Shown piece by piece: positions 1-64,000 of a DNA stretch of 64,000 bases; position 1 is the first letter of the stretch, and each line of letters begins with the position of its first letter. The stretch lies in the NCBI GenBank assembly GCA_021845505.1, contig JAJZVU010000011.1, positions 1 to 64,000 on the forward strand, read 5' to 3'. This stretch comes from Pseudomonadota bacterium. GTDB taxonomy: Bacteria; Pseudomonadota; Gammaproteobacteria; Burkholderiales; Burkholderiaceae_C. The position numbers were made by a program, and so were the translations under genes. A model generated the notes under the pieces. The model ran no database searches. It was given only the letters and a program-made list of their open reading frames with translations, and had not been told where the DNA came from.

Positions 1-440
1 CCAAGGGGGGCGCAAGCAAGCTTGGGGCGGCCCGGCGCTTGCTTGCCGATGGGCCCCCTCGCCGGGCGTTGCCCGGCCCCCCCAAGGGGGGCGCAAGCAA
101 GCTTGGGGCGGCCCGGCGCTTGCTTGACGATGGGCCCCCTGCGCCGGGCGTTGCCCGGCCCCCCCCAAGGGGGGCGCAAGCAAGCTTGGGGCGGCCCGGC
201 GCTTGCTTGCCGATGGGCCCCCTCGCCGGGCGTTGCCCGGCCCCCCCAAGGGGGGCGCAAGCAAGCTTGGGGCGGCCCGGCGCTTGCTTGCCGATGGGCC
301 CCCTGCGATGCGCCCCCTCGCCGGGCGTTGCCCGGCCCCCCCGAGGGGGGCGCAGGCAAGCTTGGGGCGGCCCGGCGCTTGCTTGCCGATGGGCCCCCTG
401 CGATGCGCCCCCTGCGCCGGGCGTGGCCCGGCTTGCGGTG
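1..440. repeat. Iterated palindromic repeat array, five copies
   Basis: Five near-identical units start at about 12, 93, 176, 257 and 352, so spacings are 81, 83, 81 and 95 bp. Each unit holds three dyads: GCAAGCAAG paired with CTTGCTTGC around a GC-rich centre, GCCGGGC-GTT-GCCCGGC, and a run of C facing a run of G. The last unit is slightly diverged and an extra GATGCGCCCCCT segment expands two copies. The array runs off the left edge. Open frames through it are low-complexity and not credible genes. It resembles REP/BIME-type intergenic repeats; no transposase is visible here. Confidence 0.85.
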
Positions 441-463
441 TCTGACTCTGCACCATCCCTGAA

Positions 464-1363
464 ATGCCCCGCATCGCTCTGAAGGTGGATGTGGACACGC
501 TGCGCGGCACCCTCGAGGGGGTGCCCGCGCTGCTGCGCCAGCTGGCGCGCCACCGGGTGCGCGCCAGCTTCCTGTTCAGCCTCGGTCCCGACCACACCGG
601 GCGCGCGCTCAAGCGCATCTTCCGCCCGGGCTTCCTGGCCAAGGTGCGGCGCACCTCGGTGGGCAGCAACTACGGACTGAAGACCCTGCTGTACGGCACC
701 CTGCTGCCCGGGCCGGACATCGGACGGCGCGCCGCCGAGCCGATGCGCGCCGCCTGGCGCGCCGGCCACGAGGTCGGCGTGCATACCTGGGACCATGTGC
801 TGTGGCAGGACCATGTGGCGCGACGCGACCGCGAGTGGACCAGGCGCCAGCTGCTGCTGGCGGTCGAGCGCTTCGGCGAAGTGTTCGGCCGCGCGCCCGA
901 GGTGCACGGCGCGGCCGGCTGGCAGATGAACGACCATGCCTACGAACTCGAGCAGGAGCTGGGGTTCCGGCTGGCTTCCGACGGCCGCGGCGATGCGCCC
1001 TTCCTGCCCCGCGTCGGCGATCGGGTGCTGCAGGTGCCGCAGTTGCCGACCACCCTGCCGACCCTGGACGAGCTGATCGGCCTGGACGGCCTGCATGCCG
1101 GCAATGTCGCCGAACGACTGCTGCGGCTGTCGCTGGACGGCCGCGACCATGTCTACACCCTGCACGCCGAACTCGAGGGCGGACAGCTGGCCGGTGTGTT
1201 CGAGGCCTTGTTGCAGGGCTGGGCCGACGCCGGCGTGCGGCTGGGCACGCTGGCCGACCACGCCGCGGCGCTCGACCCGAGCGCGCTGCCGGTGCGCCGG
1301 GTCGGCCTGGGCAGCGTGGCCGGACGCAGCGGCCAGCTCGCGGTGGCGCTGCCCGCCGACTGA
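464..1363 (+). CDS. arnD: ArnD-like polysaccharide deacetylase (4-deoxy-4-formamido-L-arabinose-phosphoundecaprenol deformylase)
   Basis: This 299-residue protein is a NodB-fold deacetylase. In the ArnD family it removes the formyl group from undecaprenyl-phosphate 4-formamido-arabinose at the inner membrane, the last cytoplasmic step before L-Ara4N is added to lipid A. The metal and catalytic signature is visible: DVDT at residues 9-12, the HEVGVHTWDH segment with His102, His107 and Asp110, a GRGDAPF segment, and the late YTLHAELEG motif. Length matches the family (about 300). The start lies just past the repeat array and has no clear Shine-Dalgarno. No other arn gene is present to the right, so partners, if any, would lie left of the window. 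A related deacetylase of other specificity is possible. Confidence 0.85.
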   Translation: MPRIALKVDVDTLRGTLEGVPALLRQLARHRVRASFLFSLGPDHTGRALKRIFRPGFLAKVRRTSVGSNYGLKTLLYGTLLPGPDIGRRAAEPMRAAWRAGHEVGVHTWDHVLWQDHVARRDREWTRRQLLLAVERFGEVFGRAPEVHGAAGWQMNDHAYELEQELGFRLASDGRGDAPFLPRVGDRVLQVPQLPTTLPTLDELIGLDGLHAGNVAERLLRLSLDGRDHVYTLHAELEGGQLAGVFEALLQGWADAGVRLGTLADHAAALDPSALPVRRVGLGSVAGRSGQLAVALPAD

Positions 1364-1385
1364 GCGGTCGCTGCGGCGGCGAGCG

Positions 1386-1412
1386 AAAAAAAGCCGGCAC
1401 GCGGGTGCCGGC
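1386..1412 (-). terminator. Intrinsic terminator of acs
   Basis: GCCGGCAC and GTGCCGGC form an 8-bp perfect stem with a 4-nt loop. Read on the minus strand it is followed by seven T. It lies about 50 nt past the acs stop and also separates acs from the convergent arnD. Confidence 0.85.
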
Positions 1413-1462
1413 GGCTGGCCTGCGATCACCACGCCCGCTGCGCGGGCGGGCGTCGCGGCGGA

Positions 1463-3445
<1,983 letters not shown>

Positions 3446-3571
3446 CGCTGTCTCCAGGAATGTTGGCCGCGGTTGCGCCATGTCGGACATTCGGCGGGTG
3501 GTGGCGGGTGGTGCGCCCGCTCTCTGCCACACTGTAGGGTGGCGAGTCCCGATTGTGTAGCGCAGGCTCTT

Positions 3572-3650
3572 ACAGAGCCCTGACAGAGCCCTGACGCCAT
3601 GACACTCTGATAAATAAGTTTATTTTTTGTTACTATTTTCAGGGTATATG
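3572..3650. promoter_or_regulatory. acs / yqhA divergent regulatory region
   Basis: This is the most AT-rich stretch in the left part of the window (3603-3650). It is preceded by an 11-bp unit, ACAGAGCCCTG, repeated head to tail at 3572 and 3583, one helical turn apart. Promoters for the two divergent genes should lie here, but no hexamer pair with normal spacing is convincing. Confidence 0.45.
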
Positions 3651-3694
3651 CTTGGTGATTGTCGCCGATCCCCGAACTTGTGCCGCATCGCATC

Positions 3695-4339
3695 ATGTCC
3701 CAAGCCGCCCCCGAGAACGGCCCCGAGCGGCCGATCCCCACCGTCGCCCGACTGCTGTTCCTCAGCCGCTGGCTGCAACTGCCGCTGTACGTCGGGCTGA
3801 TCGTCGCCCTCGGCGTCTACGTGGTGCATTTCTGGAGCGAACTGCTCAACCTGGTCGGCGCCGCGATGGGCAACCCGGCGGCGCTGCAGCACCTGCTGCA
3901 GGCCGTCACGGTGCACGGCATCGGCCCGGGCGGCGCCGCGCAGCCGCGGCTGGACGAGACCACCATCATGCTGGTGGCGCTGAGCCTGATCGACGTGGTG
4001 ATGATCGCCAACCTGCTGATCATGGTCATCGTCGGCGGCTACGAGACCTTCGTCTCCCGCACGTACCTGGAGGAGCACCCCGACCACCCGGAGTGGCTGT
4101 CGCATGTCAACGCGTCGGTGCTGAAGGTCAAGCTGGCGATGGCCATCATCGGCATTTCGTCGATCCACCTGCTGCGCACCTTCATCAACGCCGACGCCTA
4201 CAGCATCAAGGCGCTGGTCGCGCAGACCGCGATCCACCTCACCTTCCTGGTCTCGGCGCTGGCGATCGCCTGGACCGACCGGGTGATGACCGGCACCATC
4301 CGCCTGGCGCAGGACGGCCACTCGCAGCAGGCTCCCTGA
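3695..4339 (+). CDS. yqhA: UPF0114 / YqhA-family membrane protein
   Basis: This 214-residue inner-membrane protein belongs to the uncharacterised YqhA (UPF0114) family. Recognisable family features are the N-terminal [12 protein letters not shown] segment, a long second helix with [17 protein letters not shown] followed by GGYETFVSR, the [14 protein letters not shown] segment and a last helix beginning [17 protein letters not shown]. Three to four membrane spans are expected. The family has no settled function. The ATG at 3695 was chosen. In-frame GTG (3680) and TTG (3659) codons upstream are possible, and none has a strong ribosome-binding site. It is divergent from acs and followed by the fumarase gene on the same strand after about 70 nt. 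Confidence 0.8.
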
Positions 4340-4412
4340 ACTCGCGCTGCGGCGTACCGCGGCCTTAACATGGGGGGATACCCTGACAACCCTCGCACAG
4401 GAGAGCGCCGCC

Positions 4413-5942
4413 ATGGCCAGCACCGTGATCCGCCAGGACGACCTGGTCGAATCCATCGCCGCCGCACTGCAGTTCATCAGCTACTACCACCCGGCCGACT
4501 ACATCCGCCACCTCGCGCTGGCCTACGAACGCGAGCAGAGCCCGGCCGCCAGGGACGCGATCGCGCAGATCCTCACCAACAGCCGCATGTGCGCGCAGGG
4601 CCACCGCCCGATCTGCCAGGACACAGGGATTGTCAATGTGTTCCTGCGCATCGGCATGGACGTGCGCTTCGAGGGGCTGAGCGGCTCGCTGCAGGACGCC
4701 GTCGACGAAGGGGTGCGCCGCGGCTACCTGAACCCCGACAACAAGCTGCGCGCCTCGGTGCTGGCCGACCCGCTGTTCGAACGCAAGAACACCCGCGACA
4801 ACACCCCGGCGGTGCTGCATGTGGAACTCGTGCCCGGCCACACCGTCGACGTGCAGGTGGCCGCCAAGGGCGGCGGCTCGGAGGCCAAGTCCAAGTTCGC
4901 GATGCTGAACCCGTCGGACAGCGTGGTCGACTGGGTGCTCAACACCGTGCCGACCATGGGCGCCGGCTGGTGCCCGCCCGGCATGCTGGGAATCGGCATC
5001 GGCGGCACCGCGGAAAGAGCCATGCTGATGGCCAAGCAGGCGCTGATGGACGACATCGACATGAGCGAGCTGCTGGCCCGCGGCCCGCGCGACCGCTTCG
5101 AGGAACTGCGCGTCGAGCTGTACGAAAAGGTCAACGCGCTCGGCATCGGCGCGCAGGGCCTGGGCGGGCTGACCACCGTGCTCGACGTCAAGATCCGGCA
5201 TTTCCCGTGTCACGCGGCGAACCTGCCGGTGGCGATGATCCCGAACTGCGCCGCCACCCGCCACGCGCATTTCGAGCTCGACGGTTCCGGACCGGCCTAC
5301 CTGGAGCCGCCGAGCCTGGACCTGTGGCCCAAGGTGCAGTGGACCGCCGACACCGAAAGGAGCCGCCGCGTCGACCTCGACGCCCTGACTCCCGAGCAGG
5401 TCGCCGGCTTCAAGCCGGGCGAGACGCTGCTGCTGTCGGGCAAGCTGCTGACCGGGCGCGACGCCGCGCACAAGCGCATCGTCGACATGCTGGCGCGCGG
5501 CGAGCGGCTGCCGGTGGACTTCACCAACCGAGTGATCTACTACGTCGGCCCGGTCGACCCGGTGCGCGACGAAGTGGTCGGCCCGGCCGGCCCGACCACC
5601 TCGACGCGGATGGACAAGTTCACCGAGACCATGCTGGCCCGCACCGGGCTGGTCGCGATGGTCGGCAAGGCCGAGCGCGGCCCGCTGGCCATCGAGGCCA
5701 TCCGCAAGCACCGCAGCGCCTACCTGATGGCCGTGGGCGGCGCAGCCTACCTGGTATCGAAGGCGATCAAGTCGGCGCGGCTGCTGGCGTTCGAGGACCT
5801 GGGCATGGAGGCGATCTACGAATTCGAGGTCAAGGACATGCCGGTCACCGTGGCCGTGGACGCCGAAGGCACCTCGGTGCACAAGACCGGTCCGGCCGAA
5901 TGGCGCGCGCGCATCGGCAAGATCCCGGTGACCACCGCCTGA
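4413..5942 (+). CDS. fumA: Class I fumarate hydratase (4Fe-4S)
   Basis: The 509-residue enzyme interconverts fumarate and L-malate in the TCA cycle using an oxygen-sensitive [4Fe-4S] cluster. Both halves of the class I enzyme are fused: an alpha part containing PICQDTG and the KGGGSEAKSKF loop, and a beta part containing GPTTSTRMD. The three likely cluster ligands are Cys68, Cys187 (in GWCPPGMLGIGIGG) and Cys279 (in IPNCAATRHAHF). An AGGAG box sits just before the ATG. It is slightly shorter than E. coli FumA/FumB. It leads a tight plus-strand run with murI (11-nt gap) and xth, so co-transcription is likely. L(+)-tartrate dehydratase is a relative, but the full fused length favours fumarase. 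Confidence 0.93.
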   Translation: MASTVIRQDDLVESIAAALQFISYYHPADYIRHLALAYEREQSPAARDAIAQILTNSRMCAQGHRPICQDTGIVNVFLRIGMDVRFEGLSGSLQDAVDEGVRRGYLNPDNKLRASVLADPLFERKNTRDNTPAVLHVELVPGHTVDVQVAAKGGGSEAKSKFAMLNPSDSVVDWVLNTVPTMGAGWCPPGMLGIGIGGTAERAMLMAKQALMDDIDMSELLARGPRDRFEELRVELYEKVNALGIGAQGLGGLTTVLDVKIRHFPCHAANLPVAMIPNCAATRHAHFELDGSGPAYLEPPSLDLWPKVQWTADTERSRRVDLDALTPEQVAGFKPGETLLLSGKLLTGRDAAHKRIVDMLARGERLPVDFTNRVIYYVGPVDPVRDEVVGPAGPTTSTRMDKFTETMLARTGLVAMVGKAERGPLAIEAIRKHRSAYLMAVGGAAYLVSKAIKSARLLAFEDLGMEAIYEFEVKDMPVTVAVDAEGTSVHKTGPAEWRARIGKIPVTTA

Positions 5943-5953
5943 GCGCGCCGCCA

Positions 5954-6826
5954 GTGAGCCAGTCCGCGCCGATGCCCGCGGGCGCGCCGGTGATCGGGGT
6001 GTTCGACTCCGGCGTCGGCGGGCTGACCGTGCTGGCCGCGCTGCGCCGGCGACTGCCTGCGGCGCGACTGCTGTACGCCGCCGATTCGGCCTACGCGCCC
6101 TACGGCGAACGCGACCGCGACTATGTGCTGGAGCGCTCGCGGCGCCTGGCGTCGTTCCTGCTCGGGCAGGGTGCGCAGATGCTGGTCGTCGCCTGCAACA
6201 CCGCGACCGCGCTGGCCATCGCCGAGTTGCGCGGCGGCTGGCCCGACGTGCCCTTCGTCGGCATCGAGCCGGCGATCAAGCCTGCGCTGGCCGCGCGCCG
6301 CGCAGGCGACGGCCCGGTGGGGGTGCTGGCCACCCCCGGGACGCTGGCCAGCGACAAGTTCCGCTCGCTGCTGGCGCGCCAGCGCGGCGGCGACGAGGTG
6401 CTGCTGCAACCCTGTCCCGGGCTGGCCGAGGCCATCGAAACCCACGGCCCTCAGGGCGCCGAGCCATTGGCGCTGCTGCGGCGCTTCTGCGTTGCGCTGC
6501 AACGCGCCGGCTGCACCCGGGTGGTGCTGGGCTGCACCCATTACCCGCTGCTGGCGGGCGCGATCCGCGAAGCCCTGGCGCCGCGCGAGGTGGAACTGCT
6601 CGACCCGGCCGACGCGGTGGCCGCGCAGGCGCTGCGCCTGGCGCAGGACCTGCCGGCGCGCGGCGATGCCGGCCTGCAGGCCTGGAGCAACGGCGATCCG
6701 CGGCTGCTGCAGCGCGTGGCGCAGGCCTGCGGCCTGGCACTGCACGAGGTGCTGCCGCTGCCCGAACCCGCCGCCCAGTCGCCTTCACGCACCCGCGCCG
6801 TCGCCGCGCAACCCGGACTTCGATGA
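5954..6826 (+). CDS. murI: Glutamate racemase
   Basis: This enzyme of about 290 residues converts L- to D-glutamate for peptidoglycan synthesis in the cytoplasm. The two catalytic cysteines are visible in VACNTATA (Cys81) and LGCTHYPLL (Cys194), and the N-terminal GVFDSGVGG loop carries Asp18. The frame is open back into the fumarase region. GTG at 5954 and ATG at 5972 are both plausible and neither has a good ribosome-binding site, so translational coupling to the upstream fumarase is likely. Its stop overlaps the xth start in an ATGA arrangement. The C-terminal tail after residue 265 is variable and Pro/Ala-rich. Confidence 0.93.
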   Translation: MSQSAPMPAGAPVIGVFDSGVGGLTVLAALRRRLPAARLLYAADSAYAPYGERDRDYVLERSRRLASFLLGQGAQMLVVACNTATALAIAELRGGWPDVPFVGIEPAIKPALAARRAGDGPVGVLATPGTLASDKFRSLLARQRGGDEVLLQPCPGLAEAIETHGPQGAEPLALLRRFCVALQRAGCTRVVLGCTHYPLLAGAIREALAPREVELLDPADAVAAQALRLAQDLPARGDAGLQAWSNGDPRLLQRVAQACGLALHEVLPLPEPAAQSPSRTRAVAAQPGLR

Positions 6827-7599
6827 AAATCGCCACCTGGAATGTCAACTCGCTGAACGTGCGGTTGCCGCAGTTGCTCGACTGGCTGCAAGCCGAGCAG
6901 CCCGACATCGTCGCGCTGCAGGAGACCAAGCTGGTCGACGCCCGGTTTCCGCACCAGGCGCTGGGCGAGGCCGGCTGGCGGTCGGTGTGCTTCGGCCAGC
7001 CGACCTACAACGGCGTGGCGCTGCTGAGCCGCCGCGAGGCGACCGCGGTCGTGCGCAACGTGCCGGGCTTCGACGATCCGTCGGCCCGCGTCATCGCGGC
7101 GACCATCGACGGGCTGCGCGTGGTCGGCGCCTACTTCCCGAACGGCCAGGCTCCGGACAGCGACAAGTTCGTCTACAAGATGCGCTGGCTCGATGCCTTG
7201 GCGGCGTGGTTGCGCAGCGAACTGGCGCAGCACCCCGAGCTGGTGCTGCTCGGCGACTTCAACATCGCTCCCGAGGACCGCGACGTGTTCGACCCCGAGG
7301 GTCTGCGCGGAACCATCCATTGCACCGACGCCGAGCGAGCGCATTTCCGCGCGCTGCTCGACCTCGGCCTGGTCGATGCGTTCCGCCAGTTCGAGCAGCC
7401 GCCGAAGACCTGGAGCTGGTGGGACTACCGCAACCTGGCGTTCCGCCGCAACCAGGGGCTGCGCATCGACCACGTGCTGGTCGGCCGCGCGCTGCTGCCG
7501 GCGCTGCGCGGCTGCCGCGTCGACAAGACGCCGCGGCGCAACGAACGCCCCAGCGACCACGCTCCGGTGCTGGTCGAGCTCGACCGGGCGGCGCGCTGA
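6823..7599 (+). CDS. xth: Exodeoxyribonuclease III / AP endonuclease
   Basis: The 258-residue protein is an Xth-type exonuclease-endonuclease-phosphatase enzyme of base-excision repair. It cleaves 5' of abasic sites and degrades 3' ends of duplex DNA. Key motifs are WNVNSLNVR at the N terminus (metal and phosphate contacts), LQETK with the metal-binding Glu, YFPNG, LGDFNIAPEDRDV with the catalytic Asp/Asn pair, the WSWWDYR segment typical of bacterial ExoIII, and the terminal PSDHAPV with the catalytic His. Its ATG overlaps the murI stop by four bases, so it is probably translated by coupling within the fumarase-murI-xth unit. It is convergent with the small gene at 7615. Confidence 0.95.
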   Translation: MKIATWNVNSLNVRLPQLLDWLQAEQPDIVALQETKLVDARFPHQALGEAGWRSVCFGQPTYNGVALLSRREATAVVRNVPGFDDPSARVIAATIDGLRVVGAYFPNGQAPDSDKFVYKMRWLDALAAWLRSELAQHPELVLLGDFNIAPEDRDVFDPEGLRGTIHCTDAERAHFRALLDLGLVDAFRQFEQPPKTWSWWDYRNLAFRRNQGLRIDHVLVGRALLPALRGCRVDKTPRRNERPSDHAPVLVELDRAAR

Positions 7600-7614
7600 G
7601 GCCGCGTCAACGGG

Positions 7615-7968
7615 TCATTTGACCTTCGCGTACGCGCTTTCCACCTCCTTGGCGATCAGCTTCAGGGTATCCCGGAGGTGCTCCCCGTCCCTTTCGTTGA
7701 GCTCGCCGTGGTCGACGCCGTGCTTGAGGCCCGCCATGTACGCGGTCAGGATGCGCAGGCAGACTTCGTGGCTCTTGGTCAGCTTGTCGCTCTTGCCCTT
7801 GGCCAGCAGGTCGCTGAATTCATCGAGATTGGGCCCCAGGTCGAACTTGCCGAAAGTCGTGGACATGAACTTCTTTTCCTTGGCCGTCAGCTGCGTATTC
7901 TTCTTGAGCACCGAGTCCTTCGCGCCCGACCACAACTTGCGCAACGCGCCTTTGTTCAGCAGTCCCAT
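7615..7968 (-). CDS. Small hypothetical protein, Lys-rich
   Basis: A 117-residue soluble protein that I do not recognise. It is lysine-rich, predicted mostly helical, and has no signal peptide, membrane segment or obvious metal motif. The frame extends 12 codons upstream, but the ATG at 7968 follows AAAGGA at ideal distance and gives a compact product starting MGLLNKGALRK. Codon use is less GC-extreme than its neighbours, with several AAG/AAA-coded lysines. It lies downstream of ntrC on the same strand, separated from it by an 18-bp perfect hairpin that probably uncouples the two, so it may have its own promoter. Real coding is supported by the strong ribosome-binding site and non-repetitive composition. 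Confidence 0.65.
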   Translation of the reverse strand: MGLLNKGALRKLWSGAKDSVLKKNTQLTAKEKKFMSTTFGKFDLGPNLDEFSDLLAKGKSDKLTKSHEVCLRILTAYMAGLKHGVDHGELNERDGEHLRDTLKLIAKEVESAYAKVK

Positions 7969-8050
7969 TTCGATGTCCTTTCCCGAGTGAATGACGATCC
8001 GCACACCAGGCCGAAACCGGGCCCGGCAGCGAGCAACGTTAGTGCGGCCG

Positions 8051-8094
8051 GCATGCCCGGTCCATCGGGGCAGTTGCCGATGGACCGGGCATGC
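8051..8094 (-). terminator. 18-bp perfect hairpin after ntrC
   Basis: GCATGCCCGGTCCATCGG at 8051-8068 pairs perfectly with 8077-8094 around an 8-nt loop. It starts about 30 nt past the ntrC stop. There is no T-tract, so it is either a non-canonical terminator or a 3' stabiliser, or a protein-binding palindrome. Confidence 0.5.
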
Positions 8095-8125
8095 CTTCGA
8101 TGGCTGACGGCGGCGCGCCGCCGAT

Positions 8126-9592
8126 TCAGTCGTCGAGCCCGAGGTCCTGGATCTTGCGCGTGATGGTGTTGCGCCCGATGCCCAGCTTGACCGCGGCCTC
8201 GATGCGCCGGCCGTGGGTGTGCTCGAGCGCGGCCTGGATCACCGCGCGTTCGAAGCGCCGGGCCAGCTGCTCCATCACGTCGGGCTGACCGGCCCGCAGC
8301 ATCTCGCGTGCGGCGCGCGCGACCTGCTGCTCCCAGCCGTCGGCGACGGCTGTCGCGGCCGCCTCCGGCACCGGCACGACGGGCACCGGCGCCGCGTCGG
8401 CCTGCGTCGGCACCGCGGCCTGAGCACGATGCGGCGCCTCGCGCTGCCGCAGCTCGGGCGGCAGGTCCTTGATGTCGATCGCCTGCCCGGGAGCCATCAC
8501 CGTCAGCCAGTGGCACAGGTTCTGCAGCTCCCGCACATTGCCGGGGAAGGGGTAGGCGAGCAGCACCTGCAGCGCGGCCGGCGACATGCGCTTGGTCTCC
8601 ACTCCGAGTTCGGCCGCGCTCTTGTGCAGGAAGTGCCGCACCAGCAGCTCGATGTCCTCGCGGCGCTCGCGCAGCGCGGGAAGTCGCAGCCGGATGACAT
8701 TCAGGCGGTGGTACAGGTCCTCGCGGAACAGCCCGTCGCGCACCCTTTGCTCGAGGTTCTGGTGGGTGGCGGCGATCACCCGCACGTTGGCGCGGATGGG
8801 CGCGTGCCCGCCGACCCGGTAGAACTGGCCGTCGGACAGGACGCGCAGCAGCCGGGTCTGCAACTCGTAGGGCATGTCGCCGATTTCGTCGAGGAACAGC
8901 GTGCCCGCCTCGGCCTGCTCGAAACGCCCGCGGCGCGCGCTCTGCGCCCCGGTGAAGGCTCCGCGCTCGTGGCCGAAGAGTTCGCTCTCCAGCAGGTCGC
9001 GCGGAATCGCAGCGGTGTTGATCGCCACGAACGGCCCCTGCGCGCGCGGGCTGTGGCGATGCAGCGCCTGCGCGACGAGTTCCTTGCCGGTGCCCGATTC
9101 GCCGGTGATCAGCACCGTCACCTGGGAAGGCGACAGGCGGCCTATCGCGCGGAACACGTCCTGCATCGCCGGCGCCTGGCCGAGCAGTTCGGGAGCCTGC
9201 AGCCCGTTGCTCTCGGCCGCCTGCTCGCGCAGGCTTTCGTCGACCGCGCGGCGGATCAGGTCGACCGCCTTGTCGACGTCGAAGGGCTTGCTCAGGTATT
9301 CGAAGGCCCCGCTCTGGAATGCCGCCACCGCGCTGTCCAGGTCGGAATAGGCGGTCATGATGATCACCGGCAACTGCGGCTGACTGCGCTTGAGTTCCTG
9401 CAGCAGCGCGATCCCGCTGCCGCCGGGCATGCGGATGTCCGACACCAGGACCTGGGGCTGCGACGAGGCCAGCGCGGCCAGCGCCTCGCGCGGGCTGGCG
9501 AAGCTGCGCACCTCGAAGCCGGCCTTCTGCAGCGCCTTTTGCAGCACGAAGCGGATCGACTGATCGTCGTCGACGATCCAGATCGGCTTCAT
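8126..9592 (-). CDS. ntrC: Nitrogen regulation response regulator NtrC
   Basis: The 488-residue protein is the sigma54-dependent activator of nitrogen-scavenging genes, phosphorylated by NtrB when nitrogen is limiting. An N-terminal receiver domain (about 1-120) has the acidic pair DDD at 8-10, phospho-acceptor Asp52 in VSDIRMPG and the conserved Lys in SKPFD. The central AAA+ domain has Walker A GESGTGKE, the sigma54-contacting GAFTGA loop and Walker B LFLDEIGDMP. The C-terminal Fis-type helix-turn-helix includes AAVKLGIGRNTITRKI. A Pro/Ala-rich linker separates the AAA+ and DNA-binding parts. It is the last gene of glnA-DUF4124-ntrB-ntrC and begins 31 nt after ntrB. A matching NtrC-type site is visible upstream of glnA. 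Confidence 0.96.
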   Translation of the reverse strand: MKPIWIVDDDQSIRFVLQKALQKAGFEVRSFASPREALAALASSQPQVLVSDIRMPGGSGIALLQELKRSQPQLPVIIMTAYSDLDSAVAAFQSGAFEYLSKPFDVDKAVDLIRRAVDESLREQAAESNGLQAPELLGQAPAMQDVFRAIGRLSPSQVTVLITGESGTGKELVAQALHRHSPRAQGPFVAINTAAIPRDLLESELFGHERGAFTGAQSARRGRFEQAEAGTLFLDEIGDMPYELQTRLLRVLSDGQFYRVGGHAPIRANVRVIAATHQNLEQRVRDGLFREDLYHRLNVIRLRLPALRERREDIELLVRHFLHKSAAELGVETKRMSPAALQVLLAYPFPGNVRELQNLCHWLTVMAPGQAIDIKDLPPELRQREAPHRAQAAVPTQADAAPVPVVPVPEAAATAVADGWEQQVARAAREMLRAGQPDVMEQLARRFERAVIQAALEHTHGRRIEAAVKLGIGRNTITRKIQDLGLDD

Positions 9593-9623
9593 CGCCGGCT
9601 CCCCGCCGCGGCGCCGCGCCCGC

Positions 9624-10724
9624 TCAGGTCAATGGCAGGAGGATGCGGAAATCGGTGTGTCCGGGTCGGCTGTCGCACTCGATGGTCCCCTGATGCTGCT
9701 GGATGAAGGTCTGGGCCAGGCTCAGGCCCAGGCCCGAACCGCCTTCGCGCCCCGAGACCAGAGGGAAGAACAGGCGGTCCTTGATGTGTTCCGGGACCCC
9801 GGGGCCGTTGTCCATCACATGCAAGACCAATGCCAGGCGGTGGCGCTGCTTGGCCAGCGTGACCTGGCGCGCGACCCGCGTCCTGAATACCAGGCGCGCG
9901 TCGCCGGCGGCGCGCCGCTCGGCCAGCGCCAGCGCCGCGTTGTGCGCGATGTTGAGCACGGCCTGGATGAGCTGCTCGCGGTCCCCGCGCAACTCCGGCA
10001 GGCTGGCGTCGTAGTCCCGCACCACCTCGAGCCCCCGCGGGAACTCCGCCAGGATCACCGAGCGCACGCGCTCGAGCACCTCGTGGATGTTCAGCTCGGC
10101 CACCACATGCGGCCGGCGGTGCGGCGCCAGCAGCCGATCGACCAGGCCCTGCAGCCGGTCGGCCTCGTGGATGATCACCCGCGTGTATTCGCGCAACTCG
10201 CGGCTGTCGAGTTCGGACTGCAGCAGCTGGGCGGCCCCGCGGATCCCGCCCAGCGGGTTCTTGATTTCATGCGCCAGGTTGCGGATCAGGTCCTTGCTCG
10301 CCTGCGCCTGGCGATGCCATTGCTCCTCGCGTTCCTGGCGGTCGTGCTGGCCGAGCTCGACCAGTTCGACCAGCAACTGCCCCGGCAGATCGGTGCGCGA
10401 GACGATCACCTGCACCGGCAGCGCCTCGGCGCCGGGACGCGCGAGCAGCGCGTCGTCGAAGCGCTTGCTGGAGAACTCCTCCTCGAGGACCTGGCGCAGC
10501 GCCTGCGCGAGCGGGCCGCGGCGGCCGAGCCGATGCTCCAGCCGCTGCCCGAGCAACTGCCGGCGCGACAGCCCCAGTCCGGCCTCCAGCGCCGGATTGG
10601 CATGCAGCACGCGGCCCTCGCGGTCGACCACCGCGGTCATGGTCGCCAGCCATTCCAGCGCTGCCAGCCGGGCGCTGGCAGCGGCGTCGGCCGGGTCGCC
10701 CGAAGGTCGTCGGCTGCGCGCCAC
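9624..10724 (-). CDS. ntrB: Nitrogen regulation sensor histidine kinase NtrB
   Basis: The 366-residue soluble kinase/phosphatase acts on NtrC under control of the PII protein. It has an N-terminal PAS domain (about 20-130, with VVDREGRVLHANPA), a dimerisation/phosphoacceptor helix with NLAHEIKNPLGG (His152), and an ATPase domain with N-box NIAHNAAL, G1 DNGPGVP and G2 GGSGLGLSLA. No membrane segment is present, as expected for NtrB. The GTG start directly follows the stop of the DUF4124-like gene with one base between. A GAG triplet abuts the start but there is no normal ribosome-binding site, so coupling is likely. The gene is 31 nt upstream of ntrC. Confidence 0.95.
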   Translation of the reverse strand: MARSRRPSGDPADAAASARLAALEWLATMTAVVDREGRVLHANPALEAGLGLSRRQLLGQRLEHRLGRRGPLAQALRQVLEEEFSSKRFDDALLARPGAEALPVQVIVSRTDLPGQLLVELVELGQHDRQEREEQWHRQAQASKDLIRNLAHEIKNPLGGIRGAAQLLQSELDSRELREYTRVIIHEADRLQGLVDRLLAPHRRPHVVAELNIHEVLERVRSVILAEFPRGLEVVRDYDASLPELRGDREQLIQAVLNIAHNAALALAERRAAGDARLVFRTRVARQVTLAKQRHRLALVLHVMDNGPGVPEHIKDRLFFPLVSGREGGSGLGLSLAQTFIQQHQGTIECDSRPGHTDFRILLPLT

Positions 10725-10725
10725 C

Positions 10726-11235
10726 TCAGTGGGAATAATGCTGCAGTTCGCGCTGCAGGGAGTCGATATTGGCCTGGGTGAGTTCGATCTGCTGCTTCAT
10801 CGCCTGCACGCGATCGAGGTACGTCTGGTAGTTGCGCTCGTTGCCCAGGCGGGGGGGATGCCCGTTGTCGTATTCCTGCTGCAACTGCGCCAGCCTGGCC
10901 TGCTGCGCCTGCAACTCACCCAGCAGCAACTGCCTGGCCTCGGCATCGCGCTCGCTTTGCGTTCCGGGGCGGATCTGCCCCGGTGCCGAGGCACGGCGCG
11001 CGGCGCTGCCGACGCGGCGCGCCGGCGCGCCGCTGGCCGGCGACAGCACGCTGATGTTGGCGTTGTCCACCGGCTTGCAATTCTTCTCCCGCACCACGCT
11101 GAGCATGTTGGTGTAGGAATTGTCCGGGCACCGGTACACCCGCGTCGGGTCGAGTTGCTGGGCCGACGCCGCAGCCCCGGCTGTCGCGGCCAGGCACACG
11201 ATCGCGACGAGACCGCCAAAGCACACTTTGTACAT
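10726..11235 (-). CDS. Secreted DUF4124-like protein with coiled-coil tail
   Basis: A 169-residue exported protein. The chosen start at 11235 gives a standard signal peptide (residues 1-25, ending AAASAQQ). The mature N terminus, with VYRCPDNSYTN and a second Cys about 18 residues later in KNCKPVD, resembles the DUF4124 domain found in many proteobacterial envelope proteins. The C-terminal half (about 95-165) is Gln/Leu-rich and predicted to form a coiled coil. A longer upstream frame (to 11415) is GC-driven and would bury the signal peptide. It is inserted between glnA and ntrB and nearly abuts ntrB, so it should share their nitrogen-regulated transcription. Function is unknown; periplasmic location is inferred. 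Confidence 0.75.
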   Translation of the reverse strand: MYKVCFGGLVAIVCLAATAGAAASAQQLDPTRVYRCPDNSYTNMLSVVREKNCKPVDNANISVLSPASGAPARRVGSAARRASAPGQIRPGTQSERDAEARQLLLGELQAQQARLAQLQQEYDNGHPPRLGNERNYQTYLDRVQAMKQQIELTQANIDSLQRELQHYSH

Positions 11236-11328
11236 CGCAAACCCCGCAGAACGAAGCGGCTGGGCGCCACCGGCCCGCGACACCGCGGGCGAGGGCAGCG
11301 GCAGCCCACGACTGTGCCGGAGTGTAAA

Positions 11329-11360
11329 CCGGCGCCGCAGCCTCGCGACTGCGGCGCCGG
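11329..11360 (-). terminator. Attenuator-like hairpin downstream of glnA
   Basis: CCGGCGCCGCAG pairs with CTGCGGCGCCGG over 12 bp with an 8-nt loop. On the minus strand it is followed by GGTTTACAC, a weak T-rich end. It lies between the glnA stop and the DUF4124-like gene, where partial termination would lower ntrBC relative to glnA. Confidence 0.5.
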
Positions 11361-11419
11361 CCGGCGCTGCCCCGGCGCGCAGGGCGCGTCGGGCCCCGCG
11401 CGACCTCCAGCTCACCTGG

Positions 11420-12835
11420 TCACAGCGAGTAGTACATGTCGAATTCCACCGGATGGGTGGTCATGCGGAAGCGCGTGACCTCCTCCATCTTCAGGTCGAT
11501 GTACGAATCGATGAAGTCGTTGCTGAACACCCCGCCGCGGGTCAGGAAGGCACGATCGTTGTCGAGGTGTTCCAGCGCCTGGTCGAGGCTGGAGCACACG
11601 GTGGGGATCTTGGCATCCTCTTCGGGCGGCAGGTCGTACAGGTTCTTGCTCGCCGCCTCGCCCGGGTGCAGCTTGTTCTCCACGCCGTCGAGCCCGGCCA
11701 TCAGCATCGCCGCGAAGGCCAGGTACGGGTTGCAGGTGGGATCGGGGAAACGCACCTCGATGCGCCGCGCCTTGTCGCTGGGCACGTAGGGCACGCGGAT
11801 CGACGCCGAGCGATTGCGCGCCGAGTAGGCCAGCTTGACCGGCGCCTCGAAGCCCGGAACCAGGCGCTTGTAGCTGTTGGTGCCCGGGTTGGTGATGGCG
11901 TTGAGCGCACGCGCGTGCTTGATGATGCCGCCGATGTAGTACAGCGCGAACTCCGAAAGCCCGGCGTAGCCATTGCCGGCGAACAGGTTCTTGCCGTCCT
12001 TCCACACCGACTGGTGCACATGCATGCCCGACCCGTTGTCGCCGACCACCGGCTTGGGCATGAAGGTCGCGGTCTTGCCGTAGCTGTGGGCGACGTTGTG
12101 GACCACGTACTTGAGCATCTGCGTCCAGTCGGCGCGCTGCACCAGCGTGGAGAAGCGGGTGCCGATTTCGCACTGGCCCGCGCCGGCGACCTCGTGGTGG
12201 TGCACCTCGACCGGAACGCCGAGCTGCTCGAGCAGCAGGCACATCTCGGAGCGGATGTCCTGCAGGCTGTCGACCGGAGGCACCGGGAAGTAGCCTCCCT
12301 TGACCGCCGGGCGATGCCCCATGTTGCCGCCCTCGAGCTTGTCCCCGGTCGACCACGAAGCCTCGTCGGAGTCGATGCGCACGAAGCTGCCCGCCATGTC
12401 GACATTCCAGCGGACCTGGTCGAAGATGAAGAATTCGGGCTCCGGACCGAAATACGCGGTGTCGCCGATTCCCGAGGCCTTCAGGAAGGCTTCGGCCTTC
12501 TTCGCGATGGACCGCGGATCGCGGTCGTAGGGCTTGCCGTCGCCCGGCTCGAGCACGTCGCACTGCAGCAGCAGGGTCGTCTCGTCCATGAACGGGTCGA
12601 TGTTGGCGGTCGACGGATCGGGCATCAGCAGCATGTCCGAAGCCTCGATCCCCTTCCAGCCGGCCACCGAGGAACCGTCGAAGGCATGGCCCTGGCTGAA
12701 CTTGCTTTCATCGAAAGCCGACACCGGCACGGTCACGTGCTGCTCCTTGCCGCGGGTGTCGGTGAAGCGCAGATCGACGAACTTGACGTCGTTTTCCTTC
12801 ACCATGTTCAGTACGTCATCAACCTGTTTGGTCAT
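11420..12835 (-). CDS. glnA: Glutamine synthetase type I (GlnA)
   Basis: The 471-residue dodecameric enzyme makes glutamine from glutamate, ammonia and ATP. Motifs of the type I-beta class are present: FDGSSVAGW, the PEPEFFIFD metal-binding loop, [15 protein letters not shown], the ATP-binding [29 protein letters not shown] with the glutamate-binding flap, and SIRVP. The adenylylation tyrosine is Tyr400 in NLYDLPPEE, so activity should be tuned by GlnE. GGAG precedes the ATG at good distance. The frame continues upstream but the start at 12835 gives exact family length. A sigma54 promoter at 12977-12992 and an NtrC-type site at 13104-13118 lie upstream. It heads glnA-DUF4124-ntrB-ntrC. Confidence 0.98.
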
Positions 12836-12976
12836 GCAAGTTCTCCAAGGGTGGTATGGGTGATCCGGGGGCCGGATTCCCGGCAGGCGACCTGCGGCGC
12901 CCGGCCGGGGCGGCGGCTGGCGCTGCGGTGCTGGCGCGACAACACCGGGAACCGCTGCGGCCCTGCTCGCAAATCT

Positions 12977-12992
12977 AGCAGAATCCATGCCA
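12977..12992 (-). promoter_or_regulatory. Sigma54 promoter of glnA
   Basis: Minus-strand TGGCATGGATTCTGCT matches TGGCAC(G)-N4-TTGCW with GG and GC exactly ten bases apart. Predicted transcription start is about 12966, leaving a leader of about 130 nt before the glnA ATG. Confidence 0.8.
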
Positions 12993-13009
12993 AATCCCGC
13001 CGTTCGCAG

Positions 13010-13024
13010 GCACCGCGCAGGCGC
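13010..13024. promoter_or_regulatory. Weak NtrC-like site
   Basis: GCACC-GCGCA-GGCGC differs at one base from GCACC-N5-GGTGC. It is centred about 50 nt upstream of the predicted glnA start, so a governor or accessory site is possible. It could also be chance in GC-rich DNA. Confidence 0.3.
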
Positions 13025-13092
13025 CGGGCAGGCGCGCGCAGCGGCCGACGCGTCGCCCCAGCATGGCGCGCGGCGCCTCTTTCCGGTGCGTT

Positions 13093-13878
13093 TCAGATCG
13101 AACGCACCGTTTCGGTGCGGATGTCGGCGCGCAAGTCGACCAGTCCCTGGCGCAGGCTGGCGAACGCTGCCTCGACGCGCTGCGGTTCGCCCTTGACTCC
13201 GACCTCGATATGCCGCCCCCATTGCGCGTCGTCGACACTGGGCAGGCTGAACACCTTGATCCGCGCGTGCTCGGTTTCGATGCGCTGCAGCAGCGGGGTG
13301 ATCTCCGATTCCATCACGCCCTTGACGATCAGCCCGCGCTCCAGATACCCGCTGGGGCGCTGCAACGCGCGCAGCCGGGTGTCGAGCACCCACTCGATCA
13401 TCGGCCAGGCCATCACCGGGAAGCCGGGAACGAAGTAATGCTCGCGCAGGAAAAACCCCGGGATCTGGTTGTAGGGGTTCGGAATGATTTCACTTCCCTG
13501 GGGGAAGACCCCCATCTCCAGCCGCTGCCGGTTGGCCGCCGAGTCGGGGTCGCCCAACGAGGCGCCGAGAATGCGCTGGCGGATCAACTCGGCCGCCTGC
13601 GGGTGCAACTGCAGCGGCAGGTCCAGCGCCTGCGCCGCGGCGGCGCGGGTGTGGTCGTCCGGGGTCGCGCCGATGCCTCCGCAACTCAGCACCGTGTCGC
13701 CGCGGGCGAAGCTGGCGCCCAGCGCCTGCTTGAGCACTTGCGGGTCGTCGCCCAGGTACTGGGCCCATTGCAACTGCATGCCTCGCGCGGCCAGCATTTG
13801 CTGCACCCTGGAGAAATGCTTGTCCTGTCTTTTGCCCGACAGGATTTCATCACCGATGATGTAAAGACCTAGCGCCAT
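13093..13878 (-). CDS. CinA/MoCF-like molybdopterin-binding domain protein
   Basis: This 261-residue cytoplasmic protein consists of a MoCF_biosynth fold like the N-terminal half of CinA. Visible marks are the opening [18 protein letters not shown], the [16 protein letters not shown] segment (a variant of the usual GGLGPT-DD loop), [15 protein letters not shown] and [14 protein letters not shown]. The C-terminal nicotinamide-nucleotide amidase half of CinA is absent, so this is the stand-alone proteobacterial form of unsettled role. The last 26 bases of the gene contain the NtrC-type palindrome that serves the downstream glnA promoter. The gene is divergent from the glycine-zipper protein at 14055. 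A nucleotide-pyrophosphatase-type activity is possible, but this is inferred from family only. Confidence 0.8.
13104..13118. promoter_or_regulatory. NtrC enhancer site for glnA
   Basis: GCACC-GTTTC-GGTGC matches the NtrC consensus GCACY-N5-GGTGC. With flanking bases it is a 17-bp palindrome. It is centred about 145 nt upstream of the predicted sigma54 start and lies inside the 3' end of the CinA-like gene. Confidence 0.75.
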
Positions 13879-14054
13879 GATGGTCGACCCGGGGAAACGG
13901 AGGCAGCGGCGGCAACCTCGGACATACCGGCGCCCCCGCCAGGGACAATGCGATGACGTACATTGTTTCGCATTCCGCTGGCGAACGCCGCGAGCGCGAT
14001 CGACCGATACCCGCCAGCCCCGCGGCCTGCAGCCGCAGCCTCGAGGAATTTGCG

Positions 14055-14564
14055 ATGCGACGTCTGTACTTCCTGCTGCCCGATCTCGATGCGGCCGGCG
14101 CCGCGGTCGACCGGTTGCTGCTGGCCAGGGTCGCCGAGCGCCATATCCACCTGATCGCGCGCGAAGGCACGCCGCTGGGCAACCTGCCCGCGGCCGGGCT
14201 GGCGCAGACCAGCGACCTGATCCCGGCCATCGAGCGCGGCCTGGGCCTGGGCGGGGTCACCGGCACGCTGGCCGGGCTGCTGGCCATCGCGGTGCCCGGC
14301 GGCGCGGTGGTTTCGGCCGGCGCGCTGGTGCTCAGCCTGGCGCTGGCCGGCAGCGCGGTCGGCGCCTGGGTCAGCAGCATGATCGGGGTCAGCGTCGAAA
14401 GCCCCCGGCTCAAGCCCTTCGAGCAGGCGATCGAACAGGGCAGCCTGCTGATGCTGGTCGACGTACCGGCGGCCCGCGCCGACGAGATCGGCGCGCTGGT
14501 CGCGAGCGTGCATCCCCAGGCGCGCCACGGGGGCATCGACCCCGACATCCCGTCGTTTCCCTGA
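14055..14564 (+). CDS. Glycine-zipper membrane-associated protein, DUF1269-like
   Basis: A 169-residue protein with a short alpha/beta N-terminal part starting MRRLYFLLPD, followed by a long Gly/Ala-rich hydrophobic stretch (about 75-125) of repeated small residues that could form a glycine-zipper hairpin in a membrane. A second alpha/beta piece, LLMLVDVPAARADEIGALV, ends the protein. The order (ferredoxin-like half, hydrophobic hairpin, second half) resembles DUF1269-type proteins, a moderate-confidence call. The ATG at 14055 has GAGGAA at good distance; a longer upstream frame lacks this. It is divergent from the CinA-like gene and convergent with tamB. No pathway is evident. Confidence 0.65.
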   Translation: MRRLYFLLPDLDAAGAAVDRLLLARVAERHIHLIAREGTPLGNLPAAGLAQTSDLIPAIERGLGLGGVTGTLAGLLAIAVPGGAVVSAGALVLSLALAGSAVGAWVSSMIGVSVESPRLKPFEQAIEQGSLLMLVDVPAARADEIGALVASVHPQARHGGIDPDIPSFP

Positions 14565-14611
14565 GCGCGCGGTGCAGGCCCGGGCCGGCAGCGCGGGCCC
14601 GCGTCGATGGC

Positions 14612-17600
14612 TCAGTCGAAGCGCAACGCGTAGAACAGGTCGAGGGCATTGTCGGCCCCCGACTGCAGGCGCAGCGACAGCCTGGGGCCGAGACGGTAGC
14701 GCACATTGAACAGGCTGCCGGTGGCGGCCAGCCCCTGCTGCACGCTGACCGACAGCCTGGAACCCAGCCTCTTGCCCAGCGTGACCACGCTGCCCTGCAG
14801 CCCGCCCTCGCCCCCCACCCGCAGTTCGTCCAGCCCGAGGGCGCCGGCCAGCCTCCCGGTGAGCGATGCGCCCTGGCCGCGCGACAGCAGCGCCGCGGCC
14901 GCAGCCTGCAGCACCGGCGCCTGGTCGGCGGACAAGGTGGCGGGATCCTGGCCGAGCACCAGCCACGACAGGATCGCGTCGTCGGGCATCGGCGGCGTCG
15001 AGGTCAACGCAACCTGCGCAGCGCGCAGCGTGCCGGTGACCCGCACCCCGGCCTGCACCGGCAGGTTGGCGCGCTGCGCCGCCAGGTTCAACCCCGGGTT
15101 GTCCACCGGCCCGGAGAAATTCACGCTGCCGCCTTCGACCAGCCGCAGGCGCTGCCCGTAGGCGCCGTAGCTGCCGCTGCGCACCACGATGCTGCCTTCG
15201 GCGCGCAGCGGCTGCCCGGCCGCCGCGCGCAGCAGCAACGAACCCGCGAGCCGTGCGTCCACGCCGTAGCCGGTGACCTGGAAGCGATCGCCCAGGTCCA
15301 GGCGCACGCGGGCCTGCACCGGCAGCGCCGGGGCGCTCGCCGCGGCGTCGGCGCGGCCCTGCACCACCACGTCGGAAGCCAGACGTGGCGCACGCCCGCT
15401 GGCCAGTTCGATGCTCGCCTGGTCGACGTGCAGGCCGGCATCGATCGCCAGCCTGCCGTGGTTCGCCTGCAGCCGAGCCCGGCCGCCCAGGCGCAACCGC
15501 TGGCCGGGCCGGTCGAGCGCCTGCAACTGGTGCAGCAGGATCGACAGCGTGCCGCTCGGCAGCCCGCCGGCCAGGACCAGCACCCCGCTGGCCCGCAGCT
15601 CGCCACCGCCCCGCGCGTCGTGCAGCAGCAGCGAGGCCAACTGCAGCCGCTCGCCGCGCAGGCGCGCGTCCAGGCTGCCGCGGCGCAGGTCCACGCCGAG
15701 CCCGGGCAGCGCCAGCGCCAGCGCGCTGCCGCGCACGCTGCCTTGCAGCTCCGGCGCGGCCAGGCTGCCGCCCAGGCGCACGCCGCCGTGCAGCGCGCCG
15801 CCCAGGCACACGGCCCCTGGCAACCACGCCGACAGCGCGCGCAGGTCGGTCAGTGCCAGCGCTGCGTGGCCGCTGATCGCGCCATCGCGAGCCACCCGCC
15901 AGGTCGCCGCGCGCCGCGCCAGCGGAACCGTCGCCTGAGCCTGCAGGCGCCCCAGACGTGCCGCCTCCGCGACCAGCTCGACGCGCACCCGGGCCGCGTC
16001 GCCTTCGAGCCGCAGCCGCAGCTGCGACAAGCCGAGTTGCCGGCGTTCGGCACCGGCCGCGCCGAGGTCGCCGGCGCTGCGCTCGATGAGCAGGTGCAAA
16101 ACCGGCCGGGGTGCCGTGCGCAGCCGCCAGCGCGCCTGCAGCCGCAGGTCGGAGAGCAGCTCGCGCTCGCCCAGTCCCGCCAGGCGCGCCCAGTGCAGCG
16201 GATCGATGTCGCGCGCGCTGCCGTGGCTGCTCCAGCCGGCGGCGTCGCGCCGCAGGCTGCGCAGATCGATGCTGCCGCCTGCGCCGTGCAGCGCCAACCC
16301 GCGCAGGCTGACCCGCCAGCCCGGGCGGATGCTCAGTGACGCCGGGGCCTGCAGCCACAGCGCGCGGGCTCCGCGGTTGCGCAGCGATTCGATGCGCCCG
16401 CGCCAACCCCGCCCGGCGCACCAGCCGCCGCGGGCTCGCAGCAGCAGGCGCAGGCCGCGCGGGTCGTCGAGTCGCAAGCGCAGCCGGTGCGCGGGCACGC
16501 TGCCCCGCAGGCGCAGCGCAGCGTGCTGCAGGCGCCATGCGCGCAGCCGCAGCCCGAGGGCGCTGGCCCGCACCCCCAGCTGCCCGCGCGGGCCCGGCTG
16601 CAGCCGCGCCTGCAGTCGCAGCCGCTGCACGCCCAGCCCCGGCGGTGCCCGCAAGCCGCTGGCCTGCAGCGTCAGCTCACCGCTCGGCTCGGCCAGCGTG
16701 CCGGCCAGCGTGGCGCTGGCCTGCAGCGCGCCGGCCCAGGCGGCACCCAGCTGACCCAGCCGCGGCGCCCGCAGCGCCAGGCGCAGGCGCTGGCCGGGCC
16801 GGCCGTAGCCCCCCTGGGCATGCAGGGTGTTGGCCCCCAGCCGCAGATCGGCCTGCAGGTCGCGCAGCCCACCGGCTGTCAGCGCACCGGCGGCGCGCCC
16901 TTGCAGCGGCCGGGCACCCCAGCGGCTGGGCAGCAGGCGCAGCGCGAAGCGCAGCTGCCGCGCAGCCAGCTCGCCTTGCGCTTGCAGGCGCAGGTTGAGG
17001 CGCGCCGCAGGCCAGTCGCCCAGGCGCTGCGGCTGCAGGTCGTCGACCCGCGCCTGCAGCCGCAGTGCCCGGGTGCCCGCCGTGTCGATGCTGCCCTGCA
17101 GGTCCACGCTGGCGCCATGAGCATGCAGCCGCAGCCGCTGCAGCTCGACGCGCCGGCCCTCGCGCCGCAGCCGCGCGCGCAGCCGCCAGCCCGGCTGTGC
17201 CAACGCAAGCCGCAGCTGCTGGGCGCCGGGATCGGCCTGTCCCAGCAGCCTGCCGTGCAGCTGCGTCGCCGCCAGCCGGCCGTACAGCGCGTGCAGGTCC
17301 AGGCGCTGCACCTGCAGCTGCAGCTGGGCAGGCCCCCGCGGCGACCAGTCCAGCGCGCCGTCGAGGCTGCCGCCGCCATCGAGCGCCAGGCGCAGCGGGT
17401 CGACCCGCAGCGCAGCGCCGGACCAGTGCAGCGCCGCGTGCAGGCCGCGCAGCGGCAGGCGCCGTGCATCGAGGCTGCCGGCAAGCCGATTGGACATCGA
17501 CACCTGCCCCTGCACCAGGCCACCGGGCTGCTGCTGCAGGATCGCCCGCAGCCTCAGCTCGGCGCGCGGCAGCGCCGGCTCGAAGGCGCTCGGGTCCAGC

Positions 17601-18415
17601 GTGTCGACCTCGATGCGCGTCGGCCCCAGCCACTCGCTCGCATACGGCAGCAGTTCGGCGCGCACCCTCGCCCGCGCCCGCGCCGCCTGGGCGCAGGCGC
17701 GCCCCTGCAGCCTCGACAAGGTCCCGCCCAGCGTGGCCTGCAGGTGCAGCGGACGCTGGCGCAGCGCCAGCTCCGCGGTGGCCCTGCCGCGCACCGCGAA
17801 CGGCGCGCTGGCCTGCACGCGCAGCTCGGCGCTGCCCTGCCCCGCGGCGGCTTGCCAGCGCAACGCGGCTCGCCACCGCCGGCTGTCGGCGCGCACGCTG
17901 CCCTGCAGCGACCCCAGGTCCAGCCAGCGCGCCCGACCGGCGCGCAGCAGGCGCAGCCTGCCGATGCGCAGCCTTTCCAGGCGCAGCGGCAACGCCGGCG
18001 CCAGCCGTTTCGGCGGGCCGCTGGCGGCCGCCGCAGCGGACACCGCGGCAGCCTGCCGGATGTCGATCTCGCCGACCCGCAGTTCGGCAAACTCGAGCCG
18101 CGGATGGCGGCGCAGCAGGGCCCCGGGACGCCAGCGCAGCCACAGCTGGCGTGCCTGCACTTCGGTGCCGCGATCGCGCCACTGCAGGCTGCGCGCGTGC
18201 AGGCCGCTCCACAGGCTGCCCTGCGCACCCTGCAGGCCGACCCCGGCGCTGCGCGCCAGCCAGGTCACCCCGCCCGAGCTTCCCAGCCAGGCCAGCGCGG
18301 CTGCCGCGGCCAGCGCCAGCAGCAGCGCGCAGGCTGCCGCGTGCAGCGCGCGGCGCAGCCGGCGGCGGGCCGGCTGCGGGGACGGCGGCGGGGACGGCGG
18401 TCGGGCTTGCGACAT
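14612..18415 (-). CDS. tamB: Translocation and assembly module protein TamB
   Basis: The 1267-residue protein is the inner-membrane-anchored, periplasm-spanning partner of TamA, a member of the AsmA-like lipid-transport/bridge family. An N-terminal signal anchor (about 20-45) is followed by about 1,100 residues of low-complexity beta-rich sequence, alternating Leu/Arg/Ala as in TamB beta-taco structures. The conserved C-terminal DUF490 region contains the PDDAILSWLVLGQDP segment, the ALGLDELRVGGEGG segment, GSVVTLGKRLGSRLSVSVQQGL and the terminal aromatic FYALRFD. Its start is 12 nt after the tamA stop, so the two are one operon. The strong composition bias creates very long spurious antisense frames over this gene. 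Confidence 0.93.
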   Translation of the reverse strand: MSQARPPSPPPSPQPARRRLRRALHAAACALLLALAAAAALAWLGSSGGVTWLARSAGVGLQGAQGSLWSGLHARSLQWRDRGTEVQARQLWLRWRPGALLRRHPRLEFAELRVGEIDIRQAAAVSAAAAASGPPKRLAPALPLRLERLRIGRLRLLRAGRARWLDLGSLQGSVRADSRRWRAALRWQAAAGQGSAELRVQASAPFAVRGRATAELALRQRPLHLQATLGGTLSRLQGRACAQAARARARVRAELLPYASEWLGPTRIEVDTLDPSAFEPALPRAELRLRAILQQQPGGLVQGQVSMSNRLAGSLDARRLPLRGLHAALHWSGAALRVDPLRLALDGGGSLDGALDWSPRGPAQLQLQVQRLDLHALYGRLAATQLHGRLLGQADPGAQQLRLALAQPGWRLRARLRREGRRVELQRLRLHAHGASVDLQGSIDTAGTRALRLQARVDDLQPQRLGDWPAARLNLRLQAQGELAARQLRFALRLLPSRWGARPLQGRAAGALTAGGLRDLQADLRLGANTLHAQGGYGRPGQRLRLALRAPRLGQLGAAWAGALQASATLAGTLAEPSGELTLQASGLRAPPGLGVQRLRLQARLQPGPRGQLGVRASALGLRLRAWRLQHAALRLRGSVPAHRLRLRLDDPRGLRLLLRARGGWCAGRGWRGRIESLRNRGARALWLQAPASLSIRPGWRVSLRGLALHGAGGSIDLRSLRRDAAGWSSHGSARDIDPLHWARLAGLGERELLSDLRLQARWRLRTAPRPVLHLLIERSAGDLGAAGAERRQLGLSQLRLRLEGDAARVRVELVAEAARLGRLQAQATVPLARRAATWRVARDGAISGHAALALTDLRALSAWLPGAVCLGGALHGGVRLGGSLAAPELQGSVRGSALALALPGLGVDLRRGSLDARLRGERLQLASLLLHDARGGGELRASGVLVLAGGLPSGTLSILLHQLQALDRPGQRLRLGGRARLQANHGRLAIDAGLHVDQASIELASGRAPRLASDVVVQGRADAAASAPALPVQARVRLDLGDRFQVTGYGVDARLAGSLLLRAAAGQPLRAEGSIVVRSGSYGAYGQRLRLVEGGSVNFSGPVDNPGLNLAAQRANLPVQAGVRVTGTLRAAQVALTSTPPMPDDAILSWLVLGQDPATLSADQAPVLQAAAAALLSRGQGASLTGRLAGALGLDELRVGGEGGLQGSVVTLGKRLGSRLSVSVQQGLAATGSLFNVRYRLGPRLSLRLQSGADNALDLFYALRFD

Positions 18416-18427
18416 CGATGCCCACTG

Positions 18428-20173
18428 TCAGAGTCCGATGCCGACGTGGAACTCCAGGCGCGTCGACCCGCTGGCCTGGCCATGGGCCAGGTTGACGCTG
18501 AGCAGGCCCGCCGGGCTGCGCCAGCGCACCCCGACCCCCCAGCCCAGCACCGGATGCCATGCCGCCCAGCGGTCGGCCGCGTTGCCGGCATCGGCGAACA
18601 GCGCCAGCCCCCAGCTCGGCAGCACCCAGTGCACCTGCTCGACACCGGCCGTCAGCAGCGCGCGCCCGCCGACCACCGCGCCGTCCTGCCGAACGCCCAG
18701 GCTCTGGTAGGCGTAGCCGCGCACCGAGCCCACGCCGCCGGCGCGGAACAGCACCTGTTGCGGGATGCCGGCTGCCGAGGGGCTCAGCACCGCGCCGACC
18801 TGCGCGCGCAGGACCAGCTGGTCGCGTCGGCCCAGCGGCAGCACCCGCAGGCCATGCAGGTACAGGCGGATGAAATCCTGGTCGGACAACAGGCCGCGCG
18901 CCGCCGCCGCGACGCGCAGGTCGAGCAGGCTGCCGCTGCGTGGATGCAGGCGGTTGTCCAGACTGCTGCGGCTCCAGCTCCAGCCCGGCATCAGCGCCAT
19001 GGCCGAGCTGGCGCCCGCGCCGCTGATCCGCTGCTGCTCCTGGATGAACTGCAGCGACTCGACGGTTTCGGTCGCGTGCTGCGCGCGCCGGCGTTGCACG
19101 CCCAGGGTCTGCGAGCGGGTGCTCAGACCCTGGATGTCGGCATGCCGCAGCCGGGAGAGCACCAGCAAGCGGGTGCCGTCGGCGCGCCGCGGCAGCGCCA
19201 GGCTGGCCTGCATCGACTGCTGCAGGGTTTCCGCCTGGATCCGCCCGCGCAGCCGCCAGGCGCGACCCAGCAGGTTCAGGTCGGTGTAGTCGAGGCGGGC
19301 GCGCGCCCCGGTGTTGCTGCTGTAGCCCACGCCGGCTCCCAGCCGCCGGGCGCGTTGCTCGACCACGCTGACACGCACCGGCAGTTCGTCGCCCCGCGCC
19401 GCCGCCACGGGCGCGGCGACCGTGGCCTGGCGGAAATAGTGGGTATCTTGCAGCCGCGCCTGCAGTTGCAGCAACTGCTGCTGGGAATAGGGATCGCCGC
19501 GCGTCCACGGCAGCAGGTTGCGCACCACCGACTCGGGGTAGCGCCGCAGGCCCCGCACCTGCAGCGCTCCGAAGCGATAGGCGGGCCCGCTGTCCAGGCA
19601 CAGGTACAACTGCGCCCGATGGCGCGCCGGGTCGACCCGCGCACGGCTGCCGACGATGCGCGCCGCGGCGTAGCGCCGGGCGCCCAGGCGCAACAGCGCG
19701 CCGCTCTTGGCGGAGCGCCAGCGCGAGCTGACGAATACCTTGCCGACCCCCAGCTCCCAATGCCGCAACAGGCGCGCTGCCAGCCGCGACGCCTCGCGCG
19801 GCGCGGGGCCGCGTACCTGCAGATGCACGCCGGCCACGCGCGTAGGCGGTCCGGGGTCGACGCGCAGCACCAGCTGCGGCGGCCGTGCCGAGCGATGCAG
19901 CCGCACCTCGATGCGCGGAGTGAAGTAGCCCAGCGCCTCGAGCTCCCGGCGGGCCTGCCCGGGCAGCGCCCGCACCAGCGAGCGCAACTGCTGCTCCCGC
20001 AAGCCGGGCCAATGGGTCCAGCGTTCGATGTCCAGGCCGCGCCGCAACTCGGCACGCAGCGCCGGCGGCGCCTGGATGACCACCTGGTAACGCGCAGCGC
20101 CGGTCGCACCGCCGCGGGCCTCCGGGGCCTGCGCGAACGCGGCGCAGAACCACGCCGCGAGCGCCAGCCGCAC
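18428..20173 (-). CDS. tamA: Outer-membrane assembly factor TamA (Omp85 family)
   Basis: TamA is an outer-membrane beta-barrel of the Omp85 family that works with TamB in envelope biogenesis. After a signal peptide come about three POTRA-like modules (including the region around GRRYAAARIVGSRARVDP) and a C-terminal bacterial surface antigen/D15 barrel. Barrel marks are LGAGVGYSSNTGARARL, FRAGGVGSVRGYAYQSLG with the Omp85 VRGY/F motif in loop 6, and a terminal strand ending in Leu. The GTG at 20173 was chosen because GAGG lies six bases before it and it yields a proper signal peptide and 581 residues, close to E. coli TamA. An ATG at 20305 would add 44 residues of atypical sequence. It is directly upstream of tamB. 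Confidence 0.9.
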   Translation of the reverse strand: MRLALAAWFCAAFAQAPEARGGATGAARYQVVIQAPPALRAELRRGLDIERWTHWPGLREQQLRSLVRALPGQARRELEALGYFTPRIEVRLHRSARPPQLVLRVDPGPPTRVAGVHLQVRGPAPREASRLAARLLRHWELGVGKVFVSSRWRSAKSGALLRLGARRYAAARIVGSRARVDPARHRAQLYLCLDSGPAYRFGALQVRGLRRYPESVVRNLLPWTRGDPYSQQQLLQLQARLQDTHYFRQATVAAPVAAARGDELPVRVSVVEQRARRLGAGVGYSSNTGARARLDYTDLNLLGRAWRLRGRIQAETLQQSMQASLALPRRADGTRLLVLSRLRHADIQGLSTRSQTLGVQRRRAQHATETVESLQFIQEQQRISGAGASSAMALMPGWSWSRSSLDNRLHPRSGSLLDLRVAAAARGLLSDQDFIRLYLHGLRVLPLGRRDQLVLRAQVGAVLSPSAAGIPQQVLFRAGGVGSVRGYAYQSLGVRQDGAVVGGRALLTAGVEQVHWVLPSWGLALFADAGNAADRWAAWHPVLGWGVGVRWRSPAGLLSVNLAHGQASGSTRLEFHVGIGL

Positions 20174-20444
20174 CCACCGCCTCGATCGCGACCCGCCCGG
20201 CCACGCCGCTGCCCGGCGGCCTGCCCGCTCCGGTTGCCGCTCGCCGCCCGACGCATGCGGGGCACGCGAACCGGCCAGCGCGGGACAGCTGAAGTCGAAG
20301 GGCATCGGTCTGCTGCGCCGGCTCGCGACTGCGCCGGCGCGAAGTGCGCGCCGACGCTGCCGGCGGAGGACCCATTATGGCCAGCCCGCTGCCGCCCTTG
20401 CTGCCGCGAGGACTTTGCGCGGCGTGCAGCCGCTGCCGCGCTGC

Positions 20445-21671
20445 TCAGCGGCGCCCGCGTTCGAGGCCGCTCGACGCGGCGGCCAGCAACAGCCCGAGCA
20501 TCACCACCAGGAAGCGGCCTTCGTTGACATCCATCAACAGGGAATTGAACAGACTTCCCACCGCGATGCTGAGCAGCACCGCGTGCGCAGCGTCGCGCTG
20601 CGCCGGCTGCAGGCGGCGCGACTCCCGCCAGGCCGCGACTCCGAAGCCGAGCAGCAGCACCAGTCCGACCAGGCCCAGCTGTTCGGTGGTGTTCAGGTAT
20701 TCGTTGTGCGGGTTGGATGTGCGCAGGTCATGCGGAGCGATGCGGCCGTACTCCACCGGCAGGCTTCCGGTGCCGCTGCCCAGCAGCGGGCGGCGCTCGA
20801 TGATGCGCAAGGTGTTGCGCCAGAACTGCAGCCGCAGGCCCAGCGAATTGTCGGCCAGCGTGCCGCGATGCGTGGCCTCGATGCGCTGGTACTGGCGCAG
20901 GTTCTGCCAACCCTGCTCCAGCCGGGTGCGGGCGATCGGAAAGGCGGTGAAGGCCACCAGCGCCAGCGCCAGCGCAGTCGCTGCGCCGACGACCACGCCC
21001 TTGCGGCCCAGGCGCTGCGCGGCCAGCAGCACGATCAACGCGAACAGCACCACATAGCCGGTCCGGGCGATGTCGATGTAGATCACATCGAAGGCCAGCA
21101 GCGCGGCCAGCAGCGCCAGCAGCCAGCGCCGCGGTCCGCGCTCGCAGGCCAGGCGGGCGAACCAGTAGGCCGCGAAGGCCTCGATGACCCCGAAATGGAT
21201 GTGGCCCTGAACCACGTGGCTTGCGTAGCGCTCGGAGATCCACCCGGCAAAGCGGGCATACGACAAGGTCGAGGCGAGCACCGTGCCGGCCAGGAAGGCC
21301 AGCAGCGCGCGCCGCCGCCAGTTGGCGTCGACCAGCCCGGCGACGATCGCCGGCAGCAGCAGCAGCTTGGCGTACTTGCCGGCGAAATTGCCCAGGTCCG
21401 CGGTGGTCGCGCTGCTGTAGCTCATGCCCAGCACGAACATGCCGAGCAGCGCGGTGGCCCAGATGGCGGTCGGACTCGCACGCCAGCGCTGCCACTGCAC
21501 GCGCCAGCCCCCTGCGGTCAGCCAGGCCAGCAGGAACAGCACGGCCGCCACCGAGCCGCTGGCCGTGGGCAGGCTCAAGCTGAAGGCCAGCAGCACCGCC
21601 GCCGCGCCGAGCAGCTGCTGGCGCGGAGCCACCGGGGCCGCAGGGGACAGGGGAATCGAGGCAGGGGTCAT
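20445..21671 (-). CDS. O-antigen ligase-like polytopic membrane protein (Wzy_C family)
   Basis: The 408-residue protein has about ten to twelve predicted membrane spans and the periplasmic-loop motif of the O-antigen ligase/polymerase (Wzy_C, WaaL-like) family, seen as RPLLGSGTGSLP followed by NPHNEYLNTTEQLGLVGLVLLL. Such proteins join O-antigen or other glycans to lipid A-core or to a lipid carrier, or polymerise exopolysaccharide, at the periplasmic face. The ATG at 21671 is the sensible start; upstream sequence in frame is Arg/Ala-rich noise. No sugar nucleotide or glycosyltransferase genes are adjacent, so the acceptor cannot be inferred from context. arnD elsewhere in the window fits a cell that decorates its lipopolysaccharide. 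Confidence 0.82.
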   Translation of the reverse strand: MTPASIPLSPAAPVAPRQQLLGAAAVLLAFSLSLPTASGSVAAVLFLLAWLTAGGWRVQWQRWRASPTAIWATALLGMFVLGMSYSSATTADLGNFAGKYAKLLLLPAIVAGLVDANWRRRALLAFLAGTVLASTLSYARFAGWISERYASHVVQGHIHFGVIEAFAAYWFARLACERGPRRWLLALLAALLAFDVIYIDIARTGYVVLFALIVLLAAQRLGRKGVVVGAATALALALVAFTAFPIARTRLEQGWQNLRQYQRIEATHRGTLADNSLGLRLQFWRNTLRIIERRPLLGSGTGSLPVEYGRIAPHDLRTSNPHNEYLNTTEQLGLVGLVLLLGFGVAAWRESRRLQPAQRDAAHAVLLSIAVGSLFNSLLMDVNEGRFLVVMLGLLLAAASSGLERGRR

Positions 21672-21775
21672 CGCACTGCAGCCCGGCGAACACCATGCGC
21701 CGCGCGGCTGCGGCCTGCATGCTACCAGCGCAGCCGCCCTGCGGACCCGCCGGCCCCGCGCCCGCCGGCGCCGGC

Positions 21776-22000
21776 TCAGGCGAGCAGCTGGCGATGCTGG
21801 CGCAGCGCCTGCAGCACCACCGGGTCGAGTCCCTTGCCGTCGTTCTCGTCCAGGTAGCTGAGCAGCTCGCGGCGCATCCGAGGATCCCACGACCGCTTGA
21901 CATGCATCGCGATGCCTTCCAGGGCCTCGGCGCGATCGGGCATCGCGGCGAAAAACTGGCCGATGCGGTTGAGCATCGAAATCAGGTGTTCGGTGTTCAT
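21776..22000 (-). CDS. fdsD: Formate dehydrogenase delta subunit
   Basis: The 74-residue protein matches the small FdsD subunit of NAD-dependent molybdenum formate dehydrogenases. It begins MNTEHLISMLNRIGQFFAAMP and has the WDPRMRRELLSYL segment typical of the family. FdsD is needed for full activity or assembly, though its exact role in the complex is not fully settled. Its ATG overlaps the fdhD stop in an ATGA arrangement, so it is translationally coupled. It is the last gene of fdsG-fdsB-fdsA-fdhD-fdsD, the same order as in Cupriavidus. Confidence 0.93.
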   Translation of the reverse strand: MNTEHLISMLNRIGQFFAAMPDRAEALEGIAMHVKRSWDPRMRRELLSYLDENDGKGLDPVVLQALRQHRQLLA

Positions 22001-22848
22001 GACGTGACCAGGCTGATCGAGGGATTCGCGGAAGCTTCGAGAGCGATGCGCTGCGGGCCGCTGTAGATCACCAGGTCGTCGTCTCGCGCCAGCCCGACCA
22101 GGCTCATCGAGGCCTCGCGCGCGACCCGCACCGCCAGCGCGGTCGGCGCGGACACCGCGACCAGCAGCGGCACCCCCGCCTGCGCGGCCTTCTGCACCAT
22201 TTCGACACTGGCGCGGCTGGTCACCAGCAGATAGCCCTGCGATGCGTCGAGCGCGCCGCGCGCAAGCGCGCCGATGACCTTGTCCAGCGCGTTGTGGCGC
22301 CCGACATCCTCGCGCAACAGGCGCACCTGGCCGTCCGGCGAGCACCAGGCTGCCGCGTGCACGGCCCCGGTGATGCGGTTGAGCCTCTGCAGAGCGCGCA
22401 GCTGGCGCAGCGACGCCGCCACGGCGGACGAGCCGACCATCCAGCCGGTCCTCTCCGGCAGGCGGCGCAACGGCCGCAGCGCCTGCTCCAGGCTGTCGGT
22501 GCCGCACAGCCCGCAGCCGGTGCGCCCGGCCAGGTTGCGGCGGCGCTGGCGCAAGGCCTCGAAGCAGCGGGTGGCCACCTGCAGCTGCAGCTCGATCCCC
22601 AGCGGCTGCCGCACGGCTTCGCAGTCGTACACCTGCTCCGGCTGGTCGACGATGCCCTCGCTCAGGCTGAAGCCCAGCGCGAAGTCCTCCAGGTCGGCGG
22701 GGGTGGCGAGCATCACCGCATGCGACACGCCGTTGTACTGCAAGGCCACAGCGACCTCCTCGGCCACCCAGTCCTCGGCCTGCTGCGCCTGGCCGGCACG
22801 CCAGCGCAGCACCTGCAGCCTGCGCGCCCCGGACTCGTCGGCACTCAT
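21997..22848 (-). CDS. fdhD: Formate dehydrogenase accessory sulfurtransferase FdhD
   Basis: The 283-residue protein (FdsC in some operons) transfers sulfur from cysteine desulfurase to the bis-MGD cofactor, which makes the formate dehydrogenase active. The catalytic CxxC is visible in GRTGCGLCGTDS. Other family marks are SEGIVDQPEQVYDCE, REDVGRHNALDKVIG and VTSRASVEMVQKAA. AGGAG precedes the ATG at 22848 at good distance; a longer frame to 22932 is not supported. It lies between fdsA (25-nt gap) and fdsD (4-base overlap), so it is clearly part of the fds operon. Confidence 0.95.
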   Translation of the reverse strand: MSADESGARRLQVLRWRAGQAQQAEDWVAEEVAVALQYNGVSHAVMLATPADLEDFALGFSLSEGIVDQPEQVYDCEAVRQPLGIELQLQVATRCFEALRQRRRNLAGRTGCGLCGTDSLEQALRPLRRLPERTGWMVGSSAVAASLRQLRALQRLNRITGAVHAAAWCSPDGQVRLLREDVGRHNALDKVIGALARGALDASQGYLLVTSRASVEMVQKAAQAGVPLLVAVSAPTALAVRVAREASMSLVGLARDDDLVIYSGPQRIALEASANPSISLVTS

Positions 22849-22873
22849 CGATGCGCTCCTGCTCCCGCACGGG

Positions 22874-25807
22874 TCATGTGGTCGCGACCTCGCCGCCTGC
22901 CGGCGCGCCCGACGCCTCCCGGCCGAGCGCATGCGCCGCGCGGCGCTGCGCCAGCAGCTCCTGCTGGGTGCGGCTGAAGCGGGTGTACTCGCGCTGCCAG
23001 CTCGACGGCTGCGACACCGGCGTGACCTGCACCGCGGTGACCTTGTATTCCGGGCAGTTGGTGGCCCAGTCGGAGCTGTCGGTGGTGATCACGTTGGCCC
23101 CCGACTCGGGGAAATGGAAGGTGGTGTAGACCACCCCGGGCTGCATGCGCTCGCTGACGTCGGCGCGCAGCACGGTCTGGCCGGCACGGCTGCTCACGCC
23201 GACCCAGTCGCCGTCGCGTATGCCCCGGTCCTCTGCGTCGTGGGGATGGATCTCCAGCCGGTCCTCGTCGTGCCACAGGCTGTTGGCGGTGCGCCGGGTC
23301 TGCGCCCCGACGTTGTATTGCGAGAGGATCCGCCCGGTGGTCAGCAGCAACGGATACTTGGGAGTGACCTTTTCGTCGCTGGGAACGTACTCGGTGACGA
23401 GGAAGCGTCCCTTGCCCCGCACGAAGGTGCCGACGTGCATGGTCGGCGTGCCCTCGGGCGCGTGGTCGTTGCACGGCCACTGCACGCTGCCCAGCCGGTC
23501 GATCAGGTCGAAGGTGACGCCCTGGAAGGTCGGCGTCAGCGCGGCGATCTCGTCCATGATTTCCGACGGATGCCGGTAGTGCATCGGATAGCCCAGCGCG
23601 TTGGACAGCAGCTGGGTCACTTCCCAGTCGGCATAGCCGGCCAGCGGGGGCATGACCTGGCGCACCCGCGACAGCCGGCGCTCGGCGTTGGTGAAGGTGC
23701 CGTCCTTCTCGAGGAACGACGAGCCGGGCAGGAACACATGGGCGTACTTGGCCGTCTCGTTGAGGAAGATGTCCTGCACCACCAGGCATTCCATCGCCGC
23801 CAGCGCCGACGCGACATGCTGGGTGTCGGGGTCGGACTGCACGATGTCCTCGCCCTGGCAATACAGGCCCATGAACGAGCCGTCGAGCGCGGCATCGAGC
23901 ATGTTGGGAATGCGCAGGCCCGGCTCGCACTCGATCTCCACTCCCCACAGCTGCTCGAACTGCGAGCGCACGGTGCTGTCCGACACATGCCGGTAGCCGG
24001 GAAGCTCGTGCGGGAACGAACCCATGTCGCACGAGCCCTGCACGTTGTTCTGGCCGCGCAGGGGATTCACCCCCACCCCCTCGCGGCCGACGTTGCCGGT
24101 GGCCATCGCCAGGTTGGCGATGGCCATCACCGCGGTCGAGCCCTGGGCATGCTCGGTCACCCCCAGGCCGTAGTAGATCGCCGAGTTGGGGCGCCGCTCG
24201 CCCAGCCTGCCCTCGGGGTTGCCGGTGGCGAACAGCCGCGCCGCGGCGCGCAGGTCGGCGGCCGCCACCCCGGTGACCGCCTCGAGCGCTTCGGGCGAGT
24301 TCTCGGCGCGGGCGGCGAAGTCGCGCCACTGCGCGAAGGCCTTGGCCTCGCAGCGCTCGGCGACGAAGGCCTCGTCGACCAGCCCTTCGGTGACCACCAC
24401 GTGCGCGAGGGCGTTGAGCACCGCGACGTTGGTCCCGGGCCGCAGCGGCAGGTGGTACTGTGCCTGCACGTGGGGCGTGCGCACCAGGTCGATGCGCCGC
24501 GGGTCGACGACGATCAGCCTGGCTCCCTCGCGCAGCCTGCGCTTCATGCGCGACGCGAACACCGGGTGGCCGTCGGTGGGGTTGGCTCCGATGACCATGA
24601 TCACGTCGGACTTCTCGACCGACTTGAAGGTCTGCGTCCCCGCCGACTCGCCCAGCGTCTGCTTGAGGCCGTAGCCGGTCGGCGAGTGGCATACCCGGGC
24701 GCAGGTGTCGACGTTGTTGTTGCCGAAGGCAGCCCGCACCAGTTTCTGCACCAGGTAGCCTTCCTCGTTGGTGCAGCGCGACGACACGATGCCGCCGATC
24801 GCGCCCCGCCCGTACTTGGCCTGGATGCGCTTGAACTCGGCGCTGGCATGGGCGATCGCCTGTTCCCAGCTGACCTCCTGCCAGGGATCGGCGATGCTCT
24901 TGCGGATCATCGGCCGGGTGATGCGGTCCTTGTGGGTCGCGTAGCCCCAGGCGAAGCGGCCCTTGACGCAGCTGTGCCCCTCGTTGGCGGCGCCGTCCTT
25001 CCACGGCACCATGCGCACCACCTCGCTGCCCTTCATTTCCGCCTTGAAACCGCAGCCCACTCCGCAATACGCGCAGGTCGTGGTCACGCTGTGCTCGGCC
25101 TGGCCGAGCTCGATCACCGTGTTCTCGATCAAGGTCGCGGTCGGGCAGGCCTGCACGCAGGCGCCGCAGCTCACGCATTCGGACTGCATGAACGATTCGC
25201 CGACGCCGGCCACCACCCGCGAGTCGAAGCCGCGGCCGCCGATGGTCAGCGCGAAGGTTCCCTGCACCTCCTCGCAGGCGCGGATGCAGCGGTTGCAGAC
25301 GATGCACTTGGCCGGGTCGTAGGTGAAGTAGGGGTTCGACCGGTCCTTGGCATCGCCCAGGTGGTTGGCGCCCGAATAGCCGTAGCGCACATTGCGCAAC
25401 CCGGTGACCCCGGCCATGTCCTGCAGCTCGCAATTTCCGTTGGCCGCGCAGGTCAGGCAATCCAGCGGGTGGTCGGAGATGTACAGCTCCATCACCCCCT
25501 TGCGCAACTGCTGCAGCCTGGGCGTCTGGGTGCGCACCTTCATGCCGGCCTCGGCCGGCGTGGTGCACGAGGCCGGGAAACCCTTGCGGCCGTCGATCTC
25601 GACCAGGCACAGGCGGCACGAGCCGAAGGGCTCCAGGCTGTCGGTCGCGCACAGCTTGGGCACCATCACCCCCGCCTGCGCCGCCGCGCGCATCAACGAG
25701 GTGCCCTCGGGCACCGTGACCTGCACGCCGTCGATGTCCAGGGTCACCTCGCGCTCGGCCTGGCGCCGCGGGGTGCCCATGTCGGGTTGTTGCAGTTGCT
25801 CGAGCAT
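22874..25807 (-). CDS. fdsA: NAD-dependent formate dehydrogenase alpha (catalytic) subunit
   Basis: The 977-residue molybdenum subunit oxidises formate to CO2 in the cytoplasm and passes electrons through several Fe-S clusters to FdsB. The N terminus is NuoG-like: a [2Fe-2S] ferredoxin domain (Cys53, Cys64, Cys67, Cys81), a His-Cys3 cluster (His113, Cys117, Cys120, Cys126) and two [4Fe-4S] groups (CIVCNRCIRAC at 168-178, CVSCGACVQAC at 211-221). The catalytic domain adds another cluster (CAYCGVGC at 245-252, Cys280) and a Mo-coordinating Cys, most likely Cys373 in RVCHSP. It belongs to the soluble oxygen-tolerant FdsABG class as in Cupriavidus and Rhodobacter. It is preceded by fdsB and followed by fdhD. 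Confidence 0.97.
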   Translation of the reverse strand: MLEQLQQPDMGTPRRQAEREVTLDIDGVQVTVPEGTSLMRAAAQAGVMVPKLCATDSLEPFGSCRLCLVEIDGRKGFPASCTTPAEAGMKVRTQTPRLQQLRKGVMELYISDHPLDCLTCAANGNCELQDMAGVTGLRNVRYGYSGANHLGDAKDRSNPYFTYDPAKCIVCNRCIRACEEVQGTFALTIGGRGFDSRVVAGVGESFMQSECVSCGACVQACPTATLIENTVIELGQAEHSVTTTCAYCGVGCGFKAEMKGSEVVRMVPWKDGAANEGHSCVKGRFAWGYATHKDRITRPMIRKSIADPWQEVSWEQAIAHASAEFKRIQAKYGRGAIGGIVSSRCTNEEGYLVQKLVRAAFGNNNVDTCARVCHSPTGYGLKQTLGESAGTQTFKSVEKSDVIMVIGANPTDGHPVFASRMKRRLREGARLIVVDPRRIDLVRTPHVQAQYHLPLRPGTNVAVLNALAHVVVTEGLVDEAFVAERCEAKAFAQWRDFAARAENSPEALEAVTGVAAADLRAAARLFATGNPEGRLGERRPNSAIYYGLGVTEHAQGSTAVMAIANLAMATGNVGREGVGVNPLRGQNNVQGSCDMGSFPHELPGYRHVSDSTVRSQFEQLWGVEIECEPGLRIPNMLDAALDGSFMGLYCQGEDIVQSDPDTQHVASALAAMECLVVQDIFLNETAKYAHVFLPGSSFLEKDGTFTNAERRLSRVRQVMPPLAGYADWEVTQLLSNALGYPMHYRHPSEIMDEIAALTPTFQGVTFDLIDRLGSVQWPCNDHAPEGTPTMHVGTFVRGKGRFLVTEYVPSDEKVTPKYPLLLTTGRILSQYNVGAQTRRTANSLWHDEDRLEIHPHDAEDRGIRDGDWVGVSSRAGQTVLRADVSERMQPGVVYTTFHFPESGANVITTDSSDWATNCPEYKVTAVQVTPVSQPSSWQREYTRFSRTQQELLAQRRAAHALGREASGAPAGGEVATT

Positions 25808-25862
25808 GGCTGGGTTCTCCGGTTCCGATGGGACGCGGGCGATGCGCGCTCGCGCCCCGCAT

Positions 25863-27431
25863 TCAGGCGGCCGCCGCGCCGGCGGGGTCGAGCCCGAAAT
25901 CCTGGGGATAGTGATCGAGTGCCGAAAGCACCGGGTACGGGGTCATCCCCCCCATCGCGCACAGGCTGCCGTGCACCATGGTGTCGCACAGGTCGCGCAG
26001 CAGGTGCACCTGCTGCGCGCGCTGCGCGGCGTCGGCGGCGCCGGTGATGCGGTCGATGACTTCGACCCCGCGGGTCGAGCCGATGCGACACGGGGTGCAC
26101 TTGCCGCAGGACTCGATGGCGCAGAACTCCATCGCATAGCGCGCCAGCGCGGCCATGTCGGCGCTGTCGTCGTGGGCGACGATGCCGCCATGGCCCAGCA
26201 CCCCGCCGAACGCGGCGTAGGCCTCGTAGTCCAGCGGCACGTCCCAGCGCGACTCCGGGATGTACGTGCCCAGCGGCCCGCCGACCTGCACCGCCTTGAT
26301 CGGCCGCCCGCTGGCGCTGCCGCCGCCGAAATCGAACAGCAAGTCGCGCAGGCTGGCGCCGAAGGCCAGCTCGACCAGCCCCGGGCGCTTGACGTTGCCC
26401 GCCAGTTGCAGCGGCAAGGTGCCGCGCGAGCGGCCGACGCCGTAGTCGCGATAGAAGGCGGCGCCGCGAGCGAGGATCAGCGGCACCGAAGCGAAGCTGA
26501 TGACGTTGTTGATCACCGTCGGCTGCCCGAACAGCCCGGAGACCGCCGGCAGCGGAGGCTTGGCGCGAACCACCCCGCGCTTGCCCTCCAGGCTGTCGAG
26601 CATCGCGGTCTCCTCGCCGCACACGTACGAGCCCGCGCCCAGCCGCGCCTCGATGTCGAAGCCGCGCCCCGAGCCCAGGATGTCCGGGCCGAGGAAGCCG
26701 GCGTGGCGCGCGCTGGCCAGGGCCTGCTGCATCACCGCCATCGCGTCGGGGTATTCGGAGCGTATGTACACGTAGCCCCGCGTGGCTCCGCTGGCCAGCG
26801 CGGCGATGGTCATGCCCTCGATGAGCATGAAGGGATCGCCCTCCATCACCATGCGGTCGGAGTAGGTGCCGGAATCGCCTTCGTCGGCGTTGCACACCAC
26901 GTACTTCTGCGGCGACGGGGTGTTGAGCACGGTCCGCCATTTGATGGCGGTCGGGAAGGCCGCGCCGCCGCGTCCGCGCAGGCCCGACTCCATCACCTGT
27001 TCGACGATCTGCTGCGGCTGCAGGGCCAGCGCGGCGCGCAGCCCGGACCAGCCTTCGTGCGCCTGGTAGTCGGCCAGCGAAAGCGGATCGGTGATTCCCA
27101 TGCGTGCGAAACACAAGCGCTGCTGGCGCGCCAGATAGTCGATCGACTCGGTCGGTCCCTGGCACAGCGCATGCCCGCCGCCCTGCAGCAAGCCGGAGTC
27201 GAGCAGGCCCGGCACGTCGGCCGGCTGCACCGGCCCGTAGGCCACTCGCCCGTCGGCGGTGGCGACCTCGACCATCGGCTCGAGCCAGTACAGGCCGCGC
27301 GAACCGTTGCGCACCAGGTCGATCCCCAGACCGCGGCGGGCGCATTCGTCGCGCAGAGCCTGCGCCACCGCGTCGGCACCCAGCGCGCGCGCCGCGCTGT
27401 CGCGCGGCACGAAAACCGTCACCGCGTTCAT
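25863..27431 (-). CDS. fdsB: NAD-dependent formate dehydrogenase beta subunit (NuoEF-like, FMN)
   Basis: The 522-residue diaphorase subunit carries FMN and one [4Fe-4S] cluster and reduces NAD+. It has an N-terminal thioredoxin-like part, then the NuoF core: the NADH/FMN-binding GLRGRGGAAFPTAIKW, NADEGDSGTYSDR and YVCGEETAMLDSLEG. The cluster motif is ESCGKCTPCRIG with a later Cys in GSLCAMGGM. The ATG at 27431 overlaps the fdsG stop by four bases, giving coupled translation; the frame remains open upstream only through fdsG. The gap to fdsA is 55 nt. This is the electron exit of the FdsGBA complex, supplying NADH from formate for CO2 fixation and growth. Confidence 0.97.
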   Translation of the reverse strand: MNAVTVFVPRDSAARALGADAVAQALRDECARRGLGIDLVRNGSRGLYWLEPMVEVATADGRVAYGPVQPADVPGLLDSGLLQGGGHALCQGPTESIDYLARQQRLCFARMGITDPLSLADYQAHEGWSGLRAALALQPQQIVEQVMESGLRGRGGAAFPTAIKWRTVLNTPSPQKYVVCNADEGDSGTYSDRMVMEGDPFMLIEGMTIAALASGATRGYVYIRSEYPDAMAVMQQALASARHAGFLGPDILGSGRGFDIEARLGAGSYVCGEETAMLDSLEGKRGVVRAKPPLPAVSGLFGQPTVINNVISFASVPLILARGAAFYRDYGVGRSRGTLPLQLAGNVKRPGLVELAFGASLRDLLFDFGGGSASGRPIKAVQVGGPLGTYIPESRWDVPLDYEAYAAFGGVLGHGGIVAHDDSADMAALARYAMEFCAIESCGKCTPCRIGSTRGVEVIDRITGAADAAQRAQQVHLLRDLCDTMVHGSLCAMGGMTPYPVLSALDHYPQDFGLDPAGAAAA

Positions 27432-27931
27432 CGGGTCACCTCCGGCAACGAATCGACCAGTGAATCGAAGCGCTGCGGGCTCATGCGAGCGTGCAGCGTG
27501 CCGTCGACCAGCATCGCCGGAGACGCCGCGCACAGCCCCAGGCAATACACCGGCTCGACGTCGAAGCGGCCGTCGGCGCTGCGGCAGCGATGCCCGGCGT
27601 CGCCGGCGCAGCCGGTGCGCTGCAGCGCGTGGCGGTACAGCGACTCGGCGCCCATCGCCTGGCAGCTCTCGGCTCGGCACACCTGCACGACATGCGGCGC
27701 CGGCGCCTCGGTGCGGAAGTGGTGGTAGTAGCTGATCACCCCGTGCACCTCGGCGTGCGACAGGTTCAGTCCGCCGGCGATCCGCGGGACCACCTGCGGC
27801 GGGATGTAGCCGATGGTGTCCTGGAGCTGGTGCAGGATCGGCAGCAGCGCGCCGGGCTGGTCGGCCCAGCGCGCCAGCGCCTGCGACACCACCTCGTCGA
27901 AGGTGGCACGGACTTGCTCTGGGTCGCGCAT
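27428..27931 (-). CDS. fdsG: NAD-dependent formate dehydrogenase gamma subunit (NuoE-like)
   Basis: The 167-residue subunit has the thioredoxin-like [2Fe-2S] fold of NuoE. The four cluster ligands lie in CRAESC and, about 35 residues later, CLGLC. The helical N terminus contains LLPILHQLQDTIGYIPPQ, typical of the family, and VHGVISYYHHF. GGAG precedes the ATG at 27931; the open frame to 28003 is not needed. It is the first gene of fdsGBA-fdhD-fdsD and is divergent from the FdsR-like regulator, with 172 nt between that should hold the operator. Confidence 0.95.
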   Translation of the reverse strand: MRDPEQVRATFDEVVSQALARWADQPGALLPILHQLQDTIGYIPPQVVPRIAGGLNLSHAEVHGVISYYHHFRTEAPAPHVVQVCRAESCQAMGAESLYRHALQRTGCAGDAGHRCRSADGRFDVEPVYCLGLCAASPAMLVDGTLHARMSPQRFDSLVDSLPEVTR

Positions 27932-28041
27932 GGTGTCTCCGTGCAGGGTGTACCGCCGGGCCGCGTCAGCGAGCGCGCCGGCCTGCCCGGCGGCGCACGC
28001 CATGCAACCCTACCTGGTTCACTTTAGGATGCCGCAGGGGC

Positions 28042-28092
28042 TTGCGCAATATGCTTTGGTCGGCGCATGCCATAAGAAGCCTGGCTCATAAG
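28042..28092. promoter_or_regulatory. fdsG / fdsR intergenic regulatory elements
   Basis: Two CATAAG hexamers lie 16 bp apart (28071 and 28087) and a TTGCGCAA palindrome lies at 28042-28049. They sit between the divergent fds operon and its regulator gene. Hexamer spacing of about one and a half helical turns fits a dimeric regulator, but binding is only inferred. Confidence 0.4.
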
Positions 28093-28103
28093 GCAAAACC
28101 CCT

Positions 28104-29246
28104 ATGTTTGAAGTGTCGATCGAACCCCGCTGGTCGCTGCGCCTTCCTACCGGGGAGGCGCTGGCCGGGCGCACGATGGCGCTGTTGCTGGCGGTTGCCG
28201 AACAGGGCAGCTTGTTACGCGCCTGCGCCGCGGTGGGCATTTCCTATCGCCATGGCTGGACGCTGATCCGCGAGGGCGAGGCGCTGCTGGGAATCCCGTT
28301 GCTGCTGATGGAGCGCGGCAAGGGCTCGCGCCTGAGCCCGCTGGCCGAGACCCTGGTATGGGCCGATCGCCGCATCGCCGCGCGGCTGTCGCCGACGCTG
28401 GACACCCTGGCTTCCGAACTCGAGGCCGAGATCGGTCGCGTGCAGCGCGAACACGATCGGCTGCTGCGCATCCGCGCCAGCCACGGCTTCGCGGTCGAGA
28501 CCCTGCACCAGTGGCTCAACCGCGCCGGGGTGCTCAACGAACTGCGCTATTGCAGCAGCAGCGACGCGGTGGCCGCGCTGGCGCTGGGCAATTGCGACCT
28601 GGCCGGCTTCCACGTCCCCGGCGGAGAGTTCGAGCGCGAGGTGCTGGATCACTACCGCGCGTGGCTGCAGCCCGCCAAGCAGCGGGTCATCGGGCTGGCC
28701 ACCCGCCGCGTAGGGTTGATCGTCGCCCGCGGCGATCCGAAGAAGGTCTTCGGCATCGACGACCTGGCGCGAGGCGACCTGCGCTTCATCAACCGCCAGC
28801 CCGGCTCGGGAACCCGCCTGCTGCTCGACCTGTTGCTGCGCAAGGCCGGCATCCAGCCCGGCCAGGTCAACGGCTACGAGCAGTGCGAACTGACCCACGC
28901 CGCGGTGGCGGCCTACGTGGCCAGCGGCATGGCCGACGTCGGGCTGGGAGTGGAGACCCCGGCGCGGCGCTTCAACCTCGATTTCGTGCCCCTGCAGACC
29001 GAGAGGTACTTCCTGCTGTGCGACCAGAGGCGTCTGGGCGACCCGCTGCTCGGGCAGATGCTGCACACCCTGCGCAGCCCGCAGTTCCACGCCAGCATCG
29101 ACCAGCTCCCCGGCTACCAGGCCGGACACTGCGGCCAGGTCTTCGAGCTCGACCAGGCCTTCGCCGGCCTGCTCGGGCGCGGCGTGCCGCGTGGCGGCGC
29201 GAAGCCCAGGCCACGCGGCCGACGCGAGTCCACCGGCGCGGGATGA
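28104..29246 (+). CDS. fdsR: FdsR-like transcriptional regulator (ModE-type HTH plus periplasmic-binding-like domain)
   Basis: The 380-residue protein joins an N-terminal winged helix like that of ModE (LLLAVAEQGSLLRACAAVGISYRHGWTLI, about 25-60) to a C-terminal substrate-binding-protein-like domain (about 120-340) with SSDAVAALALGNCDLAGFHVPGG and the RQPGSGTRLLLDLLL segment. This architecture is that of FdsR-type regulators beside fds operons and of related molybdate- or formate-sensing repressors. It is read divergently from fdsG. AAGG lies before the ATG at reasonable spacing. Probable role: control of fdsGBA-fdhD-fdsD in response to formate and/or molybdate; which ligand applies cannot be told from sequence. 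Confidence 0.88.
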   Translation: MFEVSIEPRWSLRLPTGEALAGRTMALLLAVAEQGSLLRACAAVGISYRHGWTLIREGEALLGIPLLLMERGKGSRLSPLAETLVWADRRIAARLSPTLDTLASELEAEIGRVQREHDRLLRIRASHGFAVETLHQWLNRAGVLNELRYCSSSDAVAALALGNCDLAGFHVPGGEFEREVLDHYRAWLQPAKQRVIGLATRRVGLIVARGDPKKVFGIDDLARGDLRFINRQPGSGTRLLLDLLLRKAGIQPGQVNGYEQCELTHAAVAAYVASGMADVGLGVETPARRFNLDFVPLQTERYFLLCDQRRLGDPLLGQMLHTLRSPQFHASIDQLPGYQAGHCGQVFELDQAFAGLLGRGVPRGGAKPRPRGRRESTGAG

Positions 29247-29384
29247 AACCCGCGAGCGCGAGCCGCCGCGCTGTGGCAACATGGCGGCGACCACACCATC
29301 GCCGCCGAGCCGGCGGGCGGCTGCCTCGCGGGCATGCCGTCGCGACGCGAGCGGCGTACGCGCACGCCAAGGGAGGACGCTGCC

Positions 29385-29852
29385 ATGGAACAACGGCCAC
29401 CGCTGCCGCCATTCACCGCATCGAGCGCGGCCCAGAAGGTTCGCATGGCCGAGGACGCCTGGAACACCCGCGACCCCGAGCGCGTCGTGCTGGTCTACAC
29501 GCCCGACACCCGCTGGCGCAACCGCGTGGAATTCCCGCAGGGGCGCGAGCAGGTGCTGGAATTCCTGCGCCGCAAGTGGGCGCGCGAACTCGACTACCGC
29601 TTGATCAAGGAACTGTGGGCCTGCGCCGACAACCGCATCGCGGTGCGCTTTGCCTACGAGTGGCACGATGACTCGGGCCAGTGGTATCGCAGCCATGGCA
29701 ACGAGAACTGGGAATTCAACCCCCAGGGTCTGATGCAGGCCCGCCATGCCAGCATCAACGACCAGCCGATCGCCGAGTCGCAGCGCAAGTTCCACTGGCC
29801 GGCGGGGCGGCGTCCCGACGACCACCCGGGGCTGAGCGAACTCGGCCTGTGA
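29385..29852 (+). CDS. DUF1348 / NTF2-like protein
   Basis: The 155-residue protein belongs to the DUF1348 family of the NTF2/SnoaL-like fold. Recognisable parts are [37 protein letters not shown], the [20 protein letters not shown] helix, [24 protein letters not shown] and the terminal [10 protein letters not shown] plus [12 protein letters not shown]. The chemical role of the family is unknown. GGGAGGA precedes the ATG at 29385. It sits between the FdsR-like and LysR genes on the same strand, starting about 140 nt after fdsR, so common transcription is possible. A link to formate metabolism would be inference only. Confidence 0.85.
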
Positions 29853-29879
29853 AGGCCGGCGCCAGCGGTCCCGGACTCG

Positions 29880-30860
29880 ATGCTGTCGCGTAAATACCGC
29901 TACCTGATCGCCCTTGCGCAGGAGCGTCATTTCGGTCGCGCCGCGGCTTGCTGCCATGTGTCGGCGTCGACCCTGTCGGGGGCGATCCGCGAGTTGGAGC
30001 ACGAACTCGGAGTCGCGCTGGTCGAGCGCGGCCGCAGCTTCGTCGGGCTCACGGCCGAGGGCCGCACGGTCCTCGAGTACGCGCTGCGCATGGCGTCGGT
30101 GGAGGCCGAGTTCCGGCTGCACCTGGGTCAGCTCACCGGCGGCGCCACCGGGCGGCTGCGCCTGGGAGTGATCGCCACCGCGTTGCCGGTGGTGGCCGAA
30201 CTGTCGATGGTGCTGCGCCGACGCCACGCGGGCCTGGACCTGGAGATCCTGTCGCTGGGCACCGAGGCCATCGTGCGGGGAGTGCAGGGCTTCGAGCTCG
30301 ACGGCGGAGTCATCCACACCGACTCGAGCGGCATCGACGGCATGCAGTACCTGCCGATCTGGCGCGAGCGCCATGTGCTGATCGCCGGCAGCGCGACCGA
30401 GGCGGCGCGTCGCGATGCGCTGAGCTGGCGCGAAGCCGCTCACCAGCCGTTGTGCCTGCTCACCCTCGACCTGCACAACCGGCAGTCGATCGACCGCATG
30501 TTCGAACAGGCGGGGCTGCTCCCGCGGCCCGCGCTGGAGACCAACTCGGTGGTCAGCCTGCTGGCCCATGTCGCCGGCGGCGCCTGGTGTTCGATCCTGC
30601 CGCTGAGCGTGCTCGAAGCGGTGGGGATTCCCCGCGGCGTGAAGGTGCTGCGACTGGTCGATCCCGAACTCGAATGGCAGACCGGGCTGGTCACGCTGGC
30701 GCGCAATCCGCTGGCGCTGCGCGTCGAACTGCTGCGCGACGCGGCCCGCGAAATCGTCCGGCGCTCGTCCCCGACGGCGGCGCAGGCCGCGGCAGCGGCT
30801 GCGCCGGGCCATCGGGTCGTGGCTTCCGCAAGGCGGCACGGAACGCGCGCGCCCGCGTGA
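29880..30860 (+). CDS. LysR-family transcriptional regulator
   Basis: The 326-residue protein has the N-terminal LysR winged helix-turn-helix (YLIALAQERHFGRAAACCHVSASTLSGAIRELEHELGVALVER, described here by its conserved Ala, Ser-Leu-Ser and Leu-Glu-xx-Leu pattern across residues 8-50) and a periplasmic-binding-like effector domain from about residue 90. It starts 27 nt after the DUF1348 gene. A Ser/Ala/Arg-rich tail of about 30 residues ends it. The target genes are probably the neighbouring transporter genes downstream (YaaH-like and OFA transporter) or the fds region. Effector is unknown. Confidence 0.88.
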   Translation: MLSRKYRYLIALAQERHFGRAAACCHVSASTLSGAIRELEHELGVALVERGRSFVGLTAEGRTVLEYALRMASVEAEFRLHLGQLTGGATGRLRLGVIATALPVVAELSMVLRRRHAGLDLEILSLGTEAIVRGVQGFELDGGVIHTDSSGIDGMQYLPIWRERHVLIAGSATEAARRDALSWREAAHQPLCLLTLDLHNRQSIDRMFEQAGLLPRPALETNSVVSLLAHVAGGAWCSILPLSVLEAVGIPRGVKVLRLVDPELEWQTGLVTLARNPLALRVELLRDAAREIVRRSSPTAAQAAAAAAPGHRVVASARRHGTRAPA

Positions 30861-30871
30861 AGCTCCGGGCC

Positions 30872-30903
30872 CATGGGTCGTTCGGCAAAGCCGAAGGCCC
30901 ATG
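30872..30903 (+). terminator. Hairpin after the LysR gene
   Basis: TTCGGC-AAA-GCCGAA forms a tight inner stem, extended by outer CATGGG / CCCATG. It lies 12 nt past the LysR stop. No T-tract follows, so it is a weak or Rho-assisted terminator candidate. Confidence 0.4.
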
Positions 30904-31123
30904 CGGAATTTATCGCCGATATGCAGGGTCCTCCTGCTGCGATCGCGCGACTCGCCAACGATATAAAGATTTCGCGAGGCCGTAGCCCACGCAGTCGCGG
31001 CCCGTTGCGTGTGGGCGTGCCGGCCGCGTGCCGGTGCCCTTCGCGTCACGACCCACGACCGGCCGCGCAGCCCTGCGGGTTGCGCAGCCGGTCGCGGCTT
31101 CCCCTGTTCCAGGAGACTCCCGC

Positions 31124-31723
31124 ATGACCCCGACCGTATTCAGCTTCTCCCCTTCGGCATACGTCCCGCTGGGCCTGGCCTTTTTCGGCCTGGGCACCGG
31201 CTACCTGATCTTCGGACCGCAAGAGCTGTTCGGCTATCCGGAAAAGAGCGAAGCCACTGAAATCTCCAATGCATGGTGGGGCTTCTGGATGCCCGGGGTG
31301 CTGCAATTCCTTTGCGGCACCTACATCCTGGTCGGCCTGACCTGGTTCCAGGTGTTCAAGGGGGCGCCGCTGTACGCCGCCGGGATCGAAACCACGGTGT
31401 TCGGAATCCACTGGCTGGCGATGGGCCTGAGTCGATTGCGCGGAGGTTCGATCGTACCCAACGGTTACATGTGCATCGCATTCTTTCTGGTCTCGCTGCT
31501 CGGTCTGATCGTGTTCGCCAGCGTCGGCGACACGCCGGTCGCGCTGCTGTTCATCGGGCTGATGGCTGTGTACTTCTTCGAGTTCTTCTATTGCTTCGGG
31601 CTGATCATGCCGCTGAGCAAGAAGTTGCTCGGACTCGCGCACACCCTGACGGGGCTGCTGTTGATGTACCTGACCTTCGGCATCGTGCTGAACCTGGCGC
31701 TGGGGGCGCACTGGGTGATCTGA
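31124..31723 (+). CDS. GPR1/FUN34/YaaH (AceTr)-like membrane protein, probable acetate/anion channel
   Basis: The 199-residue polytopic protein has six predicted membrane spans and resembles the acetate uptake transporter family: an N-terminal SPSAYVPLGLAFFGLGTGYL (compare NPAPLGL of SatP), a central WWGFWMPGVLQFLCGTYILVG corresponding to the GG/Q-containing helix, the AAGIETTVFGIHWLAMGLSRL segment in place of the YG-FW helix, and a final helix pair. Such proteins move acetate, succinate or other small carboxylates. AGGAG lies before the ATG at 31124. Context (formate dehydrogenase operon, OFA transporter) suggests formate or acetate as substrate. Divergence from SatP is large, so the family call is moderate. 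Confidence 0.65.
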   Translation: MTPTVFSFSPSAYVPLGLAFFGLGTGYLIFGPQELFGYPEKSEATEISNAWWGFWMPGVLQFLCGTYILVGLTWFQVFKGAPLYAAGIETTVFGIHWLAMGLSRLRGGSIVPNGYMCIAFFLVSLLGLIVFASVGDTPVALLFIGLMAVYFFEFFYCFGLIMPLSKKLLGLAHTLTGLLLMYLTFGIVLNLALGAHWVI

Positions 31724-31920
31724 CGGCCCGCGGCGAGCGAGCACCCGCGCGCGGCACGCCGGCCGCGCGCCGCGCCGTTTCAACCTGGCTGCGATACATC
31801 CCGACAAGGGTCTTCCATCTGGCTACAGAGCGTTGGATCCGGTTATAACGATGTGACAAGCCGTGGCCGATGCAGCCGCGACTCGTCGTGTCCTACCACC
31901 GGTCTGCCAGGAGGAGATCC

Positions 31921-33555
31921 ATGTCCGAGGTGCTCACCCCCCCACTCGCCGCTCCCGGCCTGCTCGCGCGCGAGCGCATTGTCGCCGGGCCCGGCTTCAA
32001 CCGCTGGCTGGTGCCCCCCGCGGCGCTGGCGATCCACCTGTGCATCGGCATGGCCTACGGCTTTTCCGTGTTCTGGCTGCCGATGAGCCAGTTGCTGTCG
32101 GGTCCCGCCGCCACCTGCACCGGCGCGGGCGTCGGCAGTCTGATGTTCTCCAGCAGTTGCAACTGGAGCGTCCCCCTCGTCACTTCCACCTTCGAGATGT
32201 TCATCGCGGTGCTCGGACTGGCAGCCGCGCTGTGGGGCGGCTGGCTGGAGCACGCCGGCCCGCGCAAGGCAGGCTTCATCGCCGCGCTGTGCTGGGGCGG
32301 CGGCATGGTGATCGGCGGCATCGGCGTGTCGATGCACCAGCTTTGGCTGCTCTGGCTGGGCTGCGGGATCATCGGCGGAGTCGGCCAGGGGCTGGGCTAC
32401 ATCACCCCGGTGTCGACCCTGATCAAGTGGTTCCCCGATCGCCGCGGAATGGCCACCGGAATGGCCATCATGGGCTACGGCGGGGGCGCGATGATCGGCG
32501 CCCCGATCGCCGTGGCGCTGATGAAGCACTTCGGCCAGGGCCACGCCCCGGCGGGGGTCGCCGCGACGCTGATGACCATGGGAGTGCTGTACCTGGTGGT
32601 GATGTCGCTGGGCGCCTTCGGCATGCGAGTGCCCCCCAGCGGCTGGAAGCCCGAGGGCTGGAGCGAGCCGGCTGCCGCGAAGGCGATGGTGACCAGCCGC
32701 CACGTGCACCTCGACGCGGCCTGGAAGACCCCGCAGTTCTGGCTGATCTGGGGGGTGCTGTTCCTCAACGTGACCGCCGGCATCGGGGTCATCTCGATGG
32801 CCAGCCCGATGCTGCAGGACGTGTTCGGCGGCCACCTCATCGGCCTCGACACCGCGACCACGCTGAACGCCGCGCAAAAGGCCGCGATCGCCGCGTCGGC
32901 CGCAGGACTGGTCGGCCTGATCAGCCTGTTCAACAGCCTCGGGCGCTTTTTCTGGGCGAGCATTTCCGACCGCATCGGCCGCAAGACCACCTACGCGGTG
33001 TTCTTCGTGCTGGGCATCGCGCTGTACGTCAGCCTGCCGACCTTGGGCCACCTCGGGCTGGCGGGTGCGTTCGTGGTCGGGGTATGCCTGATCCTGTCGA
33101 TGTACGGCGGCGGCTTTTCCACCGTGCCGGCGTACCTGGCGGACATTTTCGGCACCCAGATGGTCGGGGCCATCCACGGCCGGCTGCTCACCGCCTGGTC
33201 GGTCGCGGGCATCGTCGGCCCGTACCTGATCGCCCACCTGCGGCAGGCGCAGTTGCACGCCGGGGTCGCCCACAACCTGGTCTACGACCGCACCCTCTAC
33301 ACCCTGTCGGCGCTGCTGCTGCTCGGGCTGATCCTCAATTCCCTGGTGCGCCCGGTGCACGAAAAACACCATATGGACGAACAGCGGCTGGCGCGCGAAA
33401 AGGCGCTGCAGCATGAACGCCAGGGCGCCGAGCACGCCGACACGGCGGCCCGCGGGTCCTTCGGCGCGCTCGGCCTGCTGGCCTGGCTGGCCATCGGCAT
33501 CCCCTTCCTGATCGGGGTGTTCATCGCGCTGCAAAAGGCCGCCGCGCTGTTCTAG
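31921..33555 (+). CDS. OFA-type MFS transporter (oxalate/formate antiporter family)
   Basis: The 544-residue protein is a 12-13-span MFS carrier of the oxalate/formate antiporter group. Marks include GMAYGFSVFWLPMSQL in TM1, a long Cys-containing loop before TM2, the GGWLEHAGPRKAG loop 2-3, GVGQGLGYITPVSTLIKWFPDRRGMATG, which is the OFA signature, and the second-half loop FFWASISDRIGRK. A C-terminal extra hydrophobic segment (LLAWLAIGIPFLIGVFIAL) is present, as in the larger OFA members. AGGAGGAGATCC precedes the ATG at 31921. A TATAAC at 31844 may be the -10 element. Being in the formate block suggests formate or oxalate transport; this is inference. Confidence 0.87.
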   Translation: MSEVLTPPLAAPGLLARERIVAGPGFNRWLVPPAALAIHLCIGMAYGFSVFWLPMSQLLSGPAATCTGAGVGSLMFSSSCNWSVPLVTSTFEMFIAVLGLAAALWGGWLEHAGPRKAGFIAALCWGGGMVIGGIGVSMHQLWLLWLGCGIIGGVGQGLGYITPVSTLIKWFPDRRGMATGMAIMGYGGGAMIGAPIAVALMKHFGQGHAPAGVAATLMTMGVLYLVVMSLGAFGMRVPPSGWKPEGWSEPAAAKAMVTSRHVHLDAAWKTPQFWLIWGVLFLNVTAGIGVISMASPMLQDVFGGHLIGLDTATTLNAAQKAAIAASAAGLVGLISLFNSLGRFFWASISDRIGRKTTYAVFFVLGIALYVSLPTLGHLGLAGAFVVGVCLILSMYGGGFSTVPAYLADIFGTQMVGAIHGRLLTAWSVAGIVGPYLIAHLRQAQLHAGVAHNLVYDRTLYTLSALLLLGLILNSLVRPVHEKHHMDEQRLAREKALQHERQGAEHADTAARGSFGALGLLAWLAIGIPFLIGVFIALQKAAALF

Positions 33556-33585
33556 CGCGACCGCCCCGGCGGCCCTGCGGGCCGG

Positions 33586-35478
33586 CTACTGGAAGCCGAC
33601 CCGCAGGTTGCCCCACTGGCGCTGGCCGACGCGGATGGGCACGTCGAGTTCGCGCAGCACCTCGCCGGTGTCGCGGGCGTAGATCATCAGGTGGATCGGC
33701 TTGGCGTTGCGCGCCGCTTCCAGCCCCGCGGCATCGTTGAAGATGCGCATCGCGCGGTTGCCGACCAGGTCCTTCCTGGGATCGCCGGTCAGCGGCTGGT
33801 CGTAGATGGTGTTGTGGGTCGGCGTGTAGCCGTTGCGGTCGACCGCGAAGGCAAAGCGCAGCAGCGGGCTGCGCCCCAGCGTGCGGTCGAGCAGCGGCTG
33901 CACCCGCAGCTTGAACAGCGCGCTCGCGCGGGTGCGGAACTTCGGCGGCTGGCTGCCGGGGATCGGCTGGTATTCCTCGTCGAACAGCGCGGCCTCGTCG
34001 ATCGCTCCGTCGGCCAGCGCGCGCTCGAGTTCGCGGCCGATCTCCTCGGCGCCGTCGAAGGCCGCGCGCGAGGCCACGCTGAGTTCCGAGCCGGTGTCGA
34101 AGTCCAGGTTCATCTCGAGCAGGACCTTGTTCTCGTTCAGGGTCTCGAGCAACTGCGCCGAAATCTCCTCGGCCCCCTGGATCGCCTGTTCGTTGGCCTC
34201 GCGGATTCCCCCCGCCATCTGGTCGAAGCGCGACGCCAGTTCGCCGATCGCCCGCTGGGCCGACTCGCCGAGTTCGTCGATGCGGGCGAACAGCTGGCGG
34301 TTCTGCGCGATCCCCTGGCTGATGCGAGCGAAGTCCTGCAGCACCCCGCCCATCTGCTCGGCGCTGCGCCCCACCGCGTCCCCCAGGGTGTGCGCGGCCT
34401 GGTTGGCCACCTCGACCGACTCCTGGATGGCCTCGATCGACTCTCCGGCGGTGACCACCGTCTGCGCCGCCTTGTTCGCGAGCCGGCGCACCTCGTCGGC
34501 GACCACCGCGAAGCCGCGCCCCGCCTCGCCCGCGCGCGCGGCCTCGATCGCGGCGTTCAACGCGAGCAGGTTGGTCTGCCCGGAGATGTCCTGGATCACG
34601 TGCAGCACCCGCACGATGCCCTGGGCATGGCTGCCGATGCGCTGCAGATGCTCGCCGTTGCGGGTGACCTCGTCGGTCAGCGACTGGAACTGTTCGCGCG
34701 CCTCGCCGACGTCGCGCTGGCGCGCCTCGGCCAACGCCGAAATCGCCTGCCCGCGTTCGGCGGCCTGGGCGACGCCTTGCTGCATCGCGCGGTTGGCCTC
34801 GACGACGTCGCGCACGCCCTGCCCGACCTGGGCGATCAGCGCCTCCTGCTCGCTCTGGCGCCGCTGGAACACCTGCACCGATCCCTTGGGGGAGAAATAG
34901 CCCCGGGCCGCGGCCAGGCCGACCTTGGTCGAGCCCTCCTCCCAGGCGATCGCCTTGTCCCGCAGGAACTGCAGGATCTGCCTTTCGGCGCCTTCGAACT
35001 CGGCGATGCGCTGGTCGCTGGCGACGATCGGGCGCTGCAGCAGCGCCTGCAGCAGCGCCGGCTGCGCGGCTGCCTCGCCCGGCGCGGCCTGCCCGGGCTG
35101 CGGCGCAGGTTGCCAGCACACATGCAGGCCCCCGATCAGTCCTTGCTCATCGCGCAGGCTTTGCAGCCGCAGTCGGAGCATGCCCTGCTGCGCCGCGCAC
35201 TCCAGGCTCGCGCTGTCGCTGCCGCCCCCGGTGAGTTCGCGCAGCGCCGCCATGCACTGCATCGGATCGAGTCCGAGGGCGTCGATCCAGGCCGCCAGCG
35301 GCGCCCCCGGCTCCAGCCCGGCAGCCTGCAACTCGCGCTGCGCGGCTTCGTTGAGATAGACGATCCGGCTGCCGCTGGCCGGGCCATGGGCCTCGACCAG
35401 CATGTCGCAGGTCGGCAGCCGCGCCAACACCTGGCGCAGTGCCGACCATGCCGCGGGGTGGAGCGAGGAAGTAGCCAT
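33586..35478 (-). CDS. Cytoplasmic methyl-accepting chemotaxis protein
   Basis: The 630-residue receptor lacks membrane segments. Its N terminus resembles a PAS domain ([24 protein letters not shown]), followed by a linker and the MCP signalling hairpin with the hallmark [21 protein letters not shown] and [15 protein letters not shown]. After the hairpin comes a C-terminal domain with [30 protein letters not shown] and [17 protein letters not shown], seen in other soluble receptors that sense redox or internal energy state. The ATG at 35478 was chosen; a start at 35544 is possible and neither has a strong ribosome-binding site. It is far from the chemotaxis operon at 55-60 kb. It is convergent with the OFA transporter. 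Confidence 0.85.
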
Positions 35479-35690
35479 CGGGTAGCGGCGAAGCCATGCG
35501 GCGCAAGTCCCGCGGGCGTCTGCGCACGCGCCCGCCATGCGCATTGCCAGGGTAGCGCAGTCGGCACGGCCGCGTCGGCCGCGCCAAGTTTCACGTCTCG
35601 ATTGTGCGATCTAACGGCACGGCTGCCCAGGACTTGAGCACAGCGCAGCGGCCGCGCTCGCCCCCTCGCCCCTGCGCCCTGTTCGTGCCT

Positions 35691-36497
35691 TCACACCTCG
35701 ACCAGGCATTCCCAGTCGAATGCGGCATTCTCGAACTCCAGATCGGCCGTGCTGCGCGCCGCGTCGCGCCCGCGCGCGTAGCCACGCGGGTTGGCCACCA
35801 CCCGGCACGCCCGGCCGGCTTCGCCGCGTACCCGATAGTCGAAGCTGTCGTGCACATGTCCGTGCAGCCACAGGTCGGCCCGCGCGGCCAGGTCGTCGAG
35901 GTGGCTGGCATAGGCGGGGTTCACCGGATGGCCGGCGAATCGCGGGTGCACCGAGCCGGCGCTGGGTGCGTGATGGCTGACCACCACCGTCGGCCCGTCG
36001 ACCGGCTGCGCCAGCTGCCCATCCAGCCAGTCGCGACATCGCGAATGCTCGGCCAGCGCGTCGGCAGGGGTGAACGGCCGCTCGCCGACATGGATCACCG
36101 CATGGTCGCGCATGCGGCGGCCGCAGCGATCCATCTGCTGCTGCTGGCTCACGTCGGCCTCGAGGCGGTAATCGGTCCACAGCGTGCAGCCGAGGAAGCG
36201 CACCCCCCGGTAACGCCACTCGGCGCCATCGAGCACCGTGACCCGGGTGCCCTCGGCGGCCTGGCGCAACGCGCGGCGCGTGGCCGGCCAGTCGGCATCG
36301 AAGAACTCGTGGTTGCCCGGCACGTACAGCACGGGCACCGGCCAGCGGGCGAACAGCCGCACGCCCTCGACGGTCGGCGCGATGTCCCCGGCCAGCACCA
36401 GCAGATCGGCGCGCGCCGCGGGCCGGATCAGGGTGTCCCCCGGAAAGCGCCCCGCGAGGCGCTCCAGGTGCAGGTCGGAGGCGAGCTGGATGTGCAT
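35691..36497 (-). CDS. Calcineurin-like metallophosphoesterase
   Basis: The 268-residue protein has the binuclear metal phosphoesterase fold. The five motifs are visible: ASDLHLE near the N terminus (D and H), LVLAGDIAP, YVPGNHEFFD, VVVSHHAPS and LHGHVHDSFDY. A frame extending 13 codons upstream is open, but the ATG at 36497 starts directly at the first strand (MHIQLASDLHLE). Substrate cannot be inferred. Closest generic name is a YfcE/ser-thr-like phosphoesterase. It stands alone between the MCP gene and a divergent small protein gene. Confidence 0.88.
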   Translation of the reverse strand: MHIQLASDLHLERLAGRFPGDTLIRPAARADLLVLAGDIAPTVEGVRLFARWPVPVLYVPGNHEFFDADWPATRRALRQAAEGTRVTVLDGAEWRYRGVRFLGCTLWTDYRLEADVSQQQQMDRCGRRMRDHAVIHVGERPFTPADALAEHSRCRDWLDGQLAQPVDGPTVVVSHHAPSAGSVHPRFAGHPVNPAYASHLDDLAARADLWLHGHVHDSFDYRVRGEAGRACRVVANPRGYARGRDAARSTADLEFENAAFDWECLVEV

Positions 36498-36608
36498 CGC
36501 CACGATTGTCCCGCAATGTCCGAAGCGCCCCGGCAACCCGGCGGCGCAGACCTTGTTATTTCACAACATGAGAGCAAATGTCTTCATGCAAAATCTGCCG
36601 GATGGAGT

Positions 36609-36625
36609 TATATTAGGGTTAACCC
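36609..36625 (+). promoter_or_regulatory. Candidate -10 and GGGTTAACCC palindrome upstream of the 36667 gene
   Basis: TATATT at 36609 is followed by the perfect 10-bp palindrome GGGTTAACCC (36616-36625). They lie about 45-55 nt before a small gene with a good ribosome-binding site. The surrounding 36550-36615 stretch is unusually AT-rich. No good -35 was found. Confidence 0.4.
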
Positions 36626-36666
36626 GCACACCCGGCCCCGGGCGTGCCGATTCCCAAAGGGAGCCG

Positions 36667-36873
36667 ATGATGTTCCACCCCGCCAAATTCCTCGACGAAC
36701 TGATCCACTTCGACCCGCAACAGCGCCTGGACGAGGCCTACCTGGCTCAGGCCTGCGACCTCAGCGACCTCGAGCGCCGCATGCTGGCGCTGGAAACCCA
36801 GGGATACCAGCACGTGCCATCCAGCTACGCGCTGCCCGACACCTTCGCCGGCCACGCCCGCCCGCGCTGGTAA
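36667..36873 (+). CDS. Small DUF3563-like protein
   Basis: A 68-residue protein starting MMFHPAKFLDELIHFD, with the segment DEAYLAQACDLSDLERRMLALE, which resembles the short DUF3563 family of Burkholderiales (a family of about 50-70 residues with an aYLaxxxDlxDLErRmr core). A GGGAG box precedes two adjacent ATG codons. It has an AT-rich promoter region upstream. Function of the family is unknown. The match rests on the DLERRM core only. Confidence 0.6.
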   Translation: MMFHPAKFLDELIHFDPQQRLDEAYLAQACDLSDLERRMLALETQGYQHVPSSYALPDTFAGHARPRW

Positions 36874-36892
36874 GCGGGAGGGCACGCGCCGG

Positions 36893-37183
36893 CTAGCCGC
36901 GCGGTGCGGCGGCCGCCGCGCCGCCGAGCGCGCCGCGCGCGGCCAGCCGCGGATAGTCGGCAAGCACGTCGGGTTGCAGTTCCGCGGGCAACTCCAGCTG
37001 CAATTCGGCCGCCACGGCCGCCGGGCGCGGCGCCAGTCGCACGGTTCGCCTGACCGCGGCCAGGCGAACCCGGTTGGCGCCGCACTGGCGCACCAGCCAG
37101 CCGAGCTGCGCGGCGTCAGCCGCCGTCTCCAGGCGCACGCCCAGCCTCCACAAGGTCAACTCGTCGCTCATCCGTCGGAACAT
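36893..37183 (-). CDS. Small hypothetical protein A, paralogue of the 38042 gene
   Basis: A 96-residue protein of unknown function. Residues 10-45 contain LWRLGVRLETAADAAQL-WLV, which is clearly homologous to the small protein at 38042 (FWVRLGVRVESSEDARQL-WLL). GGAGG lies nine bases before the ATG at 37183, a strong ribosome-binding site. The C-terminal third is Ala-rich. It is convergent with the DUF3563-like gene and preceded on its own strand by an intrinsic-terminator-like hairpin at 37332-37359, so leader attenuation is possible. Confidence 0.6.
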   Translation of the reverse strand: MFRRMSDELTLWRLGVRLETAADAAQLGWLVRQCGANRVRLAAVRRTVRLAPRPAAVAAELQLELPAELQPDVLADYPRLAARGALGGAAAAAPRG

Positions 37184-37553
37184 GGTTGTCTGCCTCCAGC
37201 TCGCAAGCTCGCAGGCGCCAACCGGCTCGAAAGCCGCAGCGGCCCTGGCTTGCCGTTTCGTCTGGTAACGATAAGCGCGGACCTCCGGTGGCAGTGTTGC
37301 GCCATGTCAACGCGCTGACCGCGGCAGCCAGAAAAATGCCCGCCGCGTTGCGGCGGGCAGACAAGGTTCGCTCACACTCTCGCCGAGCGGGGGAACCCGG
37401 CGTGCCAGCGCAGGCTTGCCCGCGCGCGACTGGCCCGAGTCACTCTAGGCGGCTTGTATGACGGCCGCGTGTCAGGCCACGCGCCGCGAGACCCCGCCAC
37501 GGGCGACGCGCGATCGCGTTTCCCCTGGATTTGTCAGGGTTTAAGAGGTATTC
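37184..37553. other. Gene-free stretch between small genes, with orphan terminator
   Basis: No convincing coding sequence is seen in these 370 bases. The distinctive element is the hairpin at 37332-37359 (see separate entry). The last part contains the ribosome-binding site AAGAGGT for the gene starting at 37554. Short open frames here are antisense or lack start signals. Confidence 0.5.
37332..37359 (-). terminator. Intrinsic terminator with no evident upstream gene
   Basis: TGCCCGCCGC-GTT-GCGGCGGGCA is a 10-bp perfect stem; on the minus strand it is followed by TTTTT. It lies about 150 nt before the minus-strand gene at 37183. No minus-strand gene ends just before it, so it may end a small RNA or act in the leader of that gene. 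Confidence 0.7.
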
Positions 37554-37979
37554 TTGGACCATTCCTGTACGGGCTGCGAAATGCGCAACAAGTCTTCCGG
37601 CATGGGCTTCACCCCCCCGCCGCTGGCCGCCGGCAGCGACTCGCTGACCCTGAACTGCCTGCTGGACGGATTCGAGCATGTGGCCATCGACCGCCGAGGC
37701 AGTTTCCACGCGTCGCCGGTCACGCTGTGGAGCGACCACGGCGGCATGAGCACCGGGGCCGAGGCCACGCTGGTCGGAACCCGGCCGGGCAACGTGCTGG
37801 TGATCCTCGCCGACTTCACCCTCAACCAGGGCCAGCCGTTGCGCCTGGACAAGAGGCTGCAGGTGCGCGGGCTGAAGTCCCGCGCCGACTGCCACGTGCT
37901 GTCCTCCCGGCCCGGGATGCGAGACGGCGACCGCCGCCGCGGCACCTACGTGCTCGAACTGCAGCGCGAACGGGTGTAG
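37554..37979 (+). CDS. Small hypothetical protein, TTG start
   Basis: A 141-residue soluble protein that I do not recognise. The TTG at 37554 is supported by AAGAGGT five to six bases upstream; the next ATG (37581) has no ribosome-binding site. The N terminus carries CTGC with two Cys. The body has alternating hydrophobic residues consistent with a beta-rich fold, for example SLTLNCLLDGFEHVAIDRRG and NVLVILADFTLNQG, and the C terminus is Arg-rich. It lies between the two paralogous minus-strand genes. No pathway is evident. Confidence 0.6.
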   Translation: MDHSCTGCEMRNKSSGMGFTPPPLAAGSDSLTLNCLLDGFEHVAIDRRGSFHASPVTLWSDHGGMSTGAEATLVGTRPGNVLVILADFTLNQGQPLRLDKRLQVRGLKSRADCHVLSSRPGMRDGDRRRGTYVLELQRERV

Positions 37980-38041
37980 GCCGCCGCGGGCGCAGGAGTC
38001 CCGCCCGTCCCGCTGGCTGCGGCAACCCGCGAGCGGTCGCT

Positions 38042-38269
38042 TCAGCCGTGTGGCGCAGGTGCGGGATCGGGGATCCGGGCACCCAGTTCGCGGGCGATGC
38101 GCTCGGGCTTGGGCGACTCGCGCAGCCGCAGACAGTACGCGACACGGCGGATGCGTCCGGAGTCGAAACGCTCCAGCAGCCACTGCAACTGGCGCGCGTC
38201 CTCCGAACTCTCGACGCGCACTCCCAGGCGTACCCAGAACGGGTCGCCGGCCGATGTGGTCATGATCAC
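38042..38269 (-). CDS. Small hypothetical protein B, paralogue of the 36893 gene
   Basis: A 75-residue protein homologous to protein A: it shares W-RLGVR-E---DA-QL-WL and a following Arg-x-Arg basic strand. It lacks the Ala-rich tail of A. The start is either GTG at 38269, which has GGGGG at five-base spacing, or ATG at 38263. No known domain was recognised; the compact length suggests a single ferredoxin-like alpha/beta domain, an inference from the strand-helix-strand pattern. It lies downstream of, and convergent with, the 37554 gene. Confidence 0.6.
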   Translation of the reverse strand: MIMTTSAGDPFWVRLGVRVESSEDARQLQWLLERFDSGRIRRVAYCLRLRESPKPERIARELGARIPDPAPAPHG

Positions 38270-38423
38270 TCGTTCCCCCTGCTCGCGGTCGTTGCGTGTT
38301 CACGGCGGATGCCGGATCGCTGCCGCGCGCCGCGGCAGCCCTTGCGGGTGCACGACGGCGACTCCCAGTCTACGCTGCATCGCAGCATGAATCCATAGGA
38401 CCGCGCCGCGCCGGCCTCCGGTG

Positions 38424-39494
38424 CTACCGGCCGGGCGGCGGCGCCGCCGCGTCGTTGGCCGAGATCCCGTAGGGCGGCCAGGCATAGCGGGTCGGAGTCA
38501 GCGCAGCCACGCGGCTGTCCCAGGTGGCCGCGCCGGGGCCGATCGGCACCGGCACGATGCGCCTGGCCGCCACCGCCGCCAGCAGTTGCCGCCATGGCGG
38601 CCTGGCCGGGACCTCTTGCGGGTGGCGGGCGCGAAAGCTCGCCAGCGCGCCGACCGCACGCGTGGCCAGGCTCTGGGTCGAAGGGTAGTCGCCCACCGGT
38701 GACGACACACTGACGTACAGCCGACCGTCCCGGCTGCCGATCAGCACGGGCTGGTCGATCACCCGCACCGCAGTTCCCACCGGCAGGCGGGGGTACAGGT
38801 AGGCCGCATCTTCGGGATACAGGTGCACGCAGCCGTGGCTGACCTGCATGCCGACCCCCCAGGGCCTGTCGGTGCCGTGGATGAAAATCCCCGGGAACCC
38901 GGTCTGCATCGCCAGCATGCCCATCGGATTCCCGGGCCCAGGCGGAAAATACGCAGGGAAATCGACGTCGCCTTCCGCCTGGTGTTCCTGCTGGATATCC
39001 TTCGGGACGATCCACGACGGATCCTTGTACTTGGCGATGATGCGGGTCGCACCCAACGGCGTCGGCCAGCCCGCACGCGCGATTCCCACCGGGAAGGTGA
39101 CCACCCGGGCGCGCTGCCCCGGCCGCGGCACCGGGAAGTAGTACAGCCTGCGGCGCGGCACGTCGACGACGACGCCGGTCCAGGGCTTGGGCGGGAGGAT
39201 GAATTCGGTGGGAACGACAACGCGGGTTCCGGCGCCGGGCAGCCATACCGAGACCCCCGGATTGGCGGCGGTGATCTCGTGGTAGCCGAGGTCGTAGTGG
39301 CGTGCGATGTCCAGCAGGGTGTTGCGGGGATTGGCCACGCGGACCACCCGCAGCTGGCCGACCATGTTGCTCCCGCCCTCGGGAAGCACGAAGGTGGCCG
39401 CGTCGGCCACCGGCATCGCGAGCGCGCAGGCCAGGCAGGCCAGCAGCGCACCGCACAGACGCGCAGCGACACCGGCGGTCGATGTCGGCGGCAC
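38424..39494 (-). CDS. L,D-transpeptidase (YkuD) with LysM-like region
   Basis: The 356-residue exported enzyme forms or remodels 3-3 peptidoglycan cross-links, or attaches lipoprotein to peptidoglycan. A signal peptide (ending AMPVADAA) precedes a LysM-like stretch (RVANPRNTLLDIARHYDLGYHEITAANPG). The YkuD catalytic motif is IHGTDRPWGVGMQVSHGCVHLYPEDA, split here as HGT and SHGCVHL with the catalytic Cys. The family is of the ErfK/YbiS type. The GTG at 39494 was chosen as it gives a full signal peptide; it has no good ribosome-binding site. The start overlaps that of the divergent second L,D-transpeptidase gene. The OprI-like lipoprotein nearby is a possible substrate. Confidence 0.85.
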   Translation of the reverse strand: MPPTSTAGVAARLCGALLACLACALAMPVADAATFVLPEGGSNMVGQLRVVRVANPRNTLLDIARHYDLGYHEITAANPGVSVWLPGAGTRVVVPTEFILPPKPWTGVVVDVPRRRLYYFPVPRPGQRARVVTFPVGIARAGWPTPLGATRIIAKYKDPSWIVPKDIQQEHQAEGDVDFPAYFPPGPGNPMGMLAMQTGFPGIFIHGTDRPWGVGMQVSHGCVHLYPEDAAYLYPRLPVGTAVRVIDQPVLIGSRDGRLYVSVSSPVGDYPSTQSLATRAVGALASFRARHPQEVPARPPWRQLLAAVAARRIVPVPIGPGAATWDSRVAALTPTRYAWPPYGISANDAAAPPPGR

Positions 39495-40052
39495 GGCGCG
39501 CTGCTGCGGGCGGCCGGCCTGGTCTGCCTGCTGCTTGCCGGCGCGCCCCGACCGGCCTGCGCGCACACCCATCCCTGGGTCGTCGTCGACACCCATCGAC
39601 TCACCCTGACCGTGCTGTCGCCACGCCACCGGGTCTTGGCCCGGTTCGCCGACATCGCCATCGGCAGCGGCGGAGTCGCCGAATGGCACCGGCGAGGCGA
39701 CCAGACGACGCCGCTGGGACGCTTTCGCGTCGCCTGGATCGACCGGCACAGCCGCTTCGGTCTGTTCTTCGGGCTCGATTACCCGACCCCACGCATCGCG
39801 CGCCGCGCCTATCTCGAAGGCCGGCTCGGGCTGCCGGCACTGCACGCCATCGTCCACGCCTTCGAACACGGCCGTCTGCCTCCCCAGCACACCGCGCTCG
39901 GCGGCGATCTGGGGATCCATGGATTGGGCAGCGACCCCGTGGCGGTCCAGCGCCTGGTCAACTGGACCGACGGCTGCGTGGCCCTGACCAACCGCCAGGT
40001 GCTGCGGCTCGCGCAGTGGGTGCATGTCGGCACCCTGGTGCTGATCCGCTGA
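39483..40052 (+). CDS. Second L,D-transpeptidase (YkuD), start codon unclear
   Basis: About 190 residues. After a signal-peptide-like core (GLVCLLLAGAPRPACA) comes a compact YkuD domain: VVVDTHRLTLTVL, TTPLGRFRVAW, the HGLGSDP substitute for HGT, and NWTDGCVALTNRQ with the catalytic Cys. It is shorter than the divergent enzyme and has no LysM-like part. No ATG, GTG or TTG occurs in frame just before the signal peptide. The nearest good ATG (39482) is in another frame, one base off, so a frameshift, sequencing error or unusual start is likely. The left boundary given is where the signal-like region begins, not a defined start. Confidence 0.7.
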   Translation, partial: CRRHGALLRAAGLVCLLLAGAPRPACAHTHPWVVVDTHRLTLTVLSPRHRVLARFADIAIGSGGVAEWHRRGDQTTPLGRFRVAWIDRHSRFGLFFGLDYPTPRIARRAYLEGRLGLPALHAIVHAFEHGRLPPQHTALGGDLGIHGLGSDPVAVQRLVNWTDGCVALTNRQVLRLAQWVHVGTLVLIR

Positions 40053-40172
40053 GGCCGGCGCGCGGCGGCCATGCGGCCAGCGCGGGCCATCGTCGGTCGG
40101 GCGCCTGCGCCCGTGCAGATCCCGGCACAGGTGCCGGCGCGGGTACCGGCGAAGGCGGCGTCGCATGCCCCT

Positions 40173-40487
40173 TTACTTCTGCATGGTCTTCTTGAACATG
40201 CGGTCGATCTCCTGCTTCAGTCGATCGACCTCGCTCATCGCCCGATCGGCGGTCGACGAAGCCTGGTCGGCCTTCTGCATCGCGGCGTTGGCGGTCTGGT
40301 TGGCCTGGTCGGCGGTCTTGTTGGCCTGGGCGGCCTGGGACTGCGCGGCCTCGGCGGCCTGCTGCGCCGAGTTGGCCGTGGCATTGGTCTTCGCCAGGTC
40401 GCCGGTGGAGGCGCAACCGCCGAGCAGTCCGGCGGCCAGCGCGAGGCCGACTACGAGCAATCTGGATTTCAACGCGGATGACGCCAT
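40173..40487 (-). CDS. OprI/Lpp-like alanine-zipper lipoprotein
   Basis: The 104-residue protein is a small outer-membrane lipoprotein. The signal peptide ends in the lipobox LLGGC (Cys25). The mature part is an Ala-rich heptad repeat (about 30-90) like Lpp/OprI, forming a trimeric or dimeric coiled coil, and ends in Lys residues (FKKTMQK) that could serve for covalent peptidoglycan linkage. AAGGGAGC precedes the ATG. Two L,D-transpeptidase genes are next to it, the enzyme class that attaches Lpp to peptidoglycan, which gives a plausible functional unit. Such proteins are among the most abundant in Gram-negative cells. Confidence 0.88.
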   Translation of the reverse strand: MASSALKSRLLVVGLALAAGLLGGCASTGDLAKTNATANSAQQAAEAAQSQAAQANKTADQANQTANAAMQKADQASSTADRAMSEVDRLKQEIDRMFKKTMQK

Positions 40488-40947
40488 GGCACTGCTCCCT
40501 TGAGTGAGGACAACCCTGGCAGTCTAGGAACAATGCGCGGCGCAGAGTGCAACGTGATGAAGCCCAACCACGGCCTGGGTCATATTCGGTCACAGCCAGG
40601 TGCACGCCGCAGCGCCGTCCAAAGGGTTCGCCTTGCGGACGACAATTGGGGTATACGGGAAGATCGCGCACCGGCCCGGCCACGTACACTCGGCTGACGC
40701 TCCCGGCTGCCGCGCGCGCAGACTCATGCGCAACTCCGGCGGGCGCCTGCCCTCTCCCGCACATGCACGTCTTCCCCAGCAGACGCGCCGGCTTGCAGTG
40801 CTCGACCGGCCCGATGCCCTGCCACGGCAGGCACGGCAAGACCCCGGCGAGAGTGACCAACCATGACAAATGCAACCAGGCGAGCCAGCCGCGGCAGTCG
40901 CCGGGCAGCGCCGTCGCCGACCAAGGCATCCACCCCGGAGACCGTGC
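40488..40947. other. Gene-free stretch upstream of the lipoprotein and the AcoR-like gene
   Basis: No convincing gene is seen in these 460 bases. Open frames here are out of frame with ribosome-binding sites or lack them. The right end has the CGGAGA box of the AcoR-like gene. The region should hold divergent promoters for the lipoprotein (minus) and AcoR-like regulator (plus). A TATACG at 40652 is a possible -10, but no spaced -35 is convincing. Confidence 0.5.
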
Positions 40948-42990
40948 ATGACATCGGAGGTCCGCGCCGCAAGGGACGCACATACCGACAGGATCCGCAG
41001 CCACGCCGGCGCGCCGCCCGCGGCCGGCCCCGGCGCCGAGGCACCCGCGTTTCTCGTCGCCTCGTGGCGCCGCTGCATCGAAGACTACGGGCTGCAACCC
41101 CAGCAACCCTTCGCCGCGGCGGCGGTGGCCGGCGATCGACTCGAACATGCGCGCGACGCCAGCCAGCGACTGCTGCGCATCGCGCGCCCGGAGATGGCCA
41201 GCCTGCACTCCCAGATCGGCGGCAGCCACGGCGCCTTGCTGCTGGCCGATGCCGACGGGGTGCTGCTGGACAGGGTCTGCGATCCGCTGCAACAGGACCT
41301 GCTCGACAGCCTGGGGCTGGCACCCGGCTTCCTGTGCGACGAGCGACACGCGGGCACCGCCGGCCCCGGCACCTGCCTGCACGAGGGCCGCGCGCTCACC
41401 GTCTACCGCGACGAGCATTTCTTCTGGGACCTGGCGGGGCTGAGCTGCTCGGCGGCGCCGATCCGCGCTCCCGACGGCAGCATGCTGGGCGTGCTCGACG
41501 CCTGCAGCGTCCAATGCCGCGACAGCCGGGAAAGCCAGCGTCACACCACGCTGCTGGTGGGCATGTCGGCGCGGCTGATCGAGCGGGTGTACTTCACCGG
41601 CAGCTTCCAGCAGCACTGGCTGGTGCGGCTGCACGAGCGCGCCGAACTGGTCGGAACGATGCGCGACGGCGTGCTGGCGATCGACGGCGACTGCCGCATA
41701 TGCGGCGCCGACGCCCAGGCGGCTGCGTTGCTGGGCTCGCGCGGCGCGGCGGACCTGGTCGGACGCGACATCGGCGAATTCCTCGATCTCAGTCGCGCCG
41801 GCTTCTGCTCGCGCGCCACCCGGATGCCCTGCCGCGTCTGGCCGGTGCAGGGGCAGCGAGCCGGCAGCCGCTACTTCCTTTCGGTGCGCCCGCCGCAGCG
41901 CACCGCGCTGCCGGCGGGCGGCCGCGGCGACGACCCCGAGTCGCCGGCCTGCGCCAGCCTGCGCGCGCTGGCCGCCGACGCGCCGGCCGGGGAAGACCGG
42001 CCGGCGGCTGCGATCGACCCGGTGATGGCGCACAACCTGTGGTGCGCCGAACAGATCATGGACAAGGACATCAACATCCTGCTGCAGGGCGCCACCGGAA
42101 CCGGCAAGGGCACGCTGGCCAAGGACATCCACCTGCGCAGCGCGCGCCGCGGCAAGCCCTTCATCGCGATGTGCTGCGCGGCGATCCCCGAGACCCTGGC
42201 GGAGAGCGAACTCTTCGGCTACGAGTCGGGCGCCTTCACCGGGGCCCGCTCCGGCGGCATGCGGGGCAAGATCGTGGCTTCGGACGGCGGAACGCTGTTC
42301 CTGGACGAAATCGGCGACATGCCGCTGAGCCTGCAGGCGCGGCTGCTGCACGTGCTGGAAGAACGCGAGGTCACGCCGCTGGGAAGCACGCGGGCGATTC
42401 CAGTCGACCTGCATGTGATCAGCGCCAGCAACCACGACCTGCCGGATCTGATCGAACGCGGACTGTTTCGCCAGGACCTGTATTACCGGCTCAACGGCAT
42501 CACGCTGAGCCTGCCGCCGCTGCGCGAGCGCGAGGACCTGCGGGCATTGGTCGTCGAGGCCTGCCGCAGCGAAGGCGGCGCGCGCCCGCTGCGCATCGAG
42601 CCGGACGCGCTGGCCTGCCTGCTGCAATACGCCTGGCCCGGCAACATGCGCGAGCTGCGCAATGTCGTGCGCACCGCCAACGCGCTGTCGCCGGACGGCG
42701 TGCTGCGCGTCGAGCACCTGCCGGCCGCGCTGCGCGGCCCGGGCGGCCCCGGCGGCCCCAGTGGCCGGACGGCCGCGCAGCGCGCGGGCCTGCGCGCTGC
42801 GTCAGCGCAGGTGGCGCCGGCGGCCGAGTCCGGTGCACGCAGCGCACCGCACGGCTACCACGACATGACCGCGCTGCTGCAGCACCATCGCTGGAACATC
42901 AGCCACGCGGCAGCCGACCTGGGTGTCAGCCGCAACACCTTGTACCGCCACATGCACCGGCTGGGCATCCGGACCACGCGCGAGCGCTGA
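40948..42990 (+). CDS. AcoR-type sigma54-dependent transcriptional activator
   Basis: The 680-residue protein is an enhancer-binding protein without a receiver domain. The N-terminal third (about 55-230) resembles the GAF-like sensory region of AcoR-type activators (FLVASWRRCIEDYGL at the start, GPGTCLHEGRALTVYRDEHF in the middle, as in AcoR). A PAS-like segment follows (about 255-330). The AAA+ domain has Walker A GATGTGKG (about 381), the GAFTGA loop (about 428) and LFLDEIGDMP, and the Fis-type HTH ends the protein (HRWNISHAAADLGVSRNTLYRHM). GGAG precedes the ATG at 40948. It is convergent with the DsrE/ModA-like operon whose promoter is sigma54-type, so it probably controls that operon. 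Confidence 0.93.
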   Translation: MTSEVRAARDAHTDRIRSHAGAPPAAGPGAEAPAFLVASWRRCIEDYGLQPQQPFAAAAVAGDRLEHARDASQRLLRIARPEMASLHSQIGGSHGALLLADADGVLLDRVCDPLQQDLLDSLGLAPGFLCDERHAGTAGPGTCLHEGRALTVYRDEHFFWDLAGLSCSAAPIRAPDGSMLGVLDACSVQCRDSRESQRHTTLLVGMSARLIERVYFTGSFQQHWLVRLHERAELVGTMRDGVLAIDGDCRICGADAQAAALLGSRGAADLVGRDIGEFLDLSRAGFCSRATRMPCRVWPVQGQRAGSRYFLSVRPPQRTALPAGGRGDDPESPACASLRALAADAPAGEDRPAAAIDPVMAHNLWCAEQIMDKDINILLQGATGTGKGTLAKDIHLRSARRGKPFIAMCCAAIPETLAESELFGYESGAFTGARSGGMRGKIVASDGGTLFLDEIGDMPLSLQARLLHVLEEREVTPLGSTRAIPVDLHVISASNHDLPDLIERGLFRQDLYYRLNGITLSLPPLREREDLRALVVEACRSEGGARPLRIEPDALACLLQYAWPGNMRELRNVVRTANALSPDGVLRVEHLPAALRGPGGPGGPSGRTAAQRAGLRAASAQVAPAAESGARSAPHGYHDMTALLQHHRWNISHAAADLGVSRNTLYRHMHRLGIRTTRER

Positions 42991-43010
42991 GCGACACCGG
43001 TACGCATCGC

Positions 43011-43042
43011 CGCGGCGCGGTGCCGCAGGGCACCGCGCCGCG
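43011..43042. terminator. 14-bp hairpin between convergent genes
   Basis: CGCGGCGCGGTGCC and GGCACCGCGCCGCG pair perfectly around GCAG. It lies between the AcoR-like stop and the stop of the ModA-like gene and could serve both directions. There is no T-tract. Confidence 0.5.
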
Positions 43043-43047
43043 CGACC

Positions 43048-43887
43048 TCACTTGGCGGTCTGCAGTCCCCACTGCCTCCATACGCCGAGCGCGTACTTGG
43101 ATCGGTAGAAGGCGGCGAGCTCGTCGTTGTCGGCCTTGCGGCGCGGGCCGACGAAGTGGAACTTCACGCTGTTCAGCACGCTGACCGTGAAGGCCACTCT
43201 CGCGTAGCTTCCCGACGCCAGCGCAACGCTGCGCAGGCACAGCCCCTGGGTCTTGTACTGGGTGGTCTGCGACGCGTACATCATGCCCAGGCGCTTGCCG
43301 CCATGCTTGAGCGCGTCGGCCACCTGGTCGGTCCCGAGCACCCGCGCCATGCCCGCCTCGAGCTTCGGGTCCGACCGGGTCAGGCCATCGAACAGGTGCA
43401 TCGACTGCCCGCCCAGGGGGCTGAGGTCCTCGTTGGGCATGACCACCTGGCCCTGCATCGAGCGCAGGTAGGCCGCATCGAGCTTGCCCGCCAGCGCCTG
43501 TGCGTCGCCGCAGCGCGCGACCGCGGCGATGTGGTCGTAGGCCACGGTGTGGTACAGGTTGACAAAACCGCCGTCGGTCAGCTTGTTCTGGTAGCCATCC
43601 CCGGCAAGGATCAGGATGTCCGACGGCACGCCCTGGACGGTCCCGGCATACAGCACTCCGGATGGGGCGAACTCATAGGTGATGTGGAGGTTGGGATGCT
43701 GCCTTTCGAATTCGTAACCGATTTCCTGCAACGCGCCCCTGAGCGCCTCGGGCGCCCAGACGCGCAGCGTCTTGTTGGCGGATCCTGCAGGCGCCTGGGC
43801 ATCGGCTTGCGCGCCGAACAGGCTCGCGAGTACCACCGCGGAACATGCCACCTTGGCTGCGGTGGCGAACAATTGGGTCGGCTTCAT
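43048..43887 (-). CDS. Orphan ModA-like periplasmic binding protein
   Basis: The 279-residue protein has a signal peptide (ending QADAQA) and the class II periplasmic-binding fold resembling ModA: LRVWAPEALRGALQEIGYEFERQHPNLHITYEFAPSG, a VLYAGTVQGVPSDILILA segment, and a C-terminal half with DQVADALKHGGKRLGMMY. No ABC permease or ATPase is nearby. It is second in a two-gene operon with the DsrE-like protein, so it may deliver a ligand to a sensor or enzyme rather than to a transporter. AGGGAT lies before the ATG. Molybdate, tungstate or a sulfur oxyanion are candidate ligands, by family only. Confidence 0.75.
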   Translation of the reverse strand: MKPTQLFATAAKVACSAVVLASLFGAQADAQAPAGSANKTLRVWAPEALRGALQEIGYEFERQHPNLHITYEFAPSGVLYAGTVQGVPSDILILAGDGYQNKLTDGGFVNLYHTVAYDHIAAVARCGDAQALAGKLDAAYLRSMQGQVVMPNEDLSPLGGQSMHLFDGLTRSDPKLEAGMARVLGTDQVADALKHGGKRLGMMYASQTTQYKTQGLCLRSVALASGSYARVAFTVSVLNSVKFHFVGPRRKADNDELAAFYRSKYALGVWRQWGLQTAK

Positions 43888-43999
43888 CTTCTATCCCTGT
43901 TGAATGGGGTTCCGAAAGAGTTGACTGCGTCGCGCAGGCGCACCGGCGGCTGCCAGGCTGGCACCACGCGCGCTGCCCGGTCGGGAAGTCCTGCGGCGC

Positions 44000-44503
44000 T
44001 CAGGGCATGTTGTAGTAAACGTAGCCTTTGGCTTCGTACTTGAAGATCGACGTCACCCCGCTGGGTCGCGCCACACCGACAAAGGGAAAGAACTGGCTCT
44101 TCTTGACGTGGAAGGCCAGCATCGCGGCGTGGCAGGCCAGCATGCGCACGCCCATTTCGTGCAGGCGCTCGAGCAGCTTGGCCGCCTGCGGATTCTTCTT
44201 CTGCACGAAGAAGTAGATCGCCGGGCCCGGCGCGATGAGCACGACCTTGGTGGGAATTCCGTGCCCCATCAGGGAAACCAGGTTGTGGGTGATGACCAGC
44301 GGGACAGCGGGCCACAACGCCGGATTGCTCGGCACCTTGAGCACCGCGCGCACCGGATGGTGCTTGTTGAAGTAGGGATACGCGTAGTCATTTCCCCCCA
44401 TCGCGTTCGCCCCGCCGCCGGCGGTCGACGCCCGGGCGGCGGGCAGTGCGACGCCGATGACACCCAGCGTCAAGGCCAGGGCGCGAACCCATGCATAGCT
44501 CAT
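44000..44503 (-). CDS. Secreted DsrE-like protein
   Basis: A 167-residue protein with a signal peptide (MSYAWVRALALTLGVIGVAL, cleaved near ARA). The mature domain resembles the DsrE/DsrF-like family: VRAVLKVPSNPALWPAVPLVITHN, TKVVLIAPGPAIYFF and the LHEMGVRMLACHAAML segment whose Cys is at the position of the active-site Cys in many DsrE-like folds. Periplasmic location is unusual for sulfur-relay DsrE proteins. GAGGAG precedes the ATG. It is the first gene of the operon, read from the sigma54 promoter at 44605-44620, with the ModA-like gene after a 112-nt gap. Ligand or partner is unknown. Confidence 0.75.
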   Translation of the reverse strand: MSYAWVRALALTLGVIGVALPAARASTAGGGANAMGGNDYAYPYFNKHHPVRAVLKVPSNPALWPAVPLVITHNLVSLMGHGIPTKVVLIAPGPAIYFFVQKKNPQAAKLLERLHEMGVRMLACHAAMLAFHVKKSQFFPFVGVARPSGVTSIFKYEAKGYVYYNMP

Positions 44504-44550
44504 GTTCTCTCCTCGTATTGGTATGGCCGGTAGGACCGATCGCGTAGCGT

Positions 44551-44585
44551 CCCTGCCTGCGCGAACCCGGTTCGCGCAGGCAGGG
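44551..44585 (-). other. 16-bp perfect hairpin in the operon leader
   Basis: CCCTGCCTGCGCGAAC pairs with GTTCGCGCAGGCAGGG around CCG. If the start is at about 44594, it occupies about +9 to +43 of the DsrE/ModA-like operon leader. It could stabilise the 5' end, block translation, or serve as a palindromic operator. Confidence 0.7.
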
Positions 44586-44604
44586 GCGTCGGCCGCAAGC
44601 TGCT

Positions 44605-44620
44605 AGCAAGCCACGTGCCG
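44605..44620 (-). promoter_or_regulatory. Sigma54 promoter of the DsrE/ModA-like operon
   Basis: Minus-strand CGGCACGTGGCTTGCT matches YTGGCACG-N4-TTGCW except for the first T, with GG and GC ten bases apart. Predicted start is about 44594, about 90 nt before the first ATG (44503). Confidence 0.85.
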
Positions 44621-44659
44621 GCGATCGCAACCGGATGCAACACCAGGAAAAGCCCATAT

Positions 44660-44672
44660 ACTCAAATACTTA
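44660..44672 (+). promoter_or_regulatory. IHF-like site
   Basis: ACTCAA-ATAC-TTA matches WATCAA-N4-TTR with one mismatch, in the only AT-rich patch of this region. It is centred about 72 nt upstream of the predicted start, between promoter and enhancer, as expected for IHF-bent sigma54 promoters. Confidence 0.6.
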
Positions 44673-44730
44673 TGTATGGAGCCGATGCGCCCGGCGGGCT
44701 GGGCGCCCGGGCTGCGCTGCGCCAGCGGGT

Positions 44731-44763
44731 GACACTGTGTCGCGCGCCATGGGACAAACTGTC
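44731..44763. promoter_or_regulatory. Tandem enhancer palindromes (GACA-N3-TGTC)x2
   Basis: GACACTGTGTC (44731-44741) and GACAAACTGTC (44753-44763) share GACA-N3-TGTC and are 22 bp apart centre to centre, exactly two helical turns. They are about 142 and 164 nt upstream of the predicted sigma54 start and are the likely binding site of the AcoR-like activator. Confidence 0.75.
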
Positions 44764-44831
44764 ACTCCCGGCCCGTGGCGACCGGGCGGCCCGCTTCACC
44801 AGGCCGGCTGGCGCCGGACCGGATCCAGCCC

Positions 44832-45581
44832 TCAGAGATGGCGGAACGGCTCGAGGGTTCGATGGCGCAGCGCGTAGCGCAGCTTCTTGAACCAGATGCT
44901 CAGGTACATCCTCTTCCACAGCCTGAGGCGATTGCGCAGAGGCTCCGCCGGCGCCGGGTGTTCGACCGGGATGTACCAGCCGTTGCGGTTGAGCCGGCGC
45001 ACCAGCTTGTAGCCCCGGCTGCGCAGCAGCCGGTGCTTGGCCAGGTACAGGTGCTTGTCCTCCAGCAGGATCAGGCGCGGGCGGTAGCGCGCGAAGTCCA
45101 GGCCCTGCAGCACCTCGAGTTCGGCCCCCTCGACGTCGATGGACAGCAGGTCGATCCCGGCGGCGCCGGCCTGCTCGAGCACCGTGGTCAGCGTGGCCGT
45201 GCGCACCGTGATGCGCTGGAACCGCCGGTAGTTGTGCTCGTCGATATTGGCGCGCAGGCTGGCGTGCCCGGTCACCGGCGACTCGCCCTGCAGCGGGATC
45301 AGCAGGGTCATTTCCCGGCGGTCGTCGTTTTCCACGCAGGCGCACTCGACGACCGTCGACCGCTGGCGCAGCCGGCGCGCGCTTTGCGCGAGATCGGGTA
45401 TGGGCTCGATCAGCACGCCGTGCCAGCCGATCTGCTCCAGGTGCCAGGTCTGCGATTCCGGCGAGGTCGGTTCGTTGGCGCCGACCTCGACGAAAAACCC
45501 GCTGTGCCTGTCGCCGAAGTACTGCCGTATGGCCCGCTTTTCCTGCTCTTCGTCGCGCAGCAGCTCAGCCTGATCTTTCAT
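44832..45581 (-). CDS. FkbM-family methyltransferase
   Basis: The 249-residue protein has the class I SAM-dependent fold of the FkbM family: FFVEVGANEPTSPESQTWHLE as the SAM-binding motif I, VLIEPIPDLAQSARR with motif II Glu, and LLSIDVEGAELEVLQGLDFARYRP, the FkbM hallmark, followed by a basic C terminus that may contact a membrane or sugar substrate. Such enzymes methylate sugars of surface glycans. The ATG at 45581 was chosen; GTG at 45602 would add seven residues. It is downstream of dabA on the same strand but 84 nt apart. No glycan cluster is adjacent. Confidence 0.85.
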   Translation of the reverse strand: MKDQAELLRDEEQEKRAIRQYFGDRHSGFFVEVGANEPTSPESQTWHLEQIGWHGVLIEPIPDLAQSARRLRQRSTVVECACVENDDRREMTLLIPLQGESPVTGHASLRANIDEHNYRRFQRITVRTATLTTVLEQAGAAGIDLLSIDVEGAELEVLQGLDFARYRPRLILLEDKHLYLAKHRLLRSRGYKLVRRLNRNGWYIPVEHPAPAEPLRNRLRLWKRMYLSIWFKKLRYALRHRTLEPFRHL

Positions 45582-45665
45582 GCTCCCGGTGTCCTCGGTC
45601 ACTGCGCGGGGGGATTCCGCGACACCGATGCTAGTGCGCCCCCGGCGCCCGCGGCCACGACCGGC

Positions 45666-48179
45666 TCAGGCGTCGAGCCACCGCCGCGGGCCGGCGCGGC
45701 GGGCGATGCCCCCCCGCGCATCGATGCGCATCAGGTGCAGCCAGCCGTTGTCGGCAAGCCGGGCCAGCAGCGGCTGGCGCTCGAGCACGCCTTCGATCGC
45801 CTGCTCCGCCGCCTCGATCAGCACCGTCAGGCGCAAGGGCTCGTGGATCCAGCGCGACCCGTCGTGCAGCGACTGCAACGCCAGGCCGATGCGCAGGTCC
45901 CCGCCGTTGCCCTCGAACACCCCGATGTCGCCGCCCACCACGTTGTGCAGCAGCTTGTTGCCGCTGCCCATGCGCTGCGGGTCGCAGGTGGAAGCGTGGT
46001 ATTGCCAGTTGATCCAGTGCGCCACCAGCAGCGGCGCGGTCATCAGCGCCTCCAGCCGGCTGGCGTCGGCGTCGTCCGCCGGGTCGTAGTCGTGCAGGAA
46101 GCAGCGCCCTTCGAGCACCGCGCCGACGCTGCGCCAGCGCGGCGCCAGGATCAACGCCGCGTTGCCCGCCAGGCCCCATTCGGGGCGCGTCTGCGCGCCA
46201 TCGTTGGCGCGCTCGCGCAGTTGCCGCAACAGTCGCGCAGCCGGCACCCTGGGGTCGAGGCCCAGCCGCGGCGCGCGTTCGCGCCGCACCTGGTCGCAGG
46301 CCTGCTCGAGCGCGCCGTGCAGGCGCTGCCAGCGCTCGCGCGCGTGCTGGGGCAGCAGGTCGAGGTCGAAGGCCTGCACTTCGTCGGTGGTCGTGTTGTG
46401 CAGCGCGGCGACGAACACCGTCTGCCGCGGGATGTCGATTCCCTCCTCGACCAGCCCGGCGCGCACGCGGGGCTGGTTGAGCAGCCGCGCCAGCGCGCGC
46501 GCGTTGACCTCGCCGCTGTTGCCGCAACACGCGCCGCAGTCCAGCGCCGCGGCCTGCGGGTTGTTGCTGCTCTGGCTGGCGTGCGCGACCAGCAGCACCA
46601 GCGGCGCCAGGTCGCGCTGCAGGCCCATCGCGCGCAGCACCCCGGCCGCCAGCGCGACCTCGGCGGCCGGCTCCAGGCCCGACAAGCGCGGCCGGCACAG
46701 CGGACGGTAGCGCGCAGGCAGCCCGGCCAGGTCGTCGCTGACGCGGGATCGCGTCGACGGCAGCAGCCAGCGCGCCAGCGCCGGCAGGTGGGCCGCTCCG
46801 GCGGCCTCGACATAGCTGAACGCGGCCGCCGGCCAGCGACTCGCGCCGCCGCGTTGCTGCGCCCGCGCGAGTCGGCGTCGGCGCGCCGCCGCGGCGCGCT
46901 CGGTGTCCGGCGCCGAATCCCCGTCGGCCGTCCGCACGACTTCGTCGCGCAGTTCCAGCGCGGGCGCCAGCAGACCGGGCAACTGCGGCCTGCGCGCCTC
47001 GGTGGCCAGCGGGGTGTAGGCGGCGGGCAGCCCGAAGAACCCCGCGAAGCCCAGGGTCCGCACCGCCGGCCAGACGGCCTCGATGGCGCGCCGCAACGGC
47101 TCGCTGCGCACATCGATGCAGAACACCGCCTGCACCTCGGCGTGCGGCGGCGCCGGCCGCGCCGCGCCTTCCAGCCGGCTGACGAGCTCTCGCTGGTAGC
47201 TCAGGTCCAGCGCGAGCTGCCAGATTGCATCGGGCCACAGCGCGTGCTCGGCCTGCCGCAGCGACTCGGCCGCCCCGGTCCACGCACCCTGCACCGCTGC
47301 GAAGGCCGAGCGGGCCGCGGCATCGTCCTTGCACTCCAGCAGGATCGCCCCCCAGGCCATGCGGATCGCCAGCAGGTCGCGCAGGTGGCTGTCCTCGCGC
47401 CCTTCGAGCCGCGCCTGCCAGCGCAGGTAGGCGCACCACGACGCCCACCCCTGCACGGTCAGCAGCACGGCCTCCAGGTAGTCGGCCCAGTGCCGCTGCG
47501 GCAGCCCCAGGCGCTGCAGCACCCATCGCTGGGCCTGCTCGCGTGTCGGCGGCAACGCCGCCAGGCCGCGCCGCAACCCGGGCAGGCCCATCAGCAGCCC
47601 GATGCCATGGTCATGGCCGATGCTGTCGCGCCAGAAGGCGTACAGCCCCTGGCCGCGCTCGGGCTGCCAGTCCGCCTGCCGGCGATCGAAGTAGGCGGCG
47701 CAGGCCTGGCTGACCTGATGGGTGATGGCCTGGCGCCACGACAAGCGTTGCTGGCGCCGCGGGTCGTCATCCAGCGCGTCGATCAGCAGCGGCAGGCGCG
47801 GCAGCCCTGGCGCCTCGCCCAAGGCCTCGACGCAGCGCGCTTCGCTCCAGCCGCCTTCGCGCGCGCCCGGCGTCGCGTGCAGCGCGGCCTGCAGCGCGGC
47901 CGGCGCGATGCGCCCCTGCTCCCAGGCGCTGCGCACAAGCGGGCGCGGAGCGAACACCTGGATTCCGGCCAGCACGGCCATGCGGGCGGCCACTTCGCGC
48001 AGCGGGCGCCCGACGCGTTGCCAGTGGGGATTGACTGCGATCGCACGGTCCAGCGGCCACGCCGGCGCGATCTGCGCGCAGGCCTGCTCGCAGGCCGCGT
48101 CGATGCTCGCCAGCGAGTCGGTCGTGCGGCCCTCGGCTCGCGCCGCGGCCGCCACGCCACCACCTGCCGGCGCGTTCAT
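45666..48179 (-). CDS. dabA: DabA: inorganic-carbon pump carbonic-anhydrase-like subunit (DUF2309)
   Basis: The 837-residue protein matches DabA (formerly DUF2309/UPF0753), the cytoplasmic zinc subunit of the DAB energy-coupled CO2-to-bicarbonate pump described in Halothiobacillus. The zinc and active-site pattern of beta-carbonic-anhydrase type is present: Cys354 and Asp356 in VFCIDVRSE, His533 in LVAHASQSSNN and Cys548 in DCGACCG. These align with Cys351, Asp353, His524 and Cys539 of DabA2. Its ATG overlaps the dabB stop in an ATGA arrangement, so translation is coupled. The pump raises internal bicarbonate for RubisCO or carboxylases; no cbb genes are in the window. It is followed by the FkbM gene. 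Confidence 0.95.
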   Translation of the reverse strand: MNAPAGGGVAAAARAEGRTTDSLASIDAACEQACAQIAPAWPLDRAIAVNPHWQRVGRPLREVAARMAVLAGIQVFAPRPLVRSAWEQGRIAPAALQAALHATPGAREGGWSEARCVEALGEAPGLPRLPLLIDALDDDPRRQQRLSWRQAITHQVSQACAAYFDRRQADWQPERGQGLYAFWRDSIGHDHGIGLLMGLPGLRRGLAALPPTREQAQRWVLQRLGLPQRHWADYLEAVLLTVQGWASWCAYLRWQARLEGREDSHLRDLLAIRMAWGAILLECKDDAAARSAFAAVQGAWTGAAESLRQAEHALWPDAIWQLALDLSYQRELVSRLEGAARPAPPHAEVQAVFCIDVRSEPLRRAIEAVWPAVRTLGFAGFFGLPAAYTPLATEARRPQLPGLLAPALELRDEVVRTADGDSAPDTERAAAARRRRLARAQQRGGASRWPAAAFSYVEAAGAAHLPALARWLLPSTRSRVSDDLAGLPARYRPLCRPRLSGLEPAAEVALAAGVLRAMGLQRDLAPLVLLVAHASQSSNNPQAAALDCGACCGNSGEVNARALARLLNQPRVRAGLVEEGIDIPRQTVFVAALHNTTTDEVQAFDLDLLPQHARERWQRLHGALEQACDQVRRERAPRLGLDPRVPAARLLRQLRERANDGAQTRPEWGLAGNAALILAPRWRSVGAVLEGRCFLHDYDPADDADASRLEALMTAPLLVAHWINWQYHASTCDPQRMGSGNKLLHNVVGGDIGVFEGNGGDLRIGLALQSLHDGSRWIHEPLRLTVLIEAAEQAIEGVLERQPLLARLADNGWLHLMRIDARGGIARRAGPRRWLDA

Positions 48180-49768
48180 CGGGCCCCCCAGGCGACGCTG
48201 CGCGCGGCCGCCCGCGGCTCGCGCCTGGCGCCGGCAGGAACCCAGCTCGCCGGCCACATCCGCAGCGCCACGCGGGTGTACGCCTCGTCGAGGTAGAAAC
48301 CGGCATAGCTCCAGCGCCGGCATGCCCACAGCAGGCGCGGGCGCAAGTGCAGCGCGGCCAGCGCCAGGTAGCCCAGCGCCATGCCGGCCAGCGCCACCAC
48401 GCCGGCAGCCGGCCACGGCGCGTCGTGCACCCCCAGCGCCAGCCGATGCATCAGCTGCGCGGCGAGCGTCAGCGCCAGCAGCCATGCGAGCCCGGCCGCG
48501 GCGCGGCTCGCGATCGCGCCGCGCCGCCCGGCCGCCCGCGCGGGAAGCCACAGCAGCGGCGCCCAGGCCAGCGCGACCACCGCGATCCACCACCACGGCC
48601 AGGCCTCGCCGCCGCAGCCGCGCTGCACCGAAGCCAGCACCGCAGCGGCCAGCCACGGCGCAGCCAGCACGCTGCACGCGCTGACCGGCAGCGCTTCGTG
48701 CAGCGCCTGCAGCCCGGACTCGCGCACCGCGCCGGGTGCCGACAGGAAGGCCTGTGCCTTGTAGAGCGAATGACCGATCAGGTGCAGCGCCGCCAGTTGG
48801 TACAGCCCGAGCCCGCACTCCATCACCATGAAGCCCATCTGCGCCACCGTGGACCATGCCAGCCGCACCTTGATGCTCACCCGTGTCAGGCTGACCATCC
48901 CGGCCAGCGTCGCGCTGGCCAGCCCGCCGGCGACCAGCAGCCAGCGCGCCGCCGTCGACGTGGCCAGCAGCGGCGCGAACACGATGAGCACGTAGCCCCC
49001 CAGGTTGACCACCCCGGCGTGCAGCAACGCCGACACCGGCGTGGGTGCCTCCATGACCTGGATCAGCCAGCCGTGCACCGGCAGCAGCGCGGTGCGCAGC
49101 AGCACGGCCAGCACCAGCAGCAGCGCGCCGGCCTGCAGCGCGGCCGACGCCGGCGCGTGCTGCAGCCGCTGTGCCAGCGCGGGCAGCGAAGCGCTTCCCG
49201 ACTGCCACCAGACCAGCCCGGCAGCGCCCAGCAGCAGCAGGTCGGCCAGCCTGTCGGCGATGCGCTTCTTGTGCGCCGCCAGCAGCGCGAAGGGCCTCTC
49301 GCGATAAAAGCACAACAGACCATGCAGCGCCGCCGCGACACCGGCCCAGGCGGCGATGAGCACCAGCCAGTTGCCGGCCAGCAGCAGCCACTGCACACCG
49401 GCCAGCACGCCGGCCAGCCCCGCCGCGTAGCGGCGCTGCCCCGGTTCGCCCTGCAGGTAGCGCGACGAAAAGCTGCCGATCACCGTGCCCAGGAACTGCA
49501 CCAGCAGCGCGAGCCAGGCGCCCAGCGGCCACAGCGCCAGGCCACCGGCCAGCGGCGCGGCGGGCGCACCGTGCAGCCAGCGAGGGTGCAGCCACTGCCA
49601 GGCCAGCGCCGCGGCGGCGCCGAGCAGCGCGGCAGCGCACGAGGCCAGCAGCCAGCGCCAGGCCAGCGGGTCGCCGGCGCGGCGTGCCAGCCGGATCGAC
49701 AGCGCGCAACAGGACATGAGGACGGCAGGGGCCAGCGCGGCCGCGGCAAGCAGCTGAGGTATGGGCAT
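48176..49768 (-). CDS. dabB: DabB: proton-conducting membrane subunit of the DAB carbon pump
   Basis: The 530-residue protein resembles NuoL/MrpA proton-channel subunits and is the membrane partner of DabA. About 13-14 membrane spans are predicted. Conserved elements are LLPVHGWLIQVMEAPTPVSALLHAGVVNLGGY, typical of complex I antiporter-like subunits (Lys/Glu/His channel), the SSRYLQGEPGQRR loop after TM3, and a late AHKKRIADRLADLLLL. Its stop overlaps the dabA start. It is divergent from a LysR-type regulator across a 97-nt gap with palindromic elements, the normal layout of DAB operons. Function: couple the proton gradient to vectorial CO2 hydration. Confidence 0.92.
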   Translation of the reverse strand: MPIPQLLAAAALAPAVLMSCCALSIRLARRAGDPLAWRWLLASCAAALLGAAAALAWQWLHPRWLHGAPAAPLAGGLALWPLGAWLALLVQFLGTVIGSFSSRYLQGEPGQRRYAAGLAGVLAGVQWLLLAGNWLVLIAAWAGVAAALHGLLCFYRERPFALLAAHKKRIADRLADLLLLGAAGLVWWQSGSASLPALAQRLQHAPASAALQAGALLLVLAVLLRTALLPVHGWLIQVMEAPTPVSALLHAGVVNLGGYVLIVFAPLLATSTAARWLLVAGGLASATLAGMVSLTRVSIKVRLAWSTVAQMGFMVMECGLGLYQLAALHLIGHSLYKAQAFLSAPGAVRESGLQALHEALPVSACSVLAAPWLAAAVLASVQRGCGGEAWPWWWIAVVALAWAPLLWLPARAAGRRGAIASRAAAGLAWLLALTLAAQLMHRLALGVHDAPWPAAGVVALAGMALGYLALAALHLRPRLLWACRRWSYAGFYLDEAYTRVALRMWPASWVPAGARREPRAAARSVAWGAR

Positions 49769-49817
49769 TCCGGATACGGGCGGGTGGTCTTGCCGATATG
49801 GTGCCCGCGGGCCGTCA

Positions 49818-49863
49818 TTCTGTAAAATTCATTGATATGAACAGTTCGTTCTGTAAAAACGAA
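49818..49863. promoter_or_regulatory. Operator region between dabB and the LysR gene
   Basis: TTCTGTAAAA occurs at 49818 and 49849, 31 bp apart. A dyad TTCGTT-N7-AACGAA spans 49845-49863, and TTCAT-TGAT-ATGAA lies between them. This fits LysR-type (T-N11-A) binding sites. It is the only AT-rich patch in the area. Confidence 0.6.
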
Positions 49864-49865
49864 TC

Positions 49866-50804
49866 ATGAACTTGGACCGCCTGAACTTCCGCCACCTGCT
49901 GTACTTCTGGCGTGTCGCCGGCACCGGGCATCTCACGCGTGCCGCGCAGGAACTGCACGTCTCGCAGTCGGCGCTTTCGACCCAGATCCGCCAGCTCGAG
50001 GAGCGACTGGGCGAGGCGCTGTTCGAGCGCGACGGCCGACGGCTGGTGCTCACCGCGACAGGCCAGATCGTGCAGTCGTACGCCGAGAACATCTTCGGCC
50101 TCGGGCAGGAACTGCTGGGCCGCCTCGACGGCCAGGGCCAGGGCGCGTTCAGGCTGCGCGTCGGCAGCGTGGCCACGCTGTCGCGCAACTACCAGGAGAA
50201 CTGGATCCGCCCGCTGCTGGCCGACCCGGCGGTGACCTTGAGCCTGGAGTCGGGGATGCTCGGCGAACTGCTCGAGCGCCTGCTGCAGCATCGGCTGGAC
50301 GTGGTGCTTTCCAACGAGGCGGTCGCCGCGGAGTCCGAGCGACCGTTCCATTGCCGCTTCCTCGGCAGCCAGGCGATCTCGCTGGTCGGGCCCGCGGCCA
50401 CCTGGAAGCGCCGCCGGCTGCGCGTCCCCGAGGACCTGCACGACAAGGACCTGGCGCTGCCCGGTCCGCGCCACGCGCTGCGCGGGCAGTTCGACGCGCT
50501 GTGCATGGCCGCCGGAGTCAGGCCCCGCTGTCGCGCCGAGGTCGACGACATGGCGATGCTGCGGCTGATCGCCCGCGACAGCGGCTGGCTGACCGTGCTG
50601 CCCGAGGTGGTGGTGCAGGACGAACTGCGCACCGGCAGCCTGGTCAAGGTCGGCCGTTCCGAACAACTGCAGGAACATTTCTACGCCATCACGACCAGCC
50701 ACCGGCATCGGCTCGAGCGCCTGGAAGGCCTGCTCGAGGGCTCTTCGCGCGCGCTGCGGCCGACGCGCGGCCGACAGGCCCTACACTCTGCGCCCAGCGC
50801 CTGA
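49866..50804 (+). CDS. LysR-family regulator divergent from dabBA
   Basis: The 312-residue protein has a LysR N-terminal HTH (HLLYFWRVAGTGHLTRAAQELHVSQSALSTQIRQLEERLGEALFER, summarised as residues 9-52) and a periplasmic-binding-like effector domain. The Ser-Gln-Ser-Ala-Leu-Ser recognition helix and FERDGRRLVLTATG wing are typical. It resembles the NhaR/CbbR-like regulators found with DAB operons. It is read away from dabB across palindromic DNA, so control of dabBA, and autoregulation, is likely. Effector is unknown; bicarbonate- or redox-linked metabolites are guesses. Confidence 0.9.
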   Translation: MNLDRLNFRHLLYFWRVAGTGHLTRAAQELHVSQSALSTQIRQLEERLGEALFERDGRRLVLTATGQIVQSYAENIFGLGQELLGRLDGQGQGAFRLRVGSVATLSRNYQENWIRPLLADPAVTLSLESGMLGELLERLLQHRLDVVLSNEAVAAESERPFHCRFLGSQAISLVGPAATWKRRRLRVPEDLHDKDLALPGPRHALRGQFDALCMAAGVRPRCRAEVDDMAMLRLIARDSGWLTVLPEVVVQDELRTGSLVKVGRSEQLQEHFYAITTSHRHRLERLEGLLEGSSRALRPTRGRQALHSAPSA

Positions 50805-50864
50805 ACGCGACACCCGATCGCCGCCTGGCCGCGGGCCAGGCGCGCAACCCTCTTTTGCCGACCC

Positions 50865-52790
50865 ATGATGACCGACCTCGAAGCCCTGCGCGCCCGCGCG
50901 GTTGCCTACCAGACCCGATCCGCCGCGGCCGCGGTGGAAGTCGAATTCGCCTCCACCCCGCAGCTCGTCCAAACGCTCGAAGGGCCGGTTCGATGCCAGG
51001 CCGGCGACGCCATCCTGACCGGGGTCCAGGGCGAGCGCTGGCCGGTCGCGCGCGAGCGGTTCGAGCGCAAGTACGAGCCCGCGGGCGGCCAGGCCGCCGG
51101 CCTTCCGGGACCTTACCGCAAGCGCTTCGCGCGCGTCCAGGCGACGCGGCTGCAGGCGGGGCTGGAGTTGGCGCTGTCCGGCGACCGCGGTCGCCTCTGC
51201 GGGCAGCCTGGCGACTGGTGCGTCTGGTACGCGCCGGACGACGCGGCGATCGTCGCGGCCGACGTGTTCCCGAAGACCTACGAACTCTCGCGCGTCCCGG
51301 TGTACGTCGGCCTCGCCGAACTGCCGCAAGCGGCGCGCGCGCAGGCCGCCGCCGCGTGCGCCGGGCTGCAGCAGCTGCTGCGCTGCACTCCGCTGGTGTG
51401 CGCCGACCACTCCGACGAGCGCGGCGACGCCGAGCCGATCTGGTTCCGGGTGGTCGACGGCGCCAGCCGGCACGAGCGCCACGCGATCGCGCCGAGCCTG
51501 GAAGTCCGGCTCGCCGACCTGACGGGTGGGCGCGTGGCCGAGGCGCTGCGCGAGGCGCTGCGCCGCGCAAGCCTGCTGGGCTTCAGCCGCGAGCGCATCC
51601 GCGATCTGTGCTCGGCGCAGCCCGCCGAGCAGGAGGCGGCGCTGGGCATGCTCGATACGGTGGTCGCCCAGCTGGTCGCGGTGGACCGCTTCAACGGCTG
51701 GCTGGCAGCCGACGACCCCGATCCGGATGCCGCGCGCCAGGCCGAAACCGCCTGGACCGTCGAGCCCTCGAACTTCATCGAGGCCAGGCAGCACATCGCC
51801 GAGCCCGACGGTCTGGCCCGACTGGTGCGCATCGGCGCGGTCGCCGACAGCGCGGCGGTGCACTACCAGACTCGATGGCAGCAGCTGGTGCTGGCGACGA
51901 CCAAGGAGATCGCCGCGGGCGCGAAGGGAACTGCCGTCGACAAGGCCGTCGCACTGGCCGCGCTGCTGCTGCGCCGCCCGCTGTCGCTGGTCGCGCTGGG
52001 CATGTTCGCCGCGCTGATGCTCGCGGCTGCGCCGGAACTGGGCGGGCAGCGATGGATCGCCGGCGGTTCGCTGCCGTTCCTGGTGCTGTACATCGCTGCG
52101 CTCGGCGTCGCCTGGTGGCGCTACGCGCGCGCCAAGTCGGAGCGTTGGGAGGGCACCCACCAGGACCTTCGGCTGCTCGCCGAATGGCTGCGCGTGGAGC
52201 ATGCGCGGGTGATCGCCGGCAGCGGTGTCTCGGTGCTCGAATGCCTGCAGGTGCGCCAGCATGCCGACTCGGGCTGGGTGCGGCTGGCGCTGCGCTCGCT
52301 GCTGCACGCCCAGCCGGTGGCCGCCGCCAGCGACCCTGGCGGGTTGGCGTGGGTGCACCGGCACTTCGTCGGGACACAGCTCCGCTACCACAAGGAAACG
52401 CTGATCACCCGCCGCGAAGCAGCGATCGGCCTGCTGTCCTTCGGTGGGCGACTGGGTGCGCGACTGTTCCTCTTCACCCTGCTGTCGCTGCTGGCGTGGG
52501 AGATCGTCTGCGTGGCGCTGCACCGCGACGCCGGCTGGCCCGGCCACCTGCTGGCGATCACCCAGCTGGTGTCGCTGGCCTTCTGGGGAGCGATGCGCAA
52601 GACCATCGACGTGCTGGGTCTGGAGCAGGAAGTGGTGCGCGCCGAGGTCGTGCTGCATGCCCTGACCCAGGCCGAGCGCAGGCAGGAGCTCGACGGCGTG
52701 CTGGACGCGACCCGCACCTTCGCCAAGGACCAGGAAGACTGGCATTCGCTGCACCGCAGCAAGCCGGTCGAGGCCACCACGGGCGCCTGA
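50865..52790 (+). CDS. Unrecognised 641-residue protein with four C-terminal membrane spans
   Basis: Two similar N-terminal modules are visible: RCQAGDAILTGVQGERWPVARERFERKYEP (about 43-72) and GQPGDWCVWYAPDDAAIVAADVFPKTYEL (about 112-140). They share PGD/AGD, a middle acidic turn and F-x-x-x-Y-E. Residues 150-360 are helical. The C-terminal half has two hydrophobic pairs at about 372-420 and 533-577, separated by a long helical segment. The layout recalls SLATT/DUF4231-like membrane effectors that are coupled to nucleotide-sensing domains, but no such name can be assigned with confidence. It starts 60 nt after the LysR gene on the same strand. The ATGATG start has no strong ribosome-binding site. 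Confidence 0.7.
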   Translation: MMTDLEALRARAVAYQTRSAAAAVEVEFASTPQLVQTLEGPVRCQAGDAILTGVQGERWPVARERFERKYEPAGGQAAGLPGPYRKRFARVQATRLQAGLELALSGDRGRLCGQPGDWCVWYAPDDAAIVAADVFPKTYELSRVPVYVGLAELPQAARAQAAAACAGLQQLLRCTPLVCADHSDERGDAEPIWFRVVDGASRHERHAIAPSLEVRLADLTGGRVAEALREALRRASLLGFSRERIRDLCSAQPAEQEAALGMLDTVVAQLVAVDRFNGWLAADDPDPDAARQAETAWTVEPSNFIEARQHIAEPDGLARLVRIGAVADSAAVHYQTRWQQLVLATTKEIAAGAKGTAVDKAVALAALLLRRPLSLVALGMFAALMLAAAPELGGQRWIAGGSLPFLVLYIAALGVAWWRYARAKSERWEGTHQDLRLLAEWLRVEHARVIAGSGVSVLECLQVRQHADSGWVRLALRSLLHAQPVAAASDPGGLAWVHRHFVGTQLRYHKETLITRREAAIGLLSFGGRLGARLFLFTLLSLLAWEIVCVALHRDAGWPGHLLAITQLVSLAFWGAMRKTIDVLGLEQEVVRAEVVLHALTQAERRQELDGVLDATRTFAKDQEDWHSLHRSKPVEATTGA

Positions 52791-52817
52791 TCCCGCGATT
52801 CCCTGATCCCGCGATTC
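52786..52817. repeat. 16-bp tandem duplication
   Basis: CCTGATCCCGCGATTC occurs twice head to tail, at the stop of the four-TM protein gene. It falls between convergent genes and may be a replication slip. It has no visible function. Confidence 0.9.
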
Positions 52818-52842
52818 GGTTGGCGGCCCGACCCGCGCGCGG

Positions 52843-54204
52843 TCAACCCGCGCCGCTGCGCGCGACGCGCAGCAGCGCGAGCGTGCCGCAGGCCATCAGC
52901 GCGGCCGCCAGCGCGAAACCCAGCGCCGGCGACACGGCGCTCCACAGCAAGCCGACCGCGGCGCTGGAGACGAACCGGGCGACGCCGTTGACCGTGCCCA
53001 GCGCCCCGTAGCCCAGGCCCAGCTCGCGGGCATCGATCATCTCCGCGCTGACCGTGGGCTCCAGCGCCTCCTCGACCGCGACGTACAGCCCGGCGCACAG
53101 GAAAATGGTCGCCAGCAAAGGCAGGCCGGCGCTTCCCGCCACGAAGGCCCAGGCGGTCAGCGCCGCGGTCAGCGCGCCCAGCGCATAGCCGCCGACCAGC
53201 AGCGGCAGGTGGCCGACGCGATCGGCCAGCGCGCCGATCGGATAGGACATCACCACCTGCACCAGGTTGCGCCCGACGAACAGCAGACCGGCGACCTGCG
53301 CCGCCTCGACCACGCCCAGCGACGGCGTGAGCAGGCCGGTCGCGGCGAGGATCAGCAGCGAGGCCGAGAAGTCCCCCATGCCGAACAGAGCGACCGCGCC
53401 GAGGTAGCGCCGGAAGCGCGTCGGCAGTCCGCGCAGCGAGCGCAGCAGCCGCGCGTCGGGGTTGGGCGAGCGCCGCGGATCGTGCACCAGCGCGACAAAG
53501 GCCAGCGCGGCCAGCGCGCCGGGAATCAGCGAAAGCCAGAGGACCAGCCGGAACGGCGCGGCAGGGTCGCGCCACGGCAGCCCATGCGCCCAGCCCAGCA
53601 GCCCGACTCCCAGCAGCGGCCCGAGCACCGCGCCGACGGTATCGGCGGCGCGATGGAAGCCGAAGGCGCGCCCCTTGGTCTGCGGGGTCACCGCCTGCAC
53701 CACGATGGCATCGCGCAGCGGCCCGCGCAGCCCCTTGCCGAACCACGACGCCAGCCGGCCCAGCAGCAGCAACGGCCAGCCGCCGGCCAGCGCGATCAAC
53801 GCCTGGCCGAGCGGCGTCAGCGCATAGCCCAGCACGACCAGCAGCTTGCGGTGCCCCAGCCTGTCGGCGGCATGGCCGGCGAACATCCTGGTGAAACTGG
53901 CCAGCGCATCGGCGCTGCCCTCGATCAGCCCGAGCGCGCTCGCCGGCAGCCCCAGCACCGCCAGCAGGCCGGGCAGCAGCACCGTGGCGGTCTCGTAGCA
54001 CAGGTCCCCGAGCGCGCTGGTCAGCCCGGCCCCGAGCACGGTGCGGTTGAGCCAGTTGCCGGCCGCGCCATCGGCCTGGACTGTCGGGCCGGGCTGGTTC
54101 AAGTCGATGCCTCCGTCGATCGGCGGCCGGCTCGATGACCGGCTCCCGGTCGTCCCCGGCCGCGCCGGGCGCGGCCGACCCGGCCTCGTCGGCCATGCGG
54201 CCAT
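52843..54204 (-). CDS. MFS transporter
   Basis: The 453-residue carrier has about 12 predicted membrane spans after a hydrophilic N terminus of about 50 residues. Marks are GAGLTSALGDLCYETATVLLPG in TM1-2, the loop 2-3 segment GHAADRLGHRKLLVVLGY with the MFS D-R-G/K pattern, LASWFGKGLRGPLRDAIV in the loop 4-5 region, and the C-half loop SYPIGALADRVGHLPLLVGG. This pattern is of the uncharacterised MFS group with GKGLRGPxRDA, related to drug or sugar exporters. It is convergent with the four-TM protein gene. The long Arg/Pro-rich N terminus suggests the true start may be further in, but no better one was seen. Confidence 0.85.
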   Translation of the reverse strand: MAAWPTRPGRPRPARPGTTGSRSSSRPPIDGGIDLNQPGPTVQADGAAGNWLNRTVLGAGLTSALGDLCYETATVLLPGLLAVLGLPASALGLIEGSADALASFTRMFAGHAADRLGHRKLLVVLGYALTPLGQALIALAGGWPLLLLGRLASWFGKGLRGPLRDAIVVQAVTPQTKGRAFGFHRAADTVGAVLGPLLGVGLLGWAHGLPWRDPAAPFRLVLWLSLIPGALAALAFVALVHDPRRSPNPDARLLRSLRGLPTRFRRYLGAVALFGMGDFSASLLILAATGLLTPSLGVVEAAQVAGLLFVGRNLVQVVMSYPIGALADRVGHLPLLVGGYALGALTAALTAWAFVAGSAGLPLLATIFLCAGLYVAVEEALEPTVSAEMIDARELGLGYGALGTVNGVARFVSSAAVGLLWSAVSPALGFALAAALMACGTLALLRVARSGAG

Positions 54205-54249
54205 TACAGCACAGCCATCGCCGGTCGCGGCTTCGCCCGGCTGTGCGCG

Positions 54250-55260
54250 TCAGCTCGGTCGCTGCCCGCTGCCGCCGCCGGGCGGCTGCACGATGCGCCA
54301 GCGCAGCCCGGGTGCCGGGTCGCCCTCGAGCGCGTCGAGCGCGCCGCGAGCCAGGTCCAGCAACTCGGCGGCCGGCTGGCGCGCCGCGCGCACCAGCACC
54401 AGACCGATGCGCGCCGGCCCGTGGCACGACCCCGCGCCGTCCCGCGAGCGCGCTGCCCAGGCGCCCAGCATGCGTTCCAGCGCCTGGCGCGGCTGTCCCG
54501 GTTCGAGGTCGCGGATCAGCAGCCCGAAGACGTCATCGCCCAGCCGCGCGATGAAATCGCGGTGGCGCAGCGCCGCCTGCAACTGCTGCGCGCAGTCGCG
54601 CGCGGCCGCGTCGTTCCAGGAGGCTCCGCGCGGTGCGCGCAGGCCTTGCAGCAGACCCGCGGCGAAGTGGTAGCCCGGCTCGCCGCCGAGCGCCGCTTCG
54701 CGCTCCAGGCGCTCGGAAAACGCCAGCGCGTTGGGCAGGCCGGTCGCGGCGTCGTGGCGCGCCACATACCCCCGGCGCGCGCAGTCCAGCATCAGCGAGG
54801 ACTTGAGGTCGAGGTCGTCCAGCGCCCTTCCCAGGAGTTCGACGACCCAGCCGACCAGCGATGCGGCGTCGGCGCAAGGCGGCTGCCCGTCCGCGCAGCG
54901 CAACGCCAGCAGCAGGTGCACACGGCCGGCGCGGCGCACCGGCGCGACGATCGCGCAGCCGCTGCCGCCCCGGCTTGGCGCCACCTCGACGCAGCCACCT
55001 TGCCAGCTGCGCGCGGCGGCGGCGCACAGCTCCGGCCACGACACCATCGCGGCCGGCTCGCCGCCGCGCGGCAGCACGTCGGTCCAGCCCTGCGCGCCCC
55101 GGCCCGGCTTGAGCACGGCCGCGTCGTCGAACACACCCCCGGCGAGCATCGCGCGGCACACGGCGCGCAGCGCGGTCTGCGCCTTGGCGGGCGCCAGCAG
55201 CGCGTCGGCGTCGTACACCAGCGCCCGGTACAGCGCGCTCATCGCGGCTTGCGTGTCCAT
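54250..55260 (-). CDS. GAF and degenerate GGDEF domain protein
   Basis: The 336-residue protein has a GAF-like N-terminal half (about 1-170) and a GGDEF-type C-terminal half (HDAATGLPNALAFSERLEREA at the start). The active-site motif GG(D/E)EF reads LGDDVF in RDFIARLGDDVFGLLI, so cyclase activity is doubtful; a c-di-GMP-binding or regulatory role is more likely. AAGG precedes the ATG at 55260. It is the last gene of cheR-cheB-cheW-mcp, starting 56 nt after the receptor gene ends. A link between c-di-GMP-type signalling and this chemosensory system is inferred from position. Confidence 0.75.
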   Translation of the reverse strand: MDTQAAMSALYRALVYDADALLAPAKAQTALRAVCRAMLAGGVFDDAAVLKPGRGAQGWTDVLPRGGEPAAMVSWPELCAAAARSWQGGCVEVAPSRGGSGCAIVAPVRRAGRVHLLLALRCADGQPPCADAASLVGWVVELLGRALDDLDLKSSLMLDCARRGYVARHDAATGLPNALAFSERLEREAALGGEPGYHFAAGLLQGLRAPRGASWNDAAARDCAQQLQAALRHRDFIARLGDDVFGLLIRDLEPGQPRQALERMLGAWAARSRDGAGSCHGPARIGLVLVRAARQPAAELLDLARGALDALEGDPAPGLRWRIVQPPGGGSGQRPS

Positions 55261-55316
55261 GGCCGTGCCTTCGGAAGCCTTGCCCCGGGTCCGCGCGCGA
55301 GCCCGCGCGCCTCGCC

Positions 55317-57746
55317 TCAGAAGTGCTTGAAGCCCCGCTCGTCGGCGTCCAGCGGCAGCACCCGCCCGGGAACCGGCCGCCGGCTTGCCGCATGCGCTCG
55401 AACGGGCACCCTGGCGGCGCTCGGCGCCTCGACGTCCTGCGCGGCGAGCAGCGCCTTGAGCTGGCGCAACTGCTCGGGCGTCAGCTCGCCCAGCCCCGGC
55501 ACGACCAGGTTGGCGATCTGGCGCGGACGCAGCCGGAAGCGCGCGATCTCCTCGCGCAGCTGCGCCGACACGCTGCTGAGCTCGGCCGACGACGACGCCA
55601 GTTCCTCCGCCTGCTGGCTGCCCTGCTGGGCCGCGGTGGCGACCTGCCCCATCGCGGTGTTGATCTGCGACACCCCGCGCGACTGCTCGGCGCTGGCCGT
55701 GGCGATCTCGCCCACGAGGTCGCGCACCTGCATCACGTTGCCCACGATGGCCTCCAGCGCGCTGCGGGTCTCGGCCGCGATCGCCACCCCCTGGGTGACT
55801 CGCTTGGACGAATCCTCGATCAGTTCGGCGGTCTCGCGCGCGGCCTTGGCGCTGCGCCCGGCCAGGTTGCGGACCTCCTGCGCCACCACCGCGAAGCCGC
55901 GTCCGTGCTGGCCGGCGCGCGCCGCCTCGACCGCGGCATTGAGCGCCAGGATGTTGGTCTGGAAGGCGATCTCGTCGATCACCTTGATGATCTTGGCGAT
56001 GTTCTGCGACGACACGTTGATCGCGGCCATCGCCTCGCTCATCGCGGCCATCTTGTCCTGCCCGTTGGAGGCGAACTGCGAGGTCTCGCTGACCAGCTTG
56101 TTCGCGGTGTTGGCGTTGTCGGTGTTGGCCTTGACCTGGCTGTCGGTCTGCTCCAGGCTCGCGGTGACTTCCTCGACCGCCGAGGACTGCTCCTCCGACG
56201 AAGAGGCCATGTCCTGCGACGCGGCGCTCAGCTGCTGCGAGGCCTCGCTGACCTGCTCCACCGCGTCGGCGACCTGCCCGAAGGTGGCGTTGAGCCCGTC
56301 GAAGGCGCGCCCGAAGGACTCGATGATGCGGCGGTACTCCCCGGCATAGGCGGAGGCATCCACGTGGCGGTCGAGCTGGCCGTCGACGATGGCCTGGGAC
56401 AGCTCCGCGGCATCCCTGGCGATGTTCCCGATGTTGGTCTTCAGGAGCATCAGCCATTCGTGGATCTGGTCATCCCCGGAAGCCTTCCTCATCTCCACCG
56501 CGAGGTCGCCGTTGGCGACGTGGGTGACGAAGCCGATCAGTTCCTCGAGCCAGGCGTGCACTCCGTTGACGGCGTTCTTCATCTGCTCGTGCTCGCCCTT
56601 GCAGGCGATCTCGACCTTCTCCCGCAGGTTGCCGCCGCGGATCTGCCGCAGGATGCGGTTGCCCTCGGCGATCGGCAGCAGGATCTCGTCGAGCATGCGG
56701 TTGATGCCGGCCACCAGCCCGGCGAAGTCGCCCTCGAGGTCGCCGGCCCGCGCACGCTCGCTCAGCTGCCCGGCGCCGGAGGCGGCGATCAGCCGCTGCA
56801 ACTCGGCGATGAGGCTCTTCAGGTTGGCGCGCAGCGCCTCGATGGTGTCGTTGATGAAGGCCTTCTTGCCCGGGAAGCGCTCGAGCTCGGCGTCGAAGTT
56901 GCCGCGTGCGAAGGCATCGACGCAGGCCATGGCCTTCTTCTTCACCGCGATGTGCCCCGCCACCATCTTGTTGATCCCCGAGGCCATGGTGCCGAAAGCG
57001 CCGCCGAAGCGCGCGGCGTCGATGAACGCGTCGATCTCGCCCCGGTCGTGCTCGGCCGACATGTGGTTCATCGCGTCGATCAGGCCGCGCAGGTTGCCGC
57101 GCAGCTTCTCGATGGTGTCGTTGATGAACGCCTTCTTGCCGGGGAAGCGCTCCAGCGGGGCGTCGAAGTTGCCGCTGGCGATCTCGCCCACGCAGGCCAT
57201 CGCCGCGCGCTTGACCGCGATGTGCCCGCCCACCATCGTGTTGACCGCCTGCGCCACCTCGGCGAACTGCCCGCGATGGCGCGCGGTGTCGACCACCGCG
57301 TCGATGTCGCCCTGCTGGTGCTGCCGCGACATCGCGTCGAGGTCGGCCAGCAGGCGCCCGGTCTGGTCGTCGGCGCGCACCTCGCGCCACTCGACCAGCG
57401 TGGCCACCCGCGCTCCGCTGTCGTCGAACACCGGGTCGATGGTGCACGAAAGGTGCGCCGCGCCCAGGCGCAGCTCGGTGGTCAGCGGCCGCGTCAGCGC
57501 GACCACCGTCTGGCGCGTGGCCTCGCCGCGCGCGTGGAAGGCCTCGATGGGCTTGCCGAGCAGCCGCGTCACGTCGAAGCCGGGGATGTCCTTGCGGATC
57601 TCGGATTCGAGTCGGCTGAACATCTCGTTGGCGGACCGGTTGACCAGGCGGATGTTCAGCTCCGCGTCGGCCAGCATCAGCGGCAGGCTGATGGCCTGCA
57701 GGTGGTCGCAGACCCCGCCGAGGGGGAAGTTGGCAATGGCGTTCAC
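55317..57746 (-). CDS. Soluble methyl-accepting chemotaxis protein with PAS and poly-HAMP-like repeats
   Basis: The 809-residue receptor lacks membrane spans. An N-terminal PAS-like domain (about 15-120) is followed by tandem HAMP-like units; two are nearly identical over [15 protein letters not shown], 90 residues apart (about 200 and 290). More HAMP-like units follow to about 500. The MCP signalling tip is [22 protein letters not shown] with [19 protein letters not shown]. The GTG start has AGGAG at seven-base spacing. It is in the cheR-cheB-cheW-mcp operon, so it signals through these proteins. Poly-HAMP soluble receptors of this kind resemble Aer2-like oxygen sensors; no heme-binding residue can be claimed here. 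Confidence 0.88.
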
Positions 57747-57768
57747 AATAGGCTCCTGGAGGGGTTGT

Positions 57769-58293
57769 TCAGTGGACTTGCCGCGAAGTCAGCTGGCCGT
57801 CGAGCATGCGCTCGACGTCGACGATCGCCGCGAAGCGGTTGGCCTGCTTGCCGAAGCCGCGGATCATCGACGCGCCGCGGCCGCCGGTCTGCACCGCGGT
57901 GTCGATCTGCGCCGGCGGGATCTCGAGCACCTCGCTGACATGGTCGACCACCAGGCCGACCGGCACGTCGTTGACCGAAAGCACGATGATCACCGTGCGT
58001 TCGCTGTAGTCCTTGGGCGGGAGGCCGAAGCGCAGGCGCAGGTCCATCACCGGGATGACCTTGCCCCGCAGGTTGATCACCCCCTTGATCGACGGCGCCG
58101 ACTCGGGCAGCTGCACGATGTGCTGCATGCTGACGATCTCGGTCACGTAGCCGATGCCGATCCCGTATTCCTCGGTGGCCACGCCGAAGGTCAGGTACAT
58201 GTCGTCGACGTTGTCGTCGTCGCGGAACACCAGTTCCGTGTACTCGTCCTCGAGTGCCGGGCCGTTTCGCTCAAATTCCTGGTTCACTGTCAT
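57769..58293 (-). CDS. cheW: Chemotaxis coupling protein CheW
   Basis: The 174-residue protein couples receptors to CheA. It has the two SH3-like subdomains of Che[73 protein letters not shown] and [24 protein letters not shown] precedes the ATG at 58293 at good spacing. An acidic N-terminal tail of about 35 residues is a slight extension. Its 5' end overlaps the cheB 3' end by 23 bases. No cheA gene is in the window, so CheA must be elsewhere. Confidence 0.93.
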
Positions 58294-59374
58294 CGCTCTC
58301 TCCTGCATGCGTGGCTGGGGTCGCAGCGCCCGGGCGCTGCGGGTTCATGAGTCGTGCCAGCGTGGCGGGGATCGCGCTCAGCGGCGCCACCGCCTCCGCC
58401 GCCCCGAGTCGACGTGCCATCTGCGGCATGCCGAACACCACCGAAGTCGCTTCGTCCTGCGCCACCGTGTGGCCGCCGCGGCGCCGGATCGCCAGCATGC
58501 CGGCCGCACCGTCGCGCCCCATCCCGGTGAGCAGCACCGCGGCCGAGCGCGCTCCGGCCTGCTCGGCGACGGACTCGAACAGCACGTCCACCGACGGCCG
58601 GCTGTAGTTCACCGGGTCGCCGTCGACCAGGCGCACGCGGAACTGCGCGCCGGCGCGCACCAGCACCATGTGGCGCTGGCCGCCGGGGGCGAGCAGCGCC
58701 TGGCCCTGCAGCACGCGGTCGCCGTCGCGCGCCTCGCGCACCCGCAGCCTGCCCAGTCCGTCCAGGCGCCGCGCCAGCGAGCCGGTGAATCCGGCCGGCA
58801 TGTGCTGCACGATCACCATGCCGGGCGTGTGTTCGTCGAAGGCCGGCAGCAATTGGTTCAGGGCCTCCACGCCGCCGGTCGACGAACCCACGGCGATCAC
58901 CCGCTCGGCCGCCAGCTGCGGCGGCGGCAAGGCGGGCGCCGCGGCGCGCGCCGCCTGGGGCGCGCCGCCCCGCGCTGCCGCCTTGATGCGCGTGGCCAGC
59001 AGGCGCATCTGGCGCTGCAGCCGCACCGGATCGTCGGCCGTGGGGCGCGCGGCCACGCCGGCCGCGCCTTCGGCCAGGGCCTGGGCGATGCGCCCCCGGT
59101 CGGCGGCCCTGCCGCTGTCCAGCACCACGGTCGGCGTGGGCAGCGCGCGCATGTAGCGGCGCAGGAAGCTCAGGCCGTCGATGCGCGGCAGGTCGAGGTC
59201 GAGCACGACCACGTCGGGCTGCTGCAGCACCAGCACGTCGCGCGCCGCCCAGGCGTCGCCTGCCTGGGCCAGCAACTCGAGGTGTGCGTCGGCGGCGATG
59301 GCCTGGCACAGCAGCCGCCTGGCCTGCGGCGAGCCGTCGACCACCAGCACGCGCAGCGGCGCGGCAGGCTTCAT
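58271..59374 (-). CDS. cheB: Chemotaxis protein-glutamate methylesterase CheB
   Basis: The 367-residue protein has an N-terminal receiver domain (VLVVDGSPQARR, phospho-acceptor Asp59 in VVLDLDLPRIDG) and a C-terminal methylesterase with the Ser-His-Asp triad: Ser in VGSSTGG, His in VQHMPAGFTGS and Asp in LTGMGRDGA. It removes methyl groups from receptor glutamates. The N-terminal DD pair of receivers is reduced to VVDG here, so Mg2+ binding and phosphorylation may be altered. The start at 59374 lies one base from the cheR stop. It overlaps cheW by 23 bases. Confidence 0.93.
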   Translation of the reverse strand: MKPAAPLRVLVVDGSPQARRLLCQAIAADAHLELLAQAGDAWAARDVLVLQQPDVVVLDLDLPRIDGLSFLRRYMRALPTPTVVLDSGRAADRGRIAQALAEGAAGVAARPTADDPVRLQRQMRLLATRIKAAARGGAPQAARAAAPALPPPQLAAERVIAVGSSTGGVEALNQLLPAFDEHTPGMVIVQHMPAGFTGSLARRLDGLGRLRVREARDGDRVLQGQALLAPGGQRHMVLVRAGAQFRVRLVDGDPVNYSRPSVDVLFESVAEQAGARSAAVLLTGMGRDGAAGMLAIRRRGGHTVAQDEATSVVFGMPQMARRLGAAEAVAPLSAIPATLARLMNPQRPGAATPATHAGESDDSEPGI

Positions 59375-59375
59375 G

Positions 59376-60221
59376 TCACGCCACCTTGCGATAGACGCCG
59401 CTGTGCACCTGGGCCCAGCGGGTGCCCAGGTCACGCAGCGGCTCGGTCACGCTGGTCAGCAGCCAGCCGCCGCGCTCGGTGACGTCGTAGATGGCCTCCA
59501 CGGTGGCGCGCTGCTGCTCGCGGTCGAAGTAGTACAGCACGTTGCGGCAGAACACCACATGGAAGCTGCGCTGGAACGGCAGCGGCATGGTCTTGAGATT
59601 GAGCCGGCGGAAGGTGCACATCGCGCGCAGCTGCGCATCGACCTGGAAGCGCGCGCCGGGCAGCGCCTGCAGGTAGCGCTCGCGCAGCGCCACGGGCAGC
59701 GAGCTCAGGCGCGCCGCCGGGTAGATGGCCTGCTCGGCGGCCTCGATCATCACCGCGCTGATGTCGGTGCCCAGGATCGAGACCCCGGCCCTCGCCGCGT
59801 CGATTCCGTAGCCCTGGGCCGCCAGCATGGCGATGCTGTAGGCCTCGTCGCCCGAGGAGGCCGCCGCGCTCCAGATGCGCAGGTCCGCCGGACGCAGCGA
59901 AGGCAGGATCACCTGGGCGAAGAACTGCAGGACCTGCGGCTCGCGGTAGAAGTAGGTGTGGTTGGTCGACGCCCCGTGCAGCACCGCCAGCTGCAGCGCG
60001 GTGTCGCCCCCGCGCTCCAGGCGCTCGGCCAGTTCCTGCATCGACCCCAGGCTCTCGCGTTCGCACACCCGGCGCATGCGGTGCTCGAGCAGCTCGCGTT
60101 TGTTGTCGCGATAGTCGATTCCGCATTGCTTGCGCAACCAGCCGCAGATGCGCTGGAAGTCCCGCTCGGAAGTCGCGAACCGGGCAGCTCCGGCAGCATC
60201 GGGAAGTCGCGGAAGGGGCAC
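59376..60221 (-). CDS. cheR: Chemotaxis protein methyltransferase CheR
   Basis: The 281-residue enzyme methylates glutamates of receptors using SAM. The N-terminal helical domain (FQRICGWLRKQCGIDYRDNKRELLEHRMRRV, about 20-52) and the catalytic part with THNHTYFYRE-like TNHTYFYREPQVLQFF, RIWSAAASSGDEAYSIAM as SAM motif I, and FHVVFCRNVLYYFD are all in place. The GTG at 60221 is preceded by GAGG eight bases upstream; a TTG at 60227 is closer to that site and less likely. It leads the operon cheR-cheB-cheW-mcp-GAF/GGDEF. Confidence 0.93.
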   Translation of the reverse strand: MPLPRLPDAAGAARFATSERDFQRICGWLRKQCGIDYRDNKRELLEHRMRRVCERESLGSMQELAERLERGGDTALQLAVLHGASTNHTYFYREPQVLQFFAQVILPSLRPADLRIWSAAASSGDEAYSIAMLAAQGYGIDAARAGVSILGTDISAVMIEAAEQAIYPAARLSSLPVALRERYLQALPGARFQVDAQLRAMCTFRRLNLKTMPLPFQRSFHVVFCRNVLYYFDREQQRATVEAIYDVTERGGWLLTSVTEPLRDLGTRWAQVHSGVYRKVA

Positions 60222-60336
60222 GCGCAAGGCCTCGCTTGCGGCCGGCCTCGACGAGGCCGCGCCGATGCCTTCACTCTAGGTGCGTGGCCGCGGCGAGGCT
60301 ATCGACAGCAAGGCTGCGCCGGCCTGCGCGTTCGGA

Positions 60337-61029
60337 CTAGTCCTTCGGGCTGTCCGCCTGTCCGCGGCTGGCCAGCACGGCGATCTGCACCCTGGATGCC
60401 AGCCCCAGCTTGCGCAGGATGACCCGCACGTGGGCCTTCACGGTGGCCTCGGCCATCTCGAGGTCGAGGGCGATGCGCTTGTTGCTCGCGCCGCGCGCGA
60501 TGGCCAGCGCGACCTGCCGCTCGCGCTCGCTCAGCGACGGGAACGGCAGGCCGCCGCGCGTCGGCAACGCGGCGGCCCGCTCGGCAAGCGCCGCCTCCGG
60601 CTCGAAGGCCTGCATCACCTTGCCCGACAGGCCGGCGCCGATGACCGTCTCGCCGCGCAGCGCGCGGCGCACCGCGCCCAGCAGTTCGGCGGGAGCGCAG
60701 CTCTTGAGCACGTAGCCGGCAGCACCGCTGCGCAGCGCGGTGCGCAGGTCGTCGGCCGACTCGCTGACCGTGAGCATCAGCACCCTCGCCTCGGGCGCGC
60801 ACTCGCGCAGCGGTGCGATCGCGTCGACCCCGGCGACGCCCGGCAGGTGGTTGTCCAGCAGCACCAGCCCCGGCCGCAGCGACGCGGCCAGGCGCAAGGC
60901 CTCGTTGACGTCGCCTGCCTCGCCGACGATGCGCATGTCGCGCTGCTCGGCCAGCAGCGCGGCCAGCCCGCGGCGGAACAAGGCGTGGTCGTCGACCAGC
61001 AGCACCCGCGTCTCAGCCGGCTCGTCCAT
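60337..61029 (-). CDS. NarL-type response regulator
   Basis: The 230-residue protein has a receiver (LLVDDHALFRRGLAALL with acidic pair at 13-14, Asp59 in VLLDNHLPG, Lys in GYVLKSC) and a LuxR-type HTH (LSERERQVALAIARGASNKRIALDLEMAEATVKAHVRVILRKL). It is the partner of the sensor kinase at 61013, which overlaps its start by 17 bases. NarL-like regulators often control anaerobic or anion respiration. Targets are not visible. Its own promoter would be upstream of the kinase gene. Confidence 0.92.
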   Translation of the reverse strand: MDEPAETRVLLVDDHALFRRGLAALLAEQRDMRIVGEAGDVNEALRLAASLRPGLVLLDNHLPGVAGVDAIAPLRECAPEARVLMLTVSESADDLRTALRSGAAGYVLKSCAPAELLGAVRRALRGETVIGAGLSGKVMQAFEPEAALAERAAALPTRGGLPFPSLSERERQVALAIARGASNKRIALDLEMAEATVKAHVRVILRKLGLASRVQIAVLASRGQADSPKD

Positions 61030-63049
61030 CGTGTGCCCCCGCGGACGCGCCCACCGGCGCGCCGCCCGCGTCGAGTTCGACGATCACCTCGGTTCCCTCG
61101 CCGGGCCTCGAGCGCACGCGCACGCTGGCGCCGATCTGCCCGGCGCGCTCGCGCATGATCTGCAAGCCCACGTGCGCCGCCGAGCCCCGGCCGGCGGCCG
61201 AGGGATCGAAGCCCCTGCCGTCGTCGCGCACCTCGATGCGCCAGCGCGGCAGGCTGTCCACCCGCACCAGCACGCGCGTCGCGCGCGCATGCTTGCGCAC
61301 GTTGGACAACGCCTCCTGCAGGATATGCAACAGCTGCACCTGCACGTCGGCGTCGAGCGCGCGGCCGTGGGTGTCGATCTCCAGTTGCACCGGGACCGCG
61401 CATTGCAGCTCGAACTTCTGCAGGGTGCTGCGGATGGCCGGCGCGATGTCGTCGGCGTTGGTCCGGGTGCGGAAATGCAGCAGCAGTTCGCGCACGTCCT
61501 CGGAGCTTTCGCGCAGCCCGGCCTCCAGCTCCTGCAGCGCGTGTTCCATGCGCGCGGGGTCGCCGGCGCGCAGGCCGCCGCGCAGCAGGTCGATCTGGAT
61601 GTTCATGAAGGCCAGGGCCTGCGCGATCGAGTCGTGCAACTCGCGCGCCAGCAGGCCGCGCTCGACCGCGACCGCCGCCTCGCGCTCCAGCGCGGCGCTG
61701 CGCAGGCCTTCCAGGCCGGCCGCCAGGTGGCCGACCGCGGCCTCGAGCAACAGCAGCTCGCCGGGCCCCGGAATCTGCGTGCCGGTCTCGTAGGCCAGGT
61801 CGAGCACCGCCAGCTCCCTGCCCTGCGCCACCACCGGCAGCCGCACCACCCGCCGCGCCCGCGGCGGCAGGCAGCGCGGCGCGTCGGCGCGCACCTCGAG
61901 GACCCGGGGGCCCGCCGCGCAGGCCGGCACGTCGCAGCTCGCGCACAGCGCGCAGTCGGCCACCGGCGCGCCGGCAGCGGCCAGCACTTCGCCCACGCCC
62001 GCGTGGGGATCGCAGCGGCGCAGCACGGCCGCGTCGGCCGCGGCCAGCTGCAGCAGCGCGCCGACGAATTCGCCGCACAGCTGCGCCACCGACTGCGCGG
62101 CCGCCACCTGCGAACTGATGGCGTACAGCGCTTCCACCCGCCGGCGCTGCACCACCAGGTCGGCGGTCTTTTCCCGCACCCTGCGTTCGAGCTCGGCCTG
62201 CATCCCGGCGGCAGCCGCCTCGGCCTGCTTGTGCAGGCTGATGTTGAGCACGTTGACGATCAGGCCGGCCGGCGCGCCCGCCGCGGCCTGCAGGCAGGCC
62301 AGGCTGACGTCGCCCCAGAACACGCTGGAATCGCTGCGCCGCAGGCGCAACTCGATGCGCACCCGCGGCTCGCCGGTGTCGACCAGGCGCGCCACCGCGG
62401 CGCGCAGCACGTCGACGTCGTCGGGCTGCACGAGTTGCGGCAGCGCCACGTCGCCGAGGCCCGCCTCGGCGAGGTCGAACATGCGGCGCGCCGCCGGATT
62501 GGCCTCCAGCAGCCGGTAGCCGGTCGCGTCCACCACCAGCACCGCGGTCGGCGCATGGGCGAACACCGCGTCGAAGCGCTGGCCCGAGCGCAGCAACTCG
62601 CCGCGCGCCTCCAGCAGCGCCCGCCGCTGCTCGAGGCTTGCGACCATGCGCCCGATGGCTTCGTGCAGCAGAGGGCGCCGCGCGTCGCCCAGCACCTCGG
62701 TGCAGCCGGCGCGCAGCAGCGCGAGTTCGCGCTGCGCATCGACCCCGTCGGCCAGCAGCAGCACCGCGGGCGCCGGCAGCAGCCGCCGCAGGCGGATCAG
62801 CAAGGCCTCGGCGCCATGCGCCGCCGGCAGGCAGGCGATGACCAGGTCGCAGGGCTCGTCCAGCGGCGACGGCCCGGTAGCGAGGGCCTCGGCCAGCGCG
62901 ACGCGCCGCGGCGTGACCGCCGCGGCGGCGAGCCCTTCAGCCAGGTCCGGCTGATCGCCGTCCTCGACCAGCAAGACCCGCAGGGCATCCGCGGCCGGCG
63001 CCTGCAGCGCGACGGCCGGCGCCGCCGCGCCTGCACGATCCCCCGTCAT
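61013..63049 (-). CDS. NarX-like sensor kinase with pseudo-receiver, PAS, GAF and Cys cluster
   Basis: The 678-residue kinase is soluble. The N terminus (about 20-140) resembles a receiver (LRVLLVEDGDQPDLAEG) but lacks the phospho-Asp; the site reads DLVIACLP. A PAS domain follows (about 165-285), then a GAF domain (about 300-430) with a C-x2-C-x2-C-x4-C cluster at Cys366, Cys369, Cys372 and Cys377. The kinase core has the HisKA_3 motif LLARELHDSIAQ (His472) and an ATPase domain with DDGRGFDP and GLQIMRERA. AAGGA precedes the ATG at 63049. It pairs with the NarL-type regulator. The Cys cluster suggests metal or redox sensing, by inference. Confidence 0.9.
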   Translation of the reverse strand: MTGDRAGAAAPAVALQAPAADALRVLLVEDGDQPDLAEGLAAAAVTPRRVALAEALATGPSPLDEPCDLVIACLPAAHGAEALLIRLRRLLPAPAVLLLADGVDAQRELALLRAGCTEVLGDARRPLLHEAIGRMVASLEQRRALLEARGELLRSGQRFDAVFAHAPTAVLVVDATGYRLLEANPAARRMFDLAEAGLGDVALPQLVQPDDVDVLRAAVARLVDTGEPRVRIELRLRRSDSSVFWGDVSLACLQAAAGAPAGLIVNVLNISLHKQAEAAAAGMQAELERRVREKTADLVVQRRRVEALYAISSQVAAAQSVAQLCGEFVGALLQLAAADAAVLRRCDPHAGVGEVLAAAGAPVADCALCASCDVPACAAGPRVLEVRADAPRCLPPRARRVVRLPVVAQGRELAVLDLAYETGTQIPGPGELLLLEAAVGHLAAGLEGLRSAALEREAAVAVERGLLARELHDSIAQALAFMNIQIDLLRGGLRAGDPARMEHALQELEAGLRESSEDVRELLLHFRTRTNADDIAPAIRSTLQKFELQCAVPVQLEIDTHGRALDADVQVQLLHILQEALSNVRKHARATRVLVRVDSLPRWRIEVRDDGRGFDPSAAGRGSAAHVGLQIMRERAGQIGASVRVRSRPGEGTEVIVELDAGGAPVGASAGAHDGRAG

Positions 63050-63286
63050 CTTTTGTCGTCCTTGCGGTCGATTCTGCCTTCCCGACGCGGCCCGGCGCAA
63101 GTTCCCGGCGGGAGCCGGCGGGCAGCGATGTGGTAGCGAAAGGTAGCAGGCGCAAGGCCGAAACAACTGTGCAGGAGTTCACGAAAGGCCAGTATTCCTG
63201 ACACATTCATCTATGGAAATCACCGTTCGCACCAGGATTACCCAAGGCGCGACCGGCCCCGCGGCCGCCGGCGCGGCCGCGCCGCG

Positions 63287-63985
63287 TCAGGCCGGCTCCA
63301 GCCCGTGCTCGCGCTTGATCGCGGCGAATTGCGGCGAGGCCAGGCAGTCGATCGCCGAGCGAGCGGCCTGCGGCTGGCGCGACGCGCCGCAGATGCCGGC
63401 GCTGAAGCGGGTCACGATCTCGCAGCCCGGCGGCAGTTCGCCCAGCACCCGCACGCCGGCCAGCCCGACGAGTTCGCTCATCTGCTGGAATCCCAGCGAC
63501 GCCTGGCCCTGCGCCAGCAAGCGCCCGACCGGCACCCCGGCGGGCGCCTGCACCAGCCGCTCGCGCACCGCATCGAACACCCCCCAGCGGCGCAACAGCG
63601 CCAGCACCGCGGTGCCGCTGGGCCCGGTCGAATGGCCGATCGCCGACGCGCCGAGCACCGCCCGGCGCAGCGCGTCCTCGCTGCCGACATCGACCGCCGG
63701 CGCGCCTGCGGGAACCGCCACCACGGTCTTCGACACCACCAGGTCGACGCGGCTGCCGGCCAGCACGCTGCCGCCGGCGATCAACTGGTCGATCGCGTCG
63801 GACGCGAGCACCACCAGATCGAAGGACTCGCCGTCGCGCACGCGGCGCGCCGCGTCGACCCCGCCCACCGACTCGAAGTGCAGGTCCACGCCCCGCTCGC
63901 GCAGGCAGGCCTGCGCCAGTTGCGCGAGCAATGCGCGCGTGGCCATCGACGAAATGCCCTGCAGGGCCGGGGCTCGGGTGTTCAT
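63287..63985 (-). CDS. Leaderless ModA-like substrate-binding protein
   Basis: The 232-residue protein has a ModA/PBP-like fold starting MNTRAPALQGISSMATRALLAQLAQACLRERGVDLHFESVGG and continuing with AVDVGSEDALRRAVLGASAIGHSTGPSG and LLAQGQASLGFQQMSELVGLAGVRVLGELP. There is no signal peptide, so it should be cytoplasmic. GGAG precedes the ATG at 63985. It is transcribed towards the sensor kinase gene, with 237 nt between. It may bind molybdate, tungstate or a related anion and take part in regulation. It is a second orphan ModA-like protein, after the one at 43048. Confidence 0.8.
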   Translation of the reverse strand: MNTRAPALQGISSMATRALLAQLAQACLRERGVDLHFESVGGVDAARRVRDGESFDLVVLASDAIDQLIAGGSVLAGSRVDLVVSKTVVAVPAGAPAVDVGSEDALRRAVLGASAIGHSTGPSGTAVLALLRRWGVFDAVRERLVQAPAGVPVGRLLAQGQASLGFQQMSELVGLAGVRVLGELPPGCEIVTRFSAGICGASRQPQAARSAIDCLASPQFAAIKREHGLEPA

Positions 63986-64000
63986 CGCAGCTCGTCTCCA

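Follow-up and report, generated by a model that had tools for sequence, protein, structure and literature searches.

A sigma-54 activator gene converges on a two-gene operon, with its own promoter and enhancer, in the 64,000-nucleotide stretch of Burkholderiaceae_C DNA analyzed here (the window). The activator is an orthologue of activators that adjoin xoxF in congeneric genomes, and the same two-box pattern, TGTY-N8-TGGRRCAAACTGTYMC, lies upstream of those xoxF-type genes and upstream of the operon, which encodes a DsrE-like protein and a ModA-like binding protein (SBP). Taken together, the sequences suggest that the target was probably, if far from certainly, replaced under a methanol/alcohol-type activator, with the exported pair acting as accessory proteins in the periplasm. 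It is possible that the regulator was kept while the target was swapped, in either direction.

Table 1. Features of the locus, in window coordinates
Feature	Position	Strand	Basis and remarks
sigma-54 activator ORF	40948-42990	+	domain profiles; orthologue of activators adjoining xoxF in six congeners
13-bp hairpin between convergent 3' ends, terminator-like without T run	43012-43041	.	fold
SBP_bac_11 (ModA-like) protein gene	43048-43887	-	PF13531; exported; no transporter gene adjoining
DsrE-like protein gene	44000-44503	-	PF02635; exported, single Cys124
Perfect 16-bp hairpin, predicted 5' UTR	44551-44585	-	fold; whole 91-nt leader z -4.8
-24/-12 sigma-54 promoter CGGCACGTGGCTTGCT	44605-44620	-	pattern match; counterpart in sister-genome locus L003 AGGCACGTCGATTGC
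IHF-like site ACTCAAATACTTA	44660-44672	+	one mismatch; in conserved AT-rich stretch
Palindrome 1 GACACTGTGTC	44731-44741	+	GACA-N3-TGTC type
Palindrome 2 GACAAACTGTC	44753-44763	+	GACA-N3-TGTC type
Candidate two-box enhancer	44731-44765	+	contains both palindromes; 44738-44765 (TGTCGCGCGCCATGGGACAAACTGTCAC) matches xoxF-type enhancer

The activator ORF, which has an alternative in-frame ATG at 40870, encodes a GAF domain (residues 75-212), a PAS-like region, an AAA+ domain (358-520), and a Fis-type HTH (641-671). A profile search gave 199.5 bits for PF00158 and also matched PF01590 (GAF) and PF02954 (HTH_8). With its Walker A motif GATGTGKGT and a GAFTGA loop the protein qualifies as a bEBP, and the Fis-type HTH together with a candidate enhancer common to the orthologues is consistent with recognition of a matching UAS. 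The first-pass annotation had described an AcoR-type activator without a receiver domain, adjacent to the operon and convergent with it. Gene coordinates and strands agree with the placement, and no receiver domain is found among the matches listed (best 25 of 28 families). NCBIfam matches were to other bEBP models, all below cut-off (best 25 of 30).

Six congeneric orthologues are 59-61% identical to the window activator over the whole protein. Identity reaches 75-82% in the HTH and 60-64% in the GAF domain. Within about 2 kb downstream, each has a gene for a TIGR03075 PQQ (XoxF-type methanol) dehydrogenase, although in G678 the contig end truncates this gene, which falls below the TIGR03075 cut-off. 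All six dehydrogenases carry a PHD-x-WD-[YF]-DG motif, which we take to signify lanthanide use, and XoxJ-like and cytochrome c genes come next in the loci read further. By orthology and common enhancer, the window activator appears to belong with the xoxF-linked activators of the genus. No TIGR03075 match over cut-off and no pqqB match were found in the window genome (99.5% complete) or in its sister genome G686 (97% complete). A further genome, 89% complete, has xoxF yet no pqqB match. The activator tree does not separate a position nested in the xoxF-linked group from one sister to it, so both loss and non-gain of xoxF are compatible with it. A search at E <=1e-50 of 399 family genomes from 141 genera, which included the window genome and five congeners and scored at most five candidates per genome, found the activator in the window genome only, which is compatible with a swap in either direction.

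The two kinds of loci also share a candidate enhancer. Each of the six xoxF loci carries the 16-mer TGGAGCAAACTGTTCC, with the -12 element following after 107-110 bp. The window site, TGGGACAAACTGTCAC, agrees with it at 12 of 16 positions, a score that 26 of 2,000 shuffled versions of the upstream DNA reach, and with the enhancer that precedes pqqA in one of the six congeners (G665, 210 bp from its -12 element) at 13 of 16, reached by 1 of 2,000 shuffles. Against the proposed rewiring, the window also contains, at 3833, a site closer to the xoxF 16-mer (13/16). The second box follows at the same spacing of 8 bp. Taken as one pattern, the two boxes occur at 6/6 xoxF loci and match once in the window against 0 expected, the pattern having been drawn from the same sites on which it was counted. 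Also unlike the xoxF loci, the window enhancer is inverted relative to the promoter, and in both the window and L003 its distance from the -12 element is 151-152 bp. Its palindromes, which the first-pass annotation had reported as two GACA-N3-TGTC sites 22 bp apart, are exact, and their centers have that spacing; none of 20,000 dinucleotide-shuffled copies of the upstream region contains such a tandem, which occurs once in the 3.70-Mb window genome. Their match to the xoxF enhancer had gone unremarked. A wider regulon in the window genome at <=1 mismatch was also considered and rejected. The window genome holds the exact site plus one one-mismatch match, and the other seven genomes hold 10, of which the tenth is the pqqA site and nine are of the same CAAGCTGTTCC type as the match in the window genome. 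Nine of these ten CAAGCTGTTCC loci lie inside cytochrome-bd-like coding sequence (by eye), and the remaining one is at a contig end, outside called genes.

Only two genomes were found to have the DsrE/SBP pair: the window genome and G686, where it forms locus L003 with UAS, promoter, and activator conserved and both palindromes exact. The first-pass annotation had made its reading depend on conservation of the pair with activator and palindromes, which holds in both genomes that have it, a sample of two. The noncoding DNA from enhancer to promoter is 80-97% identical between the loci; identity is mostly lower on either side, at 53-80% in the adjoining 5' UTR and 70-80% in the DNA that precedes the enhancer. 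Four-fold sites differ from L003 at 37% in the operon genes and 14% in the flanking genes. The near-consensus -24/-12 promoter noted earlier is present, one mismatch from TGGCACG-N4-TTGCW. Taken alone it is weak evidence, at chance level for the window (2 such matches against 0.95 expected), and it is credible because it is conserved in L003. The IHF-like site is likewise where it had been placed; at one mismatch the pattern occurs 3 times in the window against 2.3 expected, and 30-bp stretches at the site are 83-97% identical to L003. Two hairpins had not been remarked on. The intergenic one is identical in L003, and the one in the 5' UTR was set aside as not clearly common to L003.

Both operon genes encode exported proteins, as first proposed, each beginning with a Sec-type signal peptide as judged by eye. 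Their Ka/Ks values of 0.17 and 0.22 indicate that both are constrained. The DsrE-like protein belongs to PF02635 (28.1 bits, cut-off 22.7). A cysteine aligns with its Cys124 in 32 of 32 phmmer matches (35 DsrE-like loci given, three without a match) and in all 12 rows of a separate alignment, for which tblastn produced rows from just 11 of the loci submitted. Export of a DsrE-like protein had been considered unusual. That view is rejected, as 24 of the 28 genomes of the genus, the window genome included, have a DsrE-like match at E <=1e-4, and in most of the 12 aligned rows the N-terminus looks signal-like by eye. The protein does not form part of a cytoplasmic dsrE-dsrF-dsrH sulfur-relay arrangement; its partner gene encodes the SBP, and a signal peptide is present (by eye). 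The SBP matches PF13531 (SBP_bac_11) at 70.6 bits against a cut-off of 25, and its mature form carries Cys126 and Cys217. The XoxJ/MxaJ models TIGR03870 and TIGR03871 are absent from its 6 NCBIfam matches at E <=1; the XoxJ-like protein of locus L051 matches both, itself below both cut-offs. AlphaFold models of the two proteins, built from two-sequence alignments, had mean pLDDT values of 31 and 32 and were unusable, so that the roles assigned to them rest on families and cysteines. PDB sequence searches with the DsrE-like protein gave none and then two matches, at E 0.38 and 0.59, which are not meaningful. Plasmid searches and a viral scan found nothing.

From these data we infer binding, signal, and biochemical roles as follows. 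The activator would bind the two-box enhancer, and its GAF domain, judging from its kin, would sense a small molecule, probably an alcohol, aldehyde, or other C1-related signal. A DNA loop, formed with the help of IHF or bent DNA, would then allow sigma-54 RNA polymerase to be opened at the -24/-12 element. The target here would be the two-gene operon, inverted between activator and enhancer, and not xoxF. With its one conserved cysteine, the DsrE-like protein is likely a persulfide or thiol carrier in the periplasm, to which the orphan binding protein, itself carrying two conserved cysteines, may present a ligand or partner. Both would then be accessory proteins of a periplasmic oxidation; a pair of thiol/sulfur carrier and orphan binding protein is the role we favor for them.

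Other explanations place the operon in sulfur or metal metabolism. In a sulfur-compound module, the DsrE-like protein would carry periplasmic sulfane sulfur, the SBP would deliver a sulfur oxyanion or organosulfur compound, and the activator would sense it. The family match above cut-off, the invariant cysteine, and the lack of a detected XoxF for the pair to serve are consistent with this proposal, which we nevertheless consider unlikely: no sox or dsr genes were recognized by eye adjoining the operon, and the kin of the activator adjoin xoxF rather than sulfur genes. Capture of molybdate or another metal oxyanion is very unlikely. The SBP shares the SBP_bac_11 family with ModA by profile, four PDB matches include 4kd5 and 4rxl, and two of its residues, Ser76 and Tyr204, fall at ModA pocket positions in the alignment. 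However, it scores 48.6 bits against TIGR01256 (ModA), below the cut-off of 62.5, and Ala48 replaces the first ModA serine (the pocket roles of all three positions are presumed). Inspection of the neighbors by eye revealed no adjoining modB or modC, and the activator's kin are unrelated to molybdate. ModA identity is therefore rejected; of the original description as a ModA-like protein without ABC transporter, the SBP_bac_11 match and the absence of an adjoining transporter survive. The suggestion that the system senses or binds a sulfur or metal oxyanion is not supported, given the same score and missing serine, and the activator's relatives adjoin methanol dehydrogenase genes.

The enhancer itself might be left over from a lost xoxF locus and no longer matter, and another activator, or a sigma-70 promoter, might drive the operon. 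Its function here is predicted from sequence, the promoter element by itself is at chance level, and spacing and orientation differ from those at xoxF loci. The conservation in L003 of both palindromes and of the enhancer-promoter DNA, mostly above that of flanking noncoding DNA, argues against a relic, and we consider this account quite improbable. Orphan SBPs acting as sensor partners exist, and the SBP, with no transporter gene adjacent, could be such a partner of a chemoreceptor or kinase, the DsrE-like protein being an unrelated hitchhiker. Gene order and elevated divergence are common to both operon genes in both genomes, however, and we regard this reading as highly improbable. A more speculative form of target replacement, to which we give little credence, has XoxF and PQQ synthesis lost first and the regulator then directed to a periplasmic module that uses neither PQQ nor lanthanides. 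In this module the SBP and the DsrE-like thiol carrier would together detoxify or channel the regulator's ligand, for instance an aldehyde or a methylated sulfur compound, in the form of a thiol adduct bound to protein, and the operon would circulate as an exchangeable cassette while enhancer and terminator stayed fixed.

Target replacement, as preferred here, would be a compact, testable case of regulatory rewiring, in which close relatives combine the same activator family and enhancer with a different target. It also yields a candidate sigma-54 activator of xoxF in the genus, and of pqqA in one genome; none is described in the titles and abstract openings of the literature matches listed. 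Together, the exported DsrE and the orphan SBP are a candidate for a new, though rare, type of thiol-carrier arrangement in the periplasm. No such pair is reported in the literature matches listed, or in the available portion of a paper that deals with DsrE-like proteins (PMC13047784).

The window DsrE-like protein resembles exported DsrE/DsrF-like proteins from its own genus and family in its signal-like N-terminus (by eye), conserved cysteine, and P-[SA]-G and G-[YFW] motifs. They are 28-37% identical to it, and in the eight loci read no SBP gene is directly paired with them (by eye). Periplasmic accessory genes associated with quinoproteins, as described in the part of PMC12997753 available to us, encode the orphan SBPs PedG and XoxJ, a SoxYZ-like carrier, and a rhodanese. 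These sets likewise combine an orphan exported SBP with exported proteins resembling sulfur carriers, in the setting of an alcohol oxidation system; they differ in belonging to other protein families, and the window genome has no quinoprotein alcohol dehydrogenase match over cut-off. BmoR of Thauera butanivorans, an alcohol-responsive sigma-54 activator of an alkane monooxygenase promoter, is similar to the window activator by description, being a one-component activator that uses an upstream UAS and DNA looping (PMC8899819, in part). BmoR senses small alcohols, and the window activator may do so as well. The closest relatives, the xoxF-linked activators, share the domain layout, GAFTGA loop, enhancer core, and two-box spacing. 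In their loci, activator, enhancer, promoter, and xoxF all run in one direction, with an extra ORF between in two, whereas in the window, where no xoxF was detected, the operon stands between activator and enhancer in the opposite orientation.

The sigma-54 activator, its enhancer and promoter, and the operon encoding an exported DsrE-like protein and a ModA-like binding protein (SBP) constitute a real and likely functional feature, in which a xoxF-type activator/enhancer unit is joined to a rare exported pair. Relatives of the N-terminal 320 residues of the activator occur at E-values up to 1e-20 in 42 of the 60 genomes searched. Those at least 49% identical are found in eight genomes, all of the same genus, its own genome and G686 among them; G686 is apparently the genome of L003, the sole other locus found with both operon and activator. 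The activators of the six remaining congeners are 59-61% identical across the whole protein, and each is followed within about 2 kb by a PQQ methanol/ethanol dehydrogenase gene (TIGR03075), which is cut off by the contig end in G678 and preceded by an extra ORF in two of the six. All six dehydrogenases contain PHD-x-WD-[YF]-DG, which we take to be the lanthanide-type (XoxF) signature. Genes for a XoxJ-like SBP and a cytochrome c come next in those loci read further; the XoxJ-like SBP of one such locus, L051, scores under the XoxJ/MxaJ model cut-offs.

Every element named in the first-pass annotation was found in the sequence at its reported position. In the 64-kb window, the -24/-12 element has two matches versus 0.95 expected and the IHF-like site three versus 2.3, both at chance level. 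The tandem palindrome was reached by none of 20,000 shuffles, and thus is not due to chance; it occurs in a single place in the 3.70-Mb genome.

Upstream of xoxF, TGGCACGGAGGTTGC occurs in four congeners and TGGCATAGACGTTGC in the remaining two, with TGGAGCAAACTGTTCC present at all six loci, 107-110 bp ahead of the -12 element. The upstream region in the window contains TGGGACAAACTGTCAC, which matches TGGAGCAAACTGTTCC at 12 of 16 positions (26 of 2,000 shuffles do as well) and the site before pqqA in G665, one of the congeners, at 13 of 16 (1 of 2,000). The 16-mer alone is not decisive, because two places in the whole window reach at least 12/16 to the xoxF 16-mer: the operon enhancer and a site at 3833 (13/16). 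With the outer box included, the two-box pattern TGTY-N8-TGGRRCAAACTGTYMC matches all six xoxF loci and, in the window, finds a single exact match against none expected; it was derived from these very sites, so the independent support comes from the 16-mer shuffle counts and the equal 8-bp spacing. By eye, pqqA in G665 also has upstream of it a -24/-12 element and an enhancer of the xoxF type, TGGGACAAACTGTTCA (L134, G665:C97:12059-12074), which suggests that PQQ synthesis there is under the same activator.

Positions of the feature and of other elements and genes in the window
Feature	Position	Strand	Remarks
Sigma-54 activator gene	40948-42990	+	GAF, AAA+ with GAFTGA, Fis-type HTH
SBP gene	43048-43887	-	SBP_bac_11/ModA-like
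Exported DsrE-like gene	44000-44503	-	
-24/-12 element	44605-44620		
IHF-like site	44660-44672		
Enhancer	44731-44765	+	palindromes 44731-44741 and 44753-44763
5' UTR hairpin, perfect 16-bp	44551-44585		in predicted 5' UTR; z -4.8 for the leader; not clearly conserved in L003
GC-rich 13-bp hairpin, without T run	43012-43041		between convergent genes; identical in L003
TGGAGCGAACTGCTCA	3833-3848	+	13/16 to xoxF enhancer 16-mer
Formate dehydrogenase-like genes with FdhD and ModE-like regulator	21997-29246		by eye
Two DabA/DabB-like genes and opposite-strand LysR gene	45631-50804		gene pair presumably DabAB, inorganic-carbon uptake
Second ModA-like protein	63287-63985	-	TIGR01256 31.0 bits, under cut-off; no obvious signal peptide; window edge

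Activator gene and enhancer still point the same way in the window (both +), with the operon inverted between the two; in the congeners, by contrast, xoxF lies beyond the enhancer. The distance from enhancer centre to -12 element, 151 bp in the window and 152 bp in L003, is greater than at the xoxF loci. TIGR03075 gave only marginal matches, far under cut-off, in the window's own genome (E 3.0e-5) and G686 (E 2.5e-6). No pqqB match was obtained in either genome (99.5% and 97% complete, respectively), and pqqB is over cut-off in five of the six xoxF congeners, the exception being G685 (89% complete). The predicted target differs between the window activator and its xoxF-linked orthologues, likely through a swap. 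The activator tree groups the window and L003 proteins together (support 100/99) and splits them, with the six xoxF-linked activators, from five paralogues (100/100); we do not claim a direction for the swap, because the fork within the xoxF-linked/window group is left unsettled.

A pattern-based scan of genome contigs with the DsrE-like protein, which finds close relatives only, returned one locus, L003, from a proteobacterial MAG (the stretch is also listed as L046). Its three genes stand in unchanged order, with identities of 83, 79 and 92%, and both palindromes are exact. Compared in 30-bp steps, the enhancer-to-promoter DNA is 80-97% identical, versus 70-80% upstream of the enhancer and 53-80% in the 5' UTR. 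SBP searches detected one of 299 family genomes (its own) at E up to 1e-10, four of 369 class genomes at 1e-6 (its own and three with ModA genes that, by eye, have a permease gene next), and two of 28 genus genomes at 1e-4 (its own and G686). The DsrE-like protein matched 24 of the 28 genus genomes (E up to 1e-4) and seven of the 299 family genomes (1e-5), own included. Because DsrE-like matches are widespread in the genus and SBP matches are few, the exported DsrE type is not rare, but the pair is. At L014, L015 and L020, exported DsrE-like genes recur, by eye, directly after mreC/rodA-like cell-shape genes.

The activator, FkbM-like, dabB-like and LysR genes differ between the window and L003 at 149 of 1,046 four-fold sites, whereas the two operon genes differ at 80 of 215 (Fisher p 1.4e-13). 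The operon genes have Ka/Ks ratios of 0.17 and 0.22, with 0.21-0.26 elsewhere. Raw identity falls past about 44420 and is back up by about 43160, with a better-kept stretch inside (0.91-0.92 near 43400-43579) and further dips in the intergenic DNA near 45560-45739 and the activator C-terminal linker near 42680-42859. The elevated divergence over 43160-44420 is a sign of cassette exchange. Its simplest reading is that a more distant allele has replaced the operon cassette through recombination, which would imply further carriers, as yet unsampled.

With 48.6 bits, the SBP falls short of the ModA model cut-off (62.5). In alignment with three permease-adjacent ModA proteins, its pocket has Ala48 for the first serine and retains Ser76 and Tyr204, the aligned ModA residues having the pocket roles that we assume for them. 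The suggestion in the first-pass annotation that the system senses an oxyanion is not supported. The mature SBP has two cysteines, Cys126 and Cys217, both retained in L003. The DsrE-like protein has one, Cys124, with a cysteine aligned in all 32 phmmer matches (35 DsrE-like loci given). AlphaFold models of the two proteins are not usable (mean pLDDT 31 and 32). By analogy, the two may form an exported thiol-carrier and binding-protein accessory pair. Pseudomonas alcohol-oxidation clusters contain an orphan SBP (PedG) alongside SoxYZ-like and rhodanese proteins (PMC12997753), an arrangement that offers a precedent for this putative role of the pair by analogy rather than homology.
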